Assembly (NCBI GenBank): GCA_902728285.1
Contig: CACVBU010000017.1
Location: 743,295-807,294 of the forward strand
Direction: 5' to 3'
Length of the DNA: 64,000 bases
Source of the DNA: Clytia hemisphaerica
Taxonomy: Eukaryota; Cnidaria; Hydrozoa; Leptothecata; Clytiidae
Shown here in pieces: positions 1 through 64,000 of this stretch (position 1 is the first letter of the stretch; the number at the start of each line of letters is the position of its first letter). The notes under the pieces were generated by a model. It was not told the DNA's origin, made no database searches, and was given only the letters and a program-made list of their open reading frames with translations. Position numbers and translations under genes: made by a program.

Positions 1-360
1 TGTGCACTAACTCCAAACAAAAGAAAAGTGTCGATATTGCAATTATAATTTTTTCCTGCTCAAAATAATTCTTGAGAAAAAAGAATATGTGTGGATTTGT
101 GTATTGATAGTTTTTCATTTGAGTTGATTTCGTTTTGAGAGTTTGTTGTTGCTTGATAAATTGTTTTCTCGCTACGCAAGTTTCTGCGTAGCTAGCCCCT
201 GTATCTATAAGTCTGGAACACCGGATTCTTCCAGTCGTTTATACAAATTAAATCCCGTATTATTATTATTAGTAGTATTGGTATTATTAGTATTACACGC
301 ATTATAAACGACTCCAGTCTACTCTACGTGGGACTCTTTCTTTTTTTAATTTTGCGAAAA

Positions 361-813
361 ATTTGAAATAAAAAAATCTTTAAAAAAATTCTAAAAATGA
401 AGATGAAAATGAAGAAGAAAAAAAGGAAGATCTTGTAGAAAAGTGCTATAACTTTCATTTTCACTAGAGAGATTATTTAATCTTAGGAGATCATCACTGT
501 GAAGAAATTTCATTAAAATATTTATTCAATATAAAGTTATGATACAAAGTTAATAAGTGATTGACCCCAAAAAACAGCAAAAAACTACAGAAACAGCGTT
601 TTTAGACGTCAATCAACTTATAACTTTGTTTGATATCTTTTGACTGAATGGCTATTTTTGAGAATTTTTTTCACAGTGATGACGTTCGATAAACTAGGAT
701 TCACTTCAGTGAAAATGATAGTTATAGCACTTTTCTACAAGATCTTTATTTATTCTTCTTCATTTTCATCTTCATTTTTAGAATTGTTTTAAAGAATTTT
801 TTCTATTTCAAAT
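361..813. repeat. Long inverted repeat (foldback element)
   Basis: The arm at 361-465 is near-complementary to 709-813. Both contain ATTTGAAATA, AAAATGAAGATGAAAATGAA and AGAAAAGTGCTATAACT or their complements. The spacer is about 240 bp. No ORF of note. Confidence 0.8.
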
Positions 814-1085
814 TGTTCCACTCACTAATATCTTTCCAATGATACCAAATTTATAAATATTGAAGAATTCCTTCAAAAGTTACAGGTAAAAGAAAAAAGA
901 GTGCACACTTATCGTGAATATACTTTAGTTTTTGGTTTTCGCCTAATTTTTTAAAAGATTACTTATGGCACAGCTATTTTAGTGATCTACACTCAAATAC
1001 GCTTCTTTAGATGTATAATGTGATATAATTTGGCAAGTGGAGATTTGGACATGCCTTAAATTGCCCGAGGAAAGTTCGAAAAATT

Positions 1086-1298
1086 GAAGTTCGAATAACC
1101 GAGAGTGGTTTTGCCTGATTTGGGTAAGCAGATCCAAGGGGAACGCCATCTCACTTCGAATAACCGAATTATTCGAATAAGTGCGGGTTCGAATAACCGG
1201 GAGTCTACTGTAATTCGCAAATTTGCTTCTGGGTGTATTCTTGCCGCTGTTTAATCTAACAAGTTAGTCGACTAATTCAGACAGACAGACAGACAGTA
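1086..1298. repeat. TTCGAATAACCG repeats and short (ACAG)n
   Basis: TTCGAATAACCG occurs three times between 1091 and 1200, and a short run of CAGA units lies at about 1280-1298. Nothing else is recognisable from 814 to 1480. Confidence 0.5.
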
Positions 1299-1485
1299 GA
1301 AAAAAGCAAAAAACATTTCTAGTCGTCTAGAAACTAAAAGTTGCATAGTAATATTGGTTTGCTATTTTTAATGAACAAAAAATTCAGGGGACTTGTTGCT
1401 TTGTTTTGATTTCGTAAATCGATTTTATTAATTAAAAAAAATCAAGATTCACATCATTGCTTGAAACACATCCGGGAGGATAGTA

Positions 1486-1938
1486 GGGCTGTGAGCTGAC
1501 GGGGCGTACCGACCGACTTTTGACAGGGATTAAAATGGAGAAAACATAATACAATTTTGTGAATTTTACGACCCTTATTGGGACAATTTTGATCTATCTG
1601 GGATAAAAAGTTGAAATTTCCCTATTTGATTGATAAATTTGATTTTCTGATTTTCTGACCCTTAGCGGGACTTTGGAAATTCAAAAAAGGTACCCTTAAA
1701 GGCAGCATAAACCATACCTCCATTTCCGTAAGTACCCCCTCGGGAAACACGAAGACATCAGAACACACAACAAATTCATTGGACCCTTATTGGGAGTGAA
1801 ATTAGATTTTCTGATTTTCTGACCCTTAGTGGGACTTTGGAAATCCAAAAAAGGTACCCTTAAGGGCGACATATACCATACCTTCATTTCCCTAGGAACG
1901 CCCTCGGGAAACACGGAGACATCAGAACACACAACAAT
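1486..1938. mobile_element. CCCTTA-motif MITE with internal tandem duplication
   Basis: Starts near GGGCTGTGAGCTGACGG and contains a 164-bp-period duplication (1641-1774 and 1805-1938). Each unit has GACCCTTAGCGGGACTTTGG-type motifs, GGTACCCTTAA and CCCCTCGGGAAACACG. Same design as the elements at 41107 and 52861, but more decayed, and no target duplication was found. Confidence 0.6.
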
Positions 1939-3670
1939 TCTTTTTTTCTCTTGTTCTCAGACTACGCCTCTCAAAGTTTGGGGGTAAAATTACACTTTTC
2001 GTACTAAGATCTAACTCCCTTCCAAGATGTCTCCATAAATTTTTCCTTGATTGCCGGCTGAAGATTGTAATGGTTTTTTTCTAGAAGTACAGAGAACACT
2101 TTGACTAAGGAAACTACAGTAGCCAGCAACTTACCAAAGATTTTTTTAACTAGTCAAAAATGTGTCCTTTTTCAGATAGAATTTAGCAGTGGAATCATAA
2201 TTTGGAGTGTACCTAAAACAACGATATCTAATCATGGAGGTATAAAGAAACATGAGAAGTATGCTATTGTAACCAAGCTCGACTTACGATTAAAACGGTT
2301 ACGATGTATGTATATCTCATATATCGTGCATTTCTAATGAGGTCTTTTGTCCATTGGTGAAATCTTATTGGTTCATTGAAGCTTTAAAAATTAGTTGAGA
2401 CGAGATTCATTGTTTCTAACATCAATGTAAAAAAATATTTTGACTAAAAAAAGGCCTTTAAACTTGGCAATCCCTCGTCAAATGATAAGATTTTTCGATC
2501 AATGTTTTCTTTAAGGTGAACTCTATTGCTTGATACTTTTCTCCAAAATCCACCGGCGACTTTATGTCTACAACGTAAGTCTGAAATTGTGTGTGTTTAT
2601 AACATAGTCATTATAAAAAACCCCGGTCTGGAAGGCTTTTGTTTATTTCTATTGTTAACAGTTAGAGCTTGCGTTCGCTAACCGACTTGTTTTGCATACT
2701 TTTTGATCATGTGATTGAAAACTAGACCAATCCCAAGAGGAGAATTTGGTAACGTGATCAAAAAGTTTGCAAATCGCATCTTGCCTTTTATTTATAACAA
2801 AAGAAAATTTGACAATAAAGCTAAAACAATACATTGCCAGACCAGTGTTTTTTATAATGACTATGTTTATAAAGAACTTTTCATTTTCTGGAGACCCACT
2901 GGGACCCCCTGCCCAAAATTTCGTCCCTGTGAGAGAAATATCCTCCGATTTCAGACCCAAATCGGAAATTAGATTTTACGTTATTCCCATTCGACATACA
3001 ATGTAAAAGAAATACCTCAAAGCAGTCCCCTAATATTGGAACAATAAAGTTTATATTCCCATCGGGACTTTCATAAAAAATCTTATGCCCGATTTCGAAA
3101 AAGTGCAGCTGAGGATGTGAGACAGGTATGTTACATTATTTACCTATTTCAATCCAAAATCTTCAACCTACTAAATAAATTTTTCCCTTAACACAAAATT
3201 ATTCATCATTTAACTGCTACTTTTCAATTCAACATTCATTTGGTTCAATACGTCCTTTCGACTCCTGTTCCGTAACTTACTTTTTATTGCAGCTAGACGA
3301 ATTTTTATAGGCATCAACCCATTAACTTTGCAATCTTTACGTGCTGAGTTTTAAACACTTTAACAAATGCTACATTGTTAGAAATTCATTACAGGTAGCA
3401 CTTTCACACTTACAAACCTCTTTTACAATCGATAATATTTCCTTCGATTCTACTTTCCTCAACCTTGACTCTTCTTTTCGTCCGTTTGTTCTTTCCGTTC
3501 TATAGTAAAACGTTACATCCTATTTTGTCTCCGCTGCAGATTATTGAGACTATACTTATATCTGTGATTGGCAAGACATACACGATGAAATTCTCATACA
3601 CAATCCTCAAAGGTTAATTTCAGAGGTTGTTAAATTAAAAAAAATCAGGGCCGTATATAATGTCTATATA
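1939..3670. other. No gene recognised
   Basis: AT-rich sequence with only short ORFs lacking motifs. I see no splice-bounded exon and no clear repeat. Confidence 0.4.
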
Positions 3671-4034
3671 CACGTTTTTTTTTTATTAGAACACCTAAAA
3701 TTTGGCTGAGCCTGGATGTGCTTATTTTTTTAGCAATTTTCAGCCTGAAATGTTCTTAGATGCGTTCTTGAATTTTCAGACTACTCTAAATCAATAATAT
3801 CATGCAAAATAAAGAGAACTTAAAATTGGTAAAATTTGGACAATATTTGACTCTCGATTTAGAAAATCCATTCCTAAGTTTGTTTAAAACTGCTTGAAAA
3901 GAGAAAAAAAATTGTAGTTTCTTGTCATTTTTTTCCAAACTGAGGCTGGGCATGTTCTTACGATATTCTTAATTTTTCGACGAATTTCAGCCTCAATGTT
4001 CTTATAAACTGGGTTCTAATAAAAGAAAAACGTG
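3671..4034. mobile_element. ACACGTTTTT/TTAGAACA MITE
   Basis: Left end CACGTTTTTTTTTTATTAGA and right end TCTAATAAAAGAAAAACGTG are inverted. The inner GGCTGAG..AATTTTCAGCCTGAAATGTTCTTA motifs recur. Related ends are found at 24569-24791 and 38768-38883. Confidence 0.65.
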
Positions 4035-4610
4035 TATCTGTAAAATCATCAAACAACTTTCAAAATACTAAATAGTTATAGGGCTCCAAATTTCGTTTAA
4101 AGTCAAAGCGTTTCCTTAAGTTTTGAGTGTTAGGTGGACAAATTGGAAAATTCTCCCATTATCTTATTGAACCTTTATCCCCCCTAAAATAGTAAAACAT
4201 ACACTCTTTTATTCACAAGCAAAACGTTTAAAAGCATACTGGGGCCAACAACTTTTCAAAAATTAAGTATGGCTCGAAGTTGGGGAGAAATTCATCATTC
4301 AATTTTGTTTTGAAAAAAGGATTAATATGACAATGAGTTAAGCAAGAGCAATTTAATTTGTTTTTCTACGGGCCCGACCGACCCTATTTTTGATAAAATC
4401 AAAAAAAAAATAACATTGTATTTCTAATACAATATATTTTACACACCACTTATTTGTAAGCATCAAATTTGAATAAAGCTGAAAATTAATTCAAGAAATT
4501 GAAAAATTTCGAAAATCAAGCATTCCATACACCAAGATTTTATTATGATCTTCATCGAAGATAAAAAAAGTGAATTTTTGAACGAGGTATTTTTTGGTCT
4601 AACAGAATTT

Positions 4611-4945
4611 GAAGGGGGTTTGTGATTTCCGAAATACCGAATAATTTTGCTAAAACTTCCGAGATTCCGTAAAAAAATACTTGCAATTCCGATACCGATT
4701 TTTTGGGGTATTTTTGCTTGTTTTGACTAATTTTTCATAAAATTTGATTTTTCATGTATGAATTCTGAAAAAGGAGGATAAAATCTTTATAGTAATACCG
4801 AAATTCTGAAGTAAAAATTTATGGATTTCCGATACCGAAACAATTTCAGCATTCCGAAATACCAAAGGAATTTTTCCCGATTTCCGAAATTCCGAAGAAA
4901 AAAGGGTCGATTTCCGCGATTCCGAAATATCGTCCCCCACTTTGA
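4611..4945. repeat. TTCCGAAAT / TACCGA motif element
   Basis: About ten copies of TTCCGANAT or ATACCGA occur between a GGGGG left edge (4615) and a CCCCC right edge (4938), with partly complementary ends. It is a small non-autonomous element with an internal motif array. 38241-38345 holds similar TTTCGGTA motifs. Confidence 0.5.
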
Positions 4946-5162
4946 ATAACAATTGTAAAAAGTAAATGGAAATCAGCAAATGTCAACGATGTTTTGTCAT
5001 TTATGACCGAGTCTAATTTGAGGCTTAAAACGAGTCTCAGTCAAAATTTTGTGTTTTGTCATTACATTTCGTGCATGCTTTTATACATTAAAAAGGATGT
5101 ACTTAAATCATTTTAACGCCACTTTTAAGCGGAGAATTCAAAAAGTCGCGAAAATTGATTCT

Positions 5163-5702
5163 GAATTTTCTTAGGGTCTCTGACCATAGTCAAAAAAATT
5201 GTTAACGGATTTGAAATAAAACTTTTGTTTTGGGTTCCTTGGCACTTTTAACAAAAAACTGTCTTTATAAGTTGTTTCTGAATTTATTCTATCAAGAATA
5301 ATTAAGAATTCAATTACAAAAAGGATCTTTAAAAAGATGTTAATAGAATGTTATATTATCCTCTATTTGAAATTTTTAAATTGATGTTTCAAAAATCATA
5401 ACTGTTTTTCTACAAATGTTTAGGATGTGAAATTGGTCAAAGAAGCTTTTACAAAAAATTTCCGAAAATTATTTTTCAGTTTGTTAAAAAATACACCTCC
5501 ATATAACGCAAAGAAATTTTCAAAATATTTTTTCTTCGCCGAAAATAAAGTCTTCAAAGTTGAACAACTTTCCTTCGCAAAAATCTTCATTATCTTGTTC
5601 ATCAAATTTTGTCAGTGTGATTTTTAAATTTTTAGATTTATCAGGAATCATGCATGCAATTTTCGAGTTAAAAAATTGAAAATTGAATTTTGATTCTAAC
5701 AA
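5163..5702 (-). repeat. Degenerate copy of the GGGCTCTG repeat family
   Basis: Begins near TTAGGGTCTCTGACCATAGT and matches, in the same orientation, the repeat arm at 45060-45550. On the minus strand it carries an open acidic segment ending at 5520 (FDEQDNEDFCEGKLFNFED, then a stop after GEEKIF), shared with other copies. Confidence 0.6.
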
Positions 5703-5956
5703 GGCCTAACAGAAAATGTAAAACATGATCCTCCAAAATCTTAAAATTACAAAAAAACTTATTAATAGAGAGGTGAAGTAAATTCGTTGTAAAAATAATA
5801 CCTTGTGCGTTAAATTTAATACCAGAATGTTGCTTAAAATTTGTAAATGTTCACAATCATGAACAAAAAAGATTGAACACAAAATTATCATACCAATATT
5901 AAGAAATTCATACTGTAGTTTCCAGCTTGCGTGCGTTGATCAATTCACGTATTTAA

Positions 5957-6664
5957 GGGCTCTGGACATATCCAATTTTTCCATTTTACACCAACTTAAA
6001 TGGCAGTTTTTGCATTTAAAAAAAATTAATGTATAACTTTTTTTATATGTCCGGTTAAACCCACCTTTTTAGAATTTAAAAATCGAAAAATTGAAATGAA
6101 AAAATTAAATGAAGAAGAAAACAAAGAGTTTTTCGAAGAAGAGTATTTCACCTTTCAAAGCCCTAATCTCAGTAAAAATCAAACATTTTGGAATTTTTTT
6201 TGGTTCAGGTGATGTATCTATTTAGTATCTAACAATACAATTTCGTAAAATTTTTGTGGAAGTATCTTTCCTTTAAAATCTTCAAATAACCTCATCTTTG
6301 GCAATTTTCTCCACTAAATTTCCATACGAAAACAGTTATAACTTGGGATGTAGCCAAATAGAAAGTTTTACCGAAAATATCTAAATAAAGAAATTATTTG
6401 TCATTAACTTAAAAAAAGTTTGAAACAATCAAATGATTTGCCCAAGGAGATTAGGCTTTTTTTGTGAAAAGTATATGAATAGCGTCGTTATGACGTTTTA
6501 TTAAGGTCCATGCCACATGCACTTATTCCTTAATTACTCATGATGTAATTACTTAAATTCATTTTTTCAAAATCAGTTTGTTCTTAAACATTTCAAAAAA
6601 GCGAAAACATAACGTTTTATTTTCTAATTCTGAAATTGATTTTTCACTATGAAGACCAGAGCCC
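5957..6664 (+). mobile_element. TTAA-flanked inverted-repeat element
   Basis: TTAA, then GGGCTCTGG at the left (5957-5965) and CCAGAGCCC, then TTAA at the right (6656-6668). A TTAA duplication fits piggyBac-like or Kolobok elements. The interior holds a 38-codon ORF at 6096-6212 (MKKLNEEENKEFFEEEYF) that parallels the acidic ORFs in other copies. No transposase was found. Confidence 0.7.
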
Positions 6665-6669
6665 TTAAG

Positions 6670-9600
6670 TCAAACAGTTCCATATACGCTTCAAGCGAAC
6701 TGAGAGAAACCCAATTATAAAACTTTAAGAGTATCCTTAGGATTATAAAATAAACATTTTTAAGTTTAAGTGCTTGCATATTTCTGGTTTCTTTTCGGAA
6801 CTTTTCTAAGTGTTCATTATTATTTTATAAACTTACCTCCAGTCAAACATAGTTCCCCATCAATTTCGTCAATGGTATGTTTCGAAAAAATTAAAACCTT
6901 GAAAAAAAACACACAACTTGCTTTACAGTAGAACAAAACTACTTCTTTGATAGTTTTCTAGTGCAGGTTTAAATACAATTTGATTAATTTTAACCTATCA
7001 TTCACAACAATAATAAGCATACACATTCAAAAATCAAAACAAATTTGTGATTATTCAACCATTCATCCTTCCAAGCAATCACGAACTAATTTAGCAAAAC
7101 ATGTTTGCGTACACACCTTTATGGTGTTCAGAAGATGACTCATCGATACTCATCATATAATACCTTCAAAACAAAGCTGCTTGCAACTCAGACAACAAAA
7201 CACAACAAAGATCGCCTGGTCAAAACAATATCAAATCTGTACAGCTTTTGCCCACCATTGTATTTTTGATAAATAAATTTTTAAAAGGTATTGTATGCTA
7301 ATAAGTTATAGCATAAACAACAAAGAACAAGTTAGGGTAGTAGCTATTATTTCCCTTTTAACAATACTGTAATTGACCTTTAAAAGAATTCTTAAATGTC
7401 GTTTAGTTCGTGTCCATGAAACATCTCATGACCCCCTATTTAATCAACAGAGGAATTTAGTAAGCTATTGTCATGATTACATATTATAGTTTAAATTGCT
7501 ATGAGCCTTGCATCCAACTGTGTCAAAACATCTGATTAGGCTAATTCAAACATATCAAACACAATCCAAAGATCTTAAAATTGTTTTCAAACAATCAATT
7601 TGCTCTTTCTTTTTCGATTCCCAATTATCCTTTCATTTCTTTTGCAATATTTGCCTTCTATACTAGTAACCCTTATCATTCCCCGTTAAAATCCATCCGT
7701 TTGATAACCCATTCAAATGTATTCTTAATTTCAAGCTGTAGGCCCCAGTGGGAAATGAGTGAATTCAATTTATAATTTTTTCACAATCACTAATCACAAC
7801 TGGTCAAATAATCTAGATTGAGCCCAAAGTCGAGCTAATTTTTATACCCTATTTCTCCAGACAAACTATTCCCTTTTAAATTCATATTTAAATGAACTTC
7901 TTCAAAAAAAATATTTAGACTTTGTCAGGTCCAGCCCTTCATTTTGGGGAAAGAGGAGGGAGCATTATATCAAAAGTGAAGAAACAATCCTTAATCATTT
8001 ATTGTTATGTTACAATATAAGGTAATGTGTTGTAAAACCTTATGGCATATGAAGACGAGACCAAACGAGACAAACTTTGTACGTATTTGTTATTTGCTTA
8101 GGCCGTCAGTTTTGACCCTCAAATTAGCAGATTTCTTTTCCACTCTCTTGTAAAGTAAAAGCTTTTTAGATAATTTAAGAATGGCAACCGATAGCCCTTT
8201 ACCCAATAAGCCTAAATATGGTACAATATCAAGGGTGGTCACATCAGATTTTTCTTAAATGAGTTAAATGCTTAGCAGCCCAGCCCTGAACCTAAAATTG
8301 GAGATATTTATGAAAGAAATTAGTAGTTTGAGTTAATCCCAAATCTACACATACTTGCTAATGCTTAACCTACATCTTTAAAACCAATTTTCTACAAGAT
8401 AATTGTACTCCTCCATATCTTTTCAACAAAGAAGATGTCGGCATCTATCCAAATTCTTTCATTGTAGATTATTGGAACAGGAATTGACAGAAAATTAAGG
8501 AAGGTAGGGGGGGGGTCTAAAATTTGGGATCATTTCTCTAGAGAGAATTTATATCTAACTTGTCTTAAAGGACGACAACGTTCCACTTTTTTGCGTGGGA
8601 AAAGGCTGAAGTCGTTTAAGATACAGTCGTTAAAGATGCAGTCGGTAGTGTAAGATTTTGTATTATCGGATAAAATTTTCTATTATTAATATGTAATAGG
8701 CCCTAAGAAGTTTGATTTGATCACATCCTTTTGTATATTATGTGGATTAAGGAAATATAAGACTTCAAGCGTCATATATCTTAATTGCAGGGAATGCTTT
8801 TAAATGTTCAATTAAAAGTCTCCCGGAGTGAGGAATAAATATATGGATATATGCAAATGCTAAGAGATTTACGCACTTTTCCCTCACTTATATTTAGGCG
8901 ATCTTTTTTAATAAGAACTAGCACGAAATACAGATACAGCCTCAGCTGTTCACAATTTAGTAAAATTTTCAAGTTTAGAGTTCATGTGATGTCGATAAAC
9001 ATTCTTGCTATCTGCAAACTGAATACCTAAAATTTATCAGGATAAGATATACTTAAGTATTTTGGATATCTAAGGAACAGGTTGTTCTAAATATGTTTTA
9101 AAGTAACATTCTAAAATTTAAGCCTATATAATGTTCTTATGAAACATCCACTTTGAAAGTATATTGGTAAATTTCCTTCGTATGAAATATATAATGAAAA
9201 ACAAAATAATTCATAAGGAGCATGTACGGAACAGACATTTTGATGCCAAGTTTATACCCGTATAAACCAAGTGCATGACGATTCCAATCTCGTTCAATGT
9301 TCAATATTCGACTTTTAGCTCGAAGATACGCTGAATGACCGACAATTTTGAGAGCATATGCTTTTGAATTCTATCAGCGCTTTGCGTGTTAATAAAAGAA
9401 AAGATTTTCCTTCCTTCAATGATAGAGAAAATTATGTATTCTAGCTTCTTCCAGAATTCGGGGCCATTTTGAGCTTAAATATTGTCATTTATCATTTTAG
9501 CATAAGCACAATATCAGGGAAAGTCTAAGAAAGTGTGGTTCGTCAATCAAAAAAACGATCAGTGAAAAAAAATGTGCTGGTTCGACTTATTTGGGCTAAA

Positions 9601-12029
9601 CTGAGGAAGTCTTTTTTTTTATTAGTTTTAGCAGTACTTTTGGATATTCCCTCTCTTTCTTTCTCGTTCTTACACAACTGCTAAATTTAGGGTGGAAAAA
9701 GGCAAGGGACGCAAACTGCAACCCCGCTACTGACAAAGCGTGAAAATAAAAATTTAATCGCCTCGACTTCAAAAATATCGGCAAAATACGCACAATCCGT
9801 GAGCGAGAGGAATTTCGACCATTCTCCGGACGTTCAGTGTTCCGGGTTTTCCGGAAACTCCGGACACTTAGATAGTGGTTCATCGATGTAACGTTGTAGC
9901 TGGCTCTGAATCTGCTATTGTTCTACGAATCAAATGAAAGAAGTATAGAAAAGTACAAAAACTTTCAAGACAATTATATTATAACTTTGTAGCTGGTTCT
10001 AAATTTAATGTTTTTAGGTTCTCGAAATAAATGGACCCATTTTTGTAATAGCTGTGTAAATTTGCACAAATTTGTAATTTTCAAGCAGCGCCGAAATGCC
10101 ATACTTCCCTGCGTAATTTTGTGACTTGGAAATCACTTTTTTCTTCGCAGGCGCAGGCATTTCCTAAACAAAAATCTTTCTCATGAAATCAGATAAAACA
10201 CACTGACGATCCTATTGAATCTGAATCCTGGTGAAAATGGTTAGGGTGAAAATGTGATAGGAGGGTTGATGGTCCTGATGAATGATACTGGAGATGCTGC
10301 TAAGATTTAAAATGAGCATACTTTATTCTTCATATTCACGATGTAATCATTTCGTTGATGGCACTCTGAAGAAAAACATTGGACTGCCTACGTTGGAGAA
10401 TGAGAAAAACTCGATAACCAAAATTTATCTGGTCGCTGGCCGTGGTCGTCATTTTTGGTCGACGTTTAGAGACTCCCCATAATGGCCGTCTATCAAGAGC
10501 TATTAATTTGATTATTTTAAAGAAAATTATGTATGAAGTCCAGCTGATCGAAAATCATATTTCTGTTTTAGAATTTTTTCCGAGTCTATTTTACAAGATT
10601 TTTCTCCAGAAAGTTGGAATATGCCTGTAAAGGAGAGATAAATTTCACAGGGAAAGTATTAGGTTTCTGCACAGCTTGAAAAAGAAATATGCGCAATCGA
10701 AAAGGCTTTTTACACAGGCATTACGTATCTGCTAACAACAAACTTATCTTCTTCTTATCTTTATAAATAAAGAACTCCTCATCTATTGCTCTACCTTCAC
10801 TGTTAATTGCTATTGACTAAGCTCAATAATAAGTAAATGTATTTTACTTCATCTCAAAATACAATGTCAAAGAGGTAACGAAACTAGTAGGCTTTTTCAC
10901 TGATGACCAAAATCTACAAATTACAAGTTTTGCGTCGACAAGAGTCTCGTTGTTGATCCTTAACTAACAGGATTAGACTAGTAGATTTTGGAAAAGATAT
11001 AATTTCTAATTCTCAAAAAAATCTGTATTGTTTTTCGGTCATACAAAGTGATTTTTTTCTCCATTTTTTCTGTTTCATCTGAGTAGGATTACCTAGTGAG
11101 TAAGAGAGACGATCCAATCTGTCATTCACATTGTATCCGACACAAATGTACATTTTAAAGACCAACTATTGTTTCGTGAGACGGCAGTTATTTTCAAGTC
11201 ATTGAAAAGATAAAATATTTTGGATCTTATTACTCCTGTTTTCACTTTACACTAAGTGGAATGATGCTGTAAACTTTACGGACCGGAAGACATATTTTGT
11301 TCTTCAATTTTATACTGTCAGAAAGTAGGCGAACTGATAATTAGCTTTTAAGGCTTGGGAACACGAGAAGGTTTTTTTCGCGTTGGTGCAATTGGGATTT
11401 CGTGATGGGGAGATCACATTTGTTGCACTCCCAGATGTCACATAAGGATATCTTGAGAAAGAAATACCTTATCACGTGTTCACTATCTGCTTTAAAAAAT
11501 CTGACGTCAACAAAGAAAGAATACCTCAATGAAGAATGGACATAAAATTTTCCTGTTCACCTTAACACATCCCTCTTTTTCTTCATGTAGGTATAGAATA
11601 ATAATCTATATATTAATACGCTAATTCGTGTGTCTTTACAAGATTTTGTAAGAAGTTTTTTGAAAATTTAACAAAGCTCTACAAAGCCTCCTCTTCACGG
11701 CGTTGAACCTTCATCTTTTCACACCTTATGCAGATTTTCTACCACTAGACTGATAGTGGGATACCGATATACGATTTTCTATACAGGACAGAGCTGGACG
11801 GATTAAAACTAACCTTCTTCCCATACATTTTAACTTTAAGTATTTTTAATTTTGAAGAATCCTAATTAAGATGCTTTTTAAAACTTTTTGATACATTGGC
11901 GACTCTTTAACACTTTCAAAACTTTTCAAAGTCTTTCACAGTCACACTCAAAAGCATGCATTGTTCACTTTTAAAGATTTATTGTGTTTATAATTGATAT
12001 TTTCACCATTGTTATAGGGTGTTTTTCCT
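6670..12029. other. Long stretch with no recognised feature
   Basis: AT-rich sequence with short ORFs only. I find no domain, no well-bounded exon and no clear terminal repeats. A run of G occurs near 8507-8515. Confidence 0.4.
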
Positions 12030-12440
12030 TTGGCGGCTTAAGTTAACAGGATTTAACAGAACGTTTAATAAAACGCTGAATAGCCCAAAACCATTCATAT
12101 AAATTTGTGGGTGAAAAGAGATGGTTACATGTTTATGTTTTCTTTTATAAAAAACAATTTCATCTTCCACAGCAAATCTTTCGTATTTCCTGATCTACCT
12201 ATCCTTGCTCTTTTGTTCTCTCATACATGCCTCCGACCATGTATTAGTGGATTAGAAAATGTGTGAAAACTACAAAAGATTCAACCATTTTTCTCATGTG
12301 TTACTTTGGAAAATACAATATTTTTCTGAAAAGAAAAAATTAACATGCAACCATCTCTTTTCATCCAAAAACTTTATGAATAGTTTGGGCTATTCATCCT
12401 TTTATGAAAAGTCACATAAATCCAGTTAGCTGAAGCCGTC
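12030..12440. mobile_element. MITE with about 100-bp inverted repeats
   Basis: The left arm 12030-12135 (GCGGCTTAAGTTAACAGGAT, GAATAGCCCAAA, GAAAAGAGATGGTT) is matched in inverse by 12340-12440. The loop is about 200 bp, with no coding content. No target duplication was assigned. Confidence 0.75.
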
Positions 12441-13216
12441 AGTGATGACTATGTATGTCTACTGTGTGTGAGAGAGAGAAACACATTAATTAATAATGAG
12501 CAATTTAGGATAAGCTGTATTGATAGGGAATAAGCCTGAGGCACTTTGACATTGTTAATTAAGAGTAAATCCTCTTTTAACAAAGATGTAGTAATTAAAC
12601 AATTCTGTGTGACGTTTCTTTGTGTGGTGTTGCGTCAGGAACAGCGTTGTTGCGACTACTGCCTTCTCGTTGTTCGTTGAAGTTTCATCATGGAGGCATA
12701 ACGAGAAACATGATAGTTTAATTTGTAGGTAATTGGTCCCTAAAGTCTTTTGATTTCTTTTATAAAATGTATCAATAGAAATTCTAAGCTCGCCCAATGA
12801 AAAAAGACTCTTTAGTAGAACTCAAGTTTGCTCTGAACATTCTAGCTATGAGTATTGAAGATATTAGCCTTCTATTATAAGAGAATTAAATAAAACTTAG
12901 CTCCACAAAACAAGTTTATGTTCCATTTCCTTATCCGTAAAGTTTTGTTTCGAAAACAGATTTTCTTAAGCTTGAAAATGTTATTGTTGAAAGTTACTTA
13001 TAAGCACACGTGATTTCAGAACCAATTTGTAAAAAAAATGTCGCTGGAGAATTTTGGAGGAGAATATCAAGCAATGGAGTTCACAATGAAGAAAACATAA
13101 ATCAAAAAATTTGATGAAGGATTGCAAAGGATTACCAAGGCCTTTTTGTAGTCCAAATATTTTCTTACACAGAAAATGTCAGAATGTCAGAAACAATGGA
13201 TCTTGTCTCATCCAAT

Positions 13217-13583
13217 GAGGCTCCCCCCCCCAGCGGACCCTCAATTCACGCAATCACGCAATTTTTTTTCGAAATTCACGCATTCACGCAAATTTTCCTC
13301 GAGTTTCACGCAATAATCCGATTTTTCAGAAAATCGGGAAATTTTCGGGAAAAATCGGGGAAACATTGGAAAATCGGGAAAACAACCCATAATTGGTGGA
13401 AAAAAGGGAAAATTCACGTATTCACGCACAAAATAGCCCAGATTCACGCATTCACGCAATCAAAAAGTGGATTTTCACGTTCACGCAAGTTTTTCGATTC
13501 CCGCATTTACGTATTTCTTTTTCAATTTTCACGCATTCACGCAACCGAAAATGCCTATTCACGCAAACCGCTGGGGGGGCCTC
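13217..13583. mobile_element. GAGGC/CCCC-ended element with TTCACGCA array
   Basis: The ends GAGGCTCCCCCCCCCAGCGG and CCGCTGGGGGGGCCTC are inverted. The interior contains more than a dozen TTCACGCA or close variants plus AAATCGGGAAA motifs. Apparent proteins here (IHAFTQ repeats) are artefacts of the array. Related copies lie at 31878 and 53952. Confidence 0.75.
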
Positions 13584-14400
13584 TAATTTCTAAAACTGAA
13601 ATGAGCCAATAAGATCTCACCCATTGACAAAAGAGCTCATTAAAAATGCACGATATATGAGATTATGATCATGCAAACCTCGTAACTTTTTTAATCATAG
13701 GATGAGCATGGTTTTAATAACATGCTTCTCCTGTTTTTCTTTCTACCTCCATGGTTTCACGAGGAGGCTCACACGGATTTTATTTATACTGAGTGTGTAA
13801 GTTACATAGAGTTTAGAGAAATGCCGTATTGAAATGTGGGGTGTCGAATATTTACCTTATTGTATTAGAGGCTCATTGGCCCAAGGTATGCGTGTTAGAT
13901 TACGTCTTGACGGTAATATTATTCCATACGTGGATGGATTATGTGAAAATATTATACGTATGGATGTTAGAAAATATTTCATCGAATATCATAATCTCTG
14001 TAACTTTCTCATGATCTAAAGTTTTAATATAAAAAAAACGAAAGACTGATGATATTTCACCTACACTATCGACCAATGACAAAACTGTAAAGAATTCATT
14101 GGAAGACTTCAAACAACGTCGGGCTCCTTTGAGCAAGGATTAGTACCCGGAAGCTTCCCAAGTCGGGGTTACGACTGAAGAAAATGAGCTATATCCTTTT
14201 TAGCTCAAAGAAGAAAACAACCAAAAACAAGACAACGACAATAGCGAAATGACGATTACCTATGAAAATCAAATGAATCCAGCTAAACAGAGGCATTCGT
14301 AATGCATTCTATCAAAAGTACACCCTTACAGCACAATTCGAGAGTCTCGAAAAACATACCCTAAGGGCGGCATTTTTCATGGGTCGGACCGTATCAGTGA
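13584..14400. other. No gene recognised
   Basis: Short ORFs without motifs. The part near 14320-14415 has CCCTTACAGCACA and CCCTAAGGGCGGCAT words of the CCCTTA-type MITEs, so a decayed copy may be present. Confidence 0.35.
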
Positions 14401-14459
14401 CCCCTCTCCCCAGGGTTCACTCTCCAAAGACAAACATGAAATGTAATATTTAAAATTAA

Positions 14460-16128
14460 ATTGTGCTTAACCTTTCCCATCTCAATGCGTCTAAAGTAAA
14501 CTTCTCTCACTAAGTGTGAAGGGTTAAACCAACCCCTGTCCCAATGCGTTTAAAGTTTGTGAACTCCCCTCACTACGACCTCCTTGCGATGTATGGTGGC
14601 AACCCAAAAGTATCAAAATGTGTTATGTCACTGCGTATTATAGATGAAAAGTAATAAAAATTCTCTAAACCAGATCAACTGTATAAAAAGGTGTGTAAAC
14701 CTAAACCTAAAACTGTGCGTGAGTAGTGTAAACTAAACCCTTCCTCGATGTATAGGGGTTGAAAGTCAAATGTCTCACTGCATATGAGGGGTGAAAAGTA
14801 ATGCAATTCTTTAAACCAGATCAACTGTATAAAAGGTGTGTAAACCTAAACCTAAAACTGTGTGTGAGGAGTTTAAACTAAACCCTTCCCCACTGTATAG
14901 AGGTTGGAAGTCCAATGTTTCACTGCATATGAGGAGTGAAAAGTAATGCAATTCTCTAAACCAGATCAACTGTATAAAAGGTGTGTAAAACTAAACCTAA
15001 AACTGTGTGTGAGGAGTTTAAACTAAACCCTTCCCCACTGTATAGAGGTTGGAAGTCCAATGTTTCACTGCATATGAGGAGTGAAAAGTAATGCAATTCT
15101 CTAAACCAGATCAACTGTATAAAAGGTGTGTAAACCTAAACCTAAAACTGTGTGTGAGGAGTTTAAACTAAAACCTTCCCCACTGTATAGAGGTTGGAAG
15201 TCCAATGTTTCACTGCATATGAGGAGTGAAAAGTAATGCAATTCTCTAAACCAGATCAACTGTATAAAAGGTGTGTAAACCTAAACCTAAAACTGTGTGT
15301 GAGGAGTTTAAACTAAAACCCTTCCCCACTGTATAGAGGTTGGAAGTCCAATGTTTCACTGCATATGAGGAGTGAAAAGTAATGCAATTCTCTAAACCAG
15401 ATCAACTGTATAAAAGGTGTGTAAACCTAAACCTAAAACTGTGTGTGAGGAGTTTAAACTAAACCCTTCCCCACTGTATAGAGGTTGGAAGTCCAATGTT
15501 TCACTGCATATGAGGAGTGAAAAGTAATGCAATTCTCTAAACCAGATCAACTGTATAAAAGGTGTGTAAACCTAAACCTAAAACTGTGTGTGAGGAGTTT
15601 AAACTAGACCCTTCCCCACTGTATAGAGGTTGGAAGTCCAATGTTTCACTGCGTATGAGGAGTGAAAAGTAATGCAATTCTCTAAACCAGATCAACTGTA
15701 TAAAGGGTGTGTAAACCTAAACCTAAAACTGTGTGTGAGGAGTTTAAACTAGACCCTTCCCCACTGTATAGAGGTTGGAAGTCCAATGTTTCACTGCATA
15801 TGAGGAGTGAAAAGTAATGCAATTCTCTAAACCAGATCAACTGTATAAAAGGTGTGTAAACCTAAACCTAAACCTGTGTGTGAGGAGTTTAAACTAAACC
15901 CTTCCCCACTGTATAGAGGTTGGAAGTCCAATGTTTCACTGCATATGAGGAGTGAAAAGTAATGCAATTCTCTAAACCAGATCAACTGTATAAAGGGTGT
16001 GTAAACCTAAACCTAAACCTGTGCGTGAGGAGTGTAAACTAACCCTTCCTCACTGTATAAGGGTTGGAAGTCCAATGTTTCACTGCATATGAGGGTGAAA
16101 AGTAATGCAATTCTTTAAACTAGATCAG
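14460..16128. repeat. Satellite array with a unit of about 145 bp
   Basis: Anchor CAGATCAACTGTATA recurs at 14671, 14817, 14962, 15107, 15252, 15398, 15543, 15688, 15833 and 15978, that is every 145-146 bp. The middle copies are nearly identical and the edge copies (before 14817 and after 15978) more divergent, the usual pattern for arrays homogenised by unequal exchange. Each unit contains CCTAAACCTAAA. No ORF spans the units. Confidence 0.95.
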
Positions 16129-17796
16129 GAAGAAGTTAATTCCGATTAACAATGAAGATACACGTTTTTAAAACAGTAAGTTTTTGCTCGGTGTTGGCTG
16201 TTCTAATTCTTTTAAAATTTACACCTTACCAAACGATTGCATAAAATCAGTTTCCTTAGTAATCTGCACCTCAAATTATCTTTAAATCAGCGACTTTCAT
16301 CCGCCACATTTCAGCATCTTATACTTGCAAGAGAGTATGTGATTATGTTGTTGGTTTTCTTCTTTCAAGGATATCCAAGCTATATTGAACATTTTTTTAT
16401 GCTTTCCTTAGGCATGAATATTTTTAAAAGCTATTTTATAATAATTGGTCTTGTTGCGTAATTTAAGGCCTTTAATGTATGATCTTTATCTTTAAAATCA
16501 AGGAGTTGTTATCCCTTTGACGCCCTTTTCTGCCTACCGCCCAATCAGGGATGTTCCTGGAGGTTAACGGCCCCATAAAAGCTTTGAGAAAGGGGACATG
16601 ACGGAATTTTTACAAGCTCACATTTGATTTGGTTAGTCGTTAACCTGTGATATATTAATTTTGCTATACTTTTTCTAAAGAACCCTTATCTCTATTAAAG
16701 TCTCAATATAATTTCCATGATAATATTCCACTCATGTTGGTCTTTTCAACAAGCACAAAACCGCTATCTAATTTGAACTCTTTCAAAAGTTATTGGCTTT
16801 TTTGTCACCGCTGCAAATTACATTGTGACAGATTTTACATCAAATGACCGAAGAGCGAGGTATCTTATAAAAACTTCAGTCCATCCCCGATAACAAGAAC
16901 AATACTGAAAAAAAAAATTCAAGGAGGCCTTATTTCAATATTGTGATAAAAATTCTTATTTAGCATGAATTTAGTTAAAATAATTTACAACACCTAATAT
17001 ATGCAAATACAATTAAAATCAAACTATCTTAATTAAATTAATACCTAAAACCATATTGATATGTACAATAGCTATATAATATATTTACATCTACATAAAA
17101 AACTTTGGCGCTCTGAAAATTTATATACGTTGCTTTCCTTAATTGCCACGCCCAAATTCATAGAAACCCTTTTATTGCTAAACATTTGAAAGTTGAGGCG
17201 AGCTCTAATACAAAAACTGGGCATAATTTTGAATACTGTTTCGTCAACATTAGCAAAAAATATTGATTTCCAAATAAAAAAACATCTGACTAAACTGTTA
17301 TTAATTTGAGTCTGAATAAAATTTAATTTTCGATAATATTCCTTTATCAAAATTATGTGGCCTTTAACACAATTTGGCCTTTAGATTTGTCAACTGTATG
17401 AGACTTAGGAGGATATCAGTTACTTCATTATCAATAAGCTAGAAAAGTTATAATTTTCGAACAGCTTTGCACCATTTTTTTCTTCTGTATTCACGTAAAG
17501 CGCAAAGATAACCATAAGACGTAAACGTAGACGTGGTAGTACCAAAACGGTTCTACATAGATACAGTAACGTGCTGTTATACATAAAAACCTGAAAAAAT
17601 AGACAGTAAGATGATAAAGAGTTGAAAGGTTTTCAGTCAAAATGAATAAGTTCACAAGGACACAAAAAAATGCCTTAAAAATAGTAACAGCAGTGAGATT
17701 TGGCCGAAATATCACCAGAACAGAATTACAGTTTGGTCTGTCAGAACTTCTGTATTTCTAGCTCAGTATGGATGTGACGAGGGCTTTCCACCCTTC
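16129..17796. other. No gene recognised
   Basis: AT-rich, with only short ORFs without motifs. 17491-17760 resembles parts of 18300-18420 (CCGAAATATCNCCAGAAC), a decayed dispersed repeat. Confidence 0.35.
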
Positions 17797-18086
17797 ACAC
17801 CCCCTTCTCGCATAGCCACTGAGAACCCTTCCCACTGGAAAAATCGGCCAAAATATCGTCCTCAGTGGAAAATCATAGTCTAATTTTTGTCCCCAATGAA
17901 GAAAATCAGATAAGCTAATCCTCACTACAAAATTTTGTGCTACTTTTTATATTCTCGCTAAATTTTCTGGCTCGGAAACAATGGAATTCAAATCCCCAAC
18001 CATAAAAAAGCACGGGAATATGAACCTCCATCGATATTTGGTCTGCTACTTTGGAAAATCCCACCGGGTCTGTGAGAAGGGGGTGT
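17797..18086. mobile_element. ACACCCCC-ended MITE
   Basis: TIR ACACCCCCTTCTC (17797-17809) and GAGAAGGGGGTGT (18074-18086). The interior has CCACTGGAAAAAT and CAGTGGAAAA motifs. Related to 25746-26303 and to the decayed copies near 29768-30490 and 56041-56170. Confidence 0.75.
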
Positions 18087-18175
18087 CTTCCTTAAAAAAG
18101 AAAGATTAAGAAAGATTTCCACAACAGTAATATTCGACTTACGCTGAAAAAGGTGAAGGGAATATGTAGATTTGA

Positions 18176-18602
18176 GCAACGTAAGAACGTAACAGCGTCA
18201 ACGTGACGGATTGACGGATGCGAGTTATTCTCATGCGTGTTGTTGTTGAAGTCTAGAAAAACCATTGAAAGAATACAAATTGGAGATAAAGTTTGTAGGA
18301 CTCAAAATCAATACCTTAAAAAGTGACAATATGTATTGAAATGTGCCGAAATATCGCCAGAACGGAAGGAAATACCAACCAGATCTATCAGAGCTTAAAT
18401 TGTGATAATCCACTCACATTGGAAAAAGTTAGAGTTTGACGGTAGTTAAACGTAACGGGAATACGTACATTCGAGCAACGTAGTAACGGCGTAAACGGCG
18501 TCATTATGACGGATATGACTTCTCATGCGTGTTGTTGTTGAAATCTAGAAAGGACATTGAAAGAATACAAATTGGAGATAAAGTTTGTTGGGCTCGATAT
18601 CA
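18176..18602. repeat. Direct repeat pair, period about 300 bp
   Basis: 18176-18312 and 18475-18602 share TCTCATGCGTGTTGTTGTTG and GAATACAAATTGGAGATAAA. The words CCGAAATATCNCCAGAAC in the spacer recur at about 17700. Probably remnants of one duplicated element. Confidence 0.7.
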
Positions 18603-18964
18603 TTGGTTGTGTTTTGAATGAAAAACTTGAATAACATCACAACAAAACATTTTTTTTTTAAATGTCCTTCTAAAAGAAAAAAGCGATTTAAAATAATGGC
18701 GCCATGATTCGAAATCATGATTTAAAACAATGAATTAAATAAAGTGAAATACGGGGTGGGGGTATTTAGGCAAAAAGGGTGCCGGGTACAAAAAGCATTA
18801 AAAAGCAAATTGAGTCAAATAGAAATTTCCTCTCTAAAAGGGTCACGATTTTAAAAAACTTGGACAAAATGGAGTAAAAATCGACAAATTTTTTGGGAAA
18901 AGTCTTTCTAAGGGTCCCAAAAACACCAATTTTTTCTCTCTCAAATGGTCTTTGTTGTTAGATA

Positions 18965-19659
18965 AACGTTTTTTTATAAGAATGGTGTTTTTTCATTTCA
19001 TCATAGATATTCTTAACTTTTTTTGGGAAAATCATCCTAAAATATTCTTACAACATTCTTAGGTTAGGATCCTAATTCATACTAGATTTAACATTTAGTA
19101 CATACGTCTCAAGCATAAAATGGCATTTTTGTAAAAGGAGTGAGCCTTACTTGGGGATAATTGACAGTTTATAATTGAAAATGCTCTAAAAATGGCATTC
19201 TTAGCTTTATTAGCATAATTCCATGATGGTGATATTCTTAGCATATTCTTAGTTTTTTGGCGATTTCCCGGGGGGGGCACTGGGTTTGCGGACTGACGGT
19301 ATGTGCGGGCCAAAAATTGGCTTTTAAAATTGCACCCTTACAGTGCAGCAAAAATCAGTGAAAATCATACCCTTAGAGTGCATTTTCCCCAAAATTTTCT
19401 ATCCTTTTCGTGCAAAAAATGGTCAAAATTCTAGCATTTTTGGTCAAAATATCTAGATTTTTCAAAAATTTTCTGAAATTTCTACCCTTACAGCGCAGGC
19501 GGCAAAAAACCCACCCTTACAGTGCATTTCGGATGTCTTGAAAAATACACCCTTAGTGCCCGCACATACCCGTCAGTCATTTTGCTTGGCTGCCCCCCCC
19601 GGGGGCGATTTTCATCATGGACATTCTTATAAAGTGTATTCTTATAAAAAAAAGAGTGT
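18965..19659. mobile_element. TTTTTATAAGAA-type MITE, interrupted by copy 1
   Basis: Terminal inverted repeats of the type ACGTTTTTTTATAAGAATG and CATTCTTATAAAGTGTATTC, with ATCATGG and GATATTCTTA motifs inside. An uninterrupted paralogue lies at about 55090-55340, which shows where the 337-bp insertion occurred. Confidence 0.75.
19267..19603. mobile_element. G/C-ended MITE with 8-bp TSD (copy 1)
   Basis: Element of 337 bp beginning CCCGGGGGGGG and ending CCCCCCCCGGG, with TSD GGCGATTT at 19259-19266 and 19604-19611. Inner inverted repeats are ACTGACGGTATGTGCGGGC and GCCCGCACATACCCGTCAGT. Internal repeats of the type CCCTTACAGTGCA occur several times in one orientation. It is inserted inside another MITE (18965-19659). 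Confidence 0.87.
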
Positions 19660-19918
19660 ATTGAGAAAAAGCCTGTGAGACAGGGGTTTGTAGAATACGT
19701 ACAAAAAATCAATGAAAATTGACGTTTTTAAACTTTCTTTCCATAGAACATAGAGAAGCCATTTTATATGTATCAAAAAAGGAAAAATTAAATTTGTGGC
19801 GCTATATTCTTTTTTTTTCAAATTCGAACCATTTTGCTTTTATAAAAAAAACAAATAAACATTTTCAAGTCAAGTAAATTTCACATTTAAAATGGGTACT
19901 AAATGTCTGTTTTACATC

Positions 19919-20237
19919 CCGGGGGGGGGGCAGTGGGTTTACCAACTGACGGTATGTGCGGCGAAAAAAATGGCTTTTAGAATCGCACCCTTACAGTGCA
20001 GAAAAAAATCGGTGAATTTCATACCCTTACTGTGCATTTTTTCTAATTTTAAATTCTTTTAGAGCAAAAAAAATCAAAAAAATTTGCAATTTTTCCCAGA
20101 TTTGCTGAAATTTCCACCCTTACAGTGCATTTATCAAAAGTCCACCCTTACAGTGCATTTCTGATATTTTGAAAAACATACCCTTAACCGCCGCACATAC
20201 CCGTCGGTCAATTTGCCTGACTGCCCCCCCCCCCGGG
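19919..20237. mobile_element. G/C-ended MITE with 8-bp TSD (copy 2)
   Basis: Element of about 319 bp with the same termini and the same internal CCCTTACAGTGCA motif as the element at 19267. The 8-bp duplication TTTACATC lies at 19911-19918 and 20238-20245. The two copies are close relatives inserted 300 bp apart. Confidence 0.85.
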
Positions 20238-20359
20238 TTTACATCCAAACAGAAATCTACTTTGAAGCTTTTTAAAATGAAGTCATTCAATCAAAAAAAA
20301 ACTATAACCGTTTATCAAGAAACAACTCATTTGGTTTCTGAAAAAAAAACAATGGACTT

Positions 20360-20419
20360 ACTTGGAAAAGTTTGATGGAAGGCGTCGACGAAACGAACAA
20401 AAAACCATCGAAAGAAAAT
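20360..20419 (-). pseudogene. Relict exon downstream of the ankyrin exon
   Basis: An acceptor-like catcatttttttag precedes sequence resembling the 3' end of the ankyrin exon (TTTCGATGG, TTCGTTTCGTC) and then a donor CCAA|gtaagtcc. If spliced to 20795 it makes TG|A, an immediate stop. The flanking intron sequence matches that upstream of the ankyrin exon, so this looks like the stub of a duplicated exon unit. It may serve as the terminal exon or may be dead. Confidence 0.35.
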
Positions 20420-20429
20420 CTAAAAAAAT

Positions 20430-21780
20430 GATGTAATTCAAACTTTTCACGGAGTAAAAAAGAATATCAACAAAAAAAGAAAATCAACAAAAAATGAATC
20501 TCAATATCTCGAGAATTAAAAATACTTTGAAGCTGAAATTTTGCAAACAGAACGAGAAAAATAATTCCGAATTGATGGCGAAAAAATTTTGAATTTTGAA
20601 TGAAAACTTTTTGCTCAGCAAGAAATCATTTTTATTCGCAACGGTAAAAAACTGAAGTTAGAAAAAACTGAAGCTCCACATCTTAATAAGTAAAAATGTA
20701 TACAAGCAGCGAAAATAAAATACAGAAATCAATTCAATGTTTAAAAAATATTTCCTATCCTAATAAAACATGAAAAAGTGGATATTTTTCTTACCAAGAC
20801 GGACGAAACGATCGAAAGATTTTTTTGGTAACACCATCACAATCAGGATCTTCATCAGGGCGTTGACCATCATCATTTTTCAATTCTGGATTTGCTCCTT
20901 TGGCCAACAACCATCTGATGACGTCATGTTTGTTGTTCCATGCTGCATTATGCAATGGTGTTCCGTTATCTTTGTCTCTTCCATCGATCAACATTTCGAT
21001 TGTTTGTTGATCAAATTTTTCCAAATAACGAACTGTTCCTGTCCAACCAACCCAATGAAGAATGTTCTGACCACCATTGTTCACGAGTGAAAAATCTTGA
21101 GGATAATTCATCAAGTGAACGAAAACGTCAAAACGATCTTCATAAACAGCCTCCATGAGAAGTGTTGAACCACCAAAACCATCACGCATCGAGTTGACGA
21201 TGTTCGGATTTTGTTGGAAAATTTCTTCGAATTTCGCGAATTTCTCTTTGCGCAAAATTTTCCAAACATCTGAAGAAAAAATGAAGAAATTCAAACTTTT
21301 CACGCAGAAAAAAATAAATTAACAAAAAATGAATCTCGATATCTCAGGAACTAAAAATACTTTGAAGCTGAAACTTTGCAAACAGAGCGAGAAAAATATT
21401 TCTGAATTGATGGCGAAAACTTTTTGCTCAGCAAGAAATCATTTTTTTTGTGACGGTAAAAATATTGAAGTTAGAAAAAAATGAAGATCTGGATCTCAAG
21501 AAGTAAAAAAGATTCAACATTGAAAAATTGCAAACGGGATTGGAAATTTATTTCCAACTTGATGGATTAATTTTTTTTTGGTTTTGATGAAAAATTTTTT
21601 TCCAGAGAAAAATTAATCTTTTCATTGCGAAAAACGAAACTCGATCGCATTCTGTGAAAAAATAAATTCCATAAAAAATTTCTCAGAATGTGAAAAAGTC
21701 GAAAAAGTTTTGAAAATAGAATTTTTTGTCAAAAGTGAATTTTGGCGTGAATCTCAAAATACACAAACAGCGAAAATAGA
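20430..21780. repeat. Direct repeats flanking the ankyrin exon
   Basis: The blocks at about 20430-20710 and 21283-21515 share long runs (ATTCAAACTTTTCACG, TTTGAAGCTGAAA, TTTTTGCTCAGCAAGAAATC). A third, more decayed copy follows at about 21515-21640. The period is about 855 bp. This is consistent with tandem duplication of an intron-exon unit. Confidence 0.7.
20795..21269 (-). CDS. Ankyrin-repeat exon, possible exon 8
   Basis: A 475-nt exon between acceptor ttttttcttcag and donor GTCTTG|gtaagaa, open throughout. It begins VWKILRKEKFAKFEEIF, an N-cap-like helix pair, followed by about three to four ankyrin repeats. The clearest is GTPLHNAAWNNKHDVIRWLL then AKGANPELKNDDG; the others start at STLLMEAVYEDRFDVFVHL and QNILHWVGWTGTVRYLEKF. 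Ankyrin repeats are protein-binding scaffolds. The exon starts with two bases in the same phase that exon 7 leaves open, so it can be joined as residues 1414-1570 of the HEPN-helicase protein. It could equally belong to a separate gene whose other exons are not visible. It ends TG|, and the next candidate acceptor (20419) would supply A and close a TGA stop. Confidence 0.78.
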
Positions 21781-21923
21781 AATAGGTAAGTACACACTGT
21801 TACAACTAGTCATAGCTTTCACTAAATGCCCCCACATAAAGATCATGTCATGCACTTATAAAGCTTTAATGCTTTAAAGATTAAACATTAAAAAATAATC
21901 AGGAATAATTGATTGATTTAATT

Positions 21924-21936
21924 ATTGATTGATTGG

Positions 21937-22004
<68 letters not shown>
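21924..22004. repeat. (TTGA)n microsatellite
   Basis: About 20 consecutive TTGA units with one early variant. The minus-strand peptide INQSINQS is an artefact of the repeat. Confidence 0.98.
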
Positions 22005-24568
22005 GGCATTTGCTTGAAAAAAAAAATATATTCCATTATAAAAAAATACATACTTGAAGAATTCATGCAGCTTGATAACTTAATAAGATTTAAGGAAAAG
22101 CTGGAAAAGCCTCTCAAAAAGTTATGGTATCATTATCTTACTGATTTTCACATCTCCCTGTTTGTTTAATTTTTCTCCTAGTTTCTTTCTTATAACGATA
22201 TATGTCATGATTATTATTCACTAAATAGACCTTTTCTAATAATAAACATCTTAGATTGTAGGCAAAATATATGGACATACGCAGTGAATAAATCCACAAG
22301 GTAACCAATCAGAAATAGCTTGTTTTTTTTCATTGGCTGCTATATTTCAACATTTCTCTATTGCTACTTTACCTAATAAACAATAGTCAAGAGGATACTG
22401 CGTATAAAATTTATCAAAAAGTTCTGCGCCATCTTAAGTTGGGTGAAATAGAAACTCACTTATCCTAGTTAAGGCCCGGGCTCCACTAGCGTACGCTGTG
22501 ATTGCACTTCTCAAAAGAAAAGTAAAGGAATGCCATTGTGGTTCATTCAGACGTACAGTCGAGAAAAGTTAAAAGGCGCCTGAATTTATTTTCAAGTGCA
22601 TAGTCCTTTTTCATGATGCAATCTTTTCTCCAAGCTGATCGCAGCGCAGACAATGAAGAGACGTGCCTTCAGGAAGTTAGACTTTTTGAGTTTATACACT
22701 GCATGAAAAGTTGTCTTCTCTAACGCAAGATATATGACGAAAAGTTAACTTTTCTCTTAATTTTCTTGTTTTGAAATCATTGAATTTTCTTCTGTGCGAA
22801 AACAAGTAACAGTGAATCTTCACTGTTTCTCGAAAAGCCTAAATTTTCTAAATATCGACATGATTACATTTTTAGCCACGAAAACCGAAGTGAAAATATA
22901 AGACTTTCTCCACGCAGTGAAGATTCACTTTTACTTATTTTCTTGTCCATGGAAATGTTATATTCAAAATTGAGAAAAGGCGAACCTTTTTTTGTAAAAG
23001 AAATTACGAAACTTTATTAATAAAAGGAAAGATTAACAATTTATTATTTACGTATTTTCGAAAAGATGCATATATCTATCTAAACCAGGCTGAAATAATC
23101 AACTTTTCGTTATTGATAATATATATCTGGGTAAAAAAAATGATCCGTCTCATTTCATAACATTGAAAAAGTTTTCATCAACCGACATTACTGCCATTTT
23201 AATGAAATTAGGCGGGAGATTAGATTTGATAAGATATTGAATTATTAAATATTTTTGGATGATTTTCTTCTTTAAATTTAAAGTCAATATTAAATAAATT
23301 CATAGTTATATCTATTTACTCATAATTCGTGTTCTAAAAATCTAAAGTATGCCTTATTTACATAAAATGACTTAAATTAATAAGATAATAAATAATTCAT
23401 AATATATATAATTTTTTTTTAAATGACAAGAATTGATGTGGTATAGAAGCTTATAGGGTTGGGGGATAATTCTGACAAAATTTGACATTGTAAAGCACCC
23501 GTAAAGCACTATTCGAATTTAAGAGATAAGATTTAGGTTACGGTTCAAGAAATTGTATTCGTATAAAAATGGATGAACTAACTAACAAAAGAAGTCGAAC
23601 ATTACTTCTTCAGTTGTGTATCGTGCTTCTTTTCCCGAGTGCTCTCCTATTCTCCGTCTGATCTGTTTCTTTGGTGGTGTTGTCAAACAACCATCTTTAC
23701 TTCTTTTTCTTAATACGAATTATTTCTTGGTCTTCTGACGAGACGATGTTCATTTTGTGATAAGTTTTCTCCACACGTCTTTGACATTGCAGAGAATTGA
23801 TATTTCGGCTCCCTCCGCCGAGCTCGCGATACGTTTTTCGACTTTCTGTAGAGAGAAAATGATAGAAATATACTCTACTTCTTAAACAGGATTATCAAAC
23901 AGATTAATTGCCCCTTTATCTTTATTTCAAATTGAAATAATCCAAAATGACTTGAAGATTACAAAAAAAAACATAATAGCAAGAAAGAAATAACGTGTTT
24001 TAGACAGGTTATTCCAAAAATAACTTGAACGAATGAGTACTTACATGATCATTGCAGGGCCACTTTAGCATTATTGACGTATAATCATCGCCAAGTCTTT
24101 ACTTCTTACTTTTGTTTCACTCTTTAGCTTACTGTAAAGTTCGTATGAAAGCATTTTACAAGATTTCGTGACAAGTCAAGGGCTTTTCTTTCCCTCTTTT
24201 AATTTCTGCCAATTAAAATCTCTTTATCAACATTTTTCTATAAGAGACTTAATTAATTGGACTGCGATTGAAAATATCGTGATTTCTCCACAATTATAAA
24301 TGTGTTAACACAGGGTCCCAAAGGGAATGGTGTTGGTCAGTTCAAACAGTTAATTGTAATTGTTCTTGATGAAACCGCCGAAATTAATTTTTCAGCCTTT
24401 GAAATATCGCCAAAAAAGAGAAATTACGAATCGTTATTTTCTTCCATCAAGTTAAAGCATTCGAGTTTAATTTTAACAAGTTTAATTAATTGAACTGTTT
24501 TATGAGCTCTTCATACACACCATTGCCCCAGGCTTACGAGGGTTAGTTAACGCAAAAACTTAATACTA
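22005..24568. other. No gene recognised; one candidate transposon end
   Basis: AT-rich. TATACACTGCATGAAA at 22693-22708 is repeated in inverse at 26857-26872. The sequence just inside both is rich in CTTTTCTT or AAGAAAAG words. No coding region was recognised. Confidence 0.35.
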
Positions 24569-24791
24569 CATGTTTTTTATAAGAACAAACTATATAAGAG
24601 CATAAGGCTTAAATGGCCAAAATGTTAAGAACAAGTTGAGAACATTTTAAGGCTTTGGGGACTCATGGACATAAATACTCATAAAATGGGGGAAAATAAG
24701 AACATGTTAAGAACATTTTTGGCTTAAAACTCAAAAAGTTAAGAATATCCAAAGGCTTCAAAATTTTTGGATATTGTTATAAAAAAACGTG
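24569..24791. mobile_element. ACACGTTTTT MITE, second copy
   Basis: Inverted ends CATGTTTTTTATAAGAACA and GTTATAAAAAAACGTG, with AAGGCTTAAA and AGAACATTTTNGGCTT motifs inside. Same family as the element at 3671. Confidence 0.6.
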
Positions 24792-25745
24792 TATTCATGA
24801 AATATCAAAGCGATTTCTTTTTTTATACATTCCTGATTCGTTCTGTATGTAAATCTCGTCACACTTACTGACTATGAAAATTATTTACGGCTGATTTGCG
24901 AATTCCCAATAATTTTATGCCATCTATAATGTAAAATACAGACTTAATTGCAGCCTGCTAGCCATAAGCGCAGCGTCGCAAACGCTGAGAGGCCCAAAAC
25001 AGTGAATCGCTATAAATTCAAAATACTCAAACGAAACAAAGGTAGCTGCCAAAGCATTATACTATTTTCATTTTATGAAAATCTCAATTAAATTGTTCTT
25101 CATTCCTTCTACAAAACGCCTTTGCACTTGATTCAAATATGTAGGGAGTAAAATTTGCCGTGCATTACATTTTTCAACTATAATGAAGTAAATCGAGATT
25201 TAGAGAATTAAATAAAATATCTTTGTAGGCATAATGGCTAGCCATTGTTGCTAGACATTCGAAAAATAAAACTTTGAACATTTTGAAAATAATCTCAAAA
25301 TGGAATGAAATGAAATTCATATAATATGTATTTGAAGAAGATTGATTTGAGCACGTCCAGTTTCCAGCCCTTAAACAAAAATCGTTTCTAAACATCTCCA
25401 ATTAGTCTCGTTGTAGATAATCTGGTAAAGGTGCTGAAGCACATTGTTCAAAGCCAGAAATGGGAGGATTTGTAGAGCTTTGTTAGTAGATTGAAAAAAT
25501 GTATAGAAAATGTTTTAAACTAACACGAGCAAACGTTTTTATGTATAGATTTTACCGGTTTTTTGTAAAGATTATAAATTCCCAAGAATAAATTCAGGTG
25601 AACTTTTGGCAATACCCTCACCTAAAATCTTTATAATGAATCAATGAGTTAATAATTTTATTTTAATGCGTATAAAATGCATTAAAATCAATAAGCAATT
25701 GAAGAGGGAATCTTCATACACAACTATTTACTCAACTCCATTGAG

Positions 25746-26303
25746 ACACCCCTGTGTCAAGACCCGCAGTTGGATAAAAAATTCCTTCGAAATCCCAATG
25801 GAGATAGAATTTTTATACTTTTTGAGTTCAAAAACTCAGTGGGATGGTTTCGAATGCAGTTTCTTAAATATAATTTTTCAATGGGGATGAATTCAAAGTC
25901 GATTTCCCTGTGGGGCTGAAATAATAGGGTATTTTCAATCAGGGGATGAAGTTTTTGCCAAATTTTCCAGTGGGTTGGGGTTCTATTACAGCCCTGGCGC
26001 AGCTTCTCCTACTGTGGGGATGATAGTTTTTACAGGGCATTTTTTCAGCGGTGACAAAATTTCAGCCAAATTTTGTAGTGGTCTGTGATATCGGCAGTAC
26101 CGTGATGGGTTAATCAAATATGGGACAAACTAGGGAGGAAATACTTGAAGTTTGGATTTTTCAAAGTAAAAAGTGTAGGACATTTTTTCTCTTTTCGCCT
26201 AAAAACTGCTAATTCTAAGATGCGAAAAAGCAAAGCGGCACCTAGTTTGGTCAACAGAGGACACCTCTTCTTTTTTCTGTCACGCTAACAGACACAGGGG
26301 TGT
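25746..26303. mobile_element. ACACCCCTGTGTC-ended MITE
   Basis: TIR ACACCCCTGTGTC at 25746-25758 and GACACAGGGGTGT at 26291-26303. The interior has repeated AATGGGGATGAA and CAGTGGG motifs. Non-coding. Confidence 0.8.
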
Positions 26304-27810
26304 TTTATTGGACATTATGCGATTTTTTAACTAAAAAAAAATCTTGTCAATCAAGAAATCACTCCTAAAAAAGACATTATCATCTTGCTCCAAAAAAATT
26401 TAAATATTTATATTACTTTTGCCAAATCAGCTGAGCAAGAAAAGCTGCTCCTTACTTTTATCCCGACGTAGAAATTATAATGTTCTTTAAATACGAAAGT
26501 ATTACCTTTTATTTTTTGTACTTGATGAATGTATTTTCGATAAATTCGGCATGAAAGTTTGATATTTTCATGAAAATCTTTTCGTTTAAATTTCAAGAAG
26601 AAAACTTCATATTTTCTTAAAATACAAACGAAGAAAAGATAGTCAATCTAGAAACATGCAATATTTACTTTTTAATGAAAAACGACAAAAGGAATTACCC
26701 ATCTTTTCGAAGCAAGAAATAATTAAAGATAATCTTTTTTCAAGAACTTAAAGAAAAATAATCTTTTCTTAAAACTGTAAGGAAAATTCGATGTTTCCGC
26801 AATTGTACGTTCGAAAATATTAAGTTTTTAAAGACAAGAAACTGGAAAGACTTATATTTCATGCAGTGTATAGCTAGCGATATACTTTCCCTTTATGGTG
26901 TTTCTGTATGACTGTCTGTGTACCTAGTCTAACCACCGTTAAATGCCTTCAAGAAGGCCTCTCCTAACTTAGAAAGCCAGAATTTGGAGCTATTTCACCA
27001 CTGGAGCGTAAGTTATTTAGGCTATCACAACTGCATGAAAAAGCTTAACGTGCGCATGTAAAGTTTAACGAGTAAACAAAACTTTTTCAGATTTTGAAAA
27101 AGATTTACCACACTGAAAAGACGTAAAAACACTCTACAGGTGAGGTAAATTATTTTGAAGACCAAAAGAAAAAGTCAACCAAGTTTGGATTCAACTTTAC
27201 ATATGCGTACATTCATCTTTTTTGTACTTTGCCGGTTGTTTTACTAAGTTAAGAAGGACTTTCTCGAGTTACGACCATATGATGGTATTTAAAGCTCAAG
27301 AATCCCTATAAACAAAGGTAGTTATCAATAAAATGACAGACAAAAATAAATTAGAGTTTGAACAAAAATATCAAATCACAAATGTACATTTGAAAACTTA
27401 AGCAAATTTCTTTAAAGATTCTGGAAAAAGAATTGAAATCATTGCTGAAGTGAACTTCTGACTAAATTACAGTAGTTAGTATTCAGTTTCAAAGACAAGA
27501 AACAAAATTTGACATACAAAACACTTTTTCTATTTCTTTTTCAATGAATCAGCTCGTCATCATCATAACCAGTCTGCCATTTTGTTTGTTTTGATTTGCA
27601 TAAGTAATATTGTAATTCGTGTTATATCATACACTGTTTTGATTTGCATTTATAACACTCGCTTCAGCTTTTCAAAGCTAAATCAAAACTAAAATTGTAA
27701 TATGTAATAATGATAATACCATATAACGTAATATGAAAATATGTATACTACCGTCCCGGAAAAAAAACGAACATTTACGGAAGACACTAACTACGGATAT
27801 GCTTACGCGA

Positions 27811-27834
27811 CAACAACAACAACAACAACAACAA
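27811..27834. repeat. (CAA)n microsatellite
   Basis: Eight CAA units in a row. Confidence 0.97.
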
Positions 27835-30800
27835 AACAATTCGCAAAGTTTTAAGATTCCAGTCCAATATCTATGCGTGAAACTATGAGTGCCTCCTCGT
27901 CGCTACGCTCCTGCGGGGGCAACTATTTGAGATGCAATCTGCGAAAAACAAAAATTGCCTTACTTTAAAAAAGAATCAGGAAATTGCGATAGAAAAAAGA
28001 AGCGCTAATATGTGTTTCTCAAATCTGAGAGGATAAAGCTCGACTATAGTTTTATATTTAAGAAATCTTAGCTTGAATAAATTTTCAATTTAATTTTGCA
28101 CCACCCTTTCACTAAATTTATACAACACTAAATGTTCAGAAAATTTAATAGGTTAAAGGATCTAGAAATTTTTCCGATCAAGTTCATTCATTCATTAATT
28201 CATTCACTTTTCCACAAAAACCAGTCATCTCACCACCATCACGTATAAGAAGATATAAATGAATCAAACGCACGAAACTTTCATTTTATAGCAGGAGAAG
28301 AAAAAAACAAATATAATCGTCCCCTTGAGGATGAAATTGACATTTCTTTTATTATGGTTTCATTGATTGTGTCTTTTTCCTGGCATGTCGTAAAAAGGGT
28401 TTTTTAAAGAGTTTTTTAGGGTGGTTCCCTACCAAAAATGCTGATTTCAAAGTTGACGTTTAACGACTACCCATAGATTGATTGAGCTTTACTTTTGGGT
28501 AATTTTTTTGGTCATTAGAGGATTTCCCTGTTCATCACAAGCAGTTATTTGTCGCATCGAAATTAAGGGAAATTTGACTAAACTCGCCGTTTGTGATCAA
28601 AGTGACTTTAAATGACTTTTCATGACTGCTGATATGTTGACTTTTGGAACAAGGCAAAACAATTGAAATATTGAGCATATTTTGTCCTTTTTTCAGCCAA
28701 AATGCAAACAAAAGACTTTAAACGTGATTTTATCCATTTTTTAGAAACTCTACATTAGATAGACCCTGGAGCATTCAAGCTATTGACTTGAAATTTTCAG
28801 GGATTGTTCATTACATATGCAAGCATGTGCTGAGTTTTTTGAAGAGTATTTGACTGTAGGAAAATTTGCTATGATGTTTTCAAGGTAGCCTGACCCCCTC
28901 GAATTTTGAAAAATTAGGTTTTTTGGCCATAGCTCAAGCTCACTTTTGATTTCAAAGTTAAAAACTGAGAACAAAGACCAGGACATATGTAAACAACATG
29001 GATAATTTTATGGTTAAAGCTTTTGTAATTTTTGAGATTTTTTGTGTAAGGATATATGAGTTTTTCGGCCCATTTTTGATGAAAAAGGCCAATAAACTTT
29101 CAAAAAATTGATGAAAGTAACCAAACTTGACCTTTTTTTTCTCTTTTTTATTATATTATAGTAGGGGATTACCAAAAAAACAATCCATCACTTACTTTAA
29201 TTTATTCTATAGGAGCCAATTCAAAGTACAGATACTTAGTTATTTTACACAGTTATGCAATTTCGAGCTACGCAAATATGTGATAAAATTCTGCACTCAA
29301 GGTGTGGCGTTTTTTTTTTTATTTATTGAAATTTAATTTTGAACTTGGCACAAAAGGGAAATTCACCGGGGTGTTTTGAATCCACAATCGATTTGTATGT
29401 GCTCTAAAGTAGGTTCGAAGGGTAGAGTTGTAACTCTGAGTTTTAACGCTAGACTTAAGACTTCTGACGATCCAAAAGTTCAAAAATGGTCTAGTAGGGC
29501 TTGAAATATAGCCTAGAAACCAATAAATCCCTCCCAGATCGAAATAATCGATGAAATCAAGTTGAAGGCCTAAAAATTGACATTGCTCGAACTTCAATCT
29601 TCGAAAAATGGTAATTAGCCAAAGTGCCAATATATTATGGCACTGATTGTAGATTTCAAATGGCAAAGTTGAATAGTTAAAATATATTTGAAATTTGGGG
29701 GGCAGGGAGATACTTAGGCAAGGGTTCCTTTTTCACACCCTCGAAATCCTCTCAAAGGGGTACAAAAACACACCCCTGTCTCACAGCCCCAGTGAAACTT
29801 TTTCTTACAGCGGGGATAAAAATTTCGATTGAATGGGGATAAAAGTTCTATTGTCCCAAGTTTAAAAAATCCAGTGGGCTGATTTTGGAGTGCAATTTCT
29901 AAACAATGAACTTCGAATGACGATGAAATCAAAATTTCTCAGTGGGTCTGCAATTCTAGAGTATTTTTCCCCCGGGTACAAAATATTTGCCAAATTTTTC
30001 AGTGAAGCTGTGACACATGGATGCAGAAACCATTAAAAAACCTCTGCAAGGGTCAAAAATTCGGTAAGGCTTGCAAAATCCACAGAATCGTCCTATCGTT
30101 TCTCGGTTTTAGTCCATTTAGTTGGGCAAAGGGTCCGATGGTCGAAAGTCAGACGGCGTATACCTCCAGGTTTAATACCTATTCAATTCTGTGATTCACG
30201 GGCAGCCTTTCAATCAGTTTTCTTCGATCAAACTTCTCGGACTTATCCTCAATCGAACTTCTCCAACTAATCGAACTTCTCAAACTATTCAAAAATGTTT
30301 GAAAATTTCCAAAAAGTTCAAGTAAAGGAATTACTCGAACTTCACTTGTTTGAGTAAGTTCGATTAGCTTGATTCTGGAATTGTTCGAGTAATGGGGTCT
30401 GGCTCATTTTGGGAAAAGTCTCCCTAAGAGTCTCAAAAATGCGCCAATTTTATTACTCTCTAAGTGTCGATATGGGTCTGTAAGAAGGGGATGTTTTCAT
30501 GTTTTCAAAGTTTGAGCAAAACTTTGGAAAGACTGAAGGTTTTTTCCCTTAAGATATATTAAAAACTTCAAGAAAATACACTGTAAAGGTTGCTTTTCTG
30601 AGTACTATAAGGTCCAATTCGGGAAGTCTTATAAACGAAAGCCCTCGTCAAGGTATAGTCTTAGATGGGGGTGGGGGTGGGTAAAAGAATTTTCAGGGAC
30701 GCTCTGTTGGCCAGCATACCGTTTCTAACTCTTTGAGTCCCATTCAGAGTCTTTTTTTCACCGTTAATTGTCCCACACAGTGTCAAATCTGAGTCCCAGA

Positions 30801-31303
30801 TCCGATTCAGGGTCCCTTTAAGACAGTAAAGATAAAATGAAAATACAACTGCTTCGAATCAATTACAAAATCGAGAAATGGGAATGAAAAGCATAACAAC
30901 AGTGTGTCTCTGAATGCTCGAGGCGGGGCTTTTTACGTTCAAAGGGCGTAAGACGGGTGTCAGCAGGTGGCAAAATTTAACTTTTACTCAAAGCCTTCCT
31001 TTAATCCCTAGAAGGGCTCCTTTTATAAGTCCCGCGTAGGGTTTAATTTTCGAACCTCAGCAGAAGTCTTGGCATTAATTGCTTATAGTTTTTCATCTAT
31101 TTAGTTTTAAAAATGTGATTACAAATAAACAATATATACCAATATACGAAGGAAAAATAATTCTCCAGAGACTTGATATTACTGAAAATAAACAAACTCT
31201 ATTTTATGTTTTCGCAATCAAAGATTATACACCGAGCCTAACCTGTGATCGGGGAAACTGTAGAAAGGATTAAAGGTATCAGTGCCTCAAGCGTGGAACT
31301 TAC
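27835..31303. other. Possible intron 7; decayed repeats only
   Basis: If the ankyrin exon belongs to the helicase gene this is part of a 10 kb intron. 29700-30490 contains decayed CCAGTGGG and ACACCCCTGTCTCACAG words of the ACACCCC MITE family. 30222-30390 has repeated TCGAACTTCTC motifs. No exon with good borders was recognised. Confidence 0.4.
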
Positions 31304-31380
31304 CATCAAAATCGAGGGTAGTTCCACCATCATCATCATTTAAGGTCACACTTTTCATGGTTTTGCCGTCCCATTTGTTG
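31304..31380 (-). CDS. Exon 7: small 25-codon exon
   Basis: A 77-nt exon with a good acceptor (gttttcgaaacag) and donor (TTTGATG|gtaagttcc). It carries exactly the one base needed to complete the exon 6 codon and leaves one base. The reading NKWDGKTMKSVTLNDDDGG then TTLDFD is open. The other two frames were not analysed in detail. It is acidic, with no recognised domain. The next exon must start with two bases. The ankyrin exon at 21269 satisfies this (G|AT gives Asp), but lies 10 kb away. Confidence 0.62.
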
Positions 31381-34300
31381 CTGTTTCGAAAACAAGTATT
31401 TACATAAGTATTAATTGAAATATTTACTGAGAAATCAACTCATAAAAATTCACATTGAATCGATGAGATTTGGAATAAAATTTTAGATGCTTACACTCTA
31501 ATTAGACTTATATGTTTTTTATAAGATCACTATAGACTGATTCGAAATCCAGTTAGGCACTATCTTCAAACAAATCTCAAGCAAGCTGCCTGTTCCTAAC
31601 TGACATAATTTTCACCCAAGCAATAAAAACAGACAAAAAAATGTGTAGGTCCAAATGGGAACACTAAAAGCCTTGGAGCTAAGCAAGGTGTTATCAAATC
31701 ATCCTGTACATATTTCGTGAGTGAAAACGACGTCACACGGAATCGGTTTATATATAAGAATACTGTTGAAGAAATACTTCAAAGTATTACAACTCTTAAA
31801 AAAATGTAAAACCTTTTTCGTTTTCAGATATACAAATATTTCATACATGAAATTATTGTATAAAAAGTTATTATATGGAGGCCTCCCCCGGTCACCTTTC
31901 AAATCACGCAATCACACAAAAAAAATCCAAATCACGTTATCACGATTTAAATTTCCATTCTATCACGATCACGTTGATCACGTTAGTTGCCCCGATCACG
32001 CAATCACCCACTTAAAAATCTTAAATCACCAAGGAAATCACGAACTTTAAAAACACCAATCATGTTTTCATAAAAACCGCTGGGGACTCTTTAAACGATC
32101 TTCAATCCTCCCAAATTCAGAAATTCGAAGTGTACTTACACTGTCAGTGAGCTTTGACTCCCGTTAGAAATGAGTTTCCTTAATAAAAAGAATTGGATAA
32201 AATGAACAATGTAAGAATGGTAACATAGTGTTATAGGGTAATGATAACATAGTGTTATATTTGAATATAATATGTTGAAAGTCTGAAGTAATTTGGATTA
32301 AAAGTTATGAGTATTTACAGTTACAGGATTTTAGCCAGGTTTTATGACATATGTTAACAATGAAAGCTTACAACTTGACCTGTCGGATATTTTGATTTAA
32401 GATTTGGTAGACTTGTGCATCATAAGATTTTGCAAAAAGTCGGAAAGTTTTATGTAGAGATTTCTTGGCGTAAATGATGCCAAAGTGGCGTAAACCCTGG
32501 TAAAAAAGGGGTTAAAACCGTTCCGTTCAAAATGTGTGATACGGTTGGTATTAATAAAACAGTACCTAAAAGCTTATACTTACCTGATGCTCTCCTGTAG
32601 TTGTTCATTATCCTGCGTGAGTTTTTTAATCTCTTCAAACCGCTTGCGATCTTCATCAGTAAGTGCTAAAGTTTCAAGATGCTCGATTTCACCGCCATTT
32701 CCTTGCAGTTCAACAGATGTCGTAGCTTCGTCAACTTTTGTTACTTTTACTATCGTCTTGTGGATTAGTTTTTGATTGTCAAATTTTTGAAATGCGTTTT
32801 GTATTGTTGTTTGTGGAGATTGTTTATTCATTTTAGGAAGTACCAGCATATCCAAGTCAGCAATGGTGCGAGTTATCATCTCCACTAAAAGGTTTGGCCC
32901 AATAACATCTTCTTCATCAACTATAATTATTGAATGTGAAACTTCTAAACCACGAAGAGTTCGATAGTCTGAGATTAAAACATTATCGGTATTTTCCAAG
33001 TTTTTGACAAGATCAATTTTTAACTTTTGAAGAGGAACGTCGATGTCTAAATATGGCGCGAATACAACTGGTTTTCTGGTCTTGCTCTTCAGTAAGGCAG
33101 CTTCAGTCATTCTGACCTCTTGAATGTTGTTGCATATTAAAGCAACGCCTTCTTCGTTGCGTGACTCTAAACATTGACGTATGATTATGGAAAGCGTAGT
33201 AATTGCATCGACTGAATCAAAAGTGAAATTTTCATCGAGGTAAAAAAGTCTTGGTAAAATTTCGCTCGGAAAATCATGACCACAATCTGCATCAACGAAT
33301 TTCACTGACGTATTGAGTTTTTTCACTACTTCGTATGACCCATCATCGCCAGTTGTCTTTAAGATTTTCTCTGGATCATGGAGGTAGTTTAAATGCGAAG
33401 ATTTCGGTTCTTCAAAACCAACTAAAATGAAATGGTGAGATATTAAGTTGCCTAAACCAAAAAACCACAGCTTTTTCCTTGACACCGTCATTAATCGAAA
33501 AATCTTGTGTTGCGAGGGAGATAGGCTTGATATTAAAGTACATTGAACTTTAGTGGCAGGTCCCCATTGAAAACCTCTTTGAAGTGAACTTCATTTAATA
33601 TTTGTTTTGAATCCCTTTTTAGAAAATAGACCTGCATGTGTAGCCTATCCTTGTTAGATACACGTTGTTACAAATAAATTCTTAGGTAAAAAAAATCTAA
33701 ATACTTAAGGATCGTTTAAGGATCATTATTAACCTCCATTAACTTCCATTTTTAAAATAAATTAATTTGGAACCTGGATTTAGGTTTTTTGAAGGTTCTT
33801 GAGGTTCGTCATCAATCAATTGAATGTGTGTTGAATCTTTTACCGTCACCACATTTCCAGGGAACATACCACGTTTTCCGTTTACTTCTCCTTCCAACCA
33901 GCCATCATTTTCCTTGCCAACATTAGAAACAATATCGCCGACTTTTAAGTTCAATTCATCGCTCATCATATTTGCAGTATAATCAGAAACCACTTCGAAC
34001 GTAACTAAGAAATAAGATTGAATAGTTTATATTGGGTCAATTAATTTTTCAACTCAATCAAAACTTTGGCATGTTTTACGTTTTCTGTTTGAGTTTTGAA
34101 AATAGTGGTTTTTGGCAAATTGCTCATCTCAATTCTTCATAAAAAACAGACATAATTTTTAATACACCAATTTAGAGAATTTTTCCGAAAAATTTTAAAT
34201 AGCTCAAATCTTTGTGGACATTTAAAAAAAAAGATATCACTTTATCAACGTCTTATAATGTCATTTTTGTAATTGAATTCTTAATTACTCCATGGATTTA

Positions 34301-37300
34301 TTATAGGGTTATAGAGACTATCGATATAGATCAGATGAAACGGTGGAGAGTGAAGTATTTTCTTTCCATTCTTTCACAAAAAAATCCATATACAGGCTTT
34401 TTCCGCAAAGAACAACTGTCATGGCTGCTCGAAGGACTTTGATTTTGAAAAATGATTAATACTCTTTTTCTAAAAAGTTCCCATTCAGCTAGTGTAAAAG
34501 CACCCTTTATTTTTAAAAGTGTTAAGGAACCTGAGTAGTTTTTAACTATGGTCAGAGCCCCATTTTACTTATTTACGCAGAAACGTTTACTCATTCACGT
34601 ATTCACACTTTCTTTACCAATCTAAGGTTTTTTTTAACAATTTGATGACCTTATCTTCACGTGCTCCGCCCTTTAAAGATCCCTTCATAGAGAAACACTT
34701 TTACTGGAAATGCGGAGGCTGTCCTTGGCGTACCTTCCACAAGTGCAAAAGAATTCATGTATACGAACTCAAGTGACCGTCCGGCTTCTCTAAAGATAAG
34801 ATCTACTTCCTACATGACCCTTTCCAATACTTACTATGTTTACGGTAGAATTGCTAGTTTTTCTCTTAAAATATTTTCAAACCTATATCATTGATTTAAA
34901 GAAAGAATTTTTTCTCACCTTGATTTAGGCTTTCTAAAGATTCTTGCGATTGGTCAACAACCAATTCGACGTAGTTAGATGGGAACATTCCTTCTTGATC
35001 ACCTTGCCTTCCCTTCCACCACCCATCATCAATTTCTTCGACCACTTCTACAAAGTCACCGACACTCAACGCAAGCACATTTTCGTAGACCGGTTTGTAG
35101 TCGTATAGAACACGCACTATTTTCTTTTTCAGTTGCTTTGGTTTATTTTTGTTCACATTGAAAGGCGCTCCTTCCGAGTTTGCGCTTGATTGAAAGTTCG
35201 TTGGTTCCTTTGGTGCTACTTCTACAAAGTCGACAGGAAAAAGGCCACGTTTGCCATTTACCTCACCTTCCATCCAGCCATCGAATTTTTCTCGAATACC
35301 AGTAATGATATCACCAACCTTTATGTTTAGTTCATCACACTCCTCTGCTTCATAATCAAAAATCACTTTTGCGATATCTAAGAAATTAAATTGAAATACA
35401 TACAATTCAATACTTAAATGGTAAAATGATCTTATAGCATTCAGACCATTGAGTAGAAAACAAAGATAAAAAATAAGTGTTTTCCTTGTGTATAACCTTC
35501 CTCGATTGGGGGACGTTTTTAGTAAATTTATTGGTTGCCGTTCTTGGTTGTTACAATAAGATCCATAAAGCCTTTTTTGTTTGTAATTGCCCTAAATCAG
35601 AAGGTTGTTCTGCACATACTGCAGCTTGCAGCCCTAGTTATCCTAGTTGGTTGCTTTGACGAGAGTAAACCGTCTAAAATGGTCTTTCTTTCACCATTTC
35701 GTGAATATCTTTTAAAATGCTCTCCTCTGAAAAGGTCTGCGAAGCCATAAAATTCAAAGCAAGATATTCTATATTTATGGTATGATGATTTCAAAGGAAA
35801 ATGAAGGATAAATCACCTTTGTCATTGTCTTCTTCTTCTTTCTTCTTCATCTCCAGTGGAATCGAATACGACGTGCTTTCAATCTCTTTCTCAAGGATCT
35901 CCTTCAAATCATGAAGAGTTCTTGACATCCTCATAGTCTTCGTTAACTTTAGTAATGTCATGCCGGTGCTTTCAATGTCTATCTCTGACGATTTTTCAGT
36001 TCGATCTCTTTGGACGATCTCTCTTTTCTTTTCAACGCTCTGTAAGCTGAAAACCACTGTATTGTCCTTAAAGTCTGCATTCAGACGTCGAGAAAGCTCT
36101 TTAGAGTATTCAGAGACGAACATCTCACAAGGTATCTCGTCAACGAAAAAGTGAACCTTTTTCTCAGGGTGTTTATTCATAATATGTAACAGCACATCTC
36201 CGATATTTCTTTTCGGGGTCGATGAAAGGTTGAAAACGTCAGACACTGGAAACTCAGCACCAGCAAGGGCATCGGTAAGTGACATCGCCTTCAAGTTGAG
36301 GCAATGGTCATCGGGAACCTTTTCTTCCCTGGATATTAACTTGAAGCTCTCTCTTATTTTTCCGTCCAGCGCACTGAACGGATCATAAGAGAGAAATATA
36401 ATAACGTTTTTAGGGTCTTTCTCTTTCAATATGGATCGGATCATTTCTATTAAAAGCACTGTTTTTCCACTTCCAAAACAAGCTTTGATTAACTTATGCT
36501 TTGCAGGGTTTGTTATACACTCAATTTGTTCTCCGTTTAAAAGAATAGTCTTAACTTGGACTGTATCATTCTCACAGACGCGTGGAAGAAATTGAGTTGT
36601 TTGCGCCATCACAGTCATTAATGTGCCACACAACGTGTGAAATAAATCAATATTCGATTGAAAGTCTTTCGAACGGATTGTATTGAAATCAGATCTTATA
36701 GTTTTGAAAAGATTATCGATCCATTGTTCGGAGTTATTTTCCTGGAGCTCTTGTTTGGTGATGAACAATGTTTCACTTTCTTTTGGAATGTTCAAGTGCA
36801 TCAAATGTTCCAGATCTTTCATTTCTTTATCAGGGAAAACAAGTGTTCCTGTAATACTCAGATATTCTGCGCAAAACAATTCAAAACTTGCGAAATAGAT
36901 TGTTTTTAAAATGTTATTAAGAGCTTTAAGACTTTCTGTCAGTTTCGATATATCATCAATTACAACGAAAACGCAGACACAGCTTTTGTCAGGGTGAACC
37001 AGTAATACAGAGTTTTTGTAGTAATCTTTGTTGACGAGATCAACTATTTTATCAAACTGTTGAGAACCTACACCTAAGAGGTTAAGGTGATCTTCTGGGT
37101 TATACCCGGATAAGATGAGGTGATTTCCATGGCGCTGCGAGAGTACCCCGTTTAGTAACTCGATAAAGAGAGATGTGCTAGTCTTTTGTAGATAATACGT
37201 TGGTGGGAATGTCTTAACTGATCGATGGTCAATGTAATATTTTGTTGCCCTTTCGTAAAAACTTTCAATAGACTTTGCAACTGAAGGTCCTGTGGTAATC

Positions 37301-40300
37301 GCTTTGCATTTATCGGTTGGTTTGACCCCTTTGTCAAGTTCAAATTGGTGAACATTGTTCTCCATTCCATCGTTATGTGCAAACAAAAGTGTTCGACCTT
37401 CTTTTCCAATTTGACATCGAGAAAATACACCATCTGTAAAAAGATAAATATTTTATTTTGAATGAGGATGATATGCAGTTGAAGCTCTGACATCTGAATA
37501 TATTTGGATATAGGGGATGCTAATCGTGCACAAAATTCCTATCCAAGATTTACCCAAACTTCGGGATAACCTGTTTCAATTTTCTTAACATGGTTTAGAA
37601 ATCCAATAGTTGCATTAGCCTCTAACCATTCAAATTTCAATAGAAATTTAATTGAATTTAAAGATCTCTATATAAAACATACTAATCAAGTTTCTAAAAC
37701 TCGAAAACACAGACGGAGATAAATTTCGGACGGCAATTTTACACACGGTATGCAACCTCTGTATTAAAATATCAGAATTTTATCGAATGAGACTATTTTC
37801 TCTTCTGGTAAAAGTTGAAAATGTAAAACGCCGCTTTCGAATGAAATCCTGACTTAATGCCGCAAGAAATGTGAATACGAAATCAATCTCAATTTGACAT
37901 TCTTTATGGTTCATTATAACAGCCACAAGTAGTCACAATGTCATCCCATAGCTTGAAATTTTCCATTCCCGCTCCCCAAAACTAAACTCTTTTCCCCATT
38001 CCCATCAAAGATAAAAATCATAATTGATAAATTTCCAGGCACGTATGAATTCTCAAAGGTTTGTTTTAAAACTAAAATGGGAAGATGAAAAGGGTTAGAA
38101 TTCAAGCTTTGATATTGCTATTCCGAAGTCTTCAAATATTTAGATTCCCATTTAGATATGTAAGGGGGATTTCAATGTTTACAGTGAAACAGTATCGGCC
38201 TTTTTTCTGTCCGTTATTTCGTTAGTTTAAGAAAAAACATTTGACACCGGTTTGAAATGTTACCGGTTACGGTAAATTGCCTAAAAATTCTTCGGTATTT
38301 CGGTACTTACTCGTAAAACTTCGATATTTCGGTAACTTTAAAATCTTTCCGAACAGTTTTCTTCATAAAGTGACTTCCAAAAATCGCCTGCGGCGCTAAA
38401 CTTTCTTAAATTTTAGAAAACTACACCCAGTTTCGACAAAGTATGTATACACCACTTTAGCTCCCAAACAGTAGCATGGTGACATGGGATCAGAAACAGC
38501 TCCACCTCTAGTCAGTCTAGTGGCAATTTTTTTGTGCGGTTATAGTCCATCTACTATCCTTTATACTAGCCATAACTTTCATTAAGGTGCCACCGCAGCA
38601 AAACGAACACATAGAGTTGAATTTGCGTTCAAAAGGAATGATCTTAGCCCTACAGTAATTTTTGTTAAAAGTGACCTCTCACCTGAGACAAAATTCTTTC
38701 AAATGCTGACAAATGTGTCAAGGGAGTGATTTACAGTCTATTTAGAGTGACATCCGTGCCTTGTCTTACACGTTTTTTATAAGAACAATTTCATAAGAAT
38801 ACGAGGCTGAAATTTGGCCAAAACCTAAGAACAATTTAAGAAGAATCTGAACCTCAGATTTCAGAAGTTACTGAGAAGTACATGTTTCCATTTTAATTAA
38901 TATTAAAATAAAATCGCCAAAAAGGTGACTGATTGGTTATCTGTCGTTTCTGAGTGTAACATAAATACTTCAACGAAGGAAGTATCCGAGAGTTTGGATG
39001 AAATTGAGTTAGACGAGGATGCGGAGATTGTGAGTTTCGATGTTGTCTCGTTATACACCAACGTGCCCGTAGATGACGCCATCCAAGTTTGTTCGGATCT
39101 ATTGTATGATGGTGATTACCCAAAACCTCCAGTAGATAAACAAACTTTTATTGAACTTTTAACGATCTGTAGTAAGGACGTAATAATGTTGACGGATGAT
39201 GGCTTCTACCGCCAAACCGACGGCCTCGCTATGGGAAGCCCTCCAGCTCCAATGTTAGCAAATGGCTGGATGAGCACCTTCGAAACAAAAATCAGTGAAG
39301 GCGCTAAGATCTACAATCGTTATCTTACGCGATATTGCAAAATCTAAAATTGATGAAACCTTAACAAATTTGAATGGTTTAAACAATAACCTAAAGTTCA
39401 CGATAGAGAGAGAAAACGAGAATTCTATACCTTTTCTTGACATGAGAATAATCCGTAAAGGTAAAAAGCTAGTCTCTACTTGGTACACAAAGCCAACTGA
39501 TACGGGTTTAATTATGAACTTTTATGCTCTTGCGCCATTACAGTACAAACGGTCAACTTTAATAGGGATGGTATATAGAATTCACAGAGCTTGTAGTACA
39601 TCTGAAAATCTCGATGAAAGTCTCAATCGTGCGAGAAAAATCTTAAAACGGAACCAGTATCCAGAGAAATTTGTTGAATCAGTCATTACAGTTACCTTAG
39701 CAAAAATCAATAGTGTCTCGAATGAACCTGAGGAAAATGAGGTTGAGGATCAGGAAGAAAAGAAAAAGTTCTTCATTGAATACAGAGGAAAGATTTCAGA
39801 ACAGTTCCAGAAATCACTCTATAGATTGAAGGCACCGTGTAAGATAATTTTTAAAATCAGAAAATTAAAAACAGTGCTACCATCTTTGAAGTGTCCGATC
39901 GAAAAATCCTTTAGGAGTTGGATCGTTTATAAAATTAAATGTTCACGATGTCAGTCGTGCTATGTTGGCTTTACTTGTCGACATTTGACCACACGAATAA
40001 AGGAACATTGTTCACCAAGGGCACCTGTCTCGATTCACATGAATGCTTGCGCACGGGAACTGTCTATCGACGATGTCGAGATAATTGCATCCAGAGGCGT
40101 ATTTAGGGTAGGTCAAGTAGGTCAAGTGACATAGTTCCGAGAAATTGAAAAACATGAAAAATTGTGAAACAGGCAATCTTATTCCTCTTAGTGATACACA
40201 GTCCCCTTCAGATGCCATGTCTTGTATCAACTTTATCAATTTTATGCGTGCGGCAGTTAAAACTAACTAAACTAGACTGAAATTTATCTCCGCAGTATTA

Positions 40301-43300
40301 CCTCCCTAATGTTTTGCGAGTGAACCTTTCGCTATTTAGAGACTTTTATTTTGATAATCCGAAAACCTATCTAATACCGCCCGACCCATATCGCCCCGCT
40401 TGAGTGACTTAGCAACACCCTTTTTGACCTCTTTCGCCCTAGCAAATCGGGATCATATTATTACCGAGCTCAACTTCTCTAAAAATTCACGTGTAATGAC
40501 CTTGAGTGACTGCTTATATATCTGGCCGCCTTTCATTTAGAGATAATATGAAGCCGAGAGACATAGCTAGAAATGGCTAAAACGACCTAGCAAAATTTCT
40601 GAAAAAATCGGGGTAATAGCTATGAGGCTACGTACAGCTTCTCTGTCGAGTTTATTAAAAAACAATACTCAATTCACATTTCCTAGCTTATCTCTTTCAC
40701 AGTTTTTATTGAGAGAAGCTCAGTTTCCAGAGCTGAAATTTGCTGAATCGACCCAGTTAACTTTTGAATTTGATCTGAAATTTTGTGAAAGTCCAAGTAA
40801 CTTTCACGTCTTAACTCTGATTTTATAGCTTTAATTCTTATGGATCGATTGCTAAGAATTGATCGTCAGGGTATTAAGCATCAGCACCAGTTGTCACTGC
40901 TTTAAGTTGAACTAATAATGTTTATTTTTTAACAAAAATGAAGCATTTTTCAAAGTCTTTTAAAACTTTGTTTTTTACCTGCTTTTTGGTTGTTGTTGTG
41001 AGCGGAGATGAATATATTAGAATGATTTGACACCATTTAATTACCTCCTATTCAATTCAAAACATAAAAAATAATTTTAGGGATATAAAGGCCTATAAAC
41101 TCAACTCCCCGGGGGGTACTAGGATTGATGGGTGTCGGGTATGTGCGTGCCAGACCTCTGGACCCTTACCCTTAGAGAGACTGAATTTTGGTGAAAAGGT
41201 GACCCTTAGAGAGACTCAGTGTAGAAAAACCCAACCCTTAGAGAGACTTTTTCACAAAAAATTTCTATAATGGGCCAAAGAAATTCGATTTTTAAAAGAA
41301 TTTCTCCAATTTTCGAAAAATTTCTCTAATTTTTGAAAAATGTTCTCACTTTTTTGACTTTTCACTTTTCTTTGACCCGAGTTTGTGAAAAAACCGACCC
41401 TTAGAGAGACTGATTTTGACTTTTGTTGTTTTGGTAACCCTTAGAGAGACTTTGAGAGGGTGAAAAACCCTACCCTTAAGGCACGCACATACCCAGCACC
41501 CATTTTTGCCTAAGTACCCACCTACCACCCACCCCCCCCCCGGGACTCAACTATAACTCAACTATATTTCTTGTTTTTGGGAAACGAACATTGCTCCACA
41601 TCAGTATCTATTTTTTACCACAAGCGGTTAATTAGCGTAAAAAGGTAGTTAAAACGTGAGACAGGGGTATACGTTGAGTAAAAAAATTCCCATAATTTGT
41701 AACATAGTACGAGTGGCGATACAAACTACGTCCGTCTGAACAAAAGTGGAATCTTGCATAGAATAACTCGGATAGCGATTAAACGAAAAATGATAAACGC
41801 CTTTCCAAGAACCAGACTTGAACCACTTGGCTTCAAAATTTTGACCTACTTGGCAAAATTCCTAAATACGCCACTGGCATCATCCACCATCTCAGAAGAA
41901 TATCTAATGACTCTTGAGGCTTTGTTAATCAATCAACTAAAACCAAAATTAAACACTAGGGACGAATACAAAACTCATGCGTTCACATTAAAATTTTAAT
42001 TGTTTATAATTGTTTTATTCATCTCTTGAGACTTTTCATTTTATGTCTCAACAGATACGGTTTTCTAGGGCAAAAAATGTTTTCTTAGGTTATTCATTTG
42101 CAATTTGTTTTAGATGAGGAAGGAGTGTTTGTAGATATGTTGATAAAAAAATTTATTTTTTAAACGGATTTTTAATTCTTGTTTTTATTGATTTTAGACC
42201 TGAGGATGATCGTAAGATCGAAATATATATAGTCACAAAAATAAAATGTCACCATTGTTGGTTCATTTTGAATATCTTCTTAATTAATATTGACATTTAA
42301 GGCTAAAAACTCATATAAATTTAAGAGCAGCCCAGCCAGAATCATATGACTTACTGGTTTTTCCTATAAAAAGCGTATGTATCTGAAGATACTGCTCTTC
42401 ATATGTCATTTTACTTATGTACACGTTTAGCATCATAACTGTTCGAATACCTCCAATAGAGTAATATTTTTAACCTATGAAGAGCGCTTAATAACTACTT
42501 GTGGTATAAAAAGGGAATTTCTCCCAGAAAAGGGAATTTCCTTAGATTCATTTAACTCTCAAGGGATAGGAAAAAGACAAACTGACATTTCACATTGAGT
42601 AATCAGATCAAAATAACTCCTGTAAAGTCTTTTTGATAATGATAAAACAATAGAGAGACCGAAGATAAGAATGCTACCGTTAAGCGGAACTAAAATACTG
42701 AAAAACGCGCGCAAAATTATGAGATGTTTGCCCAACTTCCTTATGCGTGAAGCTACGAATGCCATCCTCAGAAGCTTTAGGCTTCCTCCGGTGGCAAAAA
42801 TGACTTTTTACAAAAAAAGGGCTACCTTCTCTCAAACACTTAAAAGTGTATTTTTAATTTCGCTTAGCGAAAGTATTACGATAGCTTTTCGCGGCGGCGG
42901 CGGCGGCGGTGTCCTCGGAAAAAAAATTAGAAAACAAAAGTGCTTGATACGGTGGACGAACTCACTAAATTTAATTTACAAATTACACGCTCGTATAACC
43001 ACGGACGATTTTCGCGGGTTTTCTTTGGATTACGTCATATATCTTTATATCTTAGCTCCACAGTTTGATTTTTTCTTTATTTTCTTATAAGCATATACTT
43101 TATAAGATTCAAACCAATAACTCTTGATAGACAGTGATATACCTTTCGGTTTTTAGTTCATACAAAGTAAATAAGGGATGACGCAAAATATGAGCATATT
43201 TATTTTTCTTATAAGCATTTACTTTCTAAGAATCAAATCAATAACTTTTGATAGACGATGATATACCTTTCGGTAATTATCTCTTACAAAGTAAACAAGC

Positions 43301-46300
43301 AATGGCACACAAATATGAGCATTTTTATTTTTCTTATAAGCATTTACTTTATAAGAATCAAATCAATAACTTTTGATAGACGGTGATATTACCTTCGTTT
43401 ATTAGTTATTAAAAATTAAACAACAGTTGTTCTTAAATTGGTCTCTTTTTTTTAGCGATTTTAAGCCTCGTTGTTCTTGTAAAATTGTTTCATCAAGGCT
43501 CGATGTAAAGTAGATTTCAAATTGGTTTCAATCTCTACTTCTTGTTTTTCCTATGTAGTTTAAATTCTAGGCGAAATTTTCGACTTCAAGTCGTATTGTT
43601 TTCTTTATTAGACTAAACTTTGATCCAAAGGCAAATGGACGGAATAAACCAATCCGGAGTCCCTTTCCCTAATCTCACATCACAAATCACACTTTTAGTC
43701 ACAATAGCGGACCTGTAAATTACATTAAAGGAGGCAAAAAAAAGATAGCAAAATCGTTGAAAACCTAATCTTGGAGCCTGAAATAGGAAAAGAATTGGCG
43801 GTACGTTATAATATAAAGAAAATTTGGCGGATTTGGAAAAGGAATTCTCCGAAAAAAAACCGGAATTCTCAATATATTTCGAACAAGATTGTAAAGCAAA
43901 ATCAATTACACATTACATTCATTTTGTAAGAACCAATAAAATCTTGTGAGGCCCTACTTATTTTTCTAGCACTTCGAGCCTCAAATTGTTCTTATGTCTA
44001 AGATATGTGCATGCTTTTTATCCAATTTTTACTATTTTGACCCTGAAAATTATTCTCATTTTTTGGAGATTTTGAGCCTCATTGTTCTTATGAAATTGTT
44101 CTTATAAAAGAAAAAGAGTCCACCTGTTTTATTAATTTTCAAATTCTTACTGGAATAGCGCTGCAAATCTGTAAATGCTGAAGTCAACTATACAAATTTC
44201 GTTAAAAAGTATCAAATCAGAAACTATTTTGACCTTGTTTGATTTTTTAAGATCAATCAGGTACAATCTTGGTAGAATTAAATTGAGATTTTTCAAAATT
44301 TATAGTTCGGGGCGATCGAGAATTACTATTTTAGTACCACTTTCTTTCACTTGTTAATTCGATTTTGGAGTAGTTCGGTGGCTTCTAGATTTCATTCCAA
44401 ACCATATTGGAAGAATTTTGAGCTTTTAAATCCTGAGATCCTAAAGTCCTTGATTTAAATCTCATGTTAAAACTCAGAGTTAAAACTCTACTTTTTAACT
44501 GTAGTTTAACGCGCTTAAAAATCATTCGTGGTGTTTAAAATATCGCATGCAAATCCCCTTTGTCTCAAGAATTTCGTCCAAGATTGTAGAATCGCATTAA
44601 TAACCTGATAAAATGATATCGAGATGAAACTCGGCAGAGAGGCATAATGTTCAAGAAGGATTGCCACAACCTCAAATCCATTTATACAAACATGTTCCTT
44701 CATTCTAAAATTTATCAGGGACCCTAACGATAACTGACTTACAAATGAAAAAACTAATGGAGAAACTAAGGAGATTTATCTTGACGAGTAAAGATATGAA
44801 AATGGGTGTCATCATCCTGGTATATGACCTCTAAAGTCCTAAAATAGTTTAGACAAGTTAAATTAAAATGCAGACCAGCCCATTGTGATAACATCTCTAA
44901 TAATTTTTTATTGTCGATTAAGCTCGACTCTATCGTCAGATATTAATTAAACAAATCAAAATGGTCAGTACTTTCCACAGTTTTTTAGACGTCTCTGATT
45001 CTAACCTTGGTAATACTTGGACGTCAGCAATACATTTATTTTTAAAAAGTTACTTCATTGCTTTTTAATCAAATCCATTAGGAGTAATTAAGAATTTAAT
45101 TGCAAAAATGACGCTATGAACTTTAAAAAGACGTTAATAATATGTTGCATTATCTTATTTTATAAAAAGTGCTGAGTTTTAATGGGTAATTAACCTTTTT
45201 GATTCGAAATATTTTCAAACTGTCTGCAAAGAATTGAGCTGTTTTAAATTTTTCGGAAAATTTTTCTTAATTAATGCATCAAAAGTTATGGCTGTTTTTC
45301 TATGAAAAATTGTGATGAAAAATTGGTCAAAAAGCACTATTTTCAAGATTTTGAGACAAATAAGCTTTTAGAAAAATTTTCCGTAAAATTTAATTTAGTT
45401 CGGTAAAAGATACAGCATCTACTGCAAAACAATTTCAAAATGTTGTTTCTTCGCCGAAAATAAGCTCTTTAAAGTTGAAATACTCTTCTTCCCGAAAGTC
45501 TTCATTTTCTTCTTCATCAATTTTTTTTCATTGTGAATCTTAAATTTTCAGACAGATCGATTTTTCCTCCGATTACGCGAGCCTATTTCCCTGTTAAAGC
45601 CTCTAATGCGACACTTAAAGAGGTAAAACCCATGTTTTGTTGGCCAAAATAGGTAATAATGCTACAGTAATGCAAGGCAGAAATTTACACAGTACTTTCG
45701 AAAGTGAATTTTAGTGTTTTTTTGAAATTATTTAAACTCTATTCTTTTCCGAATTTCTTAAGGACTTTTAATGTTGAAACCTTTGATTAATGAAAAATAA
45801 GCTAGCCAAATTCTACTATGAACATTTACCTTGAACGCGACGATGACTAATAGCACTCTTTATTTAGAATGTTGTTTATTGACCAATTTCCTGGTCGTTT
45901 CCTCTTGTTTCCCTTCGTTTCCCTTCGTGTTTCCCAGTAGTTTCTGGACGTTTCACATTTTAGTAAGTACATAATAATATCGATGCCAATCTTACATATA
46001 GTTTGTTATTAAACTCCGGTTAAGGAGTTTCTTAAAATCAGTATTTTTCATTTTTAATTGTGCGTAAATCTGATCAATCACCATATTCGGGTTCGATTTC
46101 CCGACCTTTCCGGTTTGATTTCACGATTTAGTTTACATTTGCGCTCGCACTTACTAGGATATACTGCTTTAAATTTTATGTTAGATATATTAAGAAAGGC
46201 TGACCTATGACAATTACCGGAGTTTGCAACCGTCATTACGGCTGTTTTATTGGTTATGAAATAGTGACCAAAGTTATGATAAATTTTAATGTCTTCCTTT

Positions 46301-49300
46301 TGTTCAGCACAGGTTTTTGCAAACAGAATCATTTCCCTTAAGGGCTCTGACCATAGTGAATTTTGATATTTGTCATGTACAAAATATAATCTTCTGCCTG
46401 ATGTAGCTAACAAAACTTTGACATGTTATACATTCTCTGTTAGGCCAACTATCCTTGAGTCTGAAAATTTATGAATGGCAAAGAAAATATTTGATGAAGG
46501 AGAAAATGAAGACTTTCGCGACGAAGAGTATTTCAACTTTGAAGAGCTTAGTTTGGTCGAAGAAGAAATATTTTGAAAATACTTTTGTGGTAGATTGTGT
46601 ATCCTTTACCGAACTAAAAACTTAATTTCGGAAAATTTTTCTAAAAGCTTATTCGTCTCAAAATCTTGAAAAAGTGGTTTTTGACCTATTTTTCATTCCA
46701 ATTGTTCATAGATAAACAGCTATTAATTTTAATGCATCAATTTAGAAAATTTTTCGGAAAGGTTTATAGCAGTTCAATTCTTTGCAGATAGTTTGAAAAA
46801 ATTTCGAAACAAAAAGGTTAATTACCCATTAAAACTCAGCAATTTTTATAAAAGAGGGTGATGCAACATTTTATTAACGTTATTTTAAAGTTCATAACGT
46901 CATTTCTGTAATTAAATTCTTAATTACTTTGATGGGATTTGATCAAAAAGCAATTAATAAATGCAATTCTTTGTTAAAAGTGCAAAGGATCCTGAAACAT
47001 AACTTTTATGCTCAAATACCAAAATTAAGGGTGCTTTTTCACTACGCTAGATGGATAAGTGGTTCTCATCAACGGTCCTTTTCATAAATTTCTAAGGGTT
47101 GTAAAAAATATACAATGAAGATTCGTGCTTAACATCAGATTTTGATTGCTTCATATCAGCATTCCAGATTTAACGTCGAAAATTGGTCATTAAACCTTTT
47201 GTTCTCCAAGAGAGGGCTAGACCTCTCTTGGCTTAATGACCAATTAAGCGAAAAAGGCAGCATAAATAAATTGGTTGCCATAAAAGTAGCAGAATGTGCA
47301 GCGGGATTCTTTTGTTAAAAATTGGTCATATGGGAAAAGTGTTTTTTTAAAGAGTTGAAGAGCAAACTTTCATCTGTATTGATTTGATACAAAAGACGAG
47401 GAATCTTGTCACAGAAAAAGTTCATTAGAAGGCTGTAATTCTAAATCCCTTTAATGCGAGTTGATGATTTTTAATAAAATTTTCTTCAAATTCAAAGGGT
47501 TGTAAACTATTTTGGGAGTCAGTAATGCTTTCCTATCAATTTTCTTTGTTACAGCATAGTATAAGAAAGCCGCGGCTGGAATGATAACATCTGAATTTCT
47601 GTTATTCTATCTCTGTCGTATTTGATGACTATTTGTTGATCAAGAAATCAGTAATGTAGCATCTTTAATGGTAGATTTTATTGGTTTGTCGTTAATACTT
47701 ACTTCTCAGTGCGTTTTAGACATTAATGATATGCTCTTGATAATACACTTGCATTATAAAATCATTGTAACGGAAAAATCAACACTAAGAAATTGAAACA
47801 AGCACAAAAATGGCTGGGCTGAAAGAACTCAAAAATTAATGAGGTGCCTCGAAATTCCTTCGCAATATTTCAGTGAAATATTTTTAGAAATCAATGAAAA
47901 AGTACATCAAGAGAACACTGTGAAAATTTTAAGCCAGCGCCTTTAAGATTTATCATTTAAACTGACAGGAAAGTTGTCATCTTGAATATAGTTCTTATAA
48001 TTTCAATTTTAGCGAAAAACTATGTTTCCACAAAATACCCCTGAAATATGTCCAAAATTAGTTCAAGCGTTCTATTGGGTACAGATTCAAAGATATCTAG
48101 CAACGAAAAAACTTTTTGTGAAGGAAAATAAGAGAAAAATTTCAAAAACTATCTACCAATAACAAACTGATCATCTTGATGTTCTTATAAAGCTCGGAGA
48201 CAGAGATGGAACAGCAATTAACTGAAAGACAATGCGGTACATATTCTAGCCGCGGCTTTCTTATACTATGGTTACAGCTAATCGATTTTCGCCAGACAAT
48301 CTTAGTGAAAAACCACCCTAATTTTTTGACTATGGTCAGAGCCCTTAATTCCAAGCCAGGGAAGAAATTCTTTCGAGTCACTTCAGACAGGAAATACAAA
48401 AGAAATAGGCTGCTGACATTCATTAACGGAATCGTACACGATGGCCTTTTTCATAATATTATTGCCTTCTCACAGGAATTTGTTCTTTTACCACACCTTC
48501 CTTCAAAAAGACAAAATAAGTATCAAAAAATTCTACACATTTTCCTTCAAGAATACACAATCGACAGTTTTCTTTTAATTGTCTGCATTATTACGTCATT
48601 TCCTCCATAATTTTTCAAAAATCTAAAATATTGGGTTTCAGCTGAACTAATATCTTACTAACCTATAACCACTTTTATCCATGACAACTACTATTTTCGA
48701 TGTGCACGACCCATAAACCTCAAAGATTTCGGTTACATGCAGGATAACCACTTCATGATACCGGTTTTTATGATGGTTTTTTTTTAATCTATAGTTTTGT
48801 AGAGCTCTGCGATTCGGACGAACTTGAAGAACGATGTTAAGAAACTCCAAAATTTGGCATCGAGTAGGGCAAATTGAAAGGTGGTTATGAGCAATATTTT
48901 GATCAAATTATTTTTGTCTTTACTGTCTCAAGTGATTCAAAGAATTTCATAAGTCTCTGTAATGGAATGGAAGAGGATGTTAAAAAACATTGACGTACCT
49001 TTGAGATGTATTATCTCTTTGATTTCCTGCATACACTTTTCATTATCCATGTATTGAATGAAAAATTCATATTCGTAAGGAGACTCCAACTCCAAGTGAA
49101 CATGCAACCAAATATATCCTTTGGCTTGTTCTGTGACATGTCTGAAGATTTCTTGAAAAGTCCTTTTCTTCCCTTTCCTCCAACATTGGATAGTGAATAT
49201 AGTATGAATGTTATCATCCTTTATTTTGAAGAGAACATCGCTGCGTGTCATCTTCTGCACCCTGTTTTAAAATGACAAAAATATATCTATTTGTTTCAAT

Positions 49301-50746
49301 CCTTCAAAAAAGTCTCAGTCATCAGATTCCGGGGTATCGGTTCTAGCCTTGCCGACTGACGGAAGTGTGCCGCTGTAATTCGAAAAATGTTTCTAAAAAC
49401 TTTCTTACTCAGAAAAAACCCATCTCCCCCAATCAGGGACTCATGGAGTTGAAAAAAAGTACCCTGACCAGTGGTACATCCCCGTACCCAATTTTGCCCA
49501 TGTACCCCAAGGTATCAGAAAGCGAGAATTTATTTGTAGCTGTTAATCCATATCCATATCGGTGATTTATTTTCTCAATATTTTTTTACGTTTAGATGAC
49601 TAGTGCCAAAGGGAAGGAAAAACAATATTTCCACATTCAAAGAATATAAAAAGTAATTATTGACGTAGCTGAATTTATACTCAAGTCCTCTGAGGATTCT
49701 AAATTGAGGGGGATAACCGTTTTCCCGGAAAATTTTTTGCTGAATCCTGGAATCCCGAAAGTTGAGAAAAATGATAACACCGTAACACCAGTTTGTAGAG
49801 GCATAATGACATAATACCCGGCATAATGACAGAAAATAAGGCTAAATACCGTCACCGTCTGATTTTAACATACGGTTTTCCCGTCTCTTCTTCGTCAAAT
49901 CCTGTAATACCGTAATAAAATAGGGTCAATCCCGTCACACCGTAAAAGTACAAATCCCCCCTAAAATACATAGTCAGCCGAAAGAAATACTTACGAAATT
50001 ATTTTTTCTTCTTCGCAATAATCCTCCTCCTCGGCTCTTTGATTTTGGAGTTCTTTTACTTTTTTATCAACTTCTTTCATCACTGTTAATAACATATCTT
50101 TGTTTTGCTTGCTCATTTCATCTTGTACAGTTTTCTTTAGGTCTTCAACCAAGTCTGTCATATGATTTTTTCCATCCTTAATATCAACAACAACTTTGTC
50201 GTGCAGCAAACTATCGAAATCTGGTAAACAGTTGTAATTGATTCCAACCAAAGCTGCTCTTATTTCTGCCCATATTCCTTTAAAGAAGTTCTGATCTTTA
50301 AATTCTTTCAATGCACCATGAAGAATTTTATTTCGAAGTTGTCGTAAAGCAATGATGAATGCTGCAACGGAAAAATCGCCTTGTTTCGGTTCTTTGATTC
50401 TCCAACCACCTTTGGGCGGTGTAATATTCACAAAATTGATGATGACAAAGACGATCAAGGTAATGTCAAATGAGAGCGAAGAGGTTTTTCCGCTGGCTGG
50501 AAGCAAAAGGTCAAATTGATCTTTTTTCAAAGCTCCACTATTTTTCAGTCCGTTCAATTTCTTTCTATATTTATCGAAGAATTGATATAACTGCTGCTCG
50601 TTGCGGGGAAGACCCTGATATAAAGGGTCGTTCGTGTCGTTGTGCATGACACGGAGAAGTCCATTCTTCCCGTGAATGTTGAGAGCCAAAATGCACTTTG
50701 CCCATTCTTTGTTGTCGGTTATTGTTTTGGAAAAATCGCTACCCAT
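31304..50746 (-). CDS. HEPN / SF1 helicase / triple-SH3 gene (7 joined exons)
   Basis: Gene model built from exons 50746-49995, 49261-48999, 37433-35817, 35377-34919, 34004-33774, 33421-32584 and 31380-31304. Every junction is GT..AG and the split codons agree (phases 2,1,1,1,1,2). The joined frame has no stop and gives about 1,412 residues, ending in phase 1 with further exon(s) required. Domain order is HEPN (about 40-170), coiled coil (195-245), unrecognised region (250-600), RecA1 (about 640-877), SH3 x3 (879-1085), RecA2 (1109-1386) and an acidic tail. From family knowledge, HEPN domains with R-x4-H are often RNases, SF1 helicases translocate on nucleic acid, and SH3 domains bind proline-rich ligands. 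A cytoplasmic RNA-sensing or defence role is inference only. Introns 2 and 4 are loaded with transposons. No proven promoter or poly(A) site was seen. The joined model has not been checked against transcripts. Confidence 0.8.
31878..32089. mobile_element. GAGGC-ended element with ATCACG array
   Basis: GAGGCCTCCCCCGGTCACC at the left and CCGCTGGGGACTC at the right, with repeated ATCACGCA or ATCACGTT motifs inside. It lies in intron 6 of the helicase gene. Confidence 0.65.
32584..33421 (-). CDS. Exon 6: C-terminal half of SF1 helicase (RecA2)
   Basis: Encodes residues 1109-1386 after acceptor cattttag; the donor is ATCAG|gtaagtat. A strand EEGVALICNN (about 1198-1206) fits the helicase IVa region. 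Motif V appears as ISDYRTLRGLEVSHSIIIVD (1257-1276). Motif VI appears as EMITRTIADLDMLV (1288-1301), with the Arg expected to contact ATP. This is the UvrD/Pif1-like C-terminal RecA pattern, and together with exon 3 it completes one SF1 core. A Lys-rich stretch and a short helical segment (KRFEEIKKLTQDNEQLQE) follow. It ends in phase 2; AG plus C from exon 7 makes Ser1387. It lies 352 bp downstream of exon 5. Confidence 0.88.
33774..34004 (-). CDS. Exon 5: third SH3 domain
   Basis: Encodes residues 1032-1107 with one SH3 domain: VVSDYTA in the ALYDY position, SDELNLKVGDIV, NDGWLEGE, GKRGMFPGNVV. The ALYDY motif is weaker than in exon 4, with Ser-Asp in place of Phe/Tyr-Asp, but the Trp and FP positions are intact. 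SH3-1 and SH3-3 share the WxEGEVNGKRGxFP stretch, which points to internal duplication. The acceptor is ttatttcttag. The donor CCAG|gttcca is weak, but it lies at the position homologous to the exon 4 donor (LNQ versus LNP followed by a split codon). Phase 1 on both sides makes it a second symmetric cassette. Confidence 0.9.
34005..34568 (+). repeat. GGGCTCTG-family repeat in intron 4
   Basis: Shares long stretches with 46600-46990 (AGAGAATTTTTCCGAAAAATTTTAA, GTAATTGAATTCTTAATTAC in part) and ends ACTATGGTCAGAGCCCC at 34565. Lies between SH3 exons 4 and 5. Confidence 0.65.
34919..35377 (-). CDS. Exon 4: two SH3 domains
   Basis: Encodes residues 879-1030 and carries two eukaryotic SH3 domains. 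SH3-1 (about 879-931) shows the ALYDY-type VIFDYEA, the acidic RT-loop ECDEL, VGDII, DGWMEGE and GLFPVDFVEV. SH3-2 (about 963-1016) shows VLYDYKP, LSVGDFVEV, DGWWKG and GMFPSNYVEL. The ligand-binding Trp and Pro positions are kept in both. A Ser/Asn/Lys linker of about 30 residues separates them. The acceptor is ttaatttcttag and the donor AATCAAG|gtgaga, with phase 1 at both ends, so the exon can be inserted or lost without breaking the frame. SH3-1 is closest in feel to the first SH3 of CIN85/CD2AP (a WLEGE..NG.RGMFP pattern). That comparison is from memory and not computed. Confidence 0.95.
35817..37433 (-). CDS. Exon 3: N-terminal half of SF1 helicase (RecA1)
   Basis: A long open exon (1,617 nt) encoding residues 340-877. 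The acceptor is ctttttacag and the donor AAAG|gtgatt, with phase 1 at both ends. Residues about 340-620 are not recognised. A hydrophobic block (SVLLVHP, VCVFVVIDD) followed by FELFCAEYLSITGTLVF could be a degenerate nuclease-like or oligomerisation domain. The helicase core begins near 640: motif I GSGKT at 659-663, motif Ia-like VIIFLSYDPFSAL, motif II VHFFVDEIP with the acidic pair at 770-771, motif III-like VVFSLQS near 798-804, and motif IV-like LTKTMRMS at 835-842. This is the SF1 (UvrD/Pif1-like) order. The exon closes with an acidic linker (EMKKKEEEDNDK), just where the SH3 cassette begins. The second RecA domain is encoded beyond the SH3 exons. Confidence 0.9.
38768..38892. mobile_element. 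Left part of an ACACGTTTTT MITE next to the Penelope element
   Basis: ACGTTTTTTATAAGAACAATT begins a copy of the 3671/24569 family. The right part is missing on this side; sequence after 42291 (TTTAAGGCTAAAAACTCAT) resembles the distal half. The Penelope element may have inserted into it. Confidence 0.4.
38925..39344 (+). pseudogene. Penelope-like reverse transcriptase fragment, broken at the YxDD site
   Basis: Starts mid-domain with VVSECNINTSTKEVSES. It contains the catalytic-Asp motif A region (IVSFDVVSLYTNVP) and motif B (GLAMGSPPAPMLAN). Immediately where motif C (Y-x-D-D) should follow IYNRY, the frame runs into LTRYCKI and a stop at 39347. The downstream protein (RDIAKSKIDETLTNLNG) continues in a different frame. 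Comparison with Penelope RTs shows that about ten bases covering the two catalytic Asp codons are missing. N-terminal palm and finger parts are absent. Confidence 0.85.
39313..40091 (+). pseudogene. Penelope-like RT C-terminus plus GIY-YIG endonuclease, interrupted
   Basis: Open frame beginning just after the motif C lesion. It includes the RT region IPFLDMRIIRKGKKLVSTWY then TKPTDTG, a linker rich in Glu (EENEVEDQEEKKK), and the GIY-YIG core near 39913-40010 with a zinc-like Cys pair (CSRCQSC). Those cysteines are typical of Penelope endonucleases. Reading is cut at codon IIAS (40081-40091) by an inverted-repeat element and continues in frame-equivalent sequence at 41882. The C-terminus ends with TAA at 41997-41999. 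Confidence 0.85.
40092..41876. mobile_element. Inverted-repeat DNA element inside the Penelope endonuclease
   Basis: Left end CAGAGGCGTATTTAGG and right end CCTAAATACGCCACTG are inverted repeats. The flanking GCATC (40087-40091 and 41877-41881) is a 5-bp target duplication. Removing the element plus one GCATC restores an uninterrupted endonuclease reading, which confirms the boundaries. The CAGNGGCGTA termini are hAT-like, and a 5-bp duplication fits the hAT5 subgroup. No transposase ORF is visible, so the element is non-autonomous. It contains a further nested element at 41107-41544. Confidence 0.8.
41107..41544. mobile_element. G/C-ended MITE with 8-bp TSD (copy 3)
   Basis: Begins CCCCGGGGGG and ends CCCCCCGGG. 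The perfect 8-bp duplication ACTCAACT lies at 41099-41106 and 41545-41552. Subterminal inverted parts are GGTGTCGGGTATGTGCGTGCC and its counterpart. The interior holds about six copies of CCCTTAGAGAGACT in one orientation. It has no coding capacity. Confidence 0.85.
42200..42234 (+). ncRNA. Hammerhead-like core near the Penelope 3' end
   Basis: CTGAGGA (fits CUGANGA) at 42200-42206, then a GATC-GTAA-GATC hairpin, then GAAA at 42220-42223 and GTC at 42232-42234. Hammerhead ribozymes are known in the terminal repeats of Penelope-like elements. Stem I pairing is poor and there is an extra U before stem II, so activity is doubtful. Confidence 0.35.
42292..43083. other. No gene recognised; short (GGC)n
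   Basis: Contains six GCG/GGC units at 42891-42909. The open frame around it has no recognised motif. Confidence 0.4.
43084..43410. repeat. Tandem repeat, unit 123-126 bp, 2.7 copies
   Basis: Anchor CTTATAAGCAT at 43084, 43210 and 43333; each unit has AACTTTTGATAGACGGTGAT and AAATATGAGCAT. A further unit lies at 53048-53145. Confidence 0.85.
43411..45059. other. No gene recognised; MITE fragments
   Basis: GTTCTTATGAAATTGTTCTTATAA and GCCTCNTTGTTCTT words at 43430-43500 and 43980-44115 belong to the ACACGTTTTT/TTAGAACA MITE family. Confidence 0.4.
45060..46990. repeat. Long inverted repeat, arms about 480 bp
   Basis: 45060-45550 and 46470-46990 are near-complementary, for example AAGCTTTTAGAAAAATTTTCC against GGAAAATTTTTCTAAAAGCTT. 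The spacer is about 900 bp. Both arms belong to the GGGCTCTG family and both carry a conserved acidic ORF (minus 45435-45525; plus 46475-46576). Confidence 0.8.
46342..48344 (+). mobile_element. TTAA-flanked GGGCTCTGACC element candidate
   Basis: TTAA then GGGCTCTGACCATAGT at 46338-46357, and ACTATGGTCAGAGCCC then TTAA at 48329-48348. A 33-codon ORF sits at 46475-46576 near the left end. No transposase is visible in the remaining 1.8 kb, which is AT-rich and otherwise unrecognised. Confidence 0.55.
48999..49261 (-). CDS. Exon 2: unrecognised 87-residue region
   Basis: A short internal exon bounded by a clean acceptor (ttttaaaacag) and donor (CAAAG|gtacgtca). It encodes residues 252-338, reading from VQKMTRSDV to EIIHLK. 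It contributes one base at its 5' edge and leaves one base at its 3' edge, matching exon 1 and exon 3 exactly. The peptide has alternating hydrophobic strands (IFTIQCW, YIWLHVHLELE, YEFFIQYM) and a C-terminal helix, so it looks like a small folded alpha/beta domain. I do not recognise the family. Other reading frames here give only shadow ORFs. Intron 1 upstream (49994-49262) is 733 bp. Intron 2 downstream is 11.6 kb and full of mobile elements. Confidence 0.75.
49331..49512. mobile_element. CCCTTA-type MITE, decayed
   Basis: CCGGGGTATCGG..GACTGACGGAAGTGTGCCGC at the left and GGTACATCCCCGTACCCAATT then TTGCC at the right recall the 1486 and 52861 elements. In intron 1. Confidence 0.5.
49681..49975. 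mobile_element. GGGGG-ended element with ACCGT motif array
   Basis: Left GAGGGGGATAACCGTTTTCCC; right CACCGTAAAAGTACAAATCCC then CCC. Repeated TACCGTNA, CCCGTC and GGCATAATGACA words lie inside. It is located in intron 1 (49262-49994). Confidence 0.55.
49995..50746 (-). CDS. Exon 1: DZIP3-like HEPN domain
   Basis: Opens at an ATG in a good context (aagATGG) and encodes residues 1-250. The conserved run PLYQGLP (41-47), LLPASGKT (81-88), FDITL (93-97), a PPKGGW segment (110-115) and RNKILH (138-143) match my knowledge of the DZIP3-like HEPN family, common in cnidarians and other invertebrates. R138 and H143 complete the R-x4-H motif used by HEPN RNases, so the domain is probably catalytic. 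Residues about 195-245 are a charged Lys/Glu-rich stretch likely to be a coiled coil. The exon ends ATTTC|gtaagtat, leaving two bases. These join the single G at the head of exon 2 to make Ser251. The ATG is preceded by an AT-rich stretch without an obvious TATA box. Confidence 0.87.
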
Positions 50747-51588
50747 CTTTATGATACAATGAATGAAAACATAAAGCGTTCACTGATGGATTTTTGGTCC
50801 AATATTTTTTATTGATCTATTAAAAATAAAGCAAAATATATTTAAGATCTGCAGATTTAGCGAAATGATACCGCCATCTATCGCCTGATCTATGCACCGT
50901 TATAATTATAAATGGGGACAACTGTAATTCTCGTGCCTTATCTCGCATGTCTAAATATTTCAGAATAACAAACCCCTCCTCCAAGGTTAGTACCCATTCT
51001 CCTTAAGAAATCTAACATCTTTTGATCTCATTCGATCTTTAAGTCAATCAGACAAATTGCATGAATACCAAGAGATAGCAGACGATTTCTTAGTATGAAA
51101 AAATCCAATGGAAAATCCAACCTGCAAACTTGGGACACTCTCCAAGGATGGAAATTTTGCATTTTCCATGGCTTGGAATTTTCAAAAATCCAGGTTGAAA
51201 AAAGCCAAGATCCAAAAAGTGATTACAGAGATGTGGAAAAAGAGATCTTAAACAAGGTTTTTATTTTTCTGAACAGTCACTCTCTAGCCTAGGCTCTATG
51301 GCTCCCGGTCAATCTCTCGTTATTGTTCGCACAGATACGTGGTTGATCTTAGATCACTCGCACAGCTCAGTAAGGCACCATTTGAAACTATGAAACAAGC
51401 ACCCTACTGTGGGAACTCACTGCGATTGACCGCAGCCGCTCCGAAGGGACGACTCACCTGACGGAAACTTACAGCTTGAGTTCAGATTATAGCCTAATAT
51501 CTAGGTTACGACATCACGACAGTTCTGTGCGAAAAATCACTTGTGGTTTTCTCAAAGGACATGCGCAGAAAATGGTACAAAAACATAA
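50747..51588. other. Upstream region of the helicase gene
   Basis: Holds the presumed 5' UTR and promoter of the minus-strand gene. No TATA box at a fixed distance could be assigned. No other gene was seen. Confidence 0.35.
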
Positions 51589-51870
51589 TTCCCACATGAA
51601 TTTTTAACGTTTTCCAGACTGTTTGGAGAAACACAATTTCCGACCTAAAAAGTCTAGTTTTCCAAGGGGGAGTCTAAATTTTACTAAAATGTAATTTCCA
51701 CATGAATTTTTAACGTTTTCCAGACTGTTTGGAGAAACACAATTTCCGACCCAAAAAGTCTAGTTTTTCAATCAGAAGTCTTAATCTTAAAAAAAATCTT
51801 ATTTCCAACATCCATTTTTGACGCTCTTTTCAATTCCCAAACTGTTTGGAAAAATTAAAATGTATAACCC
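51589..51870. repeat. Tandem repeat, about 108-bp unit, 2.5 copies
   Basis: The word AATTTTTAACGTTTTCCAGA and the word CTGTTTGGAGAAACACAATT occur at about 51600 and 51708. A third degenerate unit follows at about 51810. Confidence 0.85.
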
Positions 51871-52860
51871 AAAAATATTGAATTTACAACCTTGGAAATC
51901 GAAAAATGTTTCCTGTGCTTGTTGTTATCAAAGAAATTCATTAAAATAAATCTTGTCTATTTCATGAACAGATTTTATGACTCAAAGTAATTAAGAAAAT
52001 AATTAAAAAAGAAAAACATTTGAACGTTCGATTATGGGAGTGTTTTAAGTGAACCGTTTGACTATTGACATAATGATGTTTTGTTTTTGCCTCTAGGTAT
52101 ATAATAAAACATATACTTCACCCATTGAATATCTGCTTATTGGCTTATCTAACAAAAAGCATTCACATGGTTAATGCTTTGTAAGGAGTTGAAGGGAAAA
52201 CACGATGAAATTTATTAGCAATTGTTCGAAAAAATCTCTGAGAAAACCCAGAATAAAGATCTTGCTATAAAATTTACTTTAGAAAAGTAATAACGGAGGT
52301 TTCGTGAGTTTTGTGTTTTTCTACAATATACTACGTTCTGTAAAATACAACTATGAAAATCAAAATGGCGACAAGCATTTACAGTGGATCATGGATTTCT
52401 TCATCATTCAAAATTCAAATTTACAGCTTTCTACCTTTTAATTTCTGGCAGAAAATGGTATATTGTTTTGTTGAAAGTATTTTCTTTCAAATTCTCCTTA
52501 TTTTAGCCTCTAAAATTTACATTTTTCAAATATTATGTATTGTGTGCATCATGCATTATGTTTTATGCATTTTGGACCTGCCATTTTCAGATCCCTGAAG
52601 TTTATTGTCTAAGATTTTTATCTACTATTTTAAAGGAAACTTGGGTCAAATTTTTCTGCGCAAAAACTACCAAACTGTGCATAACAATCAATTAAAATTT
52701 TTTTTTTTTTCAATACGCCACTGATCTCATGCAATCTTTAATTTTTAATTCAATAGAGAGTCTTCGTCATCGTTGGCTTGAAAGCCGTGAGAAAAGCCAA
52801 AAGAAAGAAGAATTTTGTGAGAAAAGAAGCAAAAAGATAAACAAAAAGCAACCATGCCTG
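51871..52860. other. No gene recognised
   Basis: AT-rich sequence with short ORFs and no recognised motif. Confidence 0.35.
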
Positions 52861-53047
52861 AGGGCGGTACTAGGGCTACGAGCTGACGAGGATGTGCCGC
52901 GCGAGTTTTGACCCTCATACCCTTTGCAGGACTAAAAGAAGGAACAACAATTTTGTGAATTTTATGACACTTTGGAAGTCTATAAAAGGTACCCTTAAGG
53001 GCGGTACATACCGTACCCTCCATTTGCCTAAGTACCCCCCTCCCCCG
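52861..53047. mobile_element. CCCTTA-type MITE, short copy
   Basis: GGCGGTACTAGGGCTACGAG at the left and TTGCCTAAGTACCCCCCTCC then CCCGAG at the right. CCCTTAAGGGCGGTAC lies inside. It directly abuts a unit of the 43 kb tandem repeat. Confidence 0.65.
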
Positions 53048-53145
53048 AGACGGTGATATACCCTTCGGTTATTAGTTCTAACTAATTAGTCAAAGGATGG
53101 CGCCCAATATGAGCATATTTATATTTTTCTTATAAGCGTGTATAC
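53048..53145. repeat. Single unit of the 43 kb tandem repeat
   Basis: ACGGTGATATACCCTTCGGT, AATATGAGCATATTTAT and TTTTCTTATAAGC match the units at 43084-43410. The rest of 53146-53950 shows no recognised feature. Confidence 0.8.
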
Positions 53146-53951
53146 TTTATATATGGGTGTTTTCGGCGGTGACGTCAGACTGGTATACGAGAGAAGTTTT
53201 TTTGCTATTTCCTTGGACAGGACATTCTGCTCGGCAGTTGCATGGTTTATCCCGTTCTCTGGTTGCAGTAAGTTTTTTGTTGTGTCCATTAATTATTCGT
53301 CCAATATTTGGGGTACAGCTATATATAACTTACTTTCACATTGTGCTCCGATTGAATAATTTGTTTATAATTTATTAACCAGATAATGGTTCAATCCTAC
53401 ATTCAACAAAAATGTTTCCTCAAACATCGCAAAACAGTTTTTACAACTGATTGATACACATTTTTCAAAAAGCAAGAAACTTCACAAATTATTCAATCAG
53501 AACAATGTGAAAGTAAGTCCGAATTAGTGAGCACAAAACAACATCGGCAAAAAAAATACAGTAATAGTAAAACATTATCGTCTTACGTTTGGCAATTGAA
53601 AGAAAATAAACCACCTGCGCTGGAAGGTCAGCCCAATAAGCTTAAAACGAATAGAAGGAAGTACAATCAAGAAACCTAATTCGATGTTAAAGCCAAAAAG
53701 GTTGAAAAGCTCATTTTGGTTGAACTTCAGACAAAAAAATCTTTTTATCTTAAAATAAAAGTAGACGAAAATTTTCTGTTTTCCACCCTGAAAATTGTCC
53801 AAAATAATAAAAAATCGACCCTGTCAGATACACATCTTGAAAATTAGTAAATTTGAGAACCTGTCAGATATCTTTAGAGCCTTAAAAAGGAACCCTGACA
53901 AGAAGAATAGTCAATTGATTCAGATTGATTTAAATGGCGTGTTGAACCTAG

Positions 53952-54289
53952 GGGCCCCTAACGGTTTGCGTGAATGCGTGAATGGACATTTTCTGTTGCG
54001 TGAAAGCGTGAATGCGTGAAAATTGAAAAAAATTTCGTGAATGCGTGAACTGAAAAACTTGCGTGAACGTGAAAATCCACTTTTTAACTGCGTGAATGTG
54101 TGAATCTGGGTTATTTTGAGCGTGAATTTTTCCCTTTTTTCCACTGATTGTGTGCAGTGTTCCCGATTTTCCAATGTTTTTCCGATTTTCCCGAAAATTT
54201 TCCGATTTTCTGAAAAATTGGGTTATTGCGTGAAGCTCCAGGAAAATTTGCGTGAATGCGTGAATCTTCCGGGTCCACTTGGGGGCCTC
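53952..54289. mobile_element. GGGGCC-ended element with GCGTGAAT array
   Basis: Inverse orientation of the 13217 family. The ends are GGGGCCCCTAACGG and CCACTTGGGGGCCTC, with ACCTAG on both flanks (53946-53951 and 54290-54295), a possible 6-bp duplication. GCGTGAAT recurs many times inside. Confidence 0.7.
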
Positions 54290-54785
54290 ACCTAGTATAA
54301 TTTGAATGAATAGGGTCATTTTATATTGAGGAAGCTGCTTAGGAAATTCCGTCCAGTTTTGATAATTCAATCAAAAGTTATGGCGATTCTAAGTTTATGT
54401 TACGCCATACTTTGACGTTTCGCAAATCTTTAAATGAAGTTATGTTGTTTCTTTTCTCTTCCATAGAAAAAATTTTTTCGCGCCAAAGCTTTCCTGATAA
54501 CTTGTTTTCCGAAAATAATCCGAAATCGGGTTTAAACTTAAACATCTTAATGACGACCACCGGAAAAAAATCGTGAAAGGGATTTGAAGGGTCACCGGGG
54601 CTGACCAATAACTTGAACCCCACTTATTTGAAATGGTCGACAGTAAAACAAATTAACAGCTACAATAACGTTTCAAAATCATGCAAGCTTTACTTTGCGA
54701 AAAGTACGTGATTTTAAAACACCCGTACCAAGACAAACTTTTGAACAACGTTCTGAATTAGTGTCGAATTGCCGACTTATGAATA

Positions 54786-55027
54786 GGGTACCTAATAGCC
54801 GGGGGGTTTGGAAAAAATCTCAAAACTTAATAAGCGGGGGGTTGGAATAAAAGTGTCCTGGGTGGAAAAATTTTGAAAAGGAGGCTAATACAGCTGAATT
54901 GGGACAAAAGAGGGAACTTTCAAAAACATTTTCCCAAAAATTAATAAGCGGGGGGTTGGAATAAAGAATGTCCTGGGTAGAAAATTTTCGAAAAATTAAT
55001 TAGCGCGGGGGAGGCTATTAGGTACCC
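54786..55027. mobile_element. MITE with 15-bp TIR GGGTACCTAATAGCC
   Basis: GGGTACCTAATAGCC at 54786-54800 and its exact complement at 55013-55027. The interior repeats ATAAGCGGGGGGTTGGAATA and GTCCTGGGT. No target duplication was seen. Confidence 0.85.
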
Positions 55028-55089
55028 GAGAGTAAGTTTTTAATAGCCAATTATAAATCTAAAGATTAATTTAATTTTCATTATTCCCT

Positions 55090-55340
55090 TTGGTACCCTT
55101 TTTTATAAGAATGGTGTAAATCCATTTCATCATGGATATTCTTAACTTTTTTGGAAAAATCATCCTAAAATATTCTTACATCATTCTTAGGTTATGATCC
55201 TAATTCAGACTAGATTTAACATATAGTACATACATCTCAAAATTCCATGATGGTGATATTCTTAGCGTATTCTTAATTTTTTGGCCATTTTCATCATGGA
55301 CATTCTTATAAAGTGTATTCTTATAAAAAAAATAGCGTGT
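55090..55340. mobile_element. TTTTTATAAGAA-type MITE, uninterrupted copy
   Basis: Closely matches the outer parts of 18965-19659: TTTTTTATAAGAATGGTGT at the left, GGACATTCTTATAAAGTGTA at the right, and the shared CCATGATGGTGATATTCTTA inside. Confidence 0.75.
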
Positions 55341-55744
55341 ATCAAATCACATTTCTAATTCAAATTTTCATAGATCAATCTTATGAGTAAGAAGGAAAGA
55401 GTTTTTCAACGAATTAGCTGATGATTCGTAAAGGATGAAACTGACAGTACTAAATTGATTCTTATCCACTTTTCTTAAAATCGTATGATTTCACCCTGGT
55501 TGTGTTACATACAACCATTGAGCACTGTTGTGCGCAGTAATGTAATTTTTGCAGATATGTAATTATTTTGCGCAGTTATGTAATTTCTGCGCAGATATAT
55601 AATTATTTTGCGCAGGTATGTAATTTTCGAGCTGCACAGTTACGTAAGTATTTTTTGCACAGTTATGTAATTAGCGAACGGTTTTATGATTATATTTTTG
55701 CGAATTTCAGTCAGCATGTAAAAAAACTTTTATCTTATGGACTT

Positions 55745-56035
55745 AGTTTTTTTAATGAAATTTAGCATGACAAGGCTTTAGTACATACCACACCCTTTAC
55801 AAATGATTTCGTCCATTTAACATCCATTTAACGTCTTTTTTATGATAATTAATGATTAGAATTGAATTTAGCATAAATAGACGTTTGGTATATACCACAC
55901 CCTTTGAATTTGGCAATGCCCATTTAACATCCATTTATGATAGTTTCTAAAAAAGTTTTTAAATGAAACTTAGTATGATAGACCACTGGTATATAACTTC
56001 CATTTAGTATCCATCCAACGTCTTTTTTTTTGTTA
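55745..56035. repeat. Left inverted tandem array (about 110-130-bp units)
   Basis: Repeated units with ATACCACACCCTTT, CATTTAACATCCATTTA and ACGTCTTTTTTATGATAATT. The same units occur inverted at 60478-60775. Confidence 0.8.
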
Positions 56036-56040
56036 TAATT

Positions 56041-56175
56041 TTTTATTATCACCAATGGGGATAAATTTAGGAAAAATATCCCAGTGGGGATGGAAAATCC
56101 CTTTCATTTTATGACTGGGGATATTTAAAGGGTTTTCTTCCACCGGAGACGTGACACAGGGGGTATATTGAATTG
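56041..56175. mobile_element. Decayed ACACCCC-family fragment
   Basis: ATCCCAGTGGGGATGG, ACTGGGGATA and ACGTGACACAGGGGG words match the family at 25746. The remaining 56176-57747 shows no recognised gene. Confidence 0.45.
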
Positions 56176-57747
56176 ATATATTCTCAGGGTTCATTCTGTT
56201 GATATTGAAAATAATTTTCTGTATATTTCAAAAAAGGTAGGTACTAGCAGTTAGCTGAAGCTATAAATGCCCCAAAACCGCCGGAGTTAAACATTTATTG
56301 CCAGCCATTATAATTTGATAAGTAACATTTAGTTACGACGATAAAAGCCTTTTAAAACAACATTATGTTCTAAAGTTGAAATTAGATGTAAAGTCCTTTT
56401 CTTGGCTGTCATCCTTAAAGTCCGGCAGTAGGATGTGACAACTGAGGAGTATATTCTGACTCAACCTCAAGATTACTTTGGAATAATTAGGTTTGAGAAG
56501 AATGTTTCACAATATGTACGCAATCAGGGTAAACTTAGGTAGGATTTGTAGGACAAATTTTTCTGGAAAATAAACATTTCTTTTTTGTTGTTTTAAGACT
56601 GAGTGTAATAGAAGAGTGGGAAAATTAGAAGGAATTTCAAGATTAAGTGAGGGTGTAGCCTTGAGGCGCTTTCAGAGACACATCATAGCTGTCAACTCTC
56701 CCGCATTGCGCGGGAGACTCCCGCGCATTTCTCGACGCCCTTTATCTAAATCGGAATATTACGGAATTATTTGAAAAGTCATTGTCTAAATTTGCCCGAT
56801 TTTTCGATCCCGATTTCCCAATAATAATATCCTGATTTCCCAAATTAGAAAGAATCGAATATCGCATTTTTTATTCCGAATTTCCCGATTCCCTGATTTT
56901 TTTCCTGACTGTTTTTTTAATCTGTTTCTACTTTCTACCGCATTCTAGACGCTTCAGGTTGACAGCTATGCACACTGCATATATTAAGTTATTTGATATA
57001 ATAGAGGCCACTAGTGCGTCTACTCAAATCTATTGTGGTTTGTTGTTTCGGACGTTATTTAATGAGAGAATGATAGTCATAGGTGAAATTTTGCAGTGAA
57101 TATTAAGGCTTTAGCCAAAGTTCAGAGCGCTTTAATTAAAAGAGTTGTTAGCTTTAAGTGCAAATAAAGGAGTTTTAAAAATGCCAAAATTAACAAGAAA
57201 GAAATGTTAAAGAAAACCATCCTTAAAACTGAAAGTTACAAATGTCTACTTAGTCAAAAGAAAAAAATACTAACTTGAGTAAATGTAAAATAGCTAAACA
57301 TTTGAAGGCTTCAACTTAAATAATTTGTTTACACACCAAAGCACAAAAGCTAGATGTGGAAGCTTCAAAAAGATAACCTCATATTCAGATGGTGTTATTT
57401 CAAAGCTCTAAAGAAGCAATGAAAATACACCATCTGACAAATTTGGTTTGTGGTTTGTGCAGGGACCGCGCTTAATTAAAAAACTCCTGGCAAAAAACTA
57501 AAAACAAATACAAATTTTCAAATGTTTTGGGCACAATTCAAAAAGTTCTATCACTAGACACTGCGTAATTCCTCAGATGGGTTTTTCATCATGCCTTTAA
57601 GAGTTTTAACATACTAAAGAAAATTCACCAAGACGAGACAATTCAACTTGGTGTTCTACAGACAGATCATCTGAAAAATTTGGGTCGGCCGATCAGTAAA
57701 ATAGATTTTTATTTCAATTGAATTATCAGTCCTGTAGAACAACAAAT

Positions 57748-58173
57748 TTAATTTGATCCCTCGAATCTGTAACGTGTCTCAAATAAATCTTTCTCCTGGA
57801 CTGAAAGATTACAAACAGCAGTCTGTCCTGAAAAAAATTGAGAAAACTCTGCATTGGCATCACGATTTTCAAAAGATGTACAGTTTGTAATTAAGAAATC
57901 CCAAACAGGTTGGCGAATGACAGATAAATTTTCCTCATTTTCTCTATCGTCTGTAATGTCTGAATTTAAAATGATACTGTAAGACCTAGACCTCAAAGAA
58001 TCTGTTAACAAATCAAAAAATAAGCTCTGTGTCTCAATTTTGGCAACATAAGAGCCAAACGTAGAATATGCTACTTCCAAAAACGAATCTACTGCACACG
58101 TATACACTGATTCTTGCCGTCTACATGAATTCATAAAATGTAGGTCTCTATTACCTCTATTATTATTGTACAT
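57748..58173 (-). CDS. Unidentified ORF with CAVDSFLE motif
   Basis: Open frame of 141 codons from an ATG at 58173, ending at a stop near 57748. It contains MNSCRRQESVYTCAVDSFLE near the N-terminus and IRQPVWDFLI in the middle. I recall similar MNSCR.Q...YTC.VDSFLE segments in uncharacterised, multi-copy invertebrate proteins. The Cys-x-x-Asp-Ser-Phe-Leu run is reminiscent of a cysteine-peptidase box, but no His/Asp partners could be assigned. It sits between inverted arrays at 55.7 and 60.8 kb and is likely transposon-associated. It could be an exon fragment: the start has AATAATAATAG just inside it, which could be an acceptor. No function is assigned. Confidence 0.5.
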   Translation of the reverse strand: MYNNNRGNRDLHFMNSCRRQESVYTCAVDSFLEVAYSTFGSYVAKIETQSLFFDLLTDSLRSRSYSIILNSDITDDRENEENLSVIRQPVWDFLITNCTSFENRDANAEFSQFFSGQTAVCNLSVQEKDLFETRYRFEGSN

Positions 58174-58380
58174 GTAATCCTACTAAAAACCTTCGACTAT
58201 ATTTTTCTGAGAAATTCCTTCATAAGAAGGCTGATCAATATTTTCCTGAGAATTTCCTTCATAAGAAGGGCTGAACATTTTTCAAAGCATTGTTACTATC
58301 AGAAATCTTTGACATTTTCAAGGATATTTTAAAATTATACCTCTGTTTTCTTGATTCTTGACTGTGAACTTGTCCAAATG

Positions 58381-59595
58381 TACGATGGCCCAGAAGGGTC
58401 AAAACACGCACTTCTAGTTTTTACGCACTTCCAGTTCTTATAAAATTTGTGAACTGGAACTGCCTAGGGTCAATGGCCCAGAAGGCTCAAGTGACACTGC
58501 GCACTTCTGACTTTTTTTCACAGCGGAAAATTTCCAAGCGAGCGGCCCGCGCGATGAAATTTTTTTTGGTCTTTAAAATGATATGAATGTCGAGTTACGC
58601 AAAATGAGTTAACATTTCCGAGTTGTTCATATCAAGAGTTACAGGTTAAAACTTCTGAGTTAAGTGCTAGTCAGCAAAATCCCCCCCCCCCCCAGTGGCA
58701 AAAATCGGGGAAGCTAAAAAGTGAACAAATATCAACTTTGTTTTTTTGCCTCCACGCTGCTGCGTATTTTTTTTTCCGCTGACGGAAAAAAAATACGCCA
58801 CGCTGCTAGCATTTTCCGCGCCATTGGACCACCCTAGTGCATGAAAAACTAGAAAGTGTGTGGGTGTGTTTTGAGTCTTCTGCTGTGAACACCAAAATAA
58901 CTCGAGAATCTGAGAATTTACAGGAAGGAAAATAACGAAACCGAGTTAAAAAACGAGAAATGATTCGGAAATTTAAATGAGTTAAGATACCATCGGAGAT
59001 AACTCGAGATTTTAAAGTCACGGGAAAAAAACGACCTACAAAACTGAAAATGACGTCATATAGAAGGTACAAAATGACGTCAAAATTTCCGAAAAATGAC
59101 GTCATAACTCGGTTTTTTCGTAACTCGGTTTTTTTAACTCGGGAAAAATAACTCGGGATTTCCGAGCCTCTTTGCTATTATCATTAACTCATTTATTACA
59201 ACTCGGTATCTATTTTGCTGACCAGAACGGCTATCTTTCGAGGGGACTTTTGCGTCTCTAAAATATTTTTAGAAATAGAAGTGCGTAGTGTTGTCACAAA
59301 AAAACTCGGAAGTGCGCAGTGTCTTGTGAGCCTTCTGGGCCATGACCCCAACCTCGTCCCCGTGTATCCCAGGCTTTATTTACGTTACTGATTGACGCCA
59401 GAGAAGTTTTGTTTTTGAATTACGTAATCTTTCGCGTTCGAAAACCAGCCAATGCCAGGGTATTATCTAGCGCTATCAGTAAGAATCAAAAAGCTGATAA
59501 TACGCAGGGATCGAGGTTGCCATGACCCTAGACAGTTCTAGTTCACAAATTTTATAAGAACTGGAAGTGCGTGGTGAGCCTTAGGGGCCATCGTA
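58381..59595. mobile_element. TACGATGGCCC element with 6-bp TSD
   Basis: Left end TACGATGGCCCAGAAGG and right end GGGGCCATCGTA, flanked by CAAATG at 58375-58380 and 59596-59601. Longer inner inverted parts contain AGTTCTTATAAAATTTGTGAACT. A second TIR-like pair (ATGGCCCAGAAGGCTCA at about 58473 and its complement at about 59340) lies inside, so two related elements may be nested. The centre is an AACTCGG-rich array. Confidence 0.75.
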
Positions 59596-60064
59596 CAAAT
59601 GATTCGGGATAGCTCGGAAACCTACCTTCTCTGTAGGGTGTACGTATATATAGCTAGTTTATTCGGACGCAGCAAAAGTAAAGTAAGTACGCACGCGTGA
59701 ACATTTTTAGAACCTCGCTCGCGGCCCGCCTGAGAAACGAAACAACATCAACATCATGAATATTTTTTGGCGAGCAAGTCCGCTACTAGCCTGGGAAATC
59801 CATGCTATGATTTCTTCTTTAATAAACTGATGGCGAAATGTATAGCATGGTATGGGCTGAGAGTTTGAATTTCTCAGATCCTAATAACGGTTGAAAACAT
59901 AGCCAATCAAATTTTGTTATTCTTTTACTGGTCACACTTTCTTAGAGAAAGCGCAACTTTCGAAATTTGGTTTTTATTTTACATTTAGTAAGTGAGGACA
60001 GCGCTAAATTCGAATTTCCCACTGTAAAAAATGTGAGTCTTATCTGATATTCCGATGGTGGATT

Positions 60065-60353
60065 GGCGGCCGCCCACGCTAAAGCTCTAAAGGGAGCGGG
60101 CCAATTTCCCGATCTTCAGAGCTTTAGCGTGTCGAATGAAAATTTCACCATCTGGGTGCCAGATAAATGTGAGTCCAATATTGGACTCACAGCTCGAACC
60201 CGTCTTGTGTACATCAAATTAAAAAAAACACACGACGGGTCTCCTGTCTAGTCCACTACGTGAAGCAACAAAAGCCTCTTCGGGGCAATAACAATCTTAA
60301 AAGTCAATGTAACGTGTGTTTGAAATAAAAAGTTTAACGAAAAAAAAAAAAAA
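60065..60353 (+). ncRNA. Hairpin-rich unit ending in AATAAA and poly(A)
   Basis: In order: palindrome GGCGGCCGCC (60065-60074); inverted pair CGCTAAAGCTCT / AGAGCTTTAGCG (60077-60088, 60118-60129); perfect 22-bp palindrome (60169-60190); inverted pair ACCCGTCTTGTGT / ACACACGACGGGT (60198-60210, 60228-60240); short hairpin GCCTC-TTC-GGGGC near 60270; AATAAA at 60324-60329; and a run of 14 A at 60340-60353. The signal-plus-tail layout suggests a retrocopy of a polyadenylated RNA. A 62-codon frame overlaps it, without motifs. Confidence 0.5.
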
Positions 60354-60477
60354 CAATAGTGTTTCACTTTTTCATAGTGTTTTCACATTTCAAAAATGTT
60401 ATATATGTATATACTCTAAATCTCTTGTGTGAAACCTTATTTGAAAATACATCTAAATAACCTAGAAATGAATATAT

Positions 60478-60775
60478 GCTAAATGGACGTTGAATATTTC
60501 TTTCCAATATCAAAGGGTGTGGTACAAGCTATCGGCATTTGAGAATTCAATACTTATTACCATGAAAAAAGAGGTTGAATGGATTAAGTTAAATTCCATT
60601 TCAAAATTCAATGGTAATCAGTAATTATCATGAAAAAGACGTTAAATGGATGTTAAATAGACGTTACCATTTGTAAAGGGTGTGGTATGTACCAAAGCCG
60701 TAGTAAGCTAAGTTTCATTAAAAATTCAATCCCAATCATTAATTATCATGAAAAAGACGTTAAGGTGGGAGTCAC
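60478..60775. repeat. Right inverted tandem array
   Basis: AAAGGGTGTGGTA, AATTATCATGAAAAAGACGT and TTAAATGGATGTTAAA units, complementary to 55745-56035. The two arrays may be the ends of one 5 kb element. Confidence 0.8.
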
Positions 60776-63700
60776 ATGAAGTTTTGAGATTTGGTGAAAA
60801 AATGATCGATTTCGAGATTTTGCGCGTTTTTAATGACCCTATACCCTTTCTGAACACACTCTGAAAATTTTAAGGTCGTAGCATTTATATTTCCTGAGAT
60901 ATAAGGTTTTTTCTAGACCCTGATCTAAAGTAATTTCCTTAGCAACGAAAAATCATACCCGTTGCTAGGGCCTGATTTCTTTATGGCTGATCTAAACATA
61001 GGATCATGACATACCAAACGAAAGATCTTTTTACGCCCTTTTCGGGCGTCTAAATCAATACCGCCTTTTTTTCGCGGGATTTCCTAATATGACGTAATCA
61101 AAGATGGTAACCAAAGAAATGATATTTTTAAAAACATACAAATTTTGGAGGCTGTCAGCAGTGATTTCGACTTTGAAAACTGCTTTAATTTGGAAATGTT
61201 GGATTGACTGATGACATTCTTAGCTCTTTAATGTCATTCTTCTCAACTAAGAAAGCTTGAGCTAGGTGAAACCAAAGACTTGATTCTCAAACTCAACGTT
61301 TTCGATATGAACTTAGTTTGACGACACCGAAAAACTTATTGAAGGACGAAGACCAAAGGCATATTCAATGATGTATCTATTTAAAGATCCAAGTGTTAAA
61401 GGAATTGAAAGCCTGGAGGCTGGTTTAACAATTGTGTGTGATGAATTATTGAAGGTCTGGGGCGCTCCCTCCGCCCTCTGGCTGGATTATTTACATGTCA
61501 CGAAGTCGAAGAAATCGTGCACGGCTAGATGTCCAAGTGGATTCTTGTATCACAACAGATCAACTTTAGATTAACTTATAAACTGGCAGAATCAGTGAGG
61601 AAAATATACTAGGATGATCTATTACATTGAAAATATGGTTTTTGTTGTGAAAACACATTTAAATTGACTTAAATCAATGTTGACGTGGAGTTTGGCGCAA
61701 AATTTTAAGGATGGCGCACATCACGTGAAAGTGATAATTTGGAATTTCTGGACTATTTTGATATTTCAAAGCCTTTTTTAAAGTATATAAAGTAGAACTA
61801 TAGTCCATTTTAGTCAAACAGCGAAAGAATTTTGTAAAACGGTCGATTTATTACAGAGAAATAGAAATATATATATCTACTTCTGACTTTACGGACTGTT
61901 TTCTCAAAATAGGTTTCAGGGGGTTTTCGCACACCTTGGCAACGTTTTCTCAGGATTGACAAGTGCTATGAACTTGAAATTTTCAGGAGAAATTCAATTT
62001 ATGGTCTAGAGTGTTATGAATGGATTACATTTTTGAAAAAATACTTCTTTGATTTCTTAATTCAAAAAATGCATTTTTTAGTTTCCAGACCCCCTGGAAT
62101 GAAATTTCAAAAAAAAATTCCATTCATAACACTCCTTATCCAAATATTAACAAGACGACTTACTTAAAGTCGAAAATTTCGCATAATACTTGAACATCAA
62201 CGACGAAGTGAAACGTGACTCCTGCAGCATTATGCATTTTTAATGAAGCGCTTCACAAATTATAGAGAATGTATTGTACACATAGGTCATAGATACCCTG
62301 TTTTTTATGAAAAATCTCAATCCATTAAAAAAAAGATTCCTTAAAAAATGCGACTAAAGAATTCCATTCTATAAAGCATAAACAAAATCTTTCAATTCAG
62401 AATATTTCAGGGAACTGCAATATACTTGAGAAAAATGAATTAAAATTTTTTTGAAAATGAAGAAGAAAAAATGAACTTTTCATTCTTTGACTTTGTGCTT
62501 TGAAGGAACTTGTGATAAAGACTTCTTTCACTTGCGCAAAGTTTATATCAACTTCTTTCTATAAACAGTAGAATTTATCTAAAATTGAGAAAAATCTGTT
62601 GTATACTATCATCGCTTTCTGATATGAATGATGGCCCATCAAAATCATTGGACTTTTCCAGAAAAAATTGAATTTAGGGGTGAAGGATATAACATTTTTT
62701 TGGAGCCCCCCCCCCCTGGACATTGTGACTTTTGATCCCCCGGACAAGCATCAGTTGACCCCCGGGGGGGGGAGGGCACTCAAGGTAAATGATCTATCAG
62801 ACGTTTGGCCCTTAAGGTGGTCGTTAACAAACTTTTTGAAAATGTCAAAAAATATTCAAATTGAAATATCTCAAAATGTATAAATGATATATTGTTGAAA
62901 CTTTGTATGATGATACTTCATTATTATCTTAATCTAAAAATAGAAAAAAAAGTTAGAAATTTCAAAGACGGGGGGTCATGACGTCATTTCTAAAAATAGA
63001 TATCAAAATCTTGTGGCAGAAGAATCTCAACAACCAGATGGAGTTAGATTTTGATATTTGGCAGTTATGTTACAATATTGACCTACTGTGTTTTGAGTGA
63101 AAAATTTTTTTAAAAAAATCAAAAACCGGGGGTAAAAACGCAAAAAACTGTTTTTTTTAATTTTGAAATCAACAAAACATTTTTTGAAAAATCTGTTTCA
63201 CTCAAAACACCCCTTGCACTATGAGAAAGCTGTGTACAAAATTCCAAGTAAATCGGACCAGCCAATCCTGAGATTCTTCCGCCACAAGATTGAAAACCCC
63301 CGGTTTTGCTGTTTTGCGCAAACTGGCCTTAAAACTATTTTTTGCTGTAGAAAGAGGAAAAAAAGCTTTCAATATGGGATTTTTGACAGATTTCAGTTGA
63401 ACTTGATGCACTGATCCAATTTTCACCTTAAGAAAGAAAGTAAAGCCATTTTCTTTTGCATGTCTCAGCAAATTTATGGTGTCGCGCAGAACCCTGAGAT
63501 TACCGCAAACATACAAAAAAGTTGCGTAAACCTTACTTTTGCTTGCGAAAAAGCTTAAATTTGGTGAAAAGTGATTGAAAAGTATTCCCTAACCCTTTCA
63601 TTGGTTAAAGTAACACATTTCACTGTAATAAAGCAAATTTTTATCCCTATTTCTTGAAATAAAAGCTGCGCTCAAGTCTAATAAAGAGCACTTTCACTTT

Positions 63701-64000
63701 CACTTTTGCGAAAACCCCGAAATACACCAAAATCAACTATATCACTATCAAATCCAACTAAATGTGTATGGATAGCTTCAAGATGAAGTTATGGACGTTT
63801 TAAACAATAAATTATCAATTAAATAACTAAAAAGAGAGAGAAAACAGAAGAAACATTACACGTACCTGTCACACATTGTGTGGCGCTGAAATTTGATCCC
63901 AATGGGAAGGAAATTAGAAAAGAAAGTTTATCAAGTAAAAATGTTCCTTGGAGTTTGAGAGAAGCTCTTTATATAAAAAGGAAGCATCAAACCATCACTT
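60776..64000. other. No gene recognised to the window end
   Basis: AT-rich, short ORFs only. 62705-62775 has C/G homopolymer blocks like the MITE termini above. GGGAGTCACATGAAGTTT at 60777 and AACGTGACTCC at 62212 are weakly inverted and could bound an element of about 1.4 kb. Confidence 0.35.

Follow-up and report, generated by a model that had tools for sequence, protein, structure and literature searches.

The locus raises the question of whether a single gene of the hydrozoan Clytia hemisphaerica joins a HEPN domain, an SF1 helicase and SH3 domains, and what such a protein might do. The first-pass annotation had placed all three in one animal gene, and this is borne out. They lie together on the minus strand of the window, the whole 64,000-nucleotide stretch analysed here, and the UniProt entry A0A7M5V7G2 (1577 aa, C. 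hemisphaerica; P0001 in our collection) is identical to the gene model over residues 1–1394. This identity indicates that the join of the HEPN, helicase and SH3 parts is not due to chance.

Gene structure and the HEPN domain

The gene runs from 50746 to 31304 on the minus strand in eight exons and continues into a ninth exon outside this interval (21269–20791, minus strand), which supplies the ankyrin repeats as well as the stop codon. The ninth exon was placed by tblastn with P0001–P0004, its acceptor site and its phase. Every internal border is of the GT..AG type with matching phases, and the complete model of nine exons encodes 1584 aa with no internal stop. The matching phases and the open frame claimed earlier thus stand, and the claimed number of seven exons is corrected to eight, with the ninth beyond.

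Exon 1 (49995..50746) starts with a methionine codon that has an in-frame stop immediately upstream. It encodes the MGSDFSK N-terminus and the HEPN domain, ends at a GT donor and is identical to P0001. Exon 2 (48999..49261) encodes a region of unassigned fold, which shares 41–44% identity with P0002–P0004. The linker-like domain, RecA1 and motif IV are encoded by exon 3 (35817..37433). Exon 4 (34919..35377, 459 nt) and exon 5 (33774..34004, 231 nt) encode SH3-1 plus SH3-2 and SH3-3, respectively, and both are symmetric, with phase 1-1. Exon 6 (32584..33421) completes RecA2 and includes motif V (R1264) and motif VI (TRT, R1292). The short exons 7 (32140..32178) and 8 (31304..31380) were assigned from their splice borders and phase. 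All these exons are on the minus strand. The ankyrin exon, the Schlafen-like linker and helicase, the relatives without SH3 domains and the MGxxxS start described below are absent from the first-pass annotation.

Beyond residue 1394 the window model and P0001 diverge, so that the 3′ end given by either model is to be taken as provisional. P0001 and P0002 have the same C-terminal part, with 100% identity over the final four alignment blocks, and this part of P0001 shares about 79% identity with the ankyrin exon 9. Judged by sequence, this suggests that P0001 has a 3′ end lying beyond the window, alternative or produced by read-through, or else was wrongly annotated. Comparison of the C-terminal ankyrins of P0001 with the region 20791–32178 gives a hint of alternative 3′ ankyrin cassettes or read-through.

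Several repetitive elements were observed in the window. Intron 2 contains a broken retroelement (38907–40134, plus strand) with RT and GIY-YIG fragments in different frames and subthreshold Pfam matches, which we take from its motifs to be Penelope-like. The same intron contains an inverted repeat of 289 nt (45054–45342 and 46669–46957), which may be a small DNA transposon; its two arms are 86% complementary and 1326 nt apart. A tandem array of about ten 145-nt copies with 97% matches occupies positions 14645–16127. The ORFs 13118–13612 (plus strand) and 53948–54370 (minus strand) have a repeated HAFTQIF-like peptide in common and are probably a dispersed repeat.

The HEPN_DZIP3 domain (residues 51–183; 50198..50596, minus strand) matches PF18738 with 67.1 bits against a cut-off of 27 and contains the R-x4-H motif RNKILH (R138...H143; 50318..50335, minus strand), in agreement with the earlier claim. 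The score above the cut-off and the presence of the R-x4-6-H RNase motif place the domain in PF18738 as a predicted RNase. The R-x4-H motif is kept in all seven family members having that region (25 of the 32 rows do not cover it), including P0027 and P0030, which show no Pfam HEPN match. Six of the seven members that reach the HEPN region, P0001–P0004, P0027 and P0030, start with MGxxxS, which we take to be an N-myristoylation consensus; P0029 does not have this start. The sequences suggest that these proteins are myristoylated and perhaps also palmitoylated. One of the six starts reads MGCTLSK.

The helicase core, the SH3 insertion and the family

The region 35845..36543 (minus strand) encodes RecA1 and the first beta-alpha unit of RecA2, as judged from residue conservation and the UvrD match of a relative's model. 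It contains Q641, the Walker A lysine K662, D770-E771, Q803 and the motif IV arginine R840. According to conservation counts across the family alignment, residues that we take to be those of the SF1 Q-motif and motifs I, II, III, IV, V and VI are all present in the protein. None of the Pfam helicase models reaches its cut-off (ResIII, the best, 21.7 against 22.5; UvrD 18.7 against 23), a cut-off that is a test of convenience and not a defining feature of the SF1 superfamily. Support for the helicase assignment thus comes from the SF1 motifs and from the fold of the relative, a protein about 30% identical to P0001, whose structural model, and not one of the window protein, was used. Two RecA lobes are present in this predicted fold, and together with the motifs they uphold the SF1 helicase of the first-pass annotation.

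In the Foldseek search with the relative's model the top match is SLFN11. The list also contains many KaiC rows (from E 4.5e-6), Upf1, LGP2 and RIG-I, and the TM-scores shown are all low (0.14–0.41). In the VIA comparison the SLFN rows have an rmsd of 8–17 Å over the whole chain, so that the match is firm for the helicase lobes only and not for the linker. The alpha/beta linker-like region (residues ~395–635; 36544..37266, minus strand) has approximate limits, set by alignment from P0006, and its counterpart in the relative's model falls within the stretch aligned to SLFN11/SLFN14. As a whole, the modelled fold of linker and helicase appears to resemble that of the group III Schlafens and UvrD.

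In helicases of the RecD/Pif1 type the 2B domain is placed between motifs IV and V. The three SH3 domains (124 bits together against a cut-off of 22.9, scored on P0001, which is identical to the window here) occupy residues ~880–1083, between R840 of motif IV and R1264 of motif V, i.e. within RecA2. The SH3 triplet and the other elements of the earlier domain order are thereby confirmed, but its placement of the triplet between RecA1 and RecA2 is not. An SH3 insertion at this position of RecA2, as in helicases of the RecD/Pif1 type, is present. The best PDB sequence matches are SH3KBP1 for SH3-1, GRB2 for SH3-2, and SH3KBP1 and CD2AP for SH3-3.

At least 32 family members were found in the protein collection (P0001–P0004 and P0006–P0033), with each search scoring no more than about 8000 candidates; P0005, an SH3 protein without relation to the family, was excluded. 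The members from Clytia fall into at least two subfamilies. The 21 members P0006–P0026, which come from ENA contigs and are 465–913 aa long, do not contain the HEPN region, nor does P0033 (ENA and lgn). At E <= 0.01, ankyrin repeats are found in 7 of the 32 members, HEPN_DZIP3 in 5 and SH3 in one, these counts being lower bounds as many rows are fragmentary. The single SH3-bearing member, P0001, represents a cluster of 12 sequences that is counted as one. The SH3 triplet is therefore not family-defining. The EukProt names of P0027, P0029 and P0030 are of the TCONS type, which presumably denotes RNA-seq transcripts; in that case relatives would show the join at the transcript level. P0001 clusters with P0002–P0004 in a FastTree phylogeny of 26 members, which omits six partial rows of the 32 and for which P0033 was chosen as the root.

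In blocks of 50 columns, P0001 shares 21–64% identity with P0002–P0004 up to about residue 470, and 72–100% from there to about residue 1365, except for the SH3 stretch and the next block (26–36%). The shift near residue 470 is sharp, with a divergent HEPN half and a near-identical core. It implies that the core was homogenised and the N-terminal half diverged, by recombination or diversifying selection.

Proposed function and alternative explanations

We propose, with a probability of about one half, that the gene encodes a predicted intracellular defence protein of a hydrozoan family combining HEPN, a linker/SF1 helicase and ankyrins, as its sequence and the relative's model suggest. The N-terminal glycine would be lipid-modified and anchor the protein to a membrane. 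The helicase lobes would recognise RNA or DNA that is foreign or aberrant by binding it, and ATP-driven closure or dimerisation would bring HEPN domains together, the dimer then cleaving RNA. The ankyrin repeats may select partners or substrates. We infer a function in RNA sensing and antiviral response.

In the present copy, the three-SH3 cassette may have been gained by exon shuffling into a flexible RecA2 loop corresponding to the 2B slot. It would probably add a protein-triggered input through proline-rich ligands or couple the sensor to membrane adaptor complexes. A more specific proposal, which we regard as tentative and rather doubtful, is a membrane-tethered Schlafen-like machine, originating in an early-branching animal, with HEPN in place of the Schlafen core nuclease, one copy of which carries a CIN85/CD2AP-like SH3 cassette in the 2B slot and fires its RNase only upon both a nucleic acid and a protein signal. 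SLFN11 is described, in part of PMC9482658 and PMC11615386, as an antiviral RNase and ssDNA sensor with an autoinhibited helicase domain.

Excerpts of PMC9482658 also report that full-length SLFN11 shows no ATP binding and no ATP hydrolysis; intact motifs are thus no proof of a working motor. This bears on a possible, though doubtful, alternative, in which the protein is a pseudo-enzyme or scaffold: the helicase would not turn over, HEPN would only bind RNA, and the SH3 and ankyrin parts, which are interaction domains, would recruit partners. SLFN11 and SLFN5 retain Walker motifs with ATPase activity undetected, according to parts of PMC9482658 and PMC8789055. However, even divergent members have near-invariant R-x4-H, Walker A and Walker B motifs and a near-invariant arginine in motif VI. 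A scaffold and an immune RNase overlap as explanations, and their probabilities need not total one.

It is unlikely that the NTPase is an NLR-type STAND/AAA switch, in which case the protein would be no helicase but a HEPN-NLR-like receptor. By sequence, RecA1 is closer to Pfam ATPase_2 than to any helicase model. PF01637 ATPase_2 matches 19 of the 32 members at E <= 0.01 (best 1.5e-7), nSTAND_NTPase5 matches 22 of 32 at E <= 10 (best 0.0017), and cnidarians commonly have HEPN-NACHT proteins (PMC8260672, in part). No NACHT or STAND profile is above its cut-off in the Pfam tables (ATPase_2 at most 31.9 bits against 33.2), yet the precomputed Pfam column of the collection gives ATPase_2 for 7 of 32 members.

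A DNA replication or repair helicase-nuclease without an immune role is quite unlikely. UvrD is the best full-lobe structural match of the relative's model, and giant-virus DNA 3′-5′ helicases rank top in the viral library. Against this, DZIP3-type HEPN is an RNase-type domain tied to immune domains in animals (PMC3710099, in part), the family is multi-copy with an N-terminal half divergent in P0001, unlike a housekeeping gene, and a lipid-anchor start would be ill-suited to a nuclear role. Finally, it is quite improbable that the form with SH3 domains yields no protein, being either a chimera of gene modelling or a copy in decay: the 11.6 kb intron 2 with its broken retroelement, the different ends of P0001 and the window model and the restriction of SH3 to one of 32 members would fit, but 1584 codons without a stop, GT..AG internal borders, symmetric SH3 exons with strong scores and a public record identical over 1394 residues argue against it.

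Relation to known systems

In an order like that predicted for the Clytia protein, with its putative linker, the group III Schlafens (SLFN11, SLFN5, SLFN14) have an RNase, an alpha/beta linker and an SF1 helicase in this order on one chain (PMC9482658, in part). In the Clytia protein HEPN takes the place of the Schlafen core nuclease, and ankyrins and SH3 domains are added. The PF09848 match is below its cut-off and, where visible, lies around Walker A only. No Schlafen core domain is among its listed Pfam matches, its N-terminus being HEPN, and the pattern SW[AS], used for a motif like the SWAVDL of the Schlafen linker, occurs in none of the 32 members; by sequence the protein is thus not a Schlafen.

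DZIP3-type HEPN with immune partners is known and expanded in animals (parts of PMC3710099, PMC9646362 and PMC8260672). The DZIP3/hRUL138-like proteins, such as HEPN-NACHT, share with the hydrozoan family the type of HEPN, R-x4-H, ankyrin association and lineage expansion (PMC3710099, PMC9646362). The fusion partners named in the available part of PMC3710099 are TPR, Zn-ribbon, RING, ankyrin, CARD, NACHT, DEATH and LRR, helicase not being among them. The same source gives an animal precedent for HEPN joined to a helicase lobe, the nematode HEPN-LAF-1/Vasa-like proteins, but these have another HEPN family without the R and an inactive N-terminal SF2-type ATPase lobe. Bacterial HEPN-SF1/SF2/SNF2 helicase fusions also combine the two, but with other HEPN families and in restriction-type systems (PMC3710099). 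No relative of the core was found in the genome contig collection with the two peptide patterns searched.

Fusions of TRADD-N to HEPN, DDX60, Mov10 or RLR-like parts, described from cnidarians and brachiopods, are likewise lineage-specific immune-type animal proteins with RNases and RNA helicases, but are organised around TRADD-N and have different helicases (PMC8195603, in part); TRADD-N was not seen in the Pfam tables of the Clytia protein. RecD, RecD2, Dda and Pif1 have an SH3 fold as 2B domain, which in RecBCD participates in nuclease activation (PMC5030088, in part), whereas in the Clytia family one copy has three canonical eukaryotic SH3 domains as shuffled exons. The adaptors CIN85 (SH3KBP1) and CD2AP provide the nearest PDB sequences to SH3-1 and SH3-3, but SH3-2 is nearest to GRB2 and nothing else is in common.

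No description of an animal protein with HEPN and a Schlafen-like helicase, nor any named family with this layout, was found in the literature searched, consistent with the first-pass annotation. From its sequence and the model, the protein appears to be a hitherto undescribed defence protein of animals. It would represent a family of animal nuclease-helicases distinct from the named RLR, NLR and Schlafen groups, and the jellyfish that carries it is genetically tractable. The Schlafen linker-helicase chassis would then seem to predate the Schlafen nuclease or to have been reused more widely. If the nuclease was swapped and the RNase is gated by SH3, the protein would be a eukaryotic parallel to the SH3 gate of RecBCD. 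The copies with and without SH3 domains offer a natural experiment on the effect of an SH3 insert in the 2B slot on a helicase.
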